This document shows, one piece after another, positions 1-64,000 of a DNA stretch of 64,000 nucleotides. Both the position numbers and the translations under genes were made by a program. Numbering within the stretch: position 1 is the stretch's first letter; the number at the start of each line of letters is the position of its first letter. The stretch is from Cordilura impudica. Its lineage: Eukaryota; Arthropoda; Insecta; Diptera; Scathophagidae. The stretch lies in the NCBI GenBank assembly GCA_963682025.1, contig OY821519.1, positions 111,169,764 to 111,233,763 on the forward strand. Reading direction: 5' to 3'. Below the pieces are notes generated by a model. That model did not search any database, was not told the origin of the DNA, and worked only from the letters and a program-made list of their open reading frames with translations.

Positions 1-155
1 CATATTTGCAGCAAAAAAATTAATAACAACGCCACTCAAATTTGGTTTATGCTTATTTTCTATATCGAATTAGTTGGGCCGAAATATATGGTCTCTGAAC
101 CATGGTATAGGGTATCATACGGTCGGTCTAGACCGACTATAATTTTCTTACTTTT
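1..155 (+). mobile_element. Family A copy A1, 3' end
   Basis: Right terminus only, cut by the window edge: CACTCAAATTTGGTTTATGC, GGTATAGGGTATCATAC, the TCGGTCTAGACCGA palindrome and TTTTCTTACTTTTT. Confidence 0.8.
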
Positions 156-180
156 TAATATTAAATCACACACACACCAA

Positions 181-960
181 TTTTTATACCCTATACCACT
201 ATGTGGTTTGGGTATAATGACTTTGTGCTGCTGTTTGTAACTACCAAAAATATTTGACCTAGACCTATCTGTTATTATACCGACCATATCAGAATCGCTA
301 TCTGATTCGATTTAATGATGTCCGTCCGTCCGTCTGTGTGTCCATGTAAAGCTTGTAATCAATGTGCAGGTCGCAAATATGAATATATTATCATGAAATT
401 TCGTATATAAGCTTTTACCGGCCATAGGATGAAGGCTATTGAAATTGGTGGGAATCGGTCCATGTTCAGACGTAGCCCCCATACAAATGACCCCTATGAC
501 ATCAACATAAATTGCCATAAGATCCAAATTATCATATAAATCTTAATCAAATTGGGTTTGTATGTGTTTATTACATCCATTAATTAGTAGTCTAAAAATG
601 ATTTCTATGGCACAACTCTTAGTCATAGGCCCCATATAGAGCTGCTTCCCGATCTTCACCTAAATCTATCAAAAAACAAAAATATTGCACTGATTCTTCT
701 CAAATTTTGTTTGTATATATTTTTGCAAAATACAAGAGACTTTACCAAACATGGTCAGGATCGGTCCATTTTTGGGCCTAGTCCCCATATATATATATCA
801 TCCGATATGAACTTTTTCATATCTGCAGCCAAAAAAATAAAAAAAAATCTCACTTAAATTTGATTTATGCTTATTTTCTACATTCTGAGAGATAGGGTCT
901 CCAAACGCATGGTGTAGGGTATCGTATAGTCGGTCTAGACCGACTATAATTTTCTCACTT
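181..960 (+). mobile_element. Family A copy A2, full length
   Basis: 5' TTTTTATACCCTATACCACT with the internal inverted GGGTATAATG. (GTCC)n lies at about 319-333. 3' GGTGTAGGGTATCGTATAGT, the palindrome and TTTTCTCACTT. About 780 bp, non-coding. Confidence 0.85.
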
Positions 961-991
961 GATTTTATTCTACTTTTTTTATACCTGGATA

Positions 992-1516
992 TCCCAACAA
1001 AACCTTGGTTAGTTAGTTATTACCATTGCATTACATGGTAATGTTAATCCCATACCTTTTGAATAATTTCAAGCCAAATGTAAGGACTTTCTGATAATGA
1101 TTTATGCAAATACTTACTGGTACTGACCACTGTTTGTAGCACCAAAAACTATAAATAATGAGTTAAATTTGATGAAACAAACTTTTTCGCGGCGATAGTC
1201 ATCATTGGACAAAAAACGCAGCAAAAGCTGTTAAATTTTACATTACATTATTTAGAACATATTGTGGGATATCAATGTGTTGTTTTTACAGAAATTTACT
1301 TTACTCCCTACATGTAACAAATTACTCAAAGCCCTTCTTGTTATCTATAAAGTAGCTAGTTATTTTTATCAGTACCTAGTAAGGTGCCGGTAAGGTCTTT
1401 CTTCCAATGACACCCCCATATTAAACCAATGGGTTTCATAATGGAAATGTAACTACTTAACACTTTTGATTTCTTATTCTAAAGCTCATTACATGTAATG
1501 GAAAGTTTTGCTGGGA
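992..1516. mobile_element. Candidate TA-flanked TIR MITE
   Basis: Ends TCCCAACAAAACCTT (992) and AAAGTTTTGCTGGGA (ending 1516) are inverted and flanked by TA on both sides (990-991, 1517-1518). ATTACATGGTAATG and CATTACATGTAATG lie inside each end. No coding capacity; Tc1/mariner-type target is inference. Confidence 0.55.
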
Positions 1517-1783
1517 TATTAATAAAAATTATTTATTTGAGCCTTTGCTACAATTTAGCTGAAGAATGAAATGAGCAATTATCAACAGTTCTTCAGTAAT
1601 AGTTATAACTAAGCAAACAAACATAACGATAAAGAAAATAAATAAAAGGTACTAAAAAGTTTGGCCGATAAACACTAAACCCTTTGGAGGTTTTACTGTA
1701 CAGGCCTAATACCTTCACCCTGACTTGGAATTCATCACCACAATGGCCCTAAAAATATTTCACAGTATTATGGCTTAAACAAT

Positions 1784-1833
1784 GTTGGGTATCATATAGT
1801 CGGCTTAGAACGACCAAATTTTCTTACTTGTTT
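1784..1833 (+). mobile_element. Family A copy A3, 3' end scrap
   Basis: GTTGGGTATCATATAGTCGG, a degraded palindrome (CTTAGAACGACC) and TTTTCTTACTTGTTT. The rest of the copy is not recognisable; it may be an old element containing the 992-1516 MITE. Confidence 0.5.
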
Positions 1834-2236
1834 AGCCTCGTATATGCCAATAAAATATTGCGGAAAAAATTTATTATTATCGGATATAAAGTTGAAAAAA
1901 ATTTAGAATTACTAGAGCAGGCGTTGATATTTGAAAACAACGAAATGAAAAACACATTTTAAATATTAAAGAATGTCACCGGTATTAAAATGTATAAACG
2001 AATGGTACACATCATATTTATCATTCAAAATATATATTGTAGTCTCAGGACTTCTTAAACTGTATACATGAGAGGTAAGGCTAAAAAGTATTTATATTTG
2101 TAATTCCTGAATATTCCGATCATTCGAAAAACTGACTGCCGAATGTACCGGAATTATATTACGCAAAAAAGTTTTGCAATTACTACCACTGTCTCAGTGC
2201 CTGTAAATAAATGTCTTATTTAGATTTAGAGATGTG

Positions 2237-3912
2237 ATGGCTGTTTTTACCCGGTCTTGCCCGGGATCCAAAGGCCTTTGACTTGAATAATGGTTAACTA
2301 TGCCTACCAGGCACTGAGTACTTAGTGCCCAATGAACAAATTTCTCCAAAAAAACTAATTTCTCCCCAAAAATTTGTATGGTATTGGGGAATTTGTTCAT
2401 GAAGAAAAAAATTACCCAATGTTTACGTTTTTTGGGGAGTAAATTCATTTTTTATTTCAATTTAAAATTTTTTGTTTTTTTTAATTTAGAAGTTTCTTTT
2501 AAAAGACGCTACAGCAAAAATACTTCAAGAATACTCATAAGACTTCTCACTGAGCTGTGTTCCACGAGCAAGTCGCGTCCGCATCCACGCGTTTGGCAGC
2601 TACACACGTGCTGCCGCGTAGTTAGCGTCAACTTATTTTATTCGCCAAAATATATATTTCGGATCATTCCGATATTTCAGCTGAGATGTGATCGCGAGCG
2701 CGTCGCGTCAGCGCGTTTGGCGGCCACACCAGTGCTGCCGCGCAGGTTTTTGTCAACTTATTGTAATGCGAAATTATATTTTTCAGGTCATTCGGATGCT
2801 ATTGAAAAGAATGCAGATATTAAATAAATTTGTTGAAGGACAGATATCGAGAGCAGTATGGAGAATTTGTTCATTTCTTTTGGGGACTTTTTTTTAATTT
2901 TGGGGAATTTGTTCATCGGGAAGTTATTCCCCAATTTTTTGGAGAATAAGTTAGTTTTTGGGGAATTTATTCATTGAGGACTAAGTACTCGGCGCCTGGT
3001 TACCATCATAACTAATTATGTTTATGCACGGAATATTTTGAGTTTATGATGCCTAAAAGTTATGAATTTTAGTTATTCTAGAGCTTTGTAATATACAACA
3101 TTTCTGGTTTTTCCTTCTGGTGCGTATACAACATAAAATTGCCTACGAGAAAAACAGTCGTTTAAGGAGTTTCAGATTCCCTGGATTCAGCTTGTCTTAT
3201 ACGCTGGATATCTAGACGCACTTGAGTACATTCAGGCATTTCCATTTCTCTTAACAAAGCTTGCTGAGCTGCGTTCCGCGAGCGCATAGAAATGATCCTA
3301 TTGAAAAGAATGCAGATTTTAAATGCGTATATTCCAGGAAAGATATTGAGATCAGTATGCAAATTTTCACCTAAAAAAATATTTAACAAAATTCATTAAA
3401 TAAAAATATTTAAAAATTTAAGAACGAGTTTGGGGAGTAAGTTAATTTTTTTATTTCTTTTTTTTTTTTTAAATAGGGAATTTGTTCATTTCTTTTAGGG
3501 ACCTTTTTTCAATTTGGGGAATTTGTTCATCGTTAAGTTATTCCCGTGTGTATCAAATTTCAGAGAAATCCATGAAAAATAGAAATTTGTATAGCGAACA
3601 AATGTACCAAAAAACAGAAAATGATGTTTATACAAAAGTGGGCGCAAAGGAAGGCGTGTCGAGGATGATATGTAATCCAACCTTCGCTGGAGTACAGAGA
3701 TCACATGTACAAAATTTCAGAGAAAGCCGTTGAAAAATAAAAGTTTGTATAGCGTCAAACAAAGAAACAAATAAAATAAAAAAAATAAAATTAGGAGTAC
3801 AGAAATTGTGTGTACCAAATTTCAGAGAAATCCGTTGAAAAATAAAAATTTGTGTAGCGGTCAAACAAACAAACAAACAGAAAATGAATTTTATATATAT
3901 ATATAGATATCT
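2237..3912 (+). repeat. Family G composite repeat, copy G1
   Basis: Begins TTTTTACCCGGTCTTGCCCG. It carries many copies of GGGGAATTTGTTCAT and its complement, GC-rich patches near 2560-2760, a coding-like minus-strand stretch at 3162-3300, and three repeats of CAAATTTCAGAGAAATCC at 3554, 3711 and 3816. It is the inverted counterpart of 48303-50524. Confidence 0.7.
3162..3300 (-). pseudogene. Coding-like relic in family G, copy 1
   Basis: Minus-strand frame ending ECTQVRLDIQRIRQAESRESETP-stop. The inverted copy at 49420-49510 gives ECTQVRLEIQRLRQAESMQSETP-stop, conserving frame and stop although bases differ. The Arg-rich pattern ending S-E-T-P recalls STPR-type repeats, from memory. Function unknown. 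Confidence 0.4.
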
Positions 3913-5608
3913 TGTTTGCACCAACCAATTTTACTTTTATATTTCTGGGTCATGAGCTAGTTTTTTTAAGCAAAAACGTTGTATAGAAACAGCTCAGAAT
4001 CCCTGGTATAAAATTTCACAGCCACATGAGCACAACTGTTGAACAGAAAAGGGTTTATCTCCTAAGAGGAAGACGATAGAGAAACGTTCGACCACATAAG
4101 CTACTTTTAAAAGAATTATCGCAATTGCACGTGTTGCCATCTTGAATATAAAAACATTCCTTTTACGAGAGAATATGTCACGTGGTAGTGTGGCAACCGT
4201 TATAAATGTAATGGTGATAATACTAAAAATAATAATGGTTGAACAGATGGATATGATGATGAGCCTGATGTTTGTTTGTTGACAGACGATTTTCAAGCAT
4301 CTTAATAACATAAACACTAGTATTTTATATTTTTGTATTTGGAATAAAGTCAGTTGTCGTCTCATTGTCATGTCAAAATATTTAATGTAGAAAGGACATT
4401 CAATTGATGTTTTTTTTCACTCTTTTCATTCTGTTCTAAAGAACAAAAGTTAAACAAACACCAAAACAAAGCATATATTTATATGTACATACACACATAT
4501 ACATACATATACATTTATATATGAATGAATGGAATATGTGATGGGAGTAGATTCCTTTCTAAAAAACCCCATTTGTTTATTTACGTTTATTTTATTGGCT
4601 TTGTGGATATACATACATTGATGTATTTCTTTTATTCACGTTACTAACATCTCTTTTATATACCATCACAAGAACATCAAAAAAAAAAAAGAAAGGAAAA
4701 ATAAAAAAAAACATCATGAATGAGTTGTTTTTCAATTGAAATTTATTTAGTATAGAACAAAAAATAATACTGCTTGAAATTTGCAATAGAAGAAGCCTGC
4801 ATACGAAATGTGTCCTTTGACATTTGATCGCTCTTTAAAGATAATAATGGTTTTTGATGATGCTGCTGATGGTCCATCATATTTTTTCATGATGGCGAAA
4901 TGCAGATAAATTTGTTTATGTACAAAATAGTAAAATTAAAGATCCTTTTATGATTGAACATACTTATCATTAAGTTTGTTAACGTCAATCTTCTTCATAA
5001 AAATTTTATGGAACATAGCCCAGGAAAGCAAATAGCTAACATCTACTAATCTTACTATCGAAATTGTTAGAATTGTTAAATTCCACGAATAGCAGGACTG
5101 AAAGAAACTATTTTGTTTTATATTAGCATTTAATAGATCCAACCTAATATATTACGATAACGGGTAAAATCACTCGCTTCCAAGTCCTATATCCCAAAGA
5201 GGTCCTTGCATCGAATATGTTCGATAGCACCAACCACAACTAATGTGTGAGAAAGTTTACGGTCGCCGTTATATCTTACAATATTTGAGAAAATATAGTT
5301 GGTATAAAGCTGCGGATGGCCGCATATAAAAGCTGCAACTCCCTATATAAACACACTTGAAATTTTCAATCGATTACCATTTTGTCCCCAAACTTCACAT
5401 TTATAATTTTTGTATAGAAAGGAAACAAACTGGACCCCGACACTTTCCAAAATCGCCATTTACAAAATATCCATATATCGTAGGACCACGCTAAAACACA
5501 TATTTACCGATTTCACGAGCAATTTAGGTTTGAACTTGGAAAATATATAATTTATACATTTAAGATCATCAAAGTCTCCCTTATACTAATAAATTTTTCT
5601 GCGAATAA
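3913..5608. other. Unassigned non-coding stretch
   Basis: AT-rich sequence between family G1 and family A4. A 125-codon minus-strand open frame (3994-4371) is mostly hydrophobic and has no recognisable family. TACATACACACATATACATA-type microsatellite occurs at about 4484-4520. No gene supported. Confidence 0.5.
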
Positions 5609-7708
5609 TTTTTATACCCCATACTACTATGTGGCCAGGGTATAATGAGTTTCTGATAATACTTATAACTACCAAAAAAAATTTTCCTTGACCAATCTGA
5701 GTTGAATTAGCGATGTCCGTCCGTCCGCCTGTTCTTCATTGTGTTCATGTAAACTTTGCAATCAAACTACAGATGGCAAATATAAATATATTTTGACGGA
5801 ATTTGGTAAATAAGCCTTTATCGGCCATAGGATGAACGCTATTGAAATTGGTGAAAATCGGAGCACGTTCAGACCTAATCTCTACACAAATGACCCTATG
5901 AGATCGATTTAAATTTCCAAAAGATCTAAATTATAATATAGATCGCGGGCAAATTGGGTTTGTGTGTGCATATTACATCCTTTAATCTTATATATTAAAA
6001 GAATATATGAAAACTAAAGTCAGTCCGTCTGGCCGTTCTATCTGGCCGATTTCCTTCATTTTTTTTATATGAAAGGTATTTAGACACAGATATGCCATCA
6101 AGCATTGGAATTTACTCAACGCCCACCTTACTCAATTTATACTTATTTCAAGATTTTTCCAATATATTCCTTCACTCAAACCTCCATAACTAGAGTTCTT
6201 ATTAACGTAGGCTGTTGGCATAGGTCTAAGAACACTCAGTGGACCAAGCTCCTTCTTTTGAGCTATTAACTGCTTAAATTCGTTGGGTTTGAGGAAAGTT
6301 ATGCGTGAACAATCAACTTTACTTTTACTGTACGTTAACTTCTCTTGGCATATTTTGGCATTACTGGCAGATTTTGGTATTATATTATAAAAACTAGCAG
6401 TAACCCGATGCGCTTCGCTACACCCCTCGTAGCGAAATAAAAAGCAGGCAATACGTTCTGTAGAAAACTATTGTTTTGTATAGGAGGTGCCACGCCCATT
6501 AGTCTGATTCGGCCCCTTTTTTGGGCAACTACTTACATTAATAACTTACGAGTCCTCCAGTTATGTTATATTAAATACTTACTTTGTATGGGGGGTACCA
6601 CGCCCACTGGTTGAATCTCGCCCATTTTTTTATGGGACTGCTCACATTAATAACTTATGGACTCACACAAAGTGTCAACACTTTACCTATTACAGTACTC
6701 TAGATATATGACATTAAATATTTACTTTGTATGGAGGGTACCAAGCCCATTTTTCTGCAATTCCTCGAATTATTTTAATATGTGTACATGTATATAGTTG
6801 CAGAACTCTTGTTTTCGTAGTACTCCAGATATTATATGAGACTACTCACATTAATAACTCATGAACTCAGACAAAATTCCAAGGCCTTCACTATTACAGT
6901 AATTCGTATATTTACTTTGTATTTGAGGTACCACGCCCACTGATAGAATTCCGCCCATTTCTTCGAGTACTAACGTTGATAACTTATGAACTCACACAAA
7001 GTCTCAAGACCTCATCTAAAACAGTACTCTAGATATATGACATTTAATATTTACTTTGTATGGTGGCTACGACGCCATTGGTCCGATCACGCCCATTTTT
7101 CCGCAAGTCTTCGAAATATTTAAATATGTTGTAGTAGTACTCCAGATATTATATGTTAAAATTAGATGTAAAAAATTCACTTTGTATGGGAGGTGCCACC
7201 CCCATTTGAAAAATCAAGAAAAAATATAGCCTATTTTTCCTTCCAGATAGGTAGTTACCTACTGTAAAAATTTCAAGACAATCGGTCCAGTGGTGTAGTC
7301 TCCCATAAACCACAAACAAACAAACAAACAGACACAAACATACACAACTCCATTTTTATATATAAGATTAATATCATATAATATAATGCTGCGGAGCAGC
7401 AGGGCTCCTCAAGTTGGTAGTATAAAAATAATCCCCATAAGACTTTTCATAGTCATGGCCATATAAAGCTGCTTCCCGATCTTCGCTTAAATCTACCAAA
7501 AAAAAAACAATTCTTCTCAAATTTGGTTTAAGTGATTTTACCAAATATGGTCAGAATCGGTCCTAGTATATATGTAGCATAGAGCAAAAATTCCACTAAG
7601 ATATGCCTATTTTCTATACCAAAATAGATAGAAATAAGACGCATTCTCCAAACGCATGGCAAATGGTACCGCATAGTCGGTTTAGATCGACTATAATTTT
7701 CTTACTTA
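5609..7708 (+). mobile_element. Family A copy A4, split by a nested TIR element
   Basis: Family A 5' half at 5609-5990 (TTTTTATACCCCATACTACT, CCGTCCGTCCGCC) and 3' half at about 7413-7708 (ATAAAGCTGCTTCCCGATCT, GTTTAGATCGACTATAATTT, TTCTTACTT). Between them lies an unrelated element with ATCTTATATA ends. Confidence 0.78.
5990..7380. mobile_element. Family F copy F1: TIR element nested in A4
   Basis: Ends AATCTTATATATTAAAAG (left) and TTTTTATATATAAGATTAAT (right) are inverted. The interior repeats CCACGCCCA... motifs and ACTCACATTAATAACTTATG several times, then CAATCGGTCCAGTGGTGTAG and (CAAA)n. It may be a composite: a new start (ACTAGCAGTAACCCGATGCG) appears at about 6398. No coding frame found. 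Confidence 0.6.
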
Positions 7709-7884
7709 ATATTACTACGTTCGTATTCTAGAGAGTTAGTTATCTGGTTTTGTGAATATAAAATTCCAGAGAGAAAAATTTAAAAAAAACATATTTCGTA
7801 ACCAAACTTTTTGATAAAAAAGATTTCAGCGGCTTCGTAAAAAATCCACAAATTTTCTCACAAATCTGCTAGGATATACAAATT

Positions 7885-10800
7885 TTGGACCCTATAAAAT
7901 ATATATATCTGTGATCCTTATAACAACCGGAGTTGATATAGTGATGTCCGTCTGTCCGTCTGTGGAAATCACGATGACGGCATCAATCGGGCAGCTGTGG
8001 TGCTCGTTGATATAAAAAATGATTCACTAACATCCTGAAAAGTTTCTTATTGAAAATCGTCCAAATCGGTCGGTTAGGGCCCGAGATTTGAGTGAAGAAC
8101 TAAAAAAAGTCTTGAAAAAATATAATTTTCTATGTTGTTCTTGTCACGATCACGCCCTCAATAGTGTAGCTACAGTGATCGTTGTTAGTGAGAATAATTC
8201 ACCAAATTCATGGGAAGATTTCTGTTTCAAAAATCATTAAAATCGGTGGAACAGGTCCAGGGATATCTCTGAAAAAATAAAAAAAAATATGAAAAATATG
8301 ATGTTTCTATATTGTTCTTGTTGTTATTCTAAATGTTGTGTTGTTGTCATAGCTGGACTTGTTGTTTTTGTGGTCGTTGTGGTATTAACATAATAAAAAC
8401 TAACCCTTTGTACATTTTTTTATTAACTCTTTTAGAAAATTTTAAAAGTTTCCATTGTTTTGGCATCACTAAAAAAATTTGTTAGATCATTTCTGTTATT
8501 ACCTGCCTGCAAAATTTCAGATCGAATGGGTCACGGGAAAGGGGTTAAAATCGATCCAAAATTTTTTCGACAAGAAGACACTACGAGTTAATATATGTAA
8601 AGGGAGTAAAAATTTACCAGCATCTAAAGCAAATAATGCTAAAATACCTAGTTGTTAATAAAAAAAAAAAAACAATGTTAATTTAGCAAAAAAAAAATTT
8701 TATGTATAAATTTATTTAAAGAGAAAAACACAAAAATAACATTTGATGTTGTATTTTTTGTGTGTAATATTTACATACACATACATACATATATTAAATA
8801 ATTCAAAAAATATATGTACATATATTCTATATATGTATGTAGATCCACAATATTTTATTGTGGGGAAAATACATTTCTTTTGCATTAACAGAGTGTCACT
8901 TCATTTTGCTCAGCGTGACTATGCAACAGTAGATGGCGCCACAATTTTTGTTCTAATTAGCTTTGCAATAGTTATTTCTATTTTAACATGAATGTCAATA
9001 TTTTCAAATAGATATCATACAGAACAATGTTAAGAGTATACATGGGCTGGTCTTTTATTTCATACGTTTTTTCATTATTCTTTTACAAATATGAACATAA
9101 GTTTGAAATATTAACTTTTTGTTGTGTTTGCAAAATGGAGTTACCGAGTTCATCAATGAGTTTTTTGCTTTCAAAACAGTTCTACATAGATATATAAAAT
9201 TATTATTCTGCTTTACCTACAAAATATCTGATTGCGATTACATACAATTTTTAAAAATTGTTTATAATTACTAAAGCATTATTATTCACATAAATACAAA
9301 ATTGCACTTTTTAAATTTTCCATTCAAATTTAAGAAAATATCAATTCTAAAAACTAGAATTAAAATTTCCAATTATAAATTATAAAATATTAATTGAATC
9401 TCAGAAAATCATATCAAAATGTCGGAAATTATAATTTTAAATTTAGAAGACATCAATTGCATCTTTAATATATAAATTTTATTCGTTAAACACAAATTGA
9501 AATTCGAAAAAATAAACACCAAATACCTGTGTTTACATTTAAAAAATTTTGACATTTAAAAGAATATTGACGTTCAGGAGAAATTAATAGCTTTTCAGTA
9601 CCGCGATTCAGTAACTTCTTTTAACGATAGTCGAATCGTTAAAAAAAAAGAAAAAAGCACAATGAACAGTAAAATTTTTAAACGATATTCGCTACTGTTA
9701 AAGTCAGCTGTTTTGTTATCTAAACGACAACCATTTTTGTGTTGTTTATTCAATCGATAAAAACTTAAATTTTTAGGTTGAAATGTCGTCATACATAAAT
9801 AAAAATCATAAAATAGTGAAAATATTTTGCTTTAATTAAATATTAAAATATTATTAAAAAAATAAAGATATTAAATATCAACATAACATCATCCTGTCAA
9901 ACACGAAGTAATTTGTTTTTTTCTATTCTTCTTTGTGTTTTTCGCTTATTTTGACAGAGATGCACTCGTTTACTATTTAAATAAATAGAAAAATAGATTT
10001 GTCGACTGTCGTTAAGATGTATGTACTTAGTGAATTACTTAATCCTTAGTGCAAACAAAAATAGCTGTCGATATATTTTGCGATTGTCGGATCGTTGAAA
10101 TTTACAGAATCACACTACAGAAAACATTAATTTAAATTCAATGAATTTTAGAAAACTTCAAATGATATTTCAGAATTGCGAGCATAAAAACTGTTACATA
10201 AATAAACGCAATTTGATGAGAATGTTATTTATATAGAAATTTTCACCATTTTTTTTGGATAAAAATTTGAAGTTTTTCAGAAAATAAAGGTAACAAATTA
10301 TTTTATTTAAAATGTTTGGGACATTTGGTTTTTTGCGTTTGGCATCCCTAATTTGAATATTTATTATTATAAATTTATTCTCTATGTTTTCCAAATATGG
10401 CAATGTTTTAATAAAAAAGTTGAGATAGCTTTTATTTGGTTATTATTTGTTACTCCATCCGACCTACATGACCACAATGAAAAAATATTTCGCCAGTTAA
10501 AAGAAACTATACAGCCATCTCCAATTAGCACGATTTAATGCATATAGCCACCCTACACAACCATTACCTTTGCAATGGAGGTTAGGGCGAGCTATTTAAT
10601 TAGCAAAAACTAAATTAAAAGAGAAGTTATGTCATATAACCGGAGACGCATGCATATAGGAATATAACCAAAATGCATGCCGATCAGCAACCACGATGAC
10701 CAAAAAGCCAACACCGAAATAAATCCGAAATAATAGAAAAGACGAAAACCAACCCAAAGAATTTGCTGAAATAATCTGGTATTAAGTTTAACAAGTTGTT

Positions 10801-10895
10801 TACTTTTTCATTTACATTTATTATCAAGACTCAAACCGAGGTGGAGGGTATCAAAGATTCGGCACAGCCGAATTTAACACTCTTACTTGTTTTTG
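7885..10895 (+). mobile_element. Helentron/DINE-1-like family B copy B1 (5' truncated)
   Basis: Starts within the DINE-1-like head (TTTTGGACCCTATAAAATAT, then GATGTCCGTCTGTCCGTCTG) and runs about 3 kb of non-coding AT-rich sequence. It ends with a subterminal GGTGGAGGGTAT, a 7-bp-stem hairpin ATTCGGC-ACA-GCCGAAT, and TCTTACTTGTTTTT. Matches B2 over its whole length. Lacks Rep or helicase coding, so it is non-autonomous. Confidence 0.82.
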
Positions 10896-12739
10896 CATTT
10901 GGGGCGGACAAAATGTTTTGGATACTTAAAATAATTTTGAGTTGATAAAATTTTAATGCTTCAAGAGCACTTACATTAACTGGCATTATAATTTCAATCG
11001 TGAAATTTATTACATTTACTAACAAAAAGAAATTGGCAGCCTTAAATAAATGAAGCAGGCTTATTTTTCATACAGACGTTTTGAAAATCATTTTATTATA
11101 AGCACAAGTTTGGTTGTGGAAGTTGGTCCCAAAAAGCACTCACCCGTTGTTACTTTGTAATATCTTTAAAATAAAATGACATAATTTCATAATTCCTTAT
11201 TTTTAATTTTCGGTTGATTTGGAGTTTTGGAGTCTATTAAAAAATAAATCGCCACGTCATAGGCTTTAAACCAAATTTTAAATTCTACCATTGAATAATT
11301 TTTGCACCCTGTTTTAAAAGACCTTAAATTCTGCCACAAAATTGTTCAATGTTTCATTACATTCTGTTTTACAACATGAGAGGAATAAGCTCTTTAAAAA
11401 AAATAATTAAAAACAAATTTAAAACAAGTATTTATGCTGATAGAATTCCTTAATCCAAACAAAAATAACTTTGAAGAAAACTTCTTGTAAATACAAAAGT
11501 GATCAGGTACAGACGGTAAACGATAGACGGCACACAAAAAGACACCTTAACACAAACAACAATAAAATGAGAAAACTGAGTTAAACAAACTAAACTGAAC
11601 CACAATTGTAGTAAATTATTAAAACGTTGCGGAAACGTAGCGGAAAAAGTCAACAACTTTAAATCAACTTCTTAAACCCAACAACCATACAACCACATAC
11701 AAATACAGTCATATTCATATACTCGTATATGTAGTAAATGCCATAGAAGGGAAAAAGTTAGAGTCAAGCAGGCAACAACTTTTTCTTACACATATCAAGA
11801 AACAGGATATAAACAGGATTTGAAAGGATAAACGAAAACCTTAAGGTGTGATACCATATGGCTGCAAGTATAACGAAACAAAAAAATAAATAAAACGGTA
11901 GAACAAAAAGAAAAAAAACGTGAATGTGTGATGCCGGCTCATTGTTGTTTGCTTGAAAAGTAACTTAAAGTCAACTAAAGTGGTGAGTTAACTTGGCTTA
12001 ATTATAATTAACTGCACTTGACTGAATTTAACTGGGTGAAAGCATAGGAAACCTAAAAAGACAAAACTAAAAAACAACATCCTTTAACTATTCCACAAGA
12101 TTTTAATTGTATGTATGTATGTAATTTTTTAATTAGTACGAGGCTTAAGTTATGTTGGTTTATACATATGTATGTATATCCTCCCTTTTATTTTATGTGA
12201 ACTTATATCATTGTGTTAGTGAATATGATTGTGAGGGAGTGTGCAGTCATTGCATTTTATTTTCCAAATGAACACTTTCTTGTTACCACAGCGGTTCGTT
12301 TATACATTACATTTGAACCGTAATTTGTTATTTGTACCACTAAATATAAAATTCGTTGTTGTCAACATTTAATGTTGACATTAAGTTAATTAAAGAAATG
12401 AAAATTAAATAAAAATAACAACAACAATTTATGCAACAATATAAATATTAAATAAAAATGTTGATGTTTGGTACTACGAAATATAATTGACTTCAGATTT
12501 TCTTGAAATACTTGATCTCCTCTATTTAACTTAGTTTACATCTGAACTTAAATTGATTTAAGATGTATCTGTCATATTCACATTAATTACCAGTCTAAAA
12601 ATATACTATTAGGGATCATTTTTAGTAATGGGTCCCTCAAAAAGCAGTTGGTCGATATCAAGCTATATATATATATCTTAAGAAATGCAAACTAGATAAA
12701 CTTTCTTCAAAATATATTTGTGTTATAATTAGGGGGCAG
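10896..12739. other. Unassigned non-coding stretch
   Basis: AT-rich sequence between B1 and the LINE relic, with short GTATGTATGTATG runs at 12111-12124. A weak family A-like scrap lies at 12590-12660. No reading frame or motif that I can support. Confidence 0.5.
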
Positions 12740-14200
12740 GATTCTAGAAATCTAAGTTAGCCTATAACCGGGCAAAACCGATTGGTCTTAATGTGAACCC
12801 GGATAAGGCTGAAATATGCCTCTTTATTAGGAAGACGAAAATAACCGACTTTGGTGAACCCCGCTTCCAGGGCAAAACGTTTAGAATCACACAAACGGTG
12901 AAATAGCTTGGGGTAATTTTCGATAAAATGCTCACCTGGAAGAACCATATCGACAGCAGTGTTGCGAAAGCTCACTATATATGGTCCATTTGTAGAAGAG
13001 CTATAGATCCACAATGGGGATTGAAACCAAGGACGACACATTGGCTATACACAAGTGGCATTAGGCCTTACGCATCAGTAGTCATATGGGCATTAATTAA
13101 TACGTAATTCCATATGCAACGAATCCAGAATGTACAGTGCCTCTGCTGAATAACAAGCCTGCATAGTCTATCTATACACCCAATTGAGATTAAAATTAAA
13201 TACGAGGGAGCTCAGGCCATGCTAGGATTAAGGTAACAGGGGAATGTATCATCTAACATATGACCAAATACCAAACAATCTTAAAACAAATTCCGGTATT
13301 CAACACAGTGGATTCGCGGAAGTGATGACGAACGTACATATACCAGACGGAGAACGGGAATATTCTACAAAACCATTCAGGGTCATACTACACGGACGGA
13401 TCTAGTCTACATGGTAAGACTGTCCCAGGTTTCTGTGATGAGGACCGCTCTACTGGTAAAAACCTCCGTCTTCCGGACCACAACTCCATCTTCCAGTCTG
13501 AATTGGTCGCGATAACGGAATGTATTAGATCTATTGACGCATTGGGAATTCGAACTCCCAGAAACTTGAAAATATTTATGGACGGTTTCGCAGCTATCAG
13601 AGCGATATCTTTGAACAATACTAGATCAAATACTATCCTCAATTGTAAGGAGGAAATTGCGAACTTCTCCAGAAGAGGCAGGCTTGAAATTGCTTGGCTC
13701 CCAGGATAGAGTGGTATAATGTGAAACGAGATTGCTGACGAACTGGCTAGGTAGGGTTCTTTCCTGAAATGAGTCAATTTAGAAATCCCAATACGTTTCT
13801 GTCTCTCAAAGCGAACTGCCAACCAGTTCGAATGTGTCAATTTGGGAGGAAACTGACGTGGTCACATGAGCTACTCCCAACACTTAAATAACTAGGAAGA
13901 TCCTATATTAAAGTAGAAAAGAACTTCGTAGGGTAATTGGCATCCTCCCCTATACCATATAGGATGGGCGGAATCGGTTAAATGTAGAGCTTACGGAGAG
14001 GTTGACGAGACCCTAGAATACTACCTTTGCCACTGTCCTGCATTTGAAGAAGGGGTAGATATCTATCCAACGACATCTTGCCAGGCCTGGCTGGTCTTAG
14101 AGGGATTCACTGGAAAACGCTCAGGAAATTTGCTGAATAACCGAATTTCTAAGTTAATATAAGGGTAGATAACCTGGAGAAATATGGAGATGTAGAGAGA
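12740..14200 (+). mobile_element. Non-LTR retrotransposon 3' part (RNase H-bearing, I/LOA-like)
   Basis: Degenerate plus-strand coding relics in the order typical of RNase H-bearing LINEs. First comes the end of reverse transcriptase and its thumb (NPDKAEICLF at about 12796, then LGVIFDKMLTWKNHIDSSV at about 12909-12965, and a tryptophan-rich WGLKPRTTHWLY). Next is the RNase H domain (13388-13830). Last is a Cys/His knuckle (CRAYGEVDETLEYYLCHCPAF, about 13990-14050). Stops and frameshifts are frequent. The 5' endonuclease part is absent and I saw no clear poly(A) end. Clade is inferred only from the presence of RNase H plus the C-terminal knuckle. Confidence 0.75.
13388..13830 (+). pseudogene. 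Ribonuclease H domain of LINE relic
   Basis: SYYTDGSSLHGK carries the first RNase H Asp. FQSELVAITECI carries the Glu (about 13500). NLKIFMDGFAAIRAI carries the next Asp, with a likely D-S to D-G change. RRGRLEIAWLPG is the strand before the last acidic site, and an in-frame TAG follows the G at about 13708. The segment NETEIADELA recovers the end in another frame. This domain degrades template RNA during second-strand synthesis. Confidence 0.72.
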
Positions 14201-14480
14201 ACAACAAGCCTATTTTTGTCTCAAGTTTATATCCAAGTACGATGGATATGAGCTATGTGTATACATACGAGTAGCTTCTCTTCTCAACCTAACTGCAATC
14301 CAGATTTTGTAAATTAATGCCTCGATATACATATATTTTCCGAATTCAGGTAATTTTTTTTGATTTCGAAATTTTTCGGTTTTTCGAGATCGGCTTTTGC
14401 GTGTTTAATTTAGCTTGTGTTTAATTTTCAATATACGATTAGTTTTTAATTTATTTAATTGAATTTTATTATTATATAGG

Positions 14481-14647
14481 TATATGTGACCTTCTCCGAG
14501 AAAAGGGACCTAGTGTGTAAAAATTAAGTTTTGAGAAAAAAACGCATTTAAAGTTTCTACACCCTTTTAGGTATCAGAATCCACCGTTTTTGACACAACA
14601 CGTTTTTTGACACACTAGGTCCCTTTTCTCAGAGAAGGTCACATATA
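14481..14647. mobile_element. Short hairpin MITE
   Basis: Arms of about 38 bp are near-perfect inverted copies: TATGTGACCTTCTCCGAGAA at the left and TTCTCAGAGAAGGTCACATA at the right, both continuing into the GGGACCTAGTGTGT / ACACACTAGGTCCC core. The loop is about 90 bp. No coding capacity. Confidence 0.7.
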
Positions 14648-15106
14648 CATATATATTATGTATAAAATGAAGAAAAACCTTACAGAAGCAAAAACTAAAA
14701 ATATTTACATTTAACTTGATTTTTTTATTTCTTGCACTTATCGATAACATCTATATTTCACAATGGAATTGAAATTTTCCTCGAAAACCTGATCTTATAT
14801 GCTTATTTTATGCAATATAAAAATTTTTAAGCAAGGGATAAATATTTTAATTCAAATTTAATAATATAACTCCTATGCCCTACCGTGCTTCGCTGCGACT
14901 TACCGAGACTTGTTGATATGTATGTTTTCTAAATCAATTTTTCCTACGAAGTTTGTGCAAATTAAGCTTTTATTTTATTCTTTTTATTTCATGCTTGCTG
15001 GCATGCAATACATTTTTTTTCGTTCGGTGCACAAACTAAAAAATATTTCGGTATTCCTACTCTGAAGCAAACTACTTATATATAGCAGCCCATGACAAAA
15101 ACATTC

Positions 15107-15200
15107 ACCCCTATTCTGTAAGTCGTTGATGTGATGTCGACGTTGACTCAATATGATGACTTCAAAATGACTACGACGATGAAAATGACTTACAGAACAC
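15107..15200. mobile_element. Candidate tiny TIR element
   Basis: ATTCTGTAAGTC near 15112 and GACTTACAGAAC at 15188 are inverted ends of a block of about 90 bp rich in GATGA/TCGACG. Very small, so an isolated imperfect palindrome is the alternative. Confidence 0.4.
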
Positions 15201-15289
15201 TAGTAATTGACCTTCCAAATTAAATCCGGTAACCCTTAAATATTTCCCTTGAATCTAGAATATAACATGGGAATTTTTTGTTTCAGCAA

Positions 15290-15500
15290 ATTTTAATTTT
15301 GACTATTTTAGCGAATTTGATTTAACTGATTTTTTTATTTTGAAGCTTTTTTTTGCAATTTTTGTTTTTCGCGATTATTGGCTTTTTGCGATTTTTGATT
15401 TTGCCAATTTTTAATTTTTAAGATTTTTGTACTTGGCGATTCTTATTTTTCTTGATTTTTGGTAGTGGCAATTTTTGATTTTGGCGATTTTTGAATTTGG
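15290..15500. repeat. Degenerate TTTTTGATTTTGGCGA minisatellite
   Basis: About a dozen imperfect repeats of GATTTTTGATTTTGGC. The inverted equivalent lies at 21895-22030. Confidence 0.65.
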
Positions 15501-15785
15501 CGTTTCCGCCCATATTTTCCACGCCTACTCACATTGGTAATTTATGTACTTGTCAAAAGTAGCAGGACTGTTGCTTATGTATTACCTCATATTTTTTGGA
15601 TAGGGGTGCCACGCCCACCAATCCTATCCTGCCCACTTTTTATCTGACTACTCACATTAATATCACATTAGTGTCAAAGCTCTACCTTTTATAGTAATCT
15701 AGTTATATGATATTATATATTTATACCACGCTCATTTATCTGATCTCGCCCATGGCAAGGCTACTAACATTTACTCACGCGATTC

Positions 15786-15809
15786 TTTTTTTTTTTTTTT
15801 TTTTTTTTT
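15786..15809. repeat. Poly(T) run
   Basis: A 24-base T run; it could be the antisense poly(A) of a retroposed sequence, but no body was recognised. Confidence 0.8.
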
Positions 15810-15884
15810 GTATAGTGTTATTTATTGTTTTTAAGGTATTGAAATTATGTAATTTTTTAAGAAGTAAAGAAATAATACATACTG

Positions 15885-16235
15885 GCAGAACCGGGTGCTT
15901 GAAATTGGAGTGCAAATTCTAGGAAATTTTTTTTTCATTAAAGAATAATTTTATAATAGCCAATTCATAATTCAACACAAATTTAATAAGTTCACACAGA
16001 GCATTGTATAGTTTTTTTATTTGAAGCTTAAATATGTGTTTCATGAATGTGGTAGTAGCTGAATTGAATGAATTTTAATTTTAAAAAAATGTAACATATG
16101 GTGCATATCTGTAAATATGGTGAATGCCTTCAAAGAAATACCTTTCAGATGGTATATTTCTTGTCAAAATCGGTTAGTAATTGAAGTTGTACAATATGTC
16201 ACAAGAAATCAGCTTGCTTATTAAGATTATAAATT
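15885..16235. repeat. Family C repeat copy 1
   Basis: GCTTGAAATTGGAGTGCAAATTCTAGGAA to ACAAGAAATCAGCTTGCTTATTAAGATTATA. Matches the copies near 47515 and 56362. Non-coding. Confidence 0.6.
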
Positions 16236-16656
16236 AAATCTGTGATACGAAAAAATTTTAGAAAATCATTAACATTATTTAAAAATTTATAAAAAATATT
16301 GTATAATATAATAGATAATTGGGTAAGTAAATGTTGAATGCTGGATTGTAATCTTTAGAATGAGATAATAACCATAAAAATTTATTCAGATAATTCCAGA
16401 AATAATTTCGTTTTAAATTTTAAATGGTTCAAAGCGCATTCGTTTGTGTTTAGTTTCTTAACCGAGATAATGGAACTTTCCTTTTAGAAGGTCACCTGGC
16501 AAATGTGTGCATATTTTCTTATAATATTATTATTTATGCTTCGGAGTTGGTCTAACCATACACTGATTTTCACCAATTTCCATAGCGTTCGTCCTAAGGA
16601 CGATAGAAGCTTATATACAAAATGTCATCACAATATATTCATATTTGCGACCGTGG

Positions 16657-16695
16657 CACAGTGGCGCCCGTAGAGCAAACGACGTTGCAAAAATC
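16657..16695 (+). repeat. Left TIR: heptamer CACAGTG, 23-bp gap, GCAAAAATC
   Basis: CACAGTG (16657-16663) is identical to the consensus V(D)J signal heptamer. A 23-bp gap separates it from GCAAAAATC (16687-16695), which matches the signal nonamer consensus ACAAAAACC at 7 of 9 positions. The same nonamer-like block recurs in the right TIR. Homology to recombination signals is inference; the TIR match is seen directly. Confidence 0.8.
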
Positions 16696-17626
16696 AAAAT
16701 TTTCATGTGCGCCGACGAAGTTTTGAATAAACCCATAGGAAACTTTTCAGCGATTTCAAATATGCTACTCTTAATAATATCACCTTTTTAGTTTAGAAGA
16801 TATAACCGTTCAAAGTTGACCGACTTTCGGTTTTTAAAAAAACACACAATTTTTAGTCAATTTGTTGCGATTTCAGGTGTAATATCACGAAAAATAGGTA
16901 ACGAATCGCCCCATTTTTTACTTGTGTTGATCGATGTATTTATTAAATGTATAATGATAAAAAAAAATTAACTGTTTGCTTTGCGTTTCTCCTGGTAAAT
17001 CACTATTTAAAAACTATCCTTTTTTTTCACTATTTTTCAAATTTGACGGAAAATAAAAAAAATCCGTATTTTTCTATATTTGCCATATTTGCAAAACGTG
17101 TTCTTTGATTATTTCTTTACATAATTCAGAAGGTTTTATCTGCCCTTACGTGCCCGTTTGGCTTCTAGAGGTAAAAAAGCTTAAAAAGACATGGTTGCAG
17201 AAATTGTATGGCGTGCATCCCTTACATGTTTTGACTGACAGTAGTTTGATCTAATAGTTTGAAAATTGCATTTTAAGTCGGCTGTCTACCTGTCAGCCTC
17301 TGCCAAAGTCTACTCCCAATATTCTGTTACAGACACAGGATGCACAAAAAACTATTCATTGAAATTCGCAGGTACGCACCTCACTTAAAAATTACTTTGG
17401 AGTACAAATGGTCAAGAACAATATTGATTTATGGTCCCTCCAGGTAGGCACAAATCTTATTTAGACACGAGCATTATATCAAAATTGCATAATTCAGCCT
17501 AAATCCATATGTATGCAGGGAACAGGTAAATTTTTAGGCATGGTAGCGTAAGCCTATATATTGCAAAATAAGCATAATGCCTAGATTAGTCTACGACTGA
17601 AAGTTGGCGCAACAAGTACTGAAACC

Positions 17627-19606
17627 ATGGCGTTAAACAATTTAAGTACTGAAAACATGGCGATGAACAATTTAAAATTATTTGAACTGTTTAGAAGGTC
17701 AACCACACCAAAATTTTTCACGGAAGCTGCTTTAGAAGAACTTGTTAGATAATACGGAAATATTGAGAGAAGCGAAATTATAAAAAGTAATTTTTATCTG
17801 ATATATGCAAATATTAAGGCAAAATGGGTGAAATCTAATCGAACCATTCAGAAGTTCAACTCCAAATACGAGGACTGGCTTAATGAAGACACCATCCTGG
17901 ATATATTGGCAGTAGATAAACCCACCACATCAACCAGAGGAGCAAAAGGAAGGCCAAAAAAAAAAGTATTGAGGAGTGTTCAATTTTCACAAGAAAGAGG
18001 AAACTTGCCGATGCCACCAATGACTTGACCACGAAGCATTTATCGGACGCGCTGTCTATTAAATATACAAAGGATAGTGAAAGAGTTAGGTCGCAGATTA
18101 CAAAATCTGTTGCTGATGCAAGCCCACTGCGACTAAAAAGGATTAAGGAAAGCATTTCCACGCCCACAAACGCGCATTAAAAATTATGGTTCCGAAGAAG
18201 CCTTGGCCTTGTTTATGCACTTACAACTTTCCAAAGAAAAATATGAGATACTACGGGCATCCTTGATGCGACACGGGGCTGACGTTTTGCCAGGATACAA
18301 GCATATTACGCAAGCCAAAATAAATTCACGACCACTGCATACGGAGTTTACGGAAGTCTCTGTGAAAGCCAATCTGCAGGATTTCATGGGCCATCTCACG
18401 GTTGTTGGAGAGTCTTCCTGAAAATGAGGTGAAAATTCTTCCTGAGAAACTGACATTGATCAGCAAATGGGGCTGCGGTGGATCATCTGGACAAAGCGTT
18501 TATAAGCAAAGGATATCTTCCGATGACGCTACAATATCGGAAGGAAATATGTTTGTGGCATCTGTTGTTCCTTTGCGGCTAAAATCTGATGTTTCCCTAC
18601 ACTGGAAAAATCCACGACCAATAATGTTTCAGTTTGCAAGGGAATCGGCAGAACTCATAAGGACCACGGTGAAGGACATTGAAGAACAAATAAGCAAGAT
18701 TAAGCCTACAAAGCTGCAAATTGGAGAAGGAAAACATATTGAATGCAATTACGAGTTCCACCTGACCATGGTTGACGGAAAAGTCGTAAACGAACTGACA
18801 GGAACAACCTCAACATTGTCATGCCCGGATTGCAAAAAGAGTCAGAAGAACTTTGGTAATTTAAACGATTCTACAAACGAGGAGAATTACGAATATGGAA
18901 TGTCACCATTGCACGCAAGGATAAGGTATATGGAGTTCTTGTTAAAACTGGCGTATACCCTACCACAAGAGGAGGAAAACTTCGATGAAAATACATCAAT
19001 AAAGAATAAGGAAAAGATCAGAAGGAAGCAAATACAGGATGCTTTTTTTAAACAAGTTGGACTAAAAGTAGACTGTCCCAAGCACGATCAAACGATGGAA
19101 ACACTTCTAGGAGATTTTTTGAAAATGATGAGGCAGTAACTAGAATCACTGGAATTGACAATCAAATCGTGAAAAGATTGGGAACGATCTTGAATGTTTT
19201 AAACTGCAAAGAAAATGTCAATTCTACAAAATATGGAGAATATGCATCGAAAACTGCATCTTTTTTAGCAGAAATGTATCCACAGAAGAAGTTGACCCCG
19301 ACTGTCCATAAAATATTGGCGCATGGCAAAGATATAATTGAGTACCAATCTTTGCCAATTGGAGAGCTTTCTGAAGAAGCACAGGAGTCTCTTAACAAAT
19401 TTTATAAAAAATATAGATTGCAGAACACATTCAAAGCATCAAGGGTAAGGCAAAATGAGAACCTCTTCAACATGTTGGCAGCATCTTCCGATCCACTTAT
19501 TTCTTCCCTACGGCATGTGAAGTCACGAATAGAGTTAGAAAATAATTATAGTTTAGAAATGATTGGTGTTTTAGATACACCTTCTCTTACGAATTGTGAT
19601 GAATAG
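17627..19606 (+). pseudogene. Decayed RAG1-like (Transib superfamily) transposase
   Basis: Pieces in three frames join into one protein of about 650 residues with an RNase H-like DDE core. In order: an N-terminal region (MALNNLSTENMAMNN, from a 30-bp tandem duplication), a basic linker (GRPKKK), a helical region, the core motif WGCGGSSGQSVYKQ (about 18468), the RPIMFQFARES strand, MVDGKVVNELTG with the second catalytic Asp (18774-18776), zinc-type CPDC, SPLHARIRYMEFL, then TVHKILAHGKDII (H-x4-H) and LSEEAQESLNK with the likely catalytic Glu (19385-19387). The order and spacing of C-x2-C, H-x4-H and E match RAG1. Lesions: an in-frame TAA near 17749; frameshifts near 18000, 18170, 18400 and 19125; and GGT at 18477-18479 where relatives carry the first catalytic Asp. 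The longest open piece is 245 codons, so decay is moderate. Family recognition is from recalled motifs. Confidence 0.82.
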
Positions 19607-19899
19607 TTTACAGAAAATTTAAAAAATAAATTTAAAAAAGAAGTAATTTTTTTTAATTTGTTGGGTAATAATTTAACATAAAACCTAAAGAAAAAAAATA
19701 AAAACAATCTAAAAATGTAAAAATACTTTTTTTTTAGTTACCATAAAATTGATTTTTCTACAAATTTTAACTTTGATAACCCATAAGTAGGCCCCTGCAA
19801 AGCGTAGCACCCTTTCCAAACGCTCATTTAATAGGCTAAACAGTTATCTATCATATGCTGTTCAAACTGTTCAATTATGTTATTCGGTTCAAAAGATAT

Positions 19900-19937
19900 G
19901 ATTTTTGCAACGAAAAAACTCAAATGGCGACATTGTG
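19900..19937 (-). repeat. Right TIR: heptamer CACAATG, 22-bp gap, GCAAAAATC
   Basis: Inverted partner of the left TIR. On the minus strand it reads CACAATG (one transition from CACAGTG), a 22-bp gap and GCAAAAATC. The gap differs by one base from the left end, so the two ends are not a 12/23 pair. Confidence 0.78.
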
Positions 19938-20090
19938 CGTGGGCACACAGACGGACGGACACCGTAAAATCAACTCATCAAGTGATTCTGACTTAGAAAG
20001 TGATTCTGAGTTGATCGGTATAATGAAATATGGATATAGGTCAAACATTTTTGGTAGTTACAGACATCAGCACAAAGTTATTACACCCTA

Positions 20091-21800
20091 ACTTAGCTAC
20101 TGCCTTTTCAAAGCACACCCTATTCCAAAGGAAACCGGTTTACCGATTTTCTTAGCCCTACTTATGAACCAATTATCAAAAAATTCCAAAAAGTATAACT
20201 TTGTGATCATGTCCTTTGTCCTTTGGCAATTAAAATATCGCTACATGTCATTGTAAAGGATTTCTCAAAATTTTTCTTTAATGGGAGATTTCGCTCAGAA
20301 TTAAAGGCTAAAAAGATTTAAAATACACGAAATAATTCTAGATTGCTTCAGTCATTTATATGCGATACCAAGAGGATGAAATCAAAATTGGTTATTTTCT
20401 TCATTAAATAGAGTTTTTTTTATATATATATATTATTTTTTTTAATTTTATAAAAGTTTTTATTTAATTTTACATACACTTATTACACATCTTATCATTG
20501 TTGCACTTGGGAACTTTTGCCGAAACTGATGGTCTAGAAAATTGTTTACTGTTTTACGTGTTTAAATTATATATATTTACAAATTATTATACTCTTAACA
20601 GTTATGTTAATGCTAATAATACTATCATATATCATATTTCGTTCTGAAACTCGATCCCAATATTATTTCCTTTGTGGGCATTGTTTGAACAAAATATGAT
20701 AAAGAATGGTAGCCGTATATGAGGTGACATATGATGTGAAAAAAAAAATGAATATACCGGTGGTGGGCAATGAATAACCATGAATAGCAGGACTTTCAGT
20801 TGGACATACATACATAAAGTAAACAAACATTGACTTTTTGTTAAAGAAAAAGCCGCGTAAAATTTTAATGATAAATAAACACAAAAATGTAAATGTTTTA
20901 ATATTTATATTATTTACATAGATATACCAACTGTCCCAATTCCATTATGACTAAAGCTACAACTAAAGTTCAATAATTGCTTAGTGGTTACTTGAATTTT
21001 TTATTAGACCTTTCAGTAGATGTTATCATACTTTAACTGTAAATTTATCGAAAGTCAATACGAATTTAGGACAGACTGGAAAAGTTTATATATATTATTT
21101 AAAAACGTAATCGACCATTGGCGAGGCATACAAACAACTGATGTCATGGCAAATTGTTAACTGTGTTAAAGTGTTAAATTTATTGCACTGATATGGTTGA
21201 AATCCAATTCATATGTATTTGTAAACCATTGTTAGCTGGATGTATGCAAAGAATGTTTGCAAGCTACTCGTCTATATAAACGATTCACTCATTAACACTA
21301 ACCATATTCAAGTTAAATAAAGTATTTACTTGTTATTATTGCATGTTTTAAAAATAGCTTTATATGTACACGTTGAATGCCCTTTTTGAACTCCAATTTA
21401 TTTATTTGAGTCAATTGCTATTTATGGAGTATCAAATATCCAAAGCAGTTGTAAATATTAGAATAAATGCATTCCTTGTTTAGATAATAACACAGCCCCA
21501 TAAAATTTGAGAAACATCTATATCGTGGAACTAGACTATAATTTTTAAAGGTATCGAATCTGAATCTGAGCACAGAATTTCTACATCACATCAGGTATTA
21601 GCGATAGCTTAACATAAAAATATAAAATGAAACATTTTATTGTCTATATCCGAGTTATTATGACTGCGCAGGATCCTTTGCAAAATATTATCATTCACTA
21701 ATGATCTGCTTTTTTTAAACGGAAAATATGTCGTGTACAGCCAAAATGGGGTCTATTATCCCGAAATTAATAAATTATATATCTGTTTGAGGCTCAAGTC
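20091..21800. other. Unassigned stretch, possible LTR-like promoter block
   Basis: Non-coding AT-rich DNA. At 21275-21325 a TATATAAAC box is followed by AAATAAAG and a T-rich tract, the layout of a solo LTR or a small promoter, but no duplicated target or matching second LTR is visible. Confidence 0.3.
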
Positions 21801-21894
21801 TAAGATTTAGGTTAAGGTCAGTGGGCGTGGCACTTCCCATAGGAAATTGTATGAAGTATATGAAAGCGACAATCTTGAAACTCGTGGAAAATAA

Positions 21895-22030
21895 GGGTGT
21901 AATCGCCAAATTCAAAAATCTCCTAAACCAAATTTATAGACATAACAAAAATCAAAAATCGGCAAAATCAAAATTCGCCTACAGCGAAAATCGCCAAAAA
22001 GAAAAAACGCTAATAAAAAAAATTGGCAGA
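21895..22030. repeat. Degenerate minisatellite, inverted relative
   Basis: AATCGCCAAATTCAAAAATC-type repeats, the complement of those at 15290-15500, preceded by a GTGGGCGTGGCAC module also typical of family F. Confidence 0.6.
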
Positions 22031-22079
22031 TGATATTCTAAGTTCAAGGACAAACGTTAAATGCTGCCAGATTTAGTTT

Positions 22080-22690
22080 GAAAAATCCATATTTCTCTCA
22101 TTGGTTTGCTTGCAGTGCGTGATTAACTTAAAATAAATCTTTGGCAATAGCAAGTCTATGGACAACATTTGAGACCGATCCGAGAGGGGAAATGGGATTT
22201 GAATCACTCGGTGACTATGCGTGATAAGCGTGACTGTGTGTCACTATCTTAAAATTAATCTTTGGACACAACAATTGTATGGACAAAGGTTCAGATCGAT
22301 CGGATGAGGGAAAGTGAGGTTTTAATCTCTCCGTGACTGTGCGTGACCATGCTTGACTGTGCGTGCCTATTTCAAAGTTGATTTTTTTTCACAGCAAGCC
22401 TATCGACCAAGTTTCAGATTGAGTGGATGAGAGGCAATTCATTTTAATCTCTCCGTGACTGTGCGTGATTAAGTTGAAATTAATCTTTTTTCACAGCAAG
22501 TGTATGGACCAAGTTTAAGATCGATCAGATAGGGGGAAATGATATTTAGATCACTCCGTGACAGTGCGTGAATATGCGTGACTATGCGTGACTACCCCAA
22601 AATTAATCTATATTCAAAACAAGATTATGGGGCACGTTCCAGATCAATTGGATAAGGGGGAATGGGGCAACCCACGACAGACAGACAGAC
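22080..22690. repeat. Family D tandem repeat (GTGCGTGAC units)
   Basis: About five units of 100-130 bp, each with AAATTAATCTTTGG-like, CAGATCGATCGGATGAGGG-like and CTCCGTGACTGTGCGTGA-like blocks. Followed by (CAGA)n. Contains the CTATCTTAAAATTAATC sequence equivalent to the piggyBac target. Confidence 0.75.
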
Positions 22691-22812
22691 AGAGAGTATG
22701 AGTTAAAAGAAAGAGTTTAAAAATGCAGTGTGTTAAAATACATTGAAATAAAAAAAAAATAAAACAATGTTTCAATTGTACAATACAAACTACGTGGAAA
22801 AATTGATTATGA

Positions 22813-23388
22813 AACAAGTAAGAAATTATAGTTATTTTTGAAAAAATAAATACAAACCAAATTTGAGAAAAATCTGTGCATTATTTTTGTTTTTGATAGA
22901 TTTAGGTGAAGATCGGGAAGCAGCTCCATATGGGGCCTATGACTAAGAATTGTCCTATAGGGATGATTTTTAGACTACTGATTAATGGATATAATAAGCA
23001 CATACAAACCCAATTTGACTGAGATCTTTATGATAATTTGGATAATTTGGCAATTTGTGTCGATTTCATAGGGGTCATTTGTATGGAGACTAGGTCTGAA
23101 CATGGACCGAATTTCACCAATTTCAACAGCTTTCATCCTATGATCGGCAAAAACTTATCTGTCAAATTTCATCAAAATATATTGTTATTTGCAACCTGTA
23201 GTTTGATTACAAGTTTTACATGGACACACCGAAGAACGGACGGACGGACGGACAGACGGACGAAAATCGCCAAATCGACTCAGAAAGTGATTCTGAGTCG
23301 ATCGATATAATAAAAGATGGCTTTAAGTCAAATATTTTTGGTAGTTGCAAACAGCAGCACAAAGTCATACCCAAACCACATAGAGTCG
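22813..23388 (-). mobile_element. Family A copy A6 (internally deleted)
   Basis: Starts AACAAGTAAGAAATTATAG, loses the palindrome and the next 200 bp or so, then continues TTTGATAGATTTAGGTGAAG to (GGAC)n at about 23237-23262 and the CAGCACAAAGTCA end. Confidence 0.75.
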
Positions 23389-23812
23389 CAAACAAGTAAA
23401 AAAATTATAGTCGGTCTAGACCGACTATACGATACCCTATACCATGCGTTTAGAAACCCTATCTCTTAGGCCCAACTAACTGGACATAGAAAATAAGCAA
23501 AACCAAATTTGAGTGGGATTTTTATTAATTTGGCTGCAGATATGAAAAAGTTCATATCGGATGCTATATCTATATGGGGACTAGGACCGATCCTGATCAT
23601 GTTTGGTAAAGTCTCTTGTATTTTGCAAAAATATATACAAACAAAATCTGAGAAGAATCAGTGCAATATTTTTGTTTTTTTTTATAGATTTAAGTGAAGA
23701 TCGGGAAGCAGCTCTATATGGGGCCAAAGGGGTCATTTTTGGACTACTCATTAATGAACGTAATGAACGCATACAAAACCCAATTTGAGTAAGATCTATG
23801 TGACAATTTGTT
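23389..23812 (-). mobile_element. Family A copy A7 (5' truncated)
   Basis: Abuts A6 directly: AACAAGTAAAAAAATTATAG, the palindrome, GATACCCTATACCATGCG. It stops at about 23812 before the (GGAC)n part. Confidence 0.75.
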
Positions 23813-24147
23813 TCTTTAGACAAACACAAAAGGTACAGAACACGGTACACAAAAGGCTCTGTATGTTTGGATGCATATTAAATATAACAATTAAAAGCAC
23901 TAAATCCGGCTTTGAATCCCTCCACCTGTATCTTAAACTCAATATTATAAGAAATTCTTCATTTTTAAATTATAATAATATTTAAATTTAATCAGTGCAT
24001 GTATAATAGTAGCTTATTTATTGTTTTTGATGTGTATTTCACAATACAATCACAAAAACAGCGTAACATGTAAGCCGTAAGACAAAATTGATGTGACTTA
24101 TGATTGTATTGGTGAAAAAAATATGATATGTAATAACCTGTTTGAAA

Positions 24148-24271
24148 ATGAAAAATTAAAAATTAAAAATGAAAAATGGAAAATAAAAAATAAAAAATGA
24201 AAAATATGGAATGGAAAACAAAAACTAAAAATGAAAAATAAAAAAAGAAAAATTAAAAATGAAAAATAAAG
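24148..24271. repeat. GAAAAAT-type A-rich tandem tract, left part
   Basis: Degenerate repeats of GAAAAATTAAAAAT/GAAAAATAAAA. The same tract resumes at 25069 beyond copy A8, so A8 landed inside it. Confidence 0.7.
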
Positions 24272-25068
24272 AAGTAAGAAAATTATAGTCGGTCGAGACC
24301 GACTATATGATACCCTATACCATGCGTTTAGAGACCCTATCTCTTAGGCCCAACTAAGTGGATATAGAAACTAAGCATAAACTAAATTTGAGTGGGATTT
24401 TTATTAATTTTTTCGGCTGCAGATATGAAAAAGTTCATATCTGATGCTATACCTATATGAGGACTAGGCCCAAAAATGGACCGATCCTGACCATGTTTGG
24501 TAAAGTCTCTTGCATTTTGCAAAAATATATTCAAACAAAATATGAGAAGAATCAGTGCAATATTTTTGTTTTTTGATAGATTTAAGTGAAGATCGGGAAG
24601 CAGCTCTATGTGGGACCTATGACTAACAGTTGTCCCAGGGATCGTTTTTAGACTACTCATTAATGGATGTTATAAACGCATACAAACCCAATTTGAGTAA
24701 GATCTATATGACAATTTTAATCTTATGGCAATTTATGTCGATTTCATAGGGGTCATTTGTATGGGGGCTAGGTCTGAACGTAGACCGATTCTCACCAATT
24801 TCAATAGCGTTCATCCCATGGCCGACAAAAGATCAAATACCAAATTTCATCAAAATATATTCATATTTGCGACCTGCAGTTTGATTACAAGCTTTACATG
24901 GACACACAGACGGACGGACGGACGGACGGACAACGTTTAATCGAATCAGATAGTGATTCTGATTCGATCAGTACAATTAAAGATGGGTGTAGGTCAAATA
25001 TTATTGGTTGTTACAAACAGCAGCACAAAGTCATTATACCCAAACCACATAGTGGTATAGGGTATAAA
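24272..25068 (-). mobile_element. Family A copy A8, full length
   Basis: AAGTAAGAAAATTATAGTCG, the palindrome with one change (GGTCGAGACC), (GGAC)n at 24910-24931, and CACATAGTGGTATAGGGTAT at the other end. Confidence 0.85.
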
Positions 25069-25462
25069 AACGAAAAATAAAAATGAAAAATGAAAAATTA
25101 AAAATGAAAAATAAAAAAGGGAAAAATTAAAATTGAAAAATAAAAATGAAAAAAAAAATAAAATATAAAATAATAAATGAAAAATAAAAAATAAAAAATA
25201 TAAAATAAAAAAAGAAAAATAAAAAATGAAAAATGAGAAATGAAAAATTAAAAGTTGAAAATAAAAAATAAAAAATGATAAATGGAAAGTAACAAATAGA
25301 AAATGAAAAATAAAAATAAAAAATAAAAAATTAAAAATGAATATTGAAAAATGAAAAATTAAAAAATTAAAAATTCAAAAATTCAAAATGAGAAATAAAA
25401 AATGAAAAAAGAAAAATAAAAAATTAAAAATGTAAAACGAAAACTGAAAAATGAAATATAAC
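25069..25462. repeat. GAAAAAT-type A-rich tandem tract, right part
   Basis: About 390 bp of near-continuous purine-rich repeats built from AAAAATGAAAAATAAAA units, the continuation of the tract at 24148. Confidence 0.75.
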
Positions 25463-27046
25463 AAGTAAGAAAATTATAGTCGGTCTAGACCGACTATACG
25501 ATACCCTATACCATGCGTTTAGAAACCCTATCTCTTAGGCCCAACTAACTGGACACAGAAAATAAGCAAAAACCAAATTTGAGTGGATTTTTATTATTTT
25601 TTTTGGCTGCAGATATAAAAAAGTTCATATCGGATGCTATATCTATAAAGGGGCTAGGTCCAAAAATGGACCGATCCTGATCATGTTTGGTAAAGTCTCT
25701 TGTATTTTGCAAAAATATGTACAAACAAAATTTGAGAAGAATCAGTGCAATATTTATACCCTATACCACTATGTGGTTTGGGTATAATGACTTTATGCTG
25801 CTGTTTGTAACAACCAAAAATATTTGACCTACACCCATATTTAATTATACCGATCGAATCAGAATCACTATCTGATTCGATTTAACGAAGTCCGTCCGTC
25901 CGTCCGTCCGTCCGTCCGTCTGTGTGTCCATGTAAAGCTTGTAATCAAACTGCAGGTCGCAAATATGAATATATTTTGATGAAATTTGGTACGTGAGCTT
26001 TTATCGGCCATGGGATGAACGCTATTGAAATTGGTGAGAATCGGTCCATGTTCAGACCTAGCCCCCATACAATTGACCCCTATGAAATCGACTTAAATTG
26101 CCATAAGATACAAATTATCATATAAATCTTATTCAAATTGTATGTGTTTATTACATCCATTAATCAGTAGTCCAAAAATTATCTCTATGGGACAACTCTT
26201 AGTCATAGGCCCCATCTAGAGCTGCTTCCCGATCTTCACTTAAATCTATCAAAAAACTAAAATATTGCACTGATTCTTCTCAAATTTAGTTTTTTGTATA
26301 TATTTTTGCAAAATACAAGAGACCTTACCAAACATGGTCAGGATCGGTCCATTTTTGGGCCTAGTCCCCATATAGATTTAGCATCCGATATGAAATTTAT
26401 CATATCTGCAGCCAAAAAAAATTAAGAAAAATCCCACTCAAATTTGGTTTATGCTTATTTTCTATATCCAGTTAGTAGGGTCTGAGAGATAGGATCTCTA
26501 AACGCATGGTATAGGGTATCATATAGTCGGTCAAGACCGACTATAATTTTCTTACTTGTTTTGTTTTTTAATAGATTTAACTGAAGATCGGGAAGCAGCT
26601 CTATATGGGATCAAAGGGATCATTTTTGGACTACTCATTAGTGGATGTAACGAACGCATACAAACCCAATTTGCGTAAGATCTATATGACAATTTGGATC
26701 TTATGGCAATTTATGTCGATTTCATATGGGTAATTTGTATGGGGGCTAGGTCTGAACATGGACCGATTCTCACCAATTTCAATAGCGTTCATCCCATGGC
26801 CGATAAAAGCTTATACACCAAATTTCATCAAAATATATTCATATTTGCGAGCTGCAGTTTGATTACAAGCTTTACATGGACACACAGACGGACGGACGGA
26901 CGGACGGACATTGTTAAATCAACTCAGAAAGTGATTCTGATTCGATCGGTATAATTAAAGATGGGTCTAGGTCAAATGTTTTTGGGTGTTACAAACAGCA
27001 GCACAAAGTCATTATACCCAAACCACATAGTGGTATAGGGTATAAA
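25463..27046 (-). mobile_element. Family A copy A9, split by A10
   Basis: Minus-strand copy with its 3' part at 25463-25754 (palindrome; to AATCAGTGCAATATT) and 5' part at 26561-27046 (from GTTTTTTAATAGATTTAACT to GGTATAGGGTATAAAAA). Intact relatives read GCAATATTTTTGTTTTTTGA at the junction. Confidence 0.85.
25755..26560 (+). mobile_element. Family A copy A10 nested in A9, full length
   Basis: TTTATACCCTATACCACTAT at the left, (GTCC)n at 25890-25919, and the palindrome with TTTTCTTACTTGTTTT at the right. Inserted within the T-run of A9 with no clear duplication, the expected behaviour of Helentrons. Confidence 0.88.
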
Positions 27047-27075
27047 AACATTGTATAATATATATTGTATTAAAA

Positions 27076-28896
27076 ATGTCGGAACCGAAATGTAAAATGG
27101 ACCATTTTTTTAATGTTTATGGACGTTTCATAGCAAACGATGAAAAATGTGGCAATGCGAGCGATTCTTTTTTTTTGGAAGCCTATAAACAATATTTCTC
27201 TCAGGAGTTTATCATTGACGTAAACTATGCCCCTAAAAAATTTGCGTTAATTGCTATTCAACTCTTATGCAATGGAAAAGTGAAAAGAAGAAGGCTATGC
27301 CTTTTGGTATACCAATGATGTGGTTAGACAACAGCCCGCATCAAGAAGAATATTGCTATGGATGTATCAACTACCATAAAACTTTGAATAGAAGGAAAGC
27401 AAAGAATAAAACTTATGTAGCAGTGCCAAGTGTCCAATTACCATTACCTCACACAAAATTCATTCCAGTACCAACATACCGAAGTATTGATCTTTAAACA
27501 GATATTAGTACTACAACCGCCGCTGCTACATCCATGGATTTTTTCTCAGAATACGACCCTCGTGAAGGTACATGCCATGAAACATCAAAGGACCCAGTCC
27601 TAGTCACACAAAACCAATTGGATGGAATTGTTGCCAATTTGTGTTTGACTCAGAAAAAATCAGAACTACTAGCTTCATTTTTGAAAGGAAATAATTTTCT
27701 GGCGAAAGGTACCAAAGTAACAGCATATCGAAAACCCCAAAAAGAGTTAGAAAAGTTCTTCAATGTGAATGATGCAAAAAATTTCGCTTATTGCAATGAT
27801 ATTGAAAAGTTAATGGAGATGATAGGGTTATCCTATAAAAAAGATGATTGGCATTTATTCTTGTGCTTTTGCACAAGACAAATAGAATGCCTTCTGTTCC
27901 GGTTGCGTATAGCACTGACACTAGTGAAAATTCCGATAATTTGAAACATATTCTGGAAGTAGTCAAATATAACGAACACCACTGGTGCATTTGCTGCGAC
28001 CTCAAAACAGTTTCATTGATTACAGGCTTAACAGCATCTGGCCGTCCAAAATATCCTTGTTTTGTGTGCGATTGGGATTCACGATACGGATAAGGTATTA
28101 AAGGAAGAAACCAGTACAAACAGCATAACTGGAATAGTCGCATTGGACGGAAATTGCCTAAAGAAAATAGGCTACATGAAAGTCCTGTTCCTGAAATGAA
28201 AATTTTGTTGCCGTTGCTCCACATTAAACTTGGCATTGCTAAAAATTTTTTGAAATGTATCGCAAAAAGACCAGCAGTATTCAACCGCTTAAAAGACATT
28301 TTTAATGGTCCTGACATACGGAAACTAATGAGTCGTCAAGATTTTGACCAAGTTCTGACAGACCGAGAATTAAATGCATGGCTCGCATTGAAAGCAGTCA
28401 TTAAAGGACTTTTGGGTAAAGAACGCAAAGGCAACTACAGGCAATCCGTTGCAAACATGTTGGCAGCTTTCGATAAAATTGGGGCTAATATGTCATACAA
28501 ATCTGAATCTGATGAGCATGGCGAACGTTATCACCAAACTGCGCTTCCATTTGAAATAAGGTAACTATAGAGTGTGCATATTTTGAATTCCTAGATTTTT
28601 CTAATATCTTTGTCAGAGTGCACAACTTAAACATTTTCGTTTCAGGTACAGAGGAAAGAAATCTCCAGATGCAAATACTCGCTGAAATTTGTTGGTGGTA
28701 TAAAAACACCTTTGAAGAAGAGGAAGACGAAGAAAAAGAGGAAAAACGGGAAGGCAAAGATGAAATTCTAGAATATCTGTTGGACGAAATTATCGACCTT
28801 TCTGATGATGATGACGATGACCAAGATATTAGAGAGAGCAGTGATGTTGATCCACAGCCGCCTGCGAAACGGCAATTGGCCAAATCATTAATTTAA
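27076..28896 (+). pseudogene. Decayed transposase-like gene of a widespread arthropod family
   Basis: Pieces join into a protein of about 590 residues that I recognise as a repeated, mostly uncharacterised arthropod family; its superfamily name I cannot give. Landmarks: N-terminal FFNVYGRF (relatives have FCxVCG, so both Cys are lost here); MPFGIPMMWLD...EEYCYGC (27295-27365); WHLFL then VLLHKTNRMPSVPVAYST (27850-27915); LEVVKYNEHHWCICCDLKTV (27955-28015); GRPKYPCFVCDWDSR (28040-28085); LLPLLHIKLGIAKNF (28205-28250); GPDIRKLM; ANMLAAFDKIGANMSYK; SDEHGERYHQ (28510-28540); an intron; YRGKKSPDA and LAEICWWYKN; and an acidic tail ending PPAKRQLAKSLI. Lesions: frameshifts near 27300, 27850 and 28665, stops at 27497 and 28091, and a missing segment between NMSYK and SDEHGER. 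Conserved Asp and His/Glu suggest DDE-type chemistry, which is inference. A family A repeat abuts its 5' side. Confidence 0.72.
28561..28645 (+). other. Intron within the 27-29 kb transposase pseudogene
   Basis: GTAACT at 28561 and TTTCAG ending at 28645 bound an 85-bp intron. Splicing joins GAAATAAG to GTACAGAGG, restoring E-I-R-Y-R-G across the junction, the expected reading in relatives. Without splicing the frame stops at once (TAA 28562-28564). Confidence 0.65.
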
Positions 28897-30355
28897 TTTA
28901 TTAAATTTTTTTGCTTAAAACTTTTCGTAACTAACATTTCAAAAATATATTTTTTTCCATATTTTTATAATTTCTTTTTCAATGTTTCCTCAAAATCAAC
29001 CCTGAACAAAATTGGTACATTAAAAATGAGAAGTAAATTAATATTAAGCTGGAAAACGCAAGTTTTTTATTAGGATTGTTTTCTTTTCAAATGAAATTTA
29101 TTGAAGAAACTGAGAAGCATATTATAGATCAAACAGAAAGCAAAAAAGACTTAGTTTTGTGAAAAATATTTTCAAAAAGCACCACAAAAATTTTAATTGT
29201 TGCACAGGTCTCTAGCAATAACGTGGCTTTTACAGATTGAAAAAATATTAATTAGTCGACGAGTTATAGCCAAAAAACCATATAAACAATATGGTGAAAA
29301 TCGGCATTCGACTGCAAAGTTCGAAGGTCGATTAAAAAAAAATTCGAACTAGCATAAACAAACGCCGCGATACGGGTCTTCTAATTTAGCCTTTATTTTC
29401 ACTCCTCACTCTCATAATCGACCTAACTTTTGCTAACCTGAATTTGTTCTACAGTGTAATTTTATCACATTAACCTTAACATATTAATTATATTCATCCA
29501 CCAGTTTCTCCGGATTTTGCCCCAGAGATAATGTTAAATTTCTAAGCATCATAGTCATTGATTTTCGGTTTAGATTGAAAGATTTTTGTAACACATATAA
29601 AACGTAAGACTTTCAAACTAAATATACTTAAATATTAAAAATATCCGTTATGCCTCTAAGTATATTGCCTAAAGTGTACTGTTGTTGTTCAATGTTGACA
29701 AACATGGAATTATATATCGTAATGAGCATAATGTGTAAAATAACAATAAAAAAGGATACAGTTGCAATAATAATTGTCGGATTTAATTATTTAAACAATT
29801 TCCACATATTAACACACATTTGCTGTTATTTTTCATATAATTTGCCATAAATCATTAACAGATTTAAATGTGTAAGTAATTTAAAATACAACACACACAC
29901 ACACACAAAATAATTATAAGTGTTTTTTAAAACAAAATTAAATGACTTTAATGAAAAGTGGTTTTGCAAAAAGTTAACGCAATAAAAACATCCAGCCAAT
30001 AAAGAATGACTAAAAGTATTTTCCAGCAGTATTTCCAATAAATGTTAAGTTCCGCGCCATGCTTAATTTATTAAGTAACCTTGACTAGGACTCTGGCCAA
30101 TACGTCGGAAAATGAAAAAAAAAGTATCTGCTTAAAAAATGTTGATATTGCTATACATTTTAAATTTCAAATCAATCAATCCTTTTATGCACCTCTATAT
30201 AAAATAACTGAAAATTTAATGCATGTTTTTGAAGAATGTATATAAGACGGGAAAGGTCTATAAATTGCCGTTTATATTACAATGAAACATGTATGACAGT
30301 GGTTATTAGTGGTCTTTTGTCTTCCTAAAATATGTAAGAACCAAATTGTAGTACA
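28897..30355. other. Unassigned non-coding stretch
   Basis: AT-rich sequence after the transposase pseudogene; its 3' terminal repeat, if any, was not identified. I see no gene. Confidence 0.5.
29889..29907. repeat. (AC)n microsatellite
   Basis: A short run of AC dinucleotides. Confidence 0.85.
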
Positions 30356-30359
30356 ATAT

Positions 30360-30560
30360 ATCATAAATTTTAGATAGATTAAAGTGAATATCGGGGGGGC
30401 TATTTTAATGAGACCTATGACTAAAATTCGTTCTATAACGTTTACTTTTTCACAACAGGGCAACCAAAGTCGATATACTGCTGAACAATTTAATAGCGAT
30501 TTTCACCAATTTCAATAACGATGATCTTTTAACCGATAAAAGTTTATATACAAGAAAAAA
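30360..30560 (-). repeat. Diverged family A internal fragment
   Basis: TAGATAGATTAAAGTGAATA, GAGACCTATGACTAAAATTC, TTTTCACCAATTTCAATAAC and CGATAAAAGTTTATATAC match the minus-strand family A interior. Confidence 0.5.
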
Positions 30561-30574
30561 ATAGTGCACACAGA

Positions 30575-30880
30575 AAACGAATTTGTTGTTGCAACTGAAT
30601 TTGTTGCCAACCGAATTTTGATAGACCAGTGTACTATCACATTATTCTGTTCTGATTACTCTATTTATATAAAAATTCGATTGTATTAATTGTGATATTT
30701 AGTTGATACAATGAAATACTTAATTTTAATTATTGATTGTCATAACCGTTTTTCAGGTTTTTTTTAGTAATACATATGAAATAGAAAAATCAGAAATAAT
30801 TAATAATATTTATTTTATTATTAATAACTAAATAATTTTACATTAAATTAAATAAAATAATATATTATATGATAAACAAA
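30575..30880 (+). repeat. Direct repeat E, left copy
   Basis: GTTGCCAACCGAATTTTGATAG, GTACTATCACATTATTCTG and AGTTGATACAATGAAATACTT recur in order at 34312-34640. The pair brackets the fold-back element and the eIF4A pseudogene. Confidence 0.6.
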
Positions 30881-31030
30881 AAAGGTATCCTTGGCTCCAT
30901 TATATGATCCTATTTAATACAATATTGTACTTTCATTATATCCGCACATATTGTCAGAAAACATTTCTAAAAGAATGAATTTAAAAAGTGTGTCCATGTC
31001 AAATACAATTCGTATTATAAACATCAGCAC

Positions 31031-32763
31031 TAGGGTGGCCCTTCGTTATATGGAGGGAAAAAAAGTGTTCAAACTGTTGGTCTTACCCCTTAGAAATATG
31101 CGAATACCAAAAAAGCTGAGAAATACAAAGTTTTGGGCCAATCAAAAAACGTTTAGTCGTGGCGCAAAGCGATTGAAAATTCCAAGTGCGTTTATATGGG
31201 GAAAATATGACTTTTTTCAGATTTTACGAAAATTTAGTTCTATAATTTAATTTTTCCGACAAGCTGTTACATAATTCGGGATCACTATTGAATTATCCTT
31301 TCAAAAGGCTATAAAACTTCAAAATCGAATGAAATTTCGCCAAGAAATAGCAAATGCCCCAGACCACTTCTGTGCCAAAAAAAACTAGGTCATGAAATTT
31401 GATGGCATTTTTTTCAACTTTGAGAAATTGATTAAAGCCATCATTCTTTTTTGGTCTCTATGCCTATAAGTATTGTTTAATTACCACGTTGTTAACCTAT
31501 TGCGCATTGAAGCCGAAAATTGGAAATTTTTTGATAAAATTTTGAAAACTCCTTTTTCAAGTTTGAAAAAATTTTCTTAAACAAAATTTAAAAAAATTAA
31601 TCTATCACTTTAAGATAATAAGCAATAAGCAGATAATTGCACCAGAGATATATCACAATGGATAATTTTGATCTCAGGAGCACTGACGGGTTGTTTTAGG
31701 TCATTTTTATTTTAAAATATCTTAAAATCCAAAGCTGGCCTTGGCAAATAATGGGTTAGTGTTCTCGGATTTATCCCAAATTTTTGGGACGGAACTTCTA
31801 CACATTTGGTTATTATATTTTAAGCGTCGCATCTAAAAATTGGACAGCACTTACAAAATATTTGAATTTTTTTGCATAAATTGTCTTTTATTAGTTTGGG
31901 GTCATATGTGACCCCAATTCCAAAAGGGTTAATGGAGTCATATTATTTTTTTCCGAAACCCTAGGCTATTAAGATAAAATATAATATTTAAAAGTAGAAA
32001 AGTGATGAATTTTTGATACAAAGTATTTAGAAAGAGTACATTTACAGAATATTTCACAAAAATCCAATTTTTCTCGAAATCCGCGAAAATAAAATCCTTG
32101 TCAAAAGAGTTCTGGCAGAGGGCTTTACGTGCAAATGCACACAGTTAATCTGCAACATGCATTTAATAAAACCTTGAAGTGATAGATTCATTTTTTTAAA
32201 TTTTGTTTAAGAAAATTTTTTCAAACCTGAAAAAGGAGTTTTAAAAATTTTATCAAAAAATTTCCATTTTTCGGCCTCAATGCGCAATAGGTTAACAACG
32301 TGGTAATAAAACAATACTTAATATCTGAGTACTTATAAGTACAGAGACCAAAAAAGAATGATGGCTTTAATCAATTTCTCAAAGTTGAAAAAAATGCCAT
32401 CAAATTTCATGATCTAGTTTTTTTTTGGCACAGAAGTGGTCTGGGGCATTTGCTATTTCTTGGCGAGGTTTCATACGATTTTGAAGTTTTATAGCTTTTT
32501 GAAAGGATAATTGAACACTGATGCCGAATTATGTAACAGCTTGTCGGAAAAATCAAATTATAGAACGAAATTTTCGTAAAATCTGAAAAAAAAAGTCATA
32601 TTTTCCTCATATAAACACACTTGAAATTTTCAATCGCTTTGCGCCACACTAAACGTTTTTTGATTGGCCCAAAACTTTGTATTTCTCAGTTTTTTTGCTA
32701 TTCGCATATTTCTAGGGGGTGAGACCGACAGTTTGAACACTTTTTTTATTAAGGGCCACCCTA
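31031..32763. mobile_element. Large fold-back DNA element with hAT-like ends
   Basis: Two inverted arms of about 580 bp (31031-31612 and 32174-32763) face each other across about 560 bp with no transposase. Ends read TAGGGTGGCCCTT inward on both strands. Flanking eight bases are ATCAGCAC (31023-31030) and ATCAGGTG (32764-32771), sharing the first five. A T/C-A-R-N-G start and a likely 8-bp duplication fit hAT. A TA duplication with GGGTGG ends is the alternative. The arms have diverged modestly, so it can still form a very long hairpin transcript. Confidence 0.78.
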
Positions 32764-32887
32764 ATCAGGTGGTGTTTCTGGAACACTTGAAGATGAAGGG
32801 ACGTATTCTTCAGACATTTAGTCGGTCCGAGTTGGTATGTGCGTTTAATCAGTTCAGTTCCGGGATCGTCGTCCAAAGGGTCGCCAT

Positions 32888-33192
32888 GTAGTGTTTAGGG
32901 TTTGTTTAGGATTTACATCCGGCAGAGTTTGCCACTGGTTGTGCTATTTCATTTGCCGATCTTACTATTGTAAGGGCAAAAGGAGACTTGAATTCTAAAC
33001 ACTAAATCGGCAACAACTGCCTTAGTTTTATTATAAAAGTTTCCTTTTGCCCTTACAATAGTAAGATCGGCAAATGAAATAGCACAACCAGTGGCAAACT
33101 CTGCCCTTACAATAGTAAGATCGGCAAATGAAATAGCACAACCAGTGGCAAACTCTGCCGGTTGTAAATCCTAAACAAACCATAAACACTAC
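32888..33192. mobile_element. Fold-back MITE with duplicated right arm
   Basis: Ends GTAGTGTTTA and TAAACACTAC. The left arm (32888-32987) is an inverted match to the right arm, but in the right arm a block of about 69 bp beginning CCCTTACAATAGTAAGATCG occurs twice in tandem (about 33049 and 33103). No coding capacity. It sits directly beside the eIF4A pseudogene. The target duplication is unclear. Confidence 0.75.
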
Positions 33193-33195
33193 AAT

Positions 33196-33607
33196 TTGTT
33201 CTGGTCATTGAATACGTCTTGGAGTTGGTTATATGCCTCGTCCAAGACAAAGCATTTTATATTATACGTGCGTAGACATAAATAAACATCTGCATACATC
33301 TTGAGGTGCTGATGACAACGGGAGAACCAACTTCCAGGTTGTGTACGTCCTCATAGACATTTGTTCCAGTATATGCTCGTATTGATTTGCTGCAATATTT
33401 TAATCCAAAATTAAGCAATTTTACATTTACTCGAATATCTTCTGAGTATCTCCATATACCTATGTACCTTCGACATATTGATAGTGACCTATTGTATGAC
33501 AGATTTGTTTCCTATGCTTTCACCAAGCACACCAAGAAAAAAATCGTGCCATGTGGAACAATTATATCTTCGGTTTCTAGATTAACGGATAATTGTTGTT
33601 CATCCAT
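33196..33607 (-). pseudogene. eIF4A: eIF4A (DEAD-box helicase) pseudogene fragment
   Basis: Read on the minus strand from ATG at 33607. Despite stops and shifts it follows the eIF4A order: M-E-P-E-like start, TCCACATGGCACGA matching S-T-W-H-E, KSVIQ-stop-VTI matching the Q-motif KPSAIQQRAI, SSKCKIA-stop-FWIKILQQINTSI matching the Walker A region and FSIAILQQIDTSI, then TGTNVYEDVHNLEVGSPVVIST matching GGTNVREDxRxLExGxHVVxGT, and YNIKCFVLDEAY with DEAD changed to DEAY. The segment between TSI and GTNV (APTREL) is deleted. Loss of the catalytic motifs shows it is dead. No introns are seen, so a processed copy is possible. Whether homology continues past 33196 is doubtful. Confidence 0.72.
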
Positions 33608-34311
33608 TTTTTAAAGTATTTTGTCACTTTCTCACATAAAATAAATTATCACATTATAAAAATGACAATTAAATCAATAAATTCGTTCTGGCTAATAATA
33701 TCCTTATCTTTTTTTTTTTTTGTATTTACAACAGAAATTTATTTATAGAATTTCCTTTCGGATAGAAATACCAAAAGAGGGTAAAAATATGGGTTTTATT
33801 TATTGCAACCGAAAAACCATTCTTAATACAAATTTTATACATAGTACTCTAACCAATTATTTGTTACAATATCTGTTTACTAATTTTCAGTTTGAAATAT
33901 GTTATTATAATAAAATTAGTAGTTGAAGTCGCCAATATTTAGGATTGGGACATGTTATTCTTATTAGGTTGTCTCAACTAAATTTGTTTTGGTAATTTAT
34001 AAAAAGATTTTCGTTGGTAAACATAGAATATTCTATTGTTGAAGATACCTTCATTCTTAAAGAATTGGATTTATACGATAGTTATAGAAGAATATCTACT
34101 ATATTTTGATACATTAAAGAATCACAATAAATATTATTATCTTAACAAATTTTGCTAGTGGTTACCGAACCCCAACCAATCTTTTTTCAGAGCCCATTCA
34201 GCGACAGTGTATTATTTCACAAAATTTTATATTCAAAATTATATACAAAATTTCGTCAATATACATTGAACATTGCGATGTAGTTGGAGTATAAGTTCAC
34301 ACATTGAACGG

Positions 34312-34640
34312 ATACGTTGTTGCAACCGAATTTGCTGCCAACCGAATTTTGATAGTTCTATGTACTATCACATTATTCTATTATAATAACTGAGATATAT
34401 GAACCATACTACTGTAATTTGGAAAACGCAGTTAGTATTTTGTATACATTCGATTGTATGAATCGTGGCATAAGTTGATACAATGGAATATTTTATTTTA
34501 TTTATTTATTGTGACAACCATTTGTGGGAGTTTTTAATGATACAAAATATAAAAATTTAATTGTTTTATTAAAAATTTTATTATTTTTCATTACTTTATA
34601 TGAAACAGTATCTCTATAATTATAATAACAAAAATAAATA
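34312..34640 (+). repeat. Direct repeat E, right copy
   Basis: GCTGCCAACCGAATTTTGATAG, GTACTATCACATTATTCTA and AGTTGATACAATGGAATATTT match the left copy. An LTR pair is possible but I saw no pol-like sequence between them. Confidence 0.6.
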
Positions 34641-34695
34641 ATCGCATATATAATTATAATTTATTGTTCTATATCCTTAACTTCTCTTCCTTTGT

Positions 34696-37600
34696 TATAC
34701 CCTCCACTCCAGTGTGCAGAGGGTATATATAAGTTTGTCATTCCGTTTGTAATAATTAGAAAAAAAATTTTGGACCCCATAAAATATATATATTTGTGAT
34801 CCTTATAACACCGGAGTTGATATAGCGATGTCCGTCTGTCCGTCTGTCCGTCTGTGGAAATCACGATGACGGCATCAATCGGGTAGCTAGGGTGCTCGTT
34901 GATATAAAAAATGATTCACTAACATCCTGAAAAGTTTGCCGTTTAAAATCGTCCAAATCGGTCGATCAGGGCCGGAGATTTGAATGAAGAACTAAAAAAT
35001 GTCTTGAAAAATATAATTTTTTATATTGTTCCTGTCACGATCACGCCTTCAATGGTGCAGCTACAGTGATCACTTTTAATGAGAATGATTCACCAAATTC
35101 ATGGGACGATTTCTATTTCAAAAATCATTGAAATCGGTGGAACAGGTCCAGGGAAATCTATAAAAAAGTAAAAAAAAAATGAAAAGTATGATGTTTCTTC
35201 TTTGTTCTTCTTTTATTCTAAATGTTGTGTTGTTGTCAGAGCTGGACTTGTTGCTTTTGTGGTCGTTGGGGTAATAATATAATAAAAACTAACCCTTTTT
35301 TTATTTACTCTGGTAGAAAAATTTAAAAGTTTCCATTGTTTTGGCATCACTAAAAAAATTTTTTACATCATTTCTGTCATTACCGCGAGCCTGCCTGCGA
35401 AATTTCAGAACGAATGGGTCACGGGAAAGGGGTCAAAATCGATCCAAGATTTTTTCGACAAGCAGACACTACGAATTAATATATGTAAAGGGTGTAAAAC
35501 TTCACCAACATCTAAAGCAAATAATGCTAAAATACCTAGTTGTTAATAAAAAAAAACAATGTAAATTTAACAAAAAAAAATTTTATGTATAAATTTATTT
35601 AAAGAGAAAAACACAAAAATAACGTTTGATGTTGTATTTTTTGTGTGTAGTATTTACATAAACATATTAAATAATACAAATAATATACATATATTCTATA
35701 TACATATGTATATCCGTAACAAGTGAATGTTAGAAATAAATCGGTATATTATTTCATTAACATGAAATTCTGCAATATTTTGTTGTGGGGAAAATACATT
35801 TCTTTTGCATTAACAGAGTGTCACTTCATTTTGCTCAGCGTGACTATGCCGCAGTAGATGGCGTCACAATTTTTATTCTATTTTAGCTTTGCAATAAATA
35901 TTTCTATTTTAACATGAATGTTAATATTTTCAACTGGATATCATACAGAACAATGTTAAGAGTATACACGCGCTGGTCTTTTATTTCATAAGTTTTTTCA
36001 TTATTCTTTTACAAATATGAACATAACTTTGGCATATTAGCTTTTTGTTGTCTTTATAAAATAGAGTTACCGAGTTTATCAATGAGTTTTTTTGCTTTCA
36101 AAACAATTCTACATAGTTATATAGAACTATTATTCTTCTTTACCTACAAAATATCTAATTGCGATTACATCTAATTTTTAAAAATTGTTTATAATTACTA
36201 AAGCATTATTATTCACATAAATACAAAATTGCACTTTTTAAATTTTCCATTCAAATTTAAGAAGATATCAATTCTAAAAACTGGAATTAAAAATTTTCTG
36301 TTATAAATTACAATTAATTGAATCTCAGAAAATCATATCAAAACGTCGGAAATAAAAATCTTAAATTTAGAAGACATCAATTGCATCTTTAATATATAAA
36401 TTTTATTCGTTAAACACAAATTGAAATTCAAAAAAAAAAAAAAAAAAAAACACCACATACCTATTTTTACATTTAAAAAATTTTCATATTTAAAAAGAAT
36501 ATTGACATTCAGGAGAAATTAATAGCGTTCATTATCGCTATTCAAAAACTTCTTTTAACGTTAGTCGGATCGTTAAAAAAAGAAAATAGCAAAATTATCA
36601 GTAAAATTTTTAAACAATATTCGCTATTGGTTAATTAGCTGTTGTTGTTACCTAAACGGCAACCATTTTTGTGTTGTTTATTCAATCGATAAAAACTTTT
36701 AGGTTGAAATGTCGTCATACATAAATAAAAATCATAAAATAGTGAAAATATTTTGTTTCTATTAAAAAAACTTTTTTATATAAATAAAAAAATTAAATAG
36801 CATATTCAATTCATTATTTCATTTTCAAATAAATAAACAGAAATATTAGTAAACAAAATAAAGATATTAAACATAAACATAAAATCATCCTGTCAAACAC
36901 GAAGTAATTTGTTTTTATCTATTTTTTGTGTTTTTCGCTTATTTTGACAGAGATGCCACTCGTTTACAATTTAAATAAACAGAAAAATAGAGATGTCGAC
37001 TGTCGTTAAGATGTCTGTACTTAGTGAATGACTTAATCCTTAGTGCAAACAACAATAGCTGTCTATATATTTTGCGATTGCGAATCGGACTACAGAAAAC
37101 GTTGATTTAAATTCAATGAATTTTAGAAAACCTCAAATTATATTTAAGAATTGCGAACACAAAAATTGTTACATAAATAAACGCAATTTGATGAGAATGT
37201 TTTTTTTTATATATAAATTTTCTCAATTTTTTTTTGGATGAATATTTGAAGTTCTTCAGAAAATAAAGATAACAAATTATTTTATTTAAAATGTTTGGGA
37301 CATTTGTTTTTTTGCGTTTGGCATCCCTTATTTGATTATTTATTATTATTATAAATTTATTCTCTATGTTTTCCAAATATGGCAATATTTTAATAAAAAC
37401 GTTGAGAGAGATTTTTTTTTGTTATTATTTTGTTACTCCATCCGACCTATATGGCCTCAATGAAGAAATATTTGGCCAGTTAAAAGAAACTATACAGCCA
37501 TCTCCAATTAGCACGATTTAAACATATAGCCGCTCTACACAACCATTACCTTTGCAATGGAGGTTAGGGCGAGCTATTTAATTAGCAAAAACTAAATTAA

Positions 37601-37865
37601 ACGAGAAGTTATGTCATATAACCGGAAACGCATGCATATAGGTATATAACCAAAATGCATGCCGAACAGCAACCACGATGACCAAAAATCAAACACCGAA
37701 ATAATAGAAAAGACGAAAACCAACCCAAAGAATTTGCTGAAATAATTTGGTATTAAGTTTAACAAATTGTTTACTTTTTCATTTACATTTATTATCAAGA
37801 CTCAAACCGAGGTGGAGGGTATCAAAGATTCGGCACAGCCGAATTTAACACTCTTACTTGTTTTT
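34696..37865 (+). mobile_element. Helentron/DINE-1-like family B copy B2 (full length)
   Basis: Begins TTATACCCTCCACTCC with its own inverted GAGGGTAT, followed by the head shared with Drosophila DINE-1 (GAGTTGATATAGCGATGTCC and (GTCY)n). Ends with GTGGAGGGTAT, the ATTCGGC/GCCGAAT hairpin and CTTACTTGTTTTT. Relative to B1 it keeps the 5' end and has an extra AT-rich stretch around 36777-36850. No reading frame of substance. Confidence 0.85.
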
Positions 37866-38116
37866 TTTTTTAGCCAAAACCAAAATTGCCCACAAAAACT
37901 TCATGCCAGGTGGACTCAATTAAGTCTTCAGGCCTATTCCAAAGAGCGCATTTCACACTATTCGATCCTGCATTGTTTCATTTTTTTAATTTTAAACTAT
38001 TTTACACATTGTGCTTTTGATTTACATATTAAACTTTAACACAATATTCAGAATTTTCTTTCTTTTTTTATTTTTAAGAAGTGACCTAATAAATAAAACT
38101 TCAGTCAGAGTAACCA

Positions 38117-38830
38117 TTTTTATACCCTATACCACTATGTGCTTTGGGTATAATGACTTTGTGCTGCTGTTTGTAACCACCAAAATTATTTGACCTAGAC
38201 CCATCTTTTATTATACCGATCGACTCAGAATCACTTTCTGTTTGTCCGTCCGTCTTTGTGTCCATGTAAATATTTTAGTCAAACTACAGTTCGCGAAACT
38301 GAATATATTTTGATGAAATTTGGTATATAATAATTCAGACCTAGTCCCCATACAAATGACCGCTATGAAATCGACATAAATTGCATTAAGATCCAAATTA
38401 TTAAATAGATCTAAGTCAAATTGGGCTTGTATGTGTTTATTATATCCATTAATCAGTAGTCCAAAAATTATTCCTATAGGACACTTGTTAGTCATAGACT
38501 GCTTCCCGATTTTCACTTAAATTTAAAAAAAAAAAAAAAACTGCACAGATTTTTCTTAAATTTGGTTTTCATATATTTTTTTCAAAATATAAGCGATTTT
38601 ACCAAATATGGTCAGGATCGGTCCATTTTTCGATCCAGTCCCCATATAAATATAGCACCCGATATGAACTTTTTCATATCTGCAGCCCAAAAAAATTAAT
38701 AACATTGCCACTCAAATTTGGTTTATGCTTATTTTCTATATCCAATTAGGTGGTCCTATGAGATAGGGTCTCTAAACGCATGTTATATGATATCGTATAG
38801 CCCGTCTTAAACGAGTATAATTTTCTTGTT
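38117..38830 (+). mobile_element. Family A copy A11
   Basis: TTTTTATACCCTATACCACT to a degraded palindrome (CCGTCTTAAACGAGTATAAT) and TTTTCTTGTTTT. The (GTCC)n tract is short. Confidence 0.78.
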
Positions 38831-38876
38831 TTATTTGTAAAAAGTGACATAATAAATAAAATTTCAGTCTGACTAA

Positions 38877-39486
38877 CCATTTTTATACCCTTTACCACCA
38901 TATGGTTTTGGTATAATGACTTTGTGCTACTGTTTGTAACTACCAAAAATATTTGACCTAGGCCTAACTAGTGTTATACCGATCGACTCAGAATCACTTT
39001 TTGAGTCGGTTTAGCGATGTCCGTACGTCTATCCGTATGTGTGTCCATGAAAACTTTGTAATCAAACTACAGGTTGCAAATATGAATATATTTTAATGAA
39101 ATTTCGCTCGTAAGCTTTCATCATTCATGGGATGAACGCTGTTGAAATTGATTAAATTCGGTCTATGTTCAGACCTAGTATGTATGGGGATACAAATGAC
39201 TTCAATTTCCATAAGATCCAAATCATCAAATAAATCTCGGTCAAATTGGGTTTGTGTGTGTTTGTTACATCCATTTATTAGTTGTCCAAAAATAAACCAC
39301 ATATGGCCATTCTTTGTCATAGCCCCCATATAAAGGTGCTTCCCGATTTTCACTTAAATCCATCAAAAAACAAAAATATCGCACAGATTTTTCTCAAATT
39401 TGTTTTTCATATATTTTTTTCATAATATAAGTGATTTTACCAAATACGATCAAGATCGGTCTATTTTTCGACTTAGTCCCCATAAA
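38877..39486 (+). mobile_element. Family A copy A12 (3' truncated)
   Basis: ATTTTTATACCCTTTACCAC start, GATGTCCGTACGTCTATCCG, truncated after GACTTAGTCCCCATAAA where A13 begins. Confidence 0.75.
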
Positions 39487-40166
39487 ACAAGTAAGAAAAT
39501 TATCTAGACCGACTATCTGGATATAGAACTGTATAACTGGATGTAGAAAATAAGCATAAACCAAATTTGAGTGGGATTTTTATTAATTGTTTCGGCTGCA
39601 GATATGAAAAAGATCATATATCTTTACGGGGACTAGGCCCAAAAATGGACCGATCCTGACCATGTTTGGTAAAGTCTCTCGTATTTTGCTCTATATGGAG
39701 CCTATGATTAAGAGTTGTCCAATAGGGATTATTTTTGGACTACTGATTAATGGATGTAATATATACATACAAACCCAATTTGACTAAGATTTGTATGATA
39801 ATTTGGATCTTATGGATGTATATGTTGATTTCATAAGGGTCATTTGTATGGGGGCTAGGTCTGAACATGGACCGATTCTCACCAATTTCAACAGCGTTCA
39901 TCCCATGGCCCATAAAAGCTTATATACCAAATTTTATCAAAACATATTCATATTTGCGACCTGCAGTTTGATTACAAGCTTTACATGGACACACAGACGG
40001 ACGGACGGACGGACGGGCAGACGGACATTGTTAAATCAACTCAGAAAGTGATTCTGATTCGATTGGAATAATTAAAGATGGGTTTAGGTCAAATATTTTT
40101 GGTTGTTACAAACAGCAGCACAAAGTCATTATACCCAAACCACATAGTGGTATAGGGTATAAAAAT
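39487..40166 (-). mobile_element. Family A copy A13
   Basis: AACAAGTAAGAAAATTATCT (palindrome partly deleted) through (GGAC)n at about 39996-40027 to CATAGTGGTATAGGGTATAA. It joins A12 and A14 without a gap. Confidence 0.8.
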
Positions 40167-40460
40167 ATTGCACTGATTCTTCTCAAATTTTGTTTGTATA
40201 TATTTTTGCAAAATACAAGAGACCTTACCAAACACGGTCAGGATCGGTCCATTTTTGGGCCTAGTCCCCATATAGATATAGCACCCGATATGAAGTTTTT
40301 CATCTGCATCCAAAAAAAATTAATAAAAATCCCACTCAAATTTGGTTTATGCTTATTTTTTATATCCAGTTAGTCGGGCCTGAGAGACAGGATCTCTAAA
40401 CGCATGGTATAGGGTATCGTACAGTCGGTCTAGACCGACTATAATTTTCTTACTTGTTTT
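40167..40460 (+). mobile_element. Family A copy A14, 3' half
   Basis: TATTGCACTGATTCTTCTCA to the intact palindrome and TTTTCTTACTTGTTTT. The 5' half is missing or displaced by A13. Confidence 0.78.
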
Positions 40461-41734
40461 AGATTGATTATTTTCATGCGATTGTTACTGATGAAAATCT
40501 ATAATATTTTTAATTATTAAAACGTGAGCACTATTTCAAGATACCCTCACCATATAGTGGTAAAGGGAATATAAAAATCTATCGTTTAGAATACAGATAT
40601 TATCCAATGAATCATTGATGTTTCCATACCCTTTACTATACTACAATTGACATGGCACAAGCTATCATATTGTCGGTTTTGATCGAGTTTTGCTAAGTTC
40701 AGAAAAACTTTAATTTGTTTTTAGTTTTTTTCCCACTACAGTATTTTATATTTTTTAAATCCATAATTTCAAACTAGCTACATTTTTACTAAATTTAAAA
40801 CCTGTACACTTTCCAATTATTTAATCATTTGTAACAAATAGCTTTATATAAAATAGCTACTTACGTAAAGTGATAGCATTCTTTACCTATCCGTTACTAT
40901 TATAGAAAGATATTTATTTGTTTTATAGTTTGCATTTAATTTGTTTATATTTTTTACTTAATTCTGAAAACAATTGTAAATTATGACCTGTTATAACATT
41001 AAACAAAAATTACAATTATTTAACTTAAAAATATCGTTGCAAATAAATCTTTTTGCACTATTTAAATCATATAAACAAATTATAAATTAAGCCTCAATTT
41101 GTTTCCATATTTAAAAAAAAATTAAATTACAGTTAAAAGTCAATAATGGCTGCAAGCAATTAACAATAATGTTGTACTACAAATATCACGTATCATCATG
41201 ATTAAATACATATAATATGTGTGATATATGTATTTATGTATATTATATATAATTGTACTTATACTACAGTGGGCAGAACTTTAAATCATCCAAATTGCTG
41301 ATTCTTTGAATGAGCTTAACAAAAGGACGAAAAAGACAAAAAGCTTATGTGTATTCAAAAGCCATGTAAGACTTCAAAAATTCAATGATACCGCCGCCGA
41401 AAAACCACACTAAAAGGTGCATCGCTTAGGGTGCATTGGCTTCTCAGTAGTCATGTGTGAATTTTCTGTGCCGCAAATGCGACAATTTTGCTTGTTTACG
41501 TGGCCACCGAAAGCAATAACCGACTAAGTCGAATATCATGCTTTTAAGAAAAATATCTTTTTATATAAATGTAATGGGTCTTCATTACGACTTTGGCCAG
41601 CATGTTTTCATTTATAACTTTATAATAAACAGTGATGGAGAAATAGGGATTTAACGTAAATATAGAGCGTTTTTAATAGAACATGATAGCATACATAACT
41701 CAAATCATTCTTAAGTCGACTTAGGCGATTATCG

Positions 41735-41895
41735 CTCGTGACCACAGGTATAAGCTTTTATCGGTTATAGCACGAACGCTGTTGTAATGGGTAAAAATCG
41801 AAGCATGTTCAGGCTTAGTCTCCGTGCAAATGACCCCTATCAATCCGACTAAAATTGTCGTAAGATCCAAATCATCATATATGTCCCTGTAAAAT
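41735..41895 (+). repeat. Diverged family A internal fragment
   Basis: TATAAGCTTTTATCGGTTAT, ACGAACGCTGTTGTAATGGG, TTCAGGCTTAGTCTCCGTGC and GTAAGATCCAAATCATCATA match the family A interior. No termini. Confidence 0.55.
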
Positions 41896-42342
41896 TATGG
41901 ATAAATTGTGATTCTGAAAATTTCAATTAATTTTAATATTTTGGTATAAAAAAATGATTTTAAGAATGACGCAAATTTTCAAAAAAAAATGCCTATTAAC
42001 CTTGAAAATAATCGAAAACAATTTTTTTTGTTTTATTTTTTAAGATATATATGTTTGCTACAAATTTATGTGTTTTTTATTTTGATACAATAGGTGAGTT
42101 TTTTAAATATATATTCATCTTATATTAATCAGGGATGTTATCGGAGAGATTAATAGTTTTTCGTGAAAATACTCTAAGCTTAGAGTGACCTAAAAGCTAA
42201 AAGGAAGATAGCGTTGCCTTTAATTTTTAGCGTGAGGTTTATGTATTTAGTGTTGCCACATTTTCTGATGTATGCAGAATAAGTAGGAGTTCACATTTTT
42301 TGCTGTTTGTTGTAAAATGTCTTTGTTTGGCGCCATTTTAAG

Positions 42343-42588
42343 TTACTTAATATATTTTGGTGTATTTACCACACGACACAAATATAAAAATAAGCAAATT
42401 TCACAAATTTTTATTATTTGTTTTTTTGTAAACAAATAAATAAAATTATGTTGCCACCACGTAATACTTATAAACCAATTCATTTGGTCAGAAGTAATCG
42501 GGTTTTCCTTTGGTGTTACTACATTATCAAAACTGTTAATTTTACTGGAAAGTTGTAATAACGAGTTAAAAGTTACATTATTGCTCAC
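42343..42588 (-). CDS. Doubtful 5' exon-like open frame
   Basis: An 81-codon minus-strand frame. Its first 40 residues (MSNNVTFNSLLQLSSKINSF...) are of balanced composition and read like protein, unlike the hydrophobic rest. A splice donor-like GTATT falls near 42470. I recognise no homologue. It may be chance. Confidence 0.2.
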   Translation of the reverse strand: MSNNVTFNSLLQLSSKINSFDNVVTPKENPITSDQMNWFISITWWQHNFIYLFTKKQIIKICEICLFLYLCRVVNTPKYIK

Positions 42589-42724
42589 GTTAGCTGAAGT
42601 TACCTTCTACTAAGGTATACTTTTAAGGCAAGTTGTAATAATGGCCGTTAGCATGTTAAGCAGAAAATTTTTTACAAAAAAAATATTTAATAAGTTTGTA
42701 ACTATTAATAATACTTAATAATAC

Positions 42725-42795
42725 TTATTCGTCCGTCCGTGTGTCTGTGCAAGTAAACGTGATACGCAAACTAAAGGTCGAAATTATACGGAACG
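42725..42795 (+). repeat. Family A-like (GTCC)n scrap
   Basis: TTCGTCCGTCCGTGTGTCTG followed by a CAAACTAAAGGTCGAAAT stretch resembling the family A centre. Very short. Confidence 0.35.
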
Positions 42796-44439
42796 ACTTT
42801 AATTTTTAACTGTTTTTACAGTTTTTATTATTTTTGTTTTTTTTTTTTTATCATGTTACTAGCTAATTCAAATAAAAATATTTTAAAATTAGCTTTTTTA
42901 ATATTAATATCTGGGCAAGGATAATTCGAAATTTTTTTGAATTACCTTATAACTTCTAAGGTCTTAAAGTATTCTTATAGGGATAAAACTTTGGGTATTA
43001 TAAAGTCGAATGTGTTAGATAATGAATTTCATTGGTATTCTATAAAGTACTTAGGGAACTTGCAGGTTTTCTACTCAAGTAAAAGAAAAATACCACAAAT
43101 TTTCAAATTAGTTCTTTCTATAGCAAGAAATTCTAAAAGAAACTGGCCAAAAAGGAAAGCAATTAACTTAAAATTTAATTGTTACTCGAATTTAAAGTTC
43201 CAGTATCGGCAACAATTTTAAAGCAATAACCGTACCCAATACTTTTACTTTTTGATATTAAAAATATTATTACAAATTTTGGGCTTCTGTCGTAAAGTTA
43301 TTACAAACTGTTAATTTAAGAAAATGCAATTCAGAACAAAAAATTTTTGAAAATATATAGAGCCAAATCTTACCAAATATATGTATTCGTATTTGAAGGA
43401 AATTTGGTTTAAATACCTGAAATCATATGAAAATAAAATATGTTAAAAATTTTAAAAATACTCTTATTGTTTCTAATAAAAAATATCAAAAAGTTTACTT
43501 TAAATATGTAATATTGTACCTAATAAACACAATTATAATATGTGATAAAGTTTTATACTTCATTTGTTACTGCTACAAAAACTAATTTATATATATTTAA
43601 ATACGTATAGATTAGATCATACTCGAATAGGTATAGATTAAGCAATCGAATATTCCAAGGACTTGTTCAAAGTAGGGAAAAAAATATACGGCTAATTAAT
43701 TGAGTGTAGTCATGACATCAAAAGCAATAGAAGTAATGCAATATATAGTGAAACTATATTTTTTGATACCCAATTATTTATATAAACTTAGACAAATAAT
43801 TTAAGAACTGCAGTGCAATATTAAGCTATATAAATCATCCAACGGACAATTTTAACCATGCACATTAGGTTAAACGACTACCAAAACTGTGCTAAAGTCC
43901 AATTTCTCAATTGGAAATATTCAACTTTTTTAATGCCATTTTGTAGGGAATACTCGAAACCAACTATATAAGCTTTTTGTTGTTGCAAAATATTAAATGT
44001 CGTTTGACAACACGCAGTTAAAGTCATCGCATTTGTAATCTATTTATAAATTTTGTTGGAAGGCCTGTATTGCTCTCAAATATTGAGCTGCTTATTTAAA
44101 CAATTTCGCGAATTATACTCGTAAAGAAGAAAGTGAAAATGGAAAACAATAAACTAAGTAAGTACTAATGTGTTTCTGTTAAAAAATGTGGTAATTTTGT
44201 TTGATTTGCTTGAAATAAAGCTACTTTTTTAACGTAACCAAAAAAGTGTTGCATAACTGTTAACATAACTCAGTGGAAGCTTTTAAAATTTCGGTGAAGT
44301 TCGTCGGATTGAATGCAACCAGAAATTAATATATTGAAATCAAATAGCCATTGTTAGCCGTTTTCGAATAAAACCATATTTTTGAGGTTATTGCGTTTTC
44401 AACGAAGATTCAAGGCAAGAAAAGAAGATAAACTTGTGG

Positions 44440-46066
44440 ATTCTATAGTCGACAAAATTGGCAAGGATGAAACTTCCGACGACTGCACCAAATGTATTAT
44501 GGAAAAAGTGCGTATTTTTTGTAAAAGGTGTCAGAAATATGGATGACATATGGCAAAAGTATTGTGAAGGACAAAAGGGGTGAAAGAAGAGAGTATGTTA
44601 CATGGCTCAACACTTAAATAAGTTTCGAATATAAAAATACATCTGGCAAAATGACTTTTTCTACTCTTGCACATCCCCAACTTCCATTTTGCAAAAAGTC
44701 TGAGTACGGAAAGAGAAAAGCGGCAGCAGATCTTTCCAACGCACCAAATAATCAAATTGACTTTTTGGTTCGTGCGGCAGCAATGTCAGCTCAAAAACAA
44801 AAAAATTCAGATTTAGCGGCTTTCAAAAGTAAAAAATAGTGTAGTGAAGTCCATAAAAAAAACCGTTGCATTATCTGCGATGGAAGCATTAGCTTTTTTG
44901 CTCGAAAATAATTTCACCAAAGAATAGTACAAAGCAATACGTCGAGAAAGAAAATGAATATACTGCGACAATTAACCTCATTACAGCGAAATTGCTGCTG
45001 CAAAATTAATGTGCCGTCCTGATGGTGTAAGAGCCAGCGAGGCAGCAGCAAGAGTACCCTTGGAATCGATTTTATCACATACCACTAAGAGAATTCTTCA
45101 ACTGCAGAAGGAGGTATTTGAAGGTGTTATTTGATAAGGAAAATACCAGTTATTTAAAGTTAGTAAGTTAGAGTTAATTGATACTGAGTTACGGTTTCGA
45201 TAGTAGCACTGCTCAAGCGTTATTTAAACAAGTTTTTAACGAGCCGAGCACATCGAATTAATCTTATGAGACGGTTCTGGCAACTACAATTATCCCGTTA
45301 AGGCGAACAGCCTAGTTGGAATTATATTACTTCGCAATCGACAAGTTTTTGTCGGCCCGTTAAGTAAGAATACGTGAAGGAAACAAAGGAATCTATCTTG
45401 AAAGAAGAATTAGAGTTGAAAAACGAAATTGACGCATAAAATATATGCACATTACGATTAGCGAAGGAGAATTTGCGGTACTGTCCTTTAAGTTATATTT
45501 AACACTTATTGACGAGAAAGTTTTAACATTTGAGCTGGAACCAAATCAAATAAAACTTGCCCTATTTACGGTTCCACACCGAAGGACTTCAAGAATAGTT
45601 ATAAGTGGTTACATATGTTAAAGACTTCGTGCAGCAATTGTAAATTTGGACTGAGCCCATTGCATTCTGAAAACGTGTGGAGAGAACTAGGTCTTCGTGT
45701 GGATATGCCTAAAGTTGGCGGCTTTTGCAGCACATATGACCGAAACACTGTGTCTAGAGCATTCACTGATCAGGATATCATTTCTTACATTATGGGCGTT
45801 TATCAAAAATTAATTTTCCGTTTTAAAATTATATTAATTTTTTGTCATGCCAATTTCCTTTGAACTCTAGAATATTTGATTCGTTTTGCTTTCAAACAGT
45901 TGAAATTATCCAAAAGCTTTATCCTTGCTTGCCGATGACAGCAAACAAAGTGTTTATACAATCCAAGCAGATTATTGGCAACACTGTGCTTCCGATTAGT
46001 TTCTTCGGAGAAGCAGGTGCTGAGTCCTGGCACAAAATTTATAAATATGTTTTTATAGGTGCGTGA
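44440..46066 (+). pseudogene. Second, heavily decayed RAG1-like transposase
   Basis: Many short pieces in different frames follow the same protein order as the 17.6-19.6 kb element. They are: a basic KRKAAADL region followed by FLVRAAAMSAQKQKNSD (44650-44840); EALAFLLENNFTK (about 44885); CRPDGV and ARVPLESILSHTTKRI (45010-45100); STSFCRPVK and VKETKESILKEE (45350-45410); the SCSNCKFGLSPLHSE zinc/core segment (45625-45675); VDMPKVGGF...DRNTVSRAFTDQDI (45700-45780); and PMTANKVFIQSKQIIGNTVLPISFFGEA (45925-46015), equivalent to the H-x4-H to Glu region. The His ligands and the Glu motif are degraded, and segments between SPLHSE and the next block are missing. I found no CACAGTG-type ends or duplication for this copy. 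It is not the same sequence as the first copy; it is a separate, older relative. Confidence 0.68.
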
Positions 46067-47169
46067 AAGTTCATGTAATTCAGTTTGTTTTTTTTTATTA
46101 ATTTTGTTTCCGTTACACCTTAGCTTCCTTTTTATTTAAATCTCGCTTCAAATAATGCAATAATTTGGCTGTTATTAATTTTGCACAGAAAAAGTAGTCA
46201 TTTGACATGGAATGAATTTCGGTCAATAACACAGAAAGTAAAATCCTACCTAAAATTATGTACGTATGTATTTAGTAGCATGGAATGATATAACGACTGC
46301 TCGAATTCACTTCAGGTTTAAGCTGGATCTAAGCAAAAGCATATAAATAAATCATATGTAAAATTGTAGGCCGATTGAAGTTAAACATCAGCACATGGTT
46401 CATTCACCTTCGCTGAAACGTCACATTCGTCTAGAAAATTTATATAGAAAATGACCAGTTTATAAAATCTACACTTATTTTAAATTTACGTTTTTTCTTA
46501 ATGCTTAAACTATATGTTATCAACTAATGTAAAAAATATTAAAGTTTGCAGTTTTCTTCAATAAATTTTATAATTATTCCAAATTTTATATTATGATTAT
46601 GTAAGTTCTTTTTGTTCCGAGGTTAATTTGGGTTAGAAGAATGCAAAAACTAATTTTGCAAAATTTTTTTAATTTATGTCTTTCCAAAATGTTTCTTCCG
46701 ATCGACCTAAAATTTTCCAAACAGCAAATCTACATCTATTAGCACTGTTTCCACTTAAATCCAAAGAAAAATGTGCTTACCTAAAAATGAAACGGATGTA
46801 GCCAATCAAAGAATCAGAATCTGTTTTATTAACGAAAAAAACAAAACAGATTTAACAATACATTCTTATGTAAAACATAAAATAACTAATCTACTTTTAT
46901 ATTTTGAAAATCATTATTGAATACATATTTAGCTTTGATCATTCTGTATCCCTTTATAATAATTTTTTGCTGCTCATGAACACAATTAAAAATGGGGCTG
47001 TCAGTTTGCATTTCATTTTTGACCCTTAGAGCACATTTTAGAGAAATTATAATGTGCACCAGTATTTCAAATTAATAGACCGCAAATGTTATAATAAATT
47101 TAAAAACAACAAACAAAACATTATAACATACCAAAGTTAACAAACACTAATTCAAATAAAACAAGAGTA
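46067..47169. other. Unassigned non-coding stretch
   Basis: Between the second RAG1-like relic and a diverged family A copy. No repeat ends, genes or RNA motifs recognised. Confidence 0.5.
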
Positions 47170-47520
47170 AACAAGTTATGGTCGGTATAGGCCGGCTACA
47201 TGACACCCTATAGCATGAGCATCGGAAAAGGGTCGTAAGTCCAACCGTACAAGCATAAGGTGAATTTAAGAGAGATTTTCAGATATCCTGACATTAAAAA
47301 TTCTAAAGTAGATATAGGGACTAGATTCAAAAATGGTCCGATCGAACTATTTTTAGTGAGGTCAATTATGTGTTCTGAAAATATATACAAGTCAAAGTTG
47401 AGTGAAATATATATTTCTTCTAACATTGTAGATAGATTTAGATGAATATCGGAAGGGAACTATGACTAAAATTGTTCATAAGCCCTTTAACTTTGGAGTG
47501 CTTATTTATAGATACTAGCT
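47170..47520 (-). mobile_element. Diverged family A-like copy
   Basis: AACAAGTTATGGTCGGTATAGGCCGGCTAC keeps the tail and a variant hairpin, followed by CACCCTATAGCATGAGC and GTCCGATCGAACTATTTTTA. It looks like an older subfamily. Confidence 0.5.
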
Positions 47521-47945
47521 GATTCCAGCCCTCGAAATTCGAGTGCAAATTCTGGGAAGTTTTATTTTTTCATTTAATAAATTTTTGATACTAAAGGTAT
47601 GCTAACTAATTTTCGACACTTCAAAATTCAACACTTTTTTAGTTTATGTCCAAAATAATTTTTCAATTCAACACAATTACTAATGTGAATGAAGAAAATA
47701 AACTAAGTTTTTCCAAACACATTAATAAACACACACATGGAGCCGTATAATTTTATGTATGTGTTAGTAACAACTTTAAATGAATATAACTCAAAAAAAA
47801 TTTAAAAATTTAAAAATCCGTAAGTCTGGTGCACAGCTAAAAAGAAATACCTTTCAATAAGATACGTTCAGTCAAAATCGGGAGAAAACTAATTTACAAA
47901 TCATCGGTCAAAAAAAATCACCTTACTTATTAATATTATAGATAA
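47515..47945. repeat. Family C repeat copy 2
   Basis: ACTAGCTGATTCCAGCCCTCGAAATTCGAG to CACCTTACTTATTAATATTATAG; contains ACAGCTAAAAAGAAATACCT shared with copy 3. Confidence 0.65.
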
Positions 47946-48039
47946 AAACAAATATACGTGATTTACAAATATGATAATATGGATCTTAGATAGACAGATT
48001 GACGGATGGATGCACAGTTCTTGGTCCCATATACTAATT

Positions 48040-48290
48040 TAACACGAAAATTATAGTCGGCCTAGACCAACTATACAATTCGCTATACCATGCGTTTCGA
48101 GAGAGGCTCATTAATCAAACTTAGCAGAGGCAAAAACTGGATATAGAAACTAAGCATAAAGCAAATGATAGTGTTAGTTTTATTAATTTTTGGCGTGCAG
48201 ATATAAAAATTTCATATCTGATATTATTTTTAAAGGGGGCTAGGTCAAAAAATGAACCGATCATGACCATAGTCAATGAAGTCAATTACT
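48040..48290 (-). mobile_element. Family A copy, 3' part only
   Basis: AAAATTATAGTCGGCCTAGACC, CGCTATACCATGCGTTTCGA and GGGGGCTAGGTCAAAAAATG, then truncated against the family G tandem array. Confidence 0.65.
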
Positions 48291-48302
48291 TATCTAAGGA
48301 AC

Positions 48303-49180
48303 ATCTATAAATATAAAATTAATTTTCTGTTTGTTTGTTTGGCCACTATACAAATTTTTATTTTTCAACGAATTTCTCTGAAATTTGGTTCACAAGATCT
48401 CTGTACTCCGCAAAAGGTCGCCGTATGCTTTCTATCGGCCACGCCTACTTTTACGTCCACTTTTTGTATACAATTAATTTTCTGTTTTTTGGTATATTTG
48501 TTCGCTACACAAATTTTTATTTTTCAACGGATTTCTCTGAAATTTGGTACGCACAATCTCTGTAATCCAGACAAGGTAAATATGTGACTCTTAAGGCCAC
48601 AACTACTTTTACACCCACTTTTTATACAAAATTAATTTTCTGTTTTTTGGTATATTTGTTTGCTATAAAAATTATTATTTTTCAAAGGATTTCTCAAAAA
48701 TTTGGTACACACGATCTCTGTACTCCAGGAAAGGTTGCCATAGAATTCTTACCAGCCACGCCTACTTTTGCGCGCACTTTTTGTATACAATTCATTTTCT
48801 GGTTTTTGGTATATTTGTTCGCTACACAAATTATTACTTTTCAACGGATTTCTCTGAAATTTGGTACGCACTATTTCTGTACTCCAGGCAAAGGCGCCAT
48901 ATGCTTCTTATCGGCCACGCCTAATTTTGCGCCTACTTCTATGTATACAAAATTAATTTTTTTTTTTTTTCCTTTTATTTGTTTCTTTGTTTGACTGCTA
49001 TACAAACTTTTATTTTTCAACGGCTTTCTCTGAAATTTTGTACAATATATCCTTCTCTCCACACCTACCTTTACGCCCACTTTTTCATAAAACTCATTTT
49101 CTGTTATTTGGTACATTTGTTCGCTATACAAATTTGTATTTTTCAACGGATTTCTCTGAAATTTGGTGCAAACGTGAATA
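48303..49180. repeat. Tandem array, period about 159 bp
   Basis: The motif TTTCTCTGAAATTTGGTAC recurs with its AAATTTGG at 48381, 48540, 48698, 48857, 49033 (AAATTTTG) and 49159. Spacings are 159, 158, 159, 176 and 126. Each unit also has GTATATTTGTTCGCTACACA and CCACGCCTACTTTT. Open stretches here come from the repeat and are not proteins. Confidence 0.85.
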
Positions 49181-49411
49181 ACTTCACGGTGAACTATTTC
49201 CCCAAATTGAAAAAAGGTTCCTAAAAAAAGAATGAACAAGTTCCCCGTTTTTTTTAAAAACAGAAATAAAAAAATGAACTTACTCCCCAAACTCGTTCTT
49301 AAATATTTACATATTTTTTATTTAATTAATTTTATTAAATATTTATTTAAGTGAAAATTTGCATACTGATCTCAATATCTTTCCTGGAATATACGCATTT
49401 AAAATCTGTAA

Positions 49412-49510
49412 GCCGTGTTAAGAGAAGTGGAAAGGCCTGAATGTACTCAAGTGCGTCTAGAAATCCAGCGACTAAGACAAGCAGAATCCATGCAATCTGA
49501 AACTCCTTAA
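49412..49510 (+). pseudogene. Coding-like relic in family G, copy 2
   Basis: Counterpart of the 3162-3300 relic, on the plus strand: VLREVERP, a stop-bearing frameshift, then CTQVRLEIQRLRQAES...SETP and TAA at 49508-49510. Confidence 0.35.
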
Positions 49511-50060
49511 ACGACTGTTTTTCTCATAGACAATTTTATGTCGCCTGCTCCAGAGTATAATATTTTCGTATATGCACCAGAAGGAAAAACCAGAAATGTT
49601 GTATATCACAAAGCTCTAGAATAACTAAAATTCGTAACTATTAGACATCATAAACTCAACATACTCCATGCATAAATATAGTTAGTTGTAATGGTAAGCA
49701 GGCACCCAGTACTTAGTCCCCAATGAATAAATTATCCAAAAAATAACTTATTCCCCAAAAATTGGGGAATAACTTCACGATGAACAAATACCCCAAAATT
49801 AAAAAAAATGTCCCCAAAAGAAATGAACAAATTCCCCATACTGCTCTCGATACTTGTCCTTCAACCAATTTATTTAATATCTGTATTCTTTTCAACAGCA
49901 TAATTTCGGTGCGCGGAAGCGGGGCGCGGACGCGGACGCCAAACGCGCAGAAGCGTTTCGCGGACGGTACTTGCTCGCGGAACACAGCTCAGTGAGAGTT
50001 CTTATGAGTATTTTTGAAGTATATTTGCTGTAGCGTCTTTTAAAAGAAACTTCTAAATTA

Positions 50061-50270
50061 ACAAGTATGAAAACTATAGTCGGTCTAGCCCGACTATACG
50101 ATACCCTATACCATGGTTTAGAGACCCTATCTCTCAGGACCAACTAACTGGATATAGAAAATAAGCATATACCAAATTTGAGTGGGATTTTTATTAATTT
50201 TTTCGGCTGCAGATATGAAAAAGTTCATATCGGATGCTATATCTATACCACATAGTGGTATAGGGTATAA
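50061..50270 (-). mobile_element. Family A copy A17: 210-bp internal-deletion derivative
   Basis: Both termini are present (ACAAGTATGAAAACTATAGT with hairpin; CCACATAGTGGTATAGGGTA) but the middle, including (GTCC)n, is gone. It interrupts family G copy G2. Confidence 0.8.
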
Positions 50271-50524
50271 TAAAAAAAATCAAAAAATTTTAAATTGAAA
50301 TAAAAAATGAATTTACTCCCAAAAAAAAAACGTAGACAGTGGGTAACTCTTTTCATCATGAACAAATTCCCCAATCCCATACAAATTTTTGGGGATAAAT
50401 TAAATTTTTTGGAGGAATTTGTTCAATGGGCACTCAGTACTCAGTGCCTGGTAAGCATAGTTATCCATTTTTCAAGTCAAAGGCCGTTGGATCCCGGGCA
50501 AGACCGGGTAAAAATAGCTAGTAT

Positions 50525-50665
50525 ATAAATCAAATTTAAAAAAAAATCTATGCAATATATTAGTTTTTTTATAGATTTAAGTGAAGATCGAGAATCAGCC
50601 TTATATGGGGCTTATAACTATAAATTGTTTTATGGGGTTTACTTTTGGACGACTAATAAATTTAG

Positions 50666-50715
<50 letters not shown>

Positions 50716-51085
50716 TAGCAGGATCTTACGACCATCTTCTTCGGTTTGATGGAGGTTATTTGTATCGCTGTTATTTGTATGTATGATAATCGGCATCTTA
50801 CAATCAATTATTTATAACGGGGCAAAGTCTTACCATGCACCGGTCGTCCTATGGTCGATGAAAGGTTATATAGTAAATTTTATCAAAATATATTCATATT
50901 TGCCACCTGTAGTTTGATTACAATGTTTGCATGGACACACTAACGGACGGACATCTCTAAACCGACTTAGAAAGTGATTCCGAATCGATCGGTATAACAA
51001 AAGTTAGGTATAGGCCAAATAGTTTCGGTAGTTACAAATATCAGAAAAAATTCATTATACTCTCACCCCATAGTGGTAATAAAAA
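50525..51085 (-). mobile_element. Family A copy A18 (diverged, with TA microsatellite)
   Basis: TATAGATTTAAGTGAAGATC, TCACACTAACGGACGGACAT-type centre, and CCCCATAGTGGTAATAAAAA at the end. A (TA)n run interrupts it at 50669-50711. Confidence 0.65.
50669..50711. repeat. (TA)n microsatellite
   Basis: About 21 uninterrupted TA units within family A copy A18. Confidence 0.95.
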
Positions 51086-52291
51086 TATATATTTAATTTC
51101 ACTTTAGTTGAAATCTATGATGGCATTATGTTAGGTGGTACCTATAAGTGCTTGTAAACCTTTATTTACAGGTAGGAAAAAATATTTAATTTTAAGATAA
51201 CCAAAATGGTGGCCAACATAATCCAAAGTCACTTTCAGCTAATAAAATATCCAAATAATAATATAAACAAAATATAAAATATATCGCATGGTATAAATAT
51301 TAATGAAAAAATCTTATACAATATATAAATAATATACACATAATTTTCAATTCCAAAGTAGGAAAATCGCAAAAAAAAAAACAAGGTCATCATTGCCCTC
51401 TGAAGAGAAGAGAAAAAATAACTATGTACGTCATCAATTAATACAAAATCTTACTAAAAACTGTGACTCATTCAATCTAATTATCTTTTTCAATAAGAAA
51501 CTGAAAAATAAGTACTAATGTACAGCGCAACTAAATGAGATAATGAGAGAAAAATTACTCTAAAAGATACTTTCGTCATCAAGTAGACTCATAATTATAG
51601 CGCTAACTGTATGAATAAATTGTATATAAAGATCATTCAATGAAAGAGATAGGTATAGGTGCCAACAAGTCATGTTTATTATTGATGTTTAGCAGAAGAA
51701 AAGAGACAAGTGTAAAGTAGAGCAACAAGTACAACTATATGTAAGCAAAAAAGTATCTATAATTTATTTTTTTAGGGTAGATATCTTTGGGATATTTGCT
51801 TGTGTGTATGAGCGAGTGATTTTTCATGCTCACTTCTAAATGCTAGCTTAGTTAATGCAGTGATTTCAAAGTGTTTGGGTGTGTTTAAACACAAAAATAC
51901 AAGTGTAACAACTTAAAAATTTATTTGAGTATCTCGCTGATACCTTCGTGGTGGCTCATAATTCAATAACAATAGCAGAAACTAAAAAAAAAAACACCTG
52001 AACAGTCAACTTAAATAATATAAAATTATATATGTTAGTTAAAATGTTAAACAAAATTTTTTTTTTTAAATAACGATTGTATAATCATAACGGCAGCTGG
52101 TTTTTTAAAAAACAATATTCTATGCTAATAAAAAAAAAAAAAAACGTCATACAAAATTAAACAACCCACATAGAAGCGATTAACAGCCAGCCATATCCAG
52201 ACAAAAAAAAAAAAACATTTGGCTGCAAAGAAAATTTAATTTAAAATTATTTGGATTTAAACAAAGAATATTTTCTAAATAGAAGTACAAT
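51086..52291 (+). other. Upstream region of Rac
   Basis: AT-rich, free of recognisable repeats for about 1.2 kb, so a plausible place for the Rac promoter or 5'UTR. No specific promoter element can be supported. Confidence 0.4.
52281..52282 (+). promoter_or_regulatory. Possible 5'UTR splice acceptor upstream of Rac
   Basis: A TTTTCTAAATAG stretch ending here, ten bases before the start codon, could be a 3' splice site joining a distant 5'UTR exon. It is weak, without a strong pyrimidine tract. Transcript data would decide it. Confidence 0.2.
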
Positions 52292-52870
52292 ATGCAAGCC
52301 ATCAAGTGTGTAGTTGTGGGTGATGGCGCTGTGGGTAAAACCTGTCTGCTGATAAGCTACACCACCAATGCCTTTCCCGGAGAATATATACCAACTGTCT
52401 TCGATAACTATTCTGCTAATGTAATGGTTGATGCTAAACCTATTAATCTGGGTCTATGGGATACAGCCGGTCAAGAAGATTATGATCGCTTACGACCACT
52501 CTCCTATCCCCAAACTGATGTATTTCTTATTTGTTTTTCGTTGGTTAATCCAGCTTCATTTGAGAATGTTCGTGCCAAATGGTATCCAGAAGTGCGTCAT
52601 CATTGTCCCCATGTACCAATTATCTTGGTAGGCACAAAGTTGGATTTGCGTGACGATAAGGCCACCATTGAAAAGCTGAAAGACAAAAAACTCACACCCA
52701 TTACCTATCCCCAAGGCTTGGCCATGGCTAAAGAAATAGGAGCTGTCAAATATTTGGAATGTTCGGCTCTTACACAAAAAGGTTTAAAAACAGTATTCGA
52801 TGAAGCTATAAGATCTGTACTTTGCCCTCTTATACGTATGCCAAAAAGACGCAAATGTTTCATATTGTAA
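52292..52870 (+). CDS. Rac2: Rac family small GTPase (Rac1/Rac2 type)
   Basis: A complete 192-residue Rho-family GTPase of the normal Rac length. It switches actin dynamics (lamellipodia, axon guidance, phagocytosis, cell fusion) at the inner plasma membrane. Visible motifs: P-loop GDGAVGKT (residues 10-17), effector loop YIPTVFDNY (about 32-40), switch II DTAGQED (57-63), the base-specifying TKLD (115-118), a Rho insert region around 120-135, and SAL (about 158-160). The tail [10 protein letters not shown] has a polybasic stretch and a CaaX box ending in Leu, predicting geranylgeranylation. From memory the body is nearly identical to Drosophila Rac1/Rac2 and the RxPKRxKC tail resembles Rac2 more than Rac1; the paralogue call is less sure than the family. 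The coding sequence is uninterrupted, so any introns lie in the UTRs. The start is the conserved [12 protein letters not shown], with A at -3. All flanking sequence is non-coding. Confidence 0.95.
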
Positions 52871-52969
52871 ATTAATTTTTGGATACTAGAAGCTAAAGAA
52901 AATTTAAATTTAAGTTTTAACCATTTATTTTATAAAATATACACGAACTCATTATTAATGAATAATAAT

Positions 52970-52975
52970 AATAAA
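52970..52975 (+). terminator. AATAAA polyadenylation signal, first candidate for Rac
   Basis: The first canonical AATAAA about 100 bases after the Rac stop codon. Another AATAAA lies near 53174 and more follow in this AT-rich 3' region, so alternative 3' ends are possible. Which is used cannot be read from sequence. Confidence 0.4.
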
Positions 52976-53730
52976 TATACTAATGTATATGACAGATAAG
53001 AACAAAGAAGTTGAAAACTTCAAATTGGACAAAAAAACAAGATAAGAAAGAGAAAGAGATATCGTGAGAGTGAAAAAAAATTAACATAAAAACAAACAGA
53101 GCATTTTTAGATAACTAAAAATCTTTCTTTTTAATATTATTTACTCCTACAAAAAGAAACAAGAATTTTTAATAATAAAGAAATCAAGAAAATTAAATCT
53201 TTTAAAAATCTATTCTAAAAAGTAAAAGAAAAACAAAGAATAAAAAAATAAAATATTTATGTTGGAGTGTACCTTCGCTTAATAATTAAGGTTAGCTCAA
53301 AAATTTAATAAATAACTTGTTTTATGGTTTTAGAAGGCTTGAAGTTATTTAGCCTTAATTGCATTGCAGCTAACTTTAATTAGTTTTTTTTTTGTTTGCA
53401 GTCATATATTCTGTGAATAGTTTAAAGTTTCATATTTCATTCCAAAAATAAAATTAACAGCTATCAAGGTTGCAAATATTTACATACATATTATACTCGT
53501 AAATTGCTTAAAATGGAGTTAGTCTCTTATTAGGTTTTGTTTTTTTACTTTGTAAAAATTTGTCATATAAGGTTTTACCTTGTTGTTATTTTCTATTTTA
53601 CATACATTAAGTGGTCACATTGGAATTAAGCTATGTGCAGTATTTATTCTTTAAGCGAGGTCATTGTCATGAATATAATACCTGACAAGTTAAAAAAAAA
53701 TAATTATATACGCTATACAGTGAATCAAAA

Positions 53731-53791
<61 letters not shown>

Positions 53792-55224
53792 TGTTATTTT
53801 CTGTTATTATATATATATTTTTCTGTTATTTTTTCCTTCTGGAGGTAAAGCAAATAAACAACAGAACGCAATGACATAAACTCTTTAAAATTAATCAAAA
53901 TATTACTAAAAGAGAGATGAGAGATTAATTTAATTTTGGATGAATTTCGTCGCAATATTAAACAAAATATTTAATAGCATAATTCTTTGTGTATAAATTT
54001 AACAATTGAAATAAAATTGACATAAAAAAATTAAAATAATTTGGCAATTGATAAATGAAACTTTACCAGAAATTAACAGTCAGATTATAAAATTGTATAC
54101 TGCTATAAAACAAACATAAAATTCATATTTTTCCTTTTATAAATAATAAAAAACTTTTCTGTGCTATTTAGAACATCAGTGGCTATAGCCACAATGCATC
54201 AAGCTAAACAAATTATTACTCATTTGAAATAATTATATAAAAAAGTTCCCATATAAAAATAAATTTAAAAATAAATAAAGAATCTTATCAAAATCAATTA
54301 AATTGATAAGTCCATCAAAATGTGTTTCCCCTTTAAAAGCCAACAATACATATAATCGCTCAACTCACTCACTCCAATTTATATGGTTTCAAATGATAAG
54401 AAGATAACAAAATAAATAAAACCAACAAAACGAGATTCTCTTTTAACAAAACAACTTAAATTAAATACCTATAATATATTATACAGCTTATGACCCCTAT
54501 AAAAGTTCCAGTTATTTGAAAATTATTTAAATAATTTTTTTTGTGGTTTAACTTCGATTTGTTCTTAGTTCTATAAATTATAAATTCTTAAAATTTTTGT
54601 TATATGTATATTTTCAGTTAGTTAATACATAAAAAATTTTATTCAATATTGTATTTTTATTTTGTAGCTTAGTTTGTAAACTAATTTAAATAAATGAAAA
54701 TAATTAAATCAAAATGCATTACATTATCACTAACTAATTTAATATTGCCACCTAATGCTTTTATTGTTTTTTTTTGTATGCTATAAAATTTTTGTACGTG
54801 TTTTACACTATCGTAGATACTTTTTTCATAACTTTATATACATAGTTTTATGAAATGTTTAAATAAACAATTTAATATTTTTTGTCTTCCGTTATGTGCA
54901 AGTAACCATGATATATTATACATTTTTATATGTAAAACAAAAATGTGTGGAAATTTTCGTTTTTATTTTGTTGTAAATTATTCAATTTTATTATTTTTTA
55001 TATTTATTTTTTGCTTTTTTTTATTAAAACAAATGTATGTCCATATATCAAAAAAGGAAAAAATATTAATAAAATATATATACAGACGTTTTTTGTTTTT
55101 TTAGATTTAATAACAGTTATGTAAGATATATAATCGCAAATCTCGACCCGTTACGAAATTAGAAAAAGACAGTTATAGTCATCATAAGCCAACTATTTGT
55201 TAAATAAGTTTCGGAAAAAGGTTA
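52976..55224. other. Rac 3' region and intergenic DNA
   Basis: Low-complexity AT-rich sequence including the (TA)n run and several AATAAA motifs. No second gene seen. Confidence 0.5.
53735..53789. repeat. (TA)n microsatellite downstream of Rac
   Basis: About 27 TA units about 870 bp after the Rac stop. The open frame across it is an artefact of the repeat. Confidence 0.95.
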
Positions 55225-55512
55225 TAGCCTCAGAATTTCCTAGTTTCTAAGCATAGTGGTCCGGCAAGTGATAATAAATCATATTTTAATGAGATTGAAT
55301 AAGACATTCTCTCCGATATTTCCTCTTGAAACTGGTATACCGCAGGGGTCACCAATTTCAGTTGCTCTCTTCCATAATTCATATAAAAAAATACATGCAA
55401 TCTCACTCAAATACCCAACATTTAATCACTGCATGTGTGCCGCTGATTTGTGCATTATAAATAAATACAACAAAATATCAGATCAACTAAAAATTGATAA
55501 TCTTTTTAACCT
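55225..55512 (+). pseudogene. Non-LTR reverse transcriptase fragment
   Basis: An isolated piece of about 85 residues. It has LNKTFSPIFPLETGIPQGSPISVALF, the G-I-P-Q-G-S-P palm motif of LINE reverse transcriptases, and CAADLCII where the catalytic Y-A-D-D box is expected. The change to A-A-D loses one of the two metal-binding Asp, so it is dead. It is truncated on both sides and abuts a family A repeat at about 55514. A jockey or I-like origin is likely but not resolved. Confidence 0.7.
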
Positions 55513-55513
55513 A

Positions 55514-55960
55514 CATGTGGCATATGTGGTTATGGTATAATGACTTTGTGCAGATATTTGTACATATTATTATACCCATCGACTCCAGAATCCGTCTGTT
55601 TGTCTGTTTGTTCATGTAAATCTTGTAATCAAACTACAAATCGCATATATGAATAAATTTTGATGAACTTATATAAATTATATAAGCTTCTATCGACCAT
55701 AGGATGAACGTTATTGGAATTGTTAAAAATATTCAGCCCTATTCTTCGTACTAATGACCCCTATAAGATCAACTTAAATTGTCATAATATCAAAATTATC
55801 ATATAGATTTGAAATTGGGCCTGTGTATGTTTCTGACATCCATTTATCAGTAGTCCAAAAGTAAACCCAATAGACAACGCTGATTCCCGGTATTCACTTA
55901 AATTTATCAAAAACAAATATATTGCACAGATTTTTCTCAAATTTGGTTTATTTATTTAGT
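55514..55960 (+). mobile_element. Family A copy A19 (both ends truncated)
   Basis: CATATGTGGTTATGGTATAATGAC, GTCTGTTTGTCTGTTTG, ATCGACCATAGGATGAACGT and TTTTTCTCAAATTTGGTTTA. Abuts the LINE fragment. Confidence 0.65.
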
Positions 55961-56359
55961 CTAATAATTTACATCTTACAGAATGTAAGAATATGATAAT
56001 ATTTTTTTAAATTAAATTAATTTTAATTCTCTTCGACCTTTGAAATAATAAATAAATTTTTGAGCTCGAAGTCATTTGTTTTAACTTATTCATTATTTTC
56101 CGATATTTCTTCATTCTTCACATGACATCTTCCTTGCGAATATTAAATGTTTAACATAAATCAAAGAACAACTTAAAACATGTTTGCACAGTTATACTAC
56201 TGAAGTCTTTTATTACACATGTGTAATACACATGTAAAGAATGAAGAAATATCGGCAAAATAGAGAATGAGTTAAAACAAATGACCTCGAGCTCCAAAAT
56301 TTATATATTTATTGATAATATATTTTTTTATTTCCATTTATTGCAACATAATTATAAAC

Positions 56360-56735
56360 ACTGGCAGATTCCAGCACTCGAAATTCGAGTGAAAATTCTA
56401 GGAAATTTTATTTTTTGATTAAATAAAGCCCCTAAATGTATGCTTCACAATTCAACTCTTTTTAAATGAAGAAAACAAACTCAACACATTAACACAAACA
56501 CATTATCAAATTTAGTAAACACACACATAACATTTTATAATTTTATGTATATATCAGTTGCAACTTTGAGCGATCATAACTCCAAAAAAATATTCCAGAC
56601 GATGAAAATCTGTAAATCCGGGTAACAGCTAAAAAGAAATACCTTTCAAATGGTAAATTTTTTGTCAAAATCGGGGTAAAACAGTGAAACTTACATCGGT
56701 CACAAGAAATCGCCTTGTATTTTTATATTATATTT
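56360..56735. repeat. Family C repeat copy 3
   Basis: ACTGGCAGATTCCAGCACTCG to CACAAGAAATCGCCTTGTAT. Same internal blocks as copy 2. Confidence 0.65.
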
Positions 56736-56806
56736 TCACAATAATTTAATATCTTATAGTAAAGAGATCAATTTAAACAAAATTTTTCAACTTGAACTTT
56801 AACAAG

Positions 56807-57579
56807 TAAGAAAGTTATAGTCGTTCTAGACCGACTATACGATACCATGGTTTAGAGACCCTATCTCTTCGGTCCAACTAATTTGGTATAGAAAATAAGC
56901 ATAAACCAAATTTGAGTGCCATTGTTATTAGTTTTTTGGCTGCAGATATGAAAAAGTTCATATCGGGTGCTATATTTATATGGGGACTAGGTCGAAAAAT
57001 GGACCTATCCGGATCATGATTGGTAAAGTCTCTTGTATTTTGAAAAAATTTACAAACACATTTTGAGAAGAATCAGTGCAATATTTTTGTTTTTTGATAG
57101 ATTTAAGTGAAGATCGGGAAGCAGCTCTATATTGGGCATATTACCAAGAATTGTCCTATAGGGGTTATTTTTGGACTACTGATTAATGGATACAATAAAC
57201 ACATACAAACCCAATTTGATAAAGATCAATATAATAGTTTGGATCTAATAGCAATTTATTTCATAGAGGTCATTTGTATGGGGAGTAGGTCTGAACATGG
57301 ACCAATTTTCACTAGTTTCAACAGTGTTCATCCTATGGCTAATTAAAGCGTACAAAACAAATTTCATCAAAACATATTCATATTTGCGACCTGTAGTTTG
57401 ATTACAAGGTTTACATGGACACACAGACGGACGGACGGACATCGCTAAAACGACTCAGAAAGTGATTCTGAACTGATCGGTATAATAAAAGATGGGTCTA
57501 AGTCAAATATTTTTGGTAGTTACAAATAGCAGTACAAAGTCAATATATCCAAATCACATAGTGGTGTAGGGTATAAAAA
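56807..57579 (-). mobile_element. Family A copy A20, full length
   Basis: AACAAGTAAGAAAGTTATAG, hairpin with one change (TCGTTCTAGACCGA), (GGAC)n at about 57428-57440, and CACATAGTGGTGTAGGGTAT. Confidence 0.85.
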
Positions 57580-57704
57580 TATATACTAGTAATATATTAA
57601 CATGGATATAATTTCGAAGATAAGGAAAAGTTAGAAAACCCAATGACTCAGAGAAAAAAAAAATAATATAACCCATAAAAACGAAATTTTTATTAAAACC
57701 CTTT

Positions 57705-57759
57705 CTTGCCTTATGCATGTGAGTTTTGAATCTCTCCGTGATGTGCGTGACTATCTTGA
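57705..57759. repeat. Family D unit, left of piggyBac
   Basis: GAATCTCTCCGTGATGTGCGTGACTATCTTGA, the half-unit left of the insertion. Confidence 0.65.
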
Positions 57760-59784
57760 CCCTTTCACGACCGAACCTAAACTGATGCAAAATTTTTTTT
57801 TTTTTTTGTGGATTCGTACTTATCGACCTAACATTTCTAAATAACAGTGTCGTCACAAATATTCTTTTTCAGTTCCTTCAAGAAAAAAATCCATGGAATC
57901 CCATTGGTCGTCAACGGTCCAAATTAATGAACAACTAATTTACTCTGCTCAAGGCATGTCAGTGATTTTTGTTTTTATTTTTTTACATAAATAGCTGTAG
58001 TTTTGGTTTTATATTTGTTGTTAATTTTCAAATATAGATCACAGAGAATCGATTACTTCTTTTTCTTTCTTTTTTAAAATGTTAAGTAATTTCCTTATAA
58101 CGTTTTGTGCATACAGTCGTAAAGTTTTTTCAATAAGTAAAAATAAATTGAAAACATTTTTTGGAACGGATTTGGTAATGAGTATTCACCGTTTGCCCGA
58201 AAGTAGACTCTATTGGTCAACGTTACCAATATACTCTTTGCCTCTTGTATCAAATGTTATGAATCGGAAGGTTTGAAGAAATTCGTTTGAATTTGCATTT
58301 AGCAAACAATGCTCAGCAACCAAACCGTCACTATTGTATGATCGAGCATATAAAATTCGACCAATTTCAGGGTAGAAACATCATGAAGCTGTATATGAAA
58401 GATAATCCGATATACTGGCGATTCAAATTGTGGTATCGCTACGATTCTATAACTGGTTATTTACATAAAGCCGATATTTACACAGGAAAAAAAGAACAGG
58501 GAGAACTTGTTATTGGCGAGTCAGTAGTTTTGAAAATGGCCGAAGGGCATGAAAATATGGATACTGAACTATAATTTGACAATTTTTTCGACAGCCCATT
58601 ACTCAAGTTAAAATGAATTCAGGCTCGTGGGACAGTGAGACTCAATCGGCACAAATGCTTAAATTTAAGGCTGATAAAAAGTTTTGCCGTTGTGGTATTT
58701 CTAGTTTTGAGTCAGAAGGGGTTGGATAACAGAGCAGTGCATATGGGATCCAATTTCTTAAATCCGAATAAAACTACTGACGTTAGAAGACAACAAGGAA
58801 TGGGAGGGGTTGATCTTATGGATAAAAAAAGGTACCTTATTATTGTTTTATAAAATTAACAACTAATTATATTTTCTTTCTGTATCATTTCAGTCATACT
58901 ACGAGTATAGACGCAAATCGAAAGCCAAATTCTAACTCCGTCTCTTTTGGATTTGGGAGTGCAAATAGCAATATATAACAAAATATCCATAAGTAATTTT
59001 ACCTAATTTCTGTAACGTTCCTTGAATTTCGTTCACAACTGGCCTCTCAGTTGATAAACTACTATATCAGTCGATCATATAAAACCAGTTCAACATTTAT
59101 AGAAGGACCCAAACGTTCCAGGTTGTCTGTTAATAGACCATTATCTCACCAGAAGTGATGACGTATAACGAAAATGAAATGCTGTTTTTATTAAAAATGG
59201 AAAGGAAAATCGGGTAAACGCCATATGTTCCTTTTGCAAAAAACATTTTTGTTTCAAAAAAAACCGTAATTACTTCGAATATTACCATAATTGATTTTGT
59301 ATTTTAGATACAACCTTTTTCTAAGACTTTTTATTTATAAGTAGTTTAATTAATTGTTGATTTAATATTACGAATTATTTTAATTTAATAAAAATATAAA
59401 GCTATGAAACATCTTTTTTTAGCTTTGATGACAAATGGGCATATATGTCCCGTGTGGGTTTTTGCTGAATAATAAACCGATTCAAAATATTTTGGTGTTT
59501 CTGAAAACAAGAGATACCGATCCATGTTAAATCAAAATCCTAATGTTTTTGGTTCAATAATGTCCGAATTACTGATATCCAAAAATGATTTAAAAAAACA
59601 TAATTTTCGGATTTTGGGATCATCGTCTTAGGTCCTGAGAATACACATTCCAAAATTTTTGGTATGGTCTGAAAGCTAAAACTATATTTTGTCAACTCAA
59701 ATCAGCCTTAAAAATAGGTTGGAAAATGTGGCAAATATAAGAAAAAATAAAAATGGGACATATATATCATTTGTCGTGAAAGGG
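57760..59784 (+). mobile_element. piggyBac-family DNA transposon, complete ends
   Basis: A 2025-bp element with 12-bp inverted ends CCCTTTCACGAC (57760-57771) and GTCGTGAAAGGG (59773-59784), beginning CCC as piggyBac ends do. It is flanked by TTGA (57756-57759) and TTAA (59785-59788), a TTAA target duplication with one transition. A subterminal inverted motif occurs near both GACAAATGGGCATATATGTC (about 59430) and ATGGGACATATATATC (about 59753). The target is a short tandem repeat family; the related copy at 22200-22270 reads CACTATCTTAAAATTAATC with no insert, a natural unoccupied relative of the site. Confidence 0.88.
58087..58980 (+). pseudogene. Decayed piggyBac transposase
   Basis: Three main frames join into a DDE transposase of the DDE_Tnp_1_7 type. 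Order: FFGTDLVMSIHRLPESRLYW (about 58166-58226), FEEIRLNLHLANN, FQGRNIMKLYMKDNPIYWRFKLWYRYDS (about 58365-58447), GYLHKADIYTGKKEQ, GTVRLNRHKCLNLRLIKS, DNRAVHMGSNF and GMGGVDLMDK with the third catalytic Asp. Frameshifts occur near 58275 and 58575-58630, and sequence is missing before FQGR. The first catalytic Asp, expected about nine residues before the Arg of FQGR, is not evident in frame. A GT...CAG pair at 58832-58893 could be an intron after LMDKK. Confidence 0.75.
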
Positions 59785-59995
59785 TTAAAATTAATCTTTG
59801 GCCACAACAATCCTATGGACAAAGTTTCAGATCGATCGGATGAGGGGAAATGGATTTTAAATCACTCCATGACTCTGCGTGACTATGCGTGACTGTGCAT
59901 GGCTATGTTCAAGTTAACCTTTCTTTACAGCAAGTATATCGACCAAGTTTCAGATTGATTGGATGAGGAGAAATTCGCTTTAAATCTCTTTCCTT
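59785..59995. repeat. Family D units, right of piggyBac
   Basis: TTAAAATTAATCTTTGGCCA, TTCAGATCGATCGGATGAGG and CTCTGCGTGACTATGCGTGA continue the interrupted unit and one more. Confidence 0.7.
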
Positions 59996-60011
59996 CTTTT
60001 TCGTTAGAATA

Positions 60012-60832
60012 TTTATATATAAAAACGTTTGTGAGTTTATTTATTAAAATTTATATAAATTTGACAACTCATTATTTTTCGAACTACAGCGCCATCTACC
60101 GGGTCCAATAAAAAAATGTTTCTAACATACATATATGTACATTCTTAGTTTCATTAAAATCACACCATAAATAAGAATATTCGAAATAACTTTACCCAGC
60201 GCCACGTATCGGGTCCATTTATACATACAAAAATTTCTTATGACGAAACATACGTTCATTCTGAATTGCAGTCAAATCGCGCTGAAAGTAAAAATTTCTG
60301 TTTTTAACTTGACCCCAATGCCAGCTAGAGGGTTAAAACTAAAAAAAAAACACAGAAGAGCTCGAACCGAACCTATGCTGGAAATCCTACCTCGACAGCT
60401 CTTATGGTTCCGGAGATCATTCGTTACAATCAAATGCATCAACGTTTTTATATATACGCCACGCCCCTTTGCCCACTAACAACTTTATATAGCTAAGGTC
60501 TTATTATTTCGCAAAAATATCCTTTTGTGAAAATTTCATGACGATCCTTCCAGTAGTTTAGAAGATATTACGATTTTTTATTTTTCTAAAAAGGGGCGTG
60601 GTCCAAATATGACTGCTGTAGGTAAAAAAATTCCCGTGATATGACTTTTTCAAATTTTGGGTTATATGGGCGTGGCGCCGCCCCTTTGTCCAATCAAAAA
60701 TTTATATAGCGCATTATTCCTTCCAGAGTCACAGTAACACGCTCTGAAAATTTCAGGAAGATCGGTTCTTTGGTTTGGCCTCCTATAAAGCACAAACAAA
60801 CACACATTCATTTTTATATATATAGATAGATT
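60012..60832. mobile_element. Family F copy F2
   Basis: Begins ATATTTATATATAAAAACGT and ends CATTTTTATATATATAGATA, inverted ends as in F1. Inside are GCGCCATCTACCGGGTCC, GCCACGCCCCTTTGCCCAC, AAAATTTCAGGAAGATCGGT and (CAAA)n. Non-coding. Confidence 0.6.
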
Positions 60833-61455
60833 GAAAGCAGAATAATTATGATTTAAGGTAAAATGGGGCGAAAAAGGGGGACTTGGTAATAAAAAAATGT
60901 ATGGCTACCTTACCTGTAGATAAAAAGTGTATAAAACTTTAGATAAATACATATTACAAAAAAATTATTTTGTATAGCAAACATTGTTAGTGGTATAAGT
61001 AAAAAAAAAGGGGGCGGTGAAATGGGCGTGGTTCATAGTTATATGGCGACGTTAACAGTATTAAGAGCAATATACTACCAAATAAAAAAATCCGTTGGAA
61101 GGAACAAATTTGTACAGAGAAAAAAAAGTTTAAAACTTTCAAACAAAATTTGGCGTGAAAAGGGGCGTGAAAGGGGGCGTGGCGTAAGAAATGTTTATTT
61201 CTACCTCGCCTGGAGTATAATGTGTATACAATTTGAAGTAAATCTGTTAAAAACTATATGGGAGGAATTACATAATTTTGAAAAAGTGGGCGTAAAAGTG
61301 GGCGTGGTCAAAAAAAAAGTACCCTATTAATCATGCCAGAGTCCCAGTTAAATGCTGTGAAAATTTCAGGAAGATCGGTCCAGAGGTTTGGTCTCCTATA
61401 AGGTACACACAAACAAACAAATAAACAAACACACATTCAATTTTATATATATAGA
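60833..61455. mobile_element. Family F copy F3, tandem to F2
   Basis: Repeats the F2 right half: GGGGCGTG motifs, TTTCAGGAAGATCGGTCCAG, GGTTTGGTCTCCTATAAGG, (CAAA)n and TTTTATATATATAGATAT. An open stretch at 61022-61330 arises from this repeat and has no protein support. Confidence 0.55.
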
Positions 61456-62708
61456 TATATATAAAAAATTTATGAATCTTTAAAAGAGCCTAAAGATTTG
61501 TTCACTAATTTTAGCAAGTCAGAGTTCCACACAGAGCGTCTGGTATATAATTTAAATCATTCGCATTAACAGGGTGTAACGAATTATTATAAATATTTTA
61601 TTTTATTTAATTTAATATTCTTTTAAGATAGATTAAACATAAATTTTATCATTCTCAACTTCTCCTCTATATGAACTATAACTGTGCCAATTTCCACCCT
61701 CCTCCGTGCCCACATATTGCTTAAACAGGGAACGAAAAATTTATCTTCACGTATTAATATATAGATTTTAGTTTAGAAACTTACAATATGAATTAATTGA
61801 AAACCTTAAACAAGTTCAACTTAAAATTATTTATTTATCAAAATTGAAATTTAAAAGGATTGAAAAGCTATTTCAAAGCTTTAAACATCTTGTAGTTGAT
61901 TCATTAACCCCATAATTCGTACGATGAAAATCTGCATAAAATAAACGCCTGTGACGTAAATCGCGATAAGGAGTATGAACCCTCACTAAATCGGACAAAG
62001 CACCACACCATATATTATTTGTTAAAATAATAAATATAAACATTATAGCAAATGATGGTCTACGATCTCTTAAAAATTGGAGTCCTAGAAATTAAAAATT
62101 AGAGTGCTTCCATAAGAAAGAACATCGACGGACCTATTTAGTTTTTTAAATGCTAATTTCGAAATAATAAGAACTTCAGATTAAAGAACATTCTTCCAAA
62201 TTACTTCTAACGAAAGAAACATATAATGATTTTAATGCGAAAGGGTCACTAAAGTCCGCAGTATTTCGTTTAATGAATCTCAACATTGCTTACGTTTTAG
62301 ATGTTATGTAATTTATATGATTATGAAATTTCTACTCGGAATCAAAAATAACTTCTAAACCTTAAACTTCACCAACTCTCTCAAGAGTGACATCACTTAT
62401 AATGTAGTTATAAAAAACTGGATTATGAACATTTCTGTGGTTTTCTGGAATAACCACGTATGTCCATTTTTGTCACTTTTTAAGTTAACGATGCCAAATA
62501 TAATAATTTTTAACGCTCTTTAATAGTGTTTAATTTTTTTTTTTAAATATTGACCATTTCTGAGTTTTTTCTTTAAATAACGACGTAACTTAAATGTTTA
62601 TTAAATTAATTTGCAGCACTAACGACGTATGTCAACCTACGTTTGATCGCTGACAAATTATTTTCTCAGAAAACGACACATAGCGACATACGGTGTTATA
62701 TATGAAAA
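61456..62708. other. Unassigned non-coding stretch
   Basis: Between family F and copy A21. No feature that I can support. Confidence 0.5.
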
Positions 62709-63502
62709 CAAGTAAGAAAATTATAGTCGGTCTAGACCGACTATACGATACCCTATACCATGCGTTTAGAAACCCTATTTCTTAGGCCCAACTAACTGGA
62801 CATAGAAAATAAGCAAAAACCAAATTTGAGTGGGATTTTTATTAATTTTTTTGGCTGCAGATATGAAAAAGTTGATATCGGATGCTATATCTATATGGGG
62901 ACTAGGTCCAAAAATGGACCGATCCTGATCATGTTTGGAAAAGTCTCTTGTATTTTGCAAAAATATATACAAACCAAATCTGAGAAGAATCAGTGCAATA
63001 TTTTTGTTTTTTAATAGATTTAAGTGGAGATCGGGAAGCAGCCCTATATGGGGCCAAAGGGATCATTTTTGGACTACTCATTAATGGATGTAATGAACGC
63101 ATATAAACCCAATTTGAGTAAGATCGATATGACAATTTGGATCTTATGGCAATTTATGTCGATTTCATAGGGGTAATTTGTATGGGGGCTAGGTCTAAAC
63201 ATGAACCGATTCTCACCAATTTCAATAGCGTTTATCCCATGGCCGATAAAAGCTTATATACCAAATTTCATCAAAATATATTCATATTTGCGACCTGCAG
63301 TTTGATTACAAGCTTTACATGGACACACAGACGGACGGACGGACGGACGGACGGACGGACGGACATTGTTAAATCAACTCAAAAAATGATTCTGATTCGA
63401 TCGGTATAATTACAGATGGGTCTAGGTCAAAAATTTTTGGTTGTTACAAACAGCAGCACAAAGTCATTATACCCAAACCACATAGTGGTATAGGGTATAA
63501 AA
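62709..63502 (-). mobile_element. Family A copy A21, full length
   Basis: AACAAGTAAGAAAATTATAG with intact palindrome, the longest (GGAC)n run of the window (63330-63364), and CACATAGTGGTATAGGGTAT. Confidence 0.88.
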
Positions 63503-63559
63503 AAAATGCAAAATATTTTTGGATTATTTTCAGTTTATAACCACTTATAAAAACTGTTG

Positions 63560-64000
63560 TTATACCCTATACCACTATGTGGTTTGCGTATAATGACTTT
63601 GTGCTGCTGTTTGTAACAATCAAAAATATTTGACCTAGACCCATCTTTAATTATACCGATCGAATCAGAATCACTTTCTGAGTTGATTTAACAATGTCCG
63701 TCCGTCCGTTCGTCCGTCTGTGTGTCCATGTAAACCTTGTAATCAAACTGCAGGTCGCAAATATGAATATATTTTGATGAAATTTGGTACATAAGCTTCT
63801 ATCGGCCATGGGATGAACGCTATTGAAATTGGTGGGAATCGGTCCATGTTCAGACCTAGCCCCCATACAAATTACCCATATGAAATCGACATAAATTGCC
63901 ATAAGATCCAAATTGTCATATAGATCTTACTCAAATTGGGTTTGTATGCGTTCATTACATCCATTAATGAGTAGTCCACAAATGATCCCTTTGACCCCAT
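63560..64000 (+). mobile_element. Family A copy A22, cut by window end
   Basis: GTTATACCCTATACCACTAT, (GTCC)n at about 63695-63718 and the usual interior, running off the window before its 3' hairpin. Confidence 0.85.

Follow-up and report, generated by a model that had tools for sequence, protein, structure and literature searches.

The question raised by this locus is whether a complete element of 3281 bp (positions 16657-19937 of the window, by which we mean the whole 64,000-nt stretch of Cordilura impudica DNA analysed here) belongs to a little-described RAG1-like lineage, as the initial annotation had suggested, or to a known kind of transposon. The V(D)J recombinase is accepted to be related to Transib. 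The CACAGTG/CATTGTG inverted ends and the exact 5-bp GC-rich duplication previously described for the element were both recovered: it starts at 16657 with CACAGTGGCGCC, its right end read inwards is CACAATGTCGCC, and on the forward strand it closes with CATTGTG, whose last base is 19937, between two identical copies of CGTGG (Table 1). Most simply, the CATTGTG end is a decayed CACTGTG. Only one of the eight CACARTG/CAYTGTG pairs lying 0.5-8 kb apart in the window has identical 5-bp flanks, and it is the element's own pair. A 13-nt exact block, CGTTGCAAAAATC, which was absent from the earlier description, is common to both ends (16683-16695 on the plus strand and 19900-19912 on the minus strand). 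The nonamer-like GCAAAAATC falls inside this block and matches the RSS nonamer ACAAAAACC, as the latter is given in the excerpts of PMC8289069, at seven of nine positions. The local alignment score of the two 60-bp ends was matched by 117 of 20,000 random 60-mer pairs from the repeat-rich window, so the inverted repeat taken alone is only moderately unusual; what makes the element certain is its exact duplication, together with its further copies in the genome. Symmetric 20-22-bp spacers between the heptamer and a nonamer-like block have already been shown for Transibs (figure legend of PMC8355894), and nonamer similarity is described as little or none in most Transib families in the excerpts of PMC8289069; as far as these parts of the two papers go, the ends of the window element are at the limit of what is known for Transibs.

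Table 1. Features of the element and its flanks, in window positions.
Feature	Position	Strand	Remarks
Left flank, dispersed repeat	16549..16652	+	Insertion site; 7 copies of the stretch in the window, its own included
Left target-site duplication CGTGG	16652..16656	.	Exact match to right flank
Left heptamer CACAGTG	16657..16663	+	Equals the RSS consensus heptamer as given in the excerpts of PMC8289069
Left terminal inverted repeat	16657..16695	+	Heptamer, 23-nt spacer, nonamer-like GCAAAAATC at 16687-16695
Broken Transib transposase gene	17627..19606	+	Pieces in three frames
First conserved Asp codon, Gly here	18477..18479	+	GGT, versus GAT in 6/6 other copies read
Second conserved Asp (TMVDGK), present	18774..18776	+	Asp in 112/115 relatives, gap in 3
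SEEAQES block with conserved Glu residues, present	19370..19390	+	
Right terminal inverted repeat	19900..19937	-	Heptamer CACAATG, 22-nt spacer, nonamer-like GCAAAAATC
Right target-site duplication CGTGG	19938..19942	.	Exact match to left flank
Right flank, continuation of dispersed repeat	19991..20092	+	8 copies of the stretch in the window, its own included

The element sits inside one copy of a dispersed repeat with many direct and inverted copies in the window (293-981, 22959-27061, 38059-40462, 57043-57592 and 62706-64000), some of which contain GTCC/GACG runs. When the flanks were joined, they aligned to other copies of this host repeat on both sides. Among the alignments shown, no perfect empty site was found in the window paralogues, and about 23 nt were missing at the join relative to several other repeat copies. 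This suggests, from the alignments, that the element probably inserted into a shorter version of the repeat.

The transposase gene had been described as decayed, and this was borne out: its pieces match Transib, and the frame is broken by one in-frame stop and four frame-shifting indels, with one in-frame deletion in addition. The four frame-shifting indels are absent from the six other copies that were read. The core contains conserved Asp, Asp and Glu residues, which we take to be catalytic and which are kept in the family. The first one is Asp in 114 of 115 relatives and is lost in the window copy, where the sequence reads WGCGGSSGQSVYKQ, with Gly at the position for which the initial annotation had quoted D. 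We infer that the window copy makes no working enzyme. A 30-bp tandem repeat at 17614-17675 is common to all seven copies compared (see below). The joined translation, with X at the breaks, matched HzTransib with an E value of 2.4e-73 (query 187-633 to chain 8-462), and the two protein pieces alone matched it with E values of 1.3e-25 and 5.3e-33. HzTransib was the sole PDB sequence found at E 0.01 or better for the joined protein. The entries concerned, 6pqn and five others, are HzTransib of Helicoverpa zea; their depositors name the protein a DNA-mediated transposase. A Pfam search of the protein revealed nothing above the cut-off except a RAG1 stretch.

A first search for relatives gave 115 matches among 7994 candidates scored. 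The closest of these was an unnamed transposase from a 2.1-kb ENA contig (P0001), with 91% identity over 66% of the query and 93% over 419 columns. P0002 and P0003 followed with 57% identity over 97% of the query, and the nearest named relative, from the fly Eurosta solidaginis (P0010), had 55% identity over 60%. A quick tree was made from the window sequence and 109 of the 115 relatives and rooted on P0098 by choice. In this tree the window sequence pairs with P0001, within a group of six rows that also holds P0010, P0002, P0003 and P0008 (support 99). Because neither RAG1 nor HzTransib was included, the tree is silent on RAG-like versus Transib placement. The initial annotation had also likened the protein to a WGxDGSSGQSxYKQ branch more than to a typical fly Transib. 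The exact motif was found in 12 of the 115 first-search relatives (30 of 222 overall), and 10 of these 12 fall in the window's own 15-row tree group, so the clustering of the motif in this branch was confirmed. Considering that the group is Transib, the motif marks a group within Transib, and the proposal of a separate RAG1-like lineage is not supported. With looser motif classes, the first 115 relatives comprised 54 with SQQ, 44 with SSGQ/H, 9 without WGxDG and 8 others, and a stricter count gave 54 with SQQ versus 41 with SSGQ/H. The corresponding numbers for all 222 were 57, 122, 10 and 33. WGxDGSSGQ/H was rejected as the commonest form in spite of its 122 of 222, because the second search (120 of 194 matches listed) was seeded with such aligned relatives and SQQ leads in the first 115. 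A Stomoxys calcitrans relative from the second search (P0176) has WGCDGSSGHSEYHQ in place of the motif.

The whole genome (1,486,481,460 bases in 855 contigs) was searched for further copies. The whole element matched 39 other places with 93-97% identity over the main stretch, with 40 of 3231 first-look candidates scored; two further rows were second stretches of copies already listed. The right-hand 538 bp matched 39 other places with 95-96% identity, with 40 of 560 candidates scored, and 36 of these matches reach the last base. The two lists, which hold the best matches to the window element and not random samples, overlap by eye only in the window, which gives at least 78 other places with 93-97% identity. 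This near-absence of overlap suggests that the family has several hundred copies. Matches stopping at query position 1738 were at first sight truncated copies, an explanation rejected on finding that L031 continues to 2989 and has the right end and that L032 continues to 3092; a small deletion in the window copy at this point is the likelier cause of the stop. Six other copies were fetched and compared with that of the window. The seven copies have pairwise identities of 91-98% and private substitutions of 0.65-4.25% (1.62% in the window copy), the figures for L030, L032 and L034 being inflated by partial or flanking DNA. The reading frame is broken in all seven, and thus no working source was seen among them.

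Of the 39 right-end copies, 20 were also sampled: their right ends were fetched, and the left end was sought within the fetched 600 bp. The right heptamer is CACAGTG in 19 of the 20. The left end was located in 17, with CACAGTG in 12, a variant heptamer in 4 and the heptamer outside the fetched stretch in 1, and the left-end layout with its nonamer-like block is similar in the sampled copies. The initial annotation had proposed looking for further copies that share both ends and have 5-bp duplications, and these were found: for the 16 copies with both flanks, the two 5-mers agree at 5/5 positions in nine, 4/5 in five, 3/5 in one and 0/5 in one, and three of the fetched copies (L029, L031 and L033), inspected by eye, have CGTCG, CGACG and CGCTG, respectively, on both sides, that is, 5/5 in 3/3. 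The right-flank 5-mers of 24 copies (the 20 sampled, the window, L029, L031 and L033) fit CGNCG exactly in 14 cases, with C in 20, G in 21, mixed letters, C in 19 and G in 23 at the five successive positions. The window's own CGTGG is not an exact CGNCG.

These results bear on what the element is and on how it came to be broken. CACAGTG heptamers would also be carried by a RAG-like transposon of the RAGL/ProtoRAG type or by a little-described lineage intermediate between Transib and RAG1, and some RAG1 similarity was detected: the Pfam RAG1 model scored 25.3 bits on the C-terminal piece (cut-off 25, E 5.4e-06) and 24.3 bits, under the cut-off, on the joined protein, and RAG1 chains matched the C-terminal piece with an E value of about 2e-3. 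However, the match to the RAG1/Transib core for which the initial annotation had called was strongest by far on the Transib side. A profile of 23 relatives, built without the window sequence, scored 611 bits on HzTransib, about ten times the 57 bits on ProtoRAG RAG1L and the at most 54 bits on RAG1. In addition, only about 330 bp (19607-19937) follow the transposase gene, not enough to hold a convergent RAG2-like gene, and no second long open frame of the element appears among the listed ORFs; a convergent RAG1L-RAG2L gene pair was thus not seen. A RAG-like lineage was rejected on the profile scores, and we consider it very improbable; although the description of the element as a RAG1-related transposon with RSS-type heptamers was right, its placement in a little-described RAG1-like lineage is unsupported. 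Apart from the homology, nothing speaks for a RAG1-like gene domesticated to serve the host. With transposon ends, a duplication and many copies, together with broken frames and Gly for the first conserved Asp, this idea was rejected as well and has hardly any probability left.

A passenger family, whose long copies make no working transposase themselves and are mobilised in trans by another Transib of the same genome, fits the breakage of all seven copies, the presence of other Transib families close by and the fact that some breaks are common to copies (of 27 frame-shifting indel runs, 5 are found again in another copy, and the in-frame stop at 17750 is also found in copy L034). Nevertheless, 22 of the 27 runs, the window's four included, occur in a single copy, and all six other copies retain the first Asp, as is expected of decay after insertion. 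We therefore regard passengers as unlikely, though less so than the two readings above. The best explanation is that the window element is a dead copy of a many-copy insect Transib DNA transposon family, to which we assign a probability of about 0.96. What was observed in its favour are the ends and duplications, the target preference among the sampled copies, the protein homology, the large number of copies and, in the window copy, the lost first Asp and reading frame. Points against it are that 1 of 16 copies is without a duplication, that only 9 of 16 duplications are perfect, that the copies were chosen from the best matches, that every copy read is broken, that the window paralogues offer no perfect empty site and that the window's CGTGG departs from CGNCG.

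The family was presumably once active. Its relatives appear to encode a single transposase of about 660 residues, and nick-hairpin-excision chemistry is known from HzTransib and RAG work. Judging by its homology to HzTransib, the transposase would bind both ends and nick beside the heptamer, hairpins would form on the flanking DNA as the element is excised, and insertion into a GC-rich, CGNCG-like site would create the 5-bp duplication.

Protein comparison over 264 kb (the window plus the surrounding 200 kb) revealed seven Transib transposase loci, the element included. Another of the seven, a far more diverged Transib remnant, lies at 44817-46057 (+) of the window, with pieces 29-44% identical to P0087; no ends were found for this remnant. 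Three neighbouring Transib-like elements within 100 kb of the window belong to different families and have CAC(A/T)(A/G)TG ends: one from L017:7778 to L018:2788, with convincing ends and flanks CGGTG/CGGTA (4/5); one at L020:3804-5536, with convincing ends and flanks CAATG/CAATG; and one at L022:3974-6855, with convincing ends and flanks CGGCG/CGGCG, which does not span the whole of the merged transposase match at that locus. The L012 locus has one AT-rich candidate end pair, which is not convincing, and no ends were found for the transposase locus near the L021/L022 border. Of eight 3-kb loci sampled where CACAGTG first occurs in C1, two (L005 and L006) gave clear Transib matches and one (L007) a weak one. 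CACAGTG occurs at 118,847 sites in the genome versus 71,793 for the reversed word; the two words differ in dinucleotides and no inference was drawn. There is about an even chance, in our judgement, that this genome is unusually Transib-rich, with several diverse families that account for a visible share of its DNA, one of which has hundreds of long copies with RSS-consensus heptamers at each end and a CGNCG preference. If true, this would run against the view, expressed in the part of PMC4411706 consulted, that an autonomous Transib usually occurs as a single copy or as a few copies at most.

The window contains several other features. Arrays of AAAATGA/AAAAATG-type heptanucleotides and a 159-bp tandem repeat of about four copies occur at 24145-25456 and 48346-48969. 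Two open stretches close to each other at 27498-28564 (+), one of 148 aa and one of 156 aa, have no Pfam match at E 0.01. A single-exon open frame of 195 aa at 52283-52870 (+) belongs to the Ras family (E 1.7e-52) and is presumably like Rac.

No description of the window's Transib family was found in the full-text literature consulted, which covered title lists, the openings of abstracts and passages of selected papers, mostly from outside subscription journals. The window copy itself is a case of ordinary transposon decay, and the abundance of its family is the part that deserves a second look. Such a family, with many copies, CACAGTG at either end, an A-rich block 22-23 nt further in and a marked target preference, would be a good natural data set for studying the choice of ends and targets by RAG-type transposases.

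Judged by sequence comparison, the element is a Transib: it has the core homology, the CAC-heptamer inverted repeats and the 5-bp GC-rich duplication, and it is of a known kind, not a new lineage. P0001, although incomplete at 450 aa, probably belongs to the same family, whereas P0002, P0003 and P0010 of Eurosta solidaginis represent separate families in spite of standing in the window's six-row group. HzTransib can be aligned with the core from end to end, including the conserved Asp, Asp and Glu blocks, but it is a distant relative, and the window copy differs in the Gly at the first Asp. According to the sections seen of PMC7204232, Transib is told from RAG1 and RAG1L by low identity and by the lack of the RAG1 N-terminal region. 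With RAG1/RSS and ProtoRAG, as described in the excerpts of PMC8289069, the element shares the RSS heptamer CACAGTG and 5-bp GC-biased duplications; it differs in its low sequence match, in having no RAG2-like gene that could be seen and in having no asymmetry of 12 and 23 spacers, its own being 23 and 22. The likeness to hopper and Transib2 of Drosophila melanogaster lies in the 5-bp duplication, and the target of hopper is clearly GC-rich in the available text of PMC3276498. The same text gives CCANTGG as the target of both elements, and by this comparison, of target descriptions and not of proteins, the window family has a CGNCG-like target instead.
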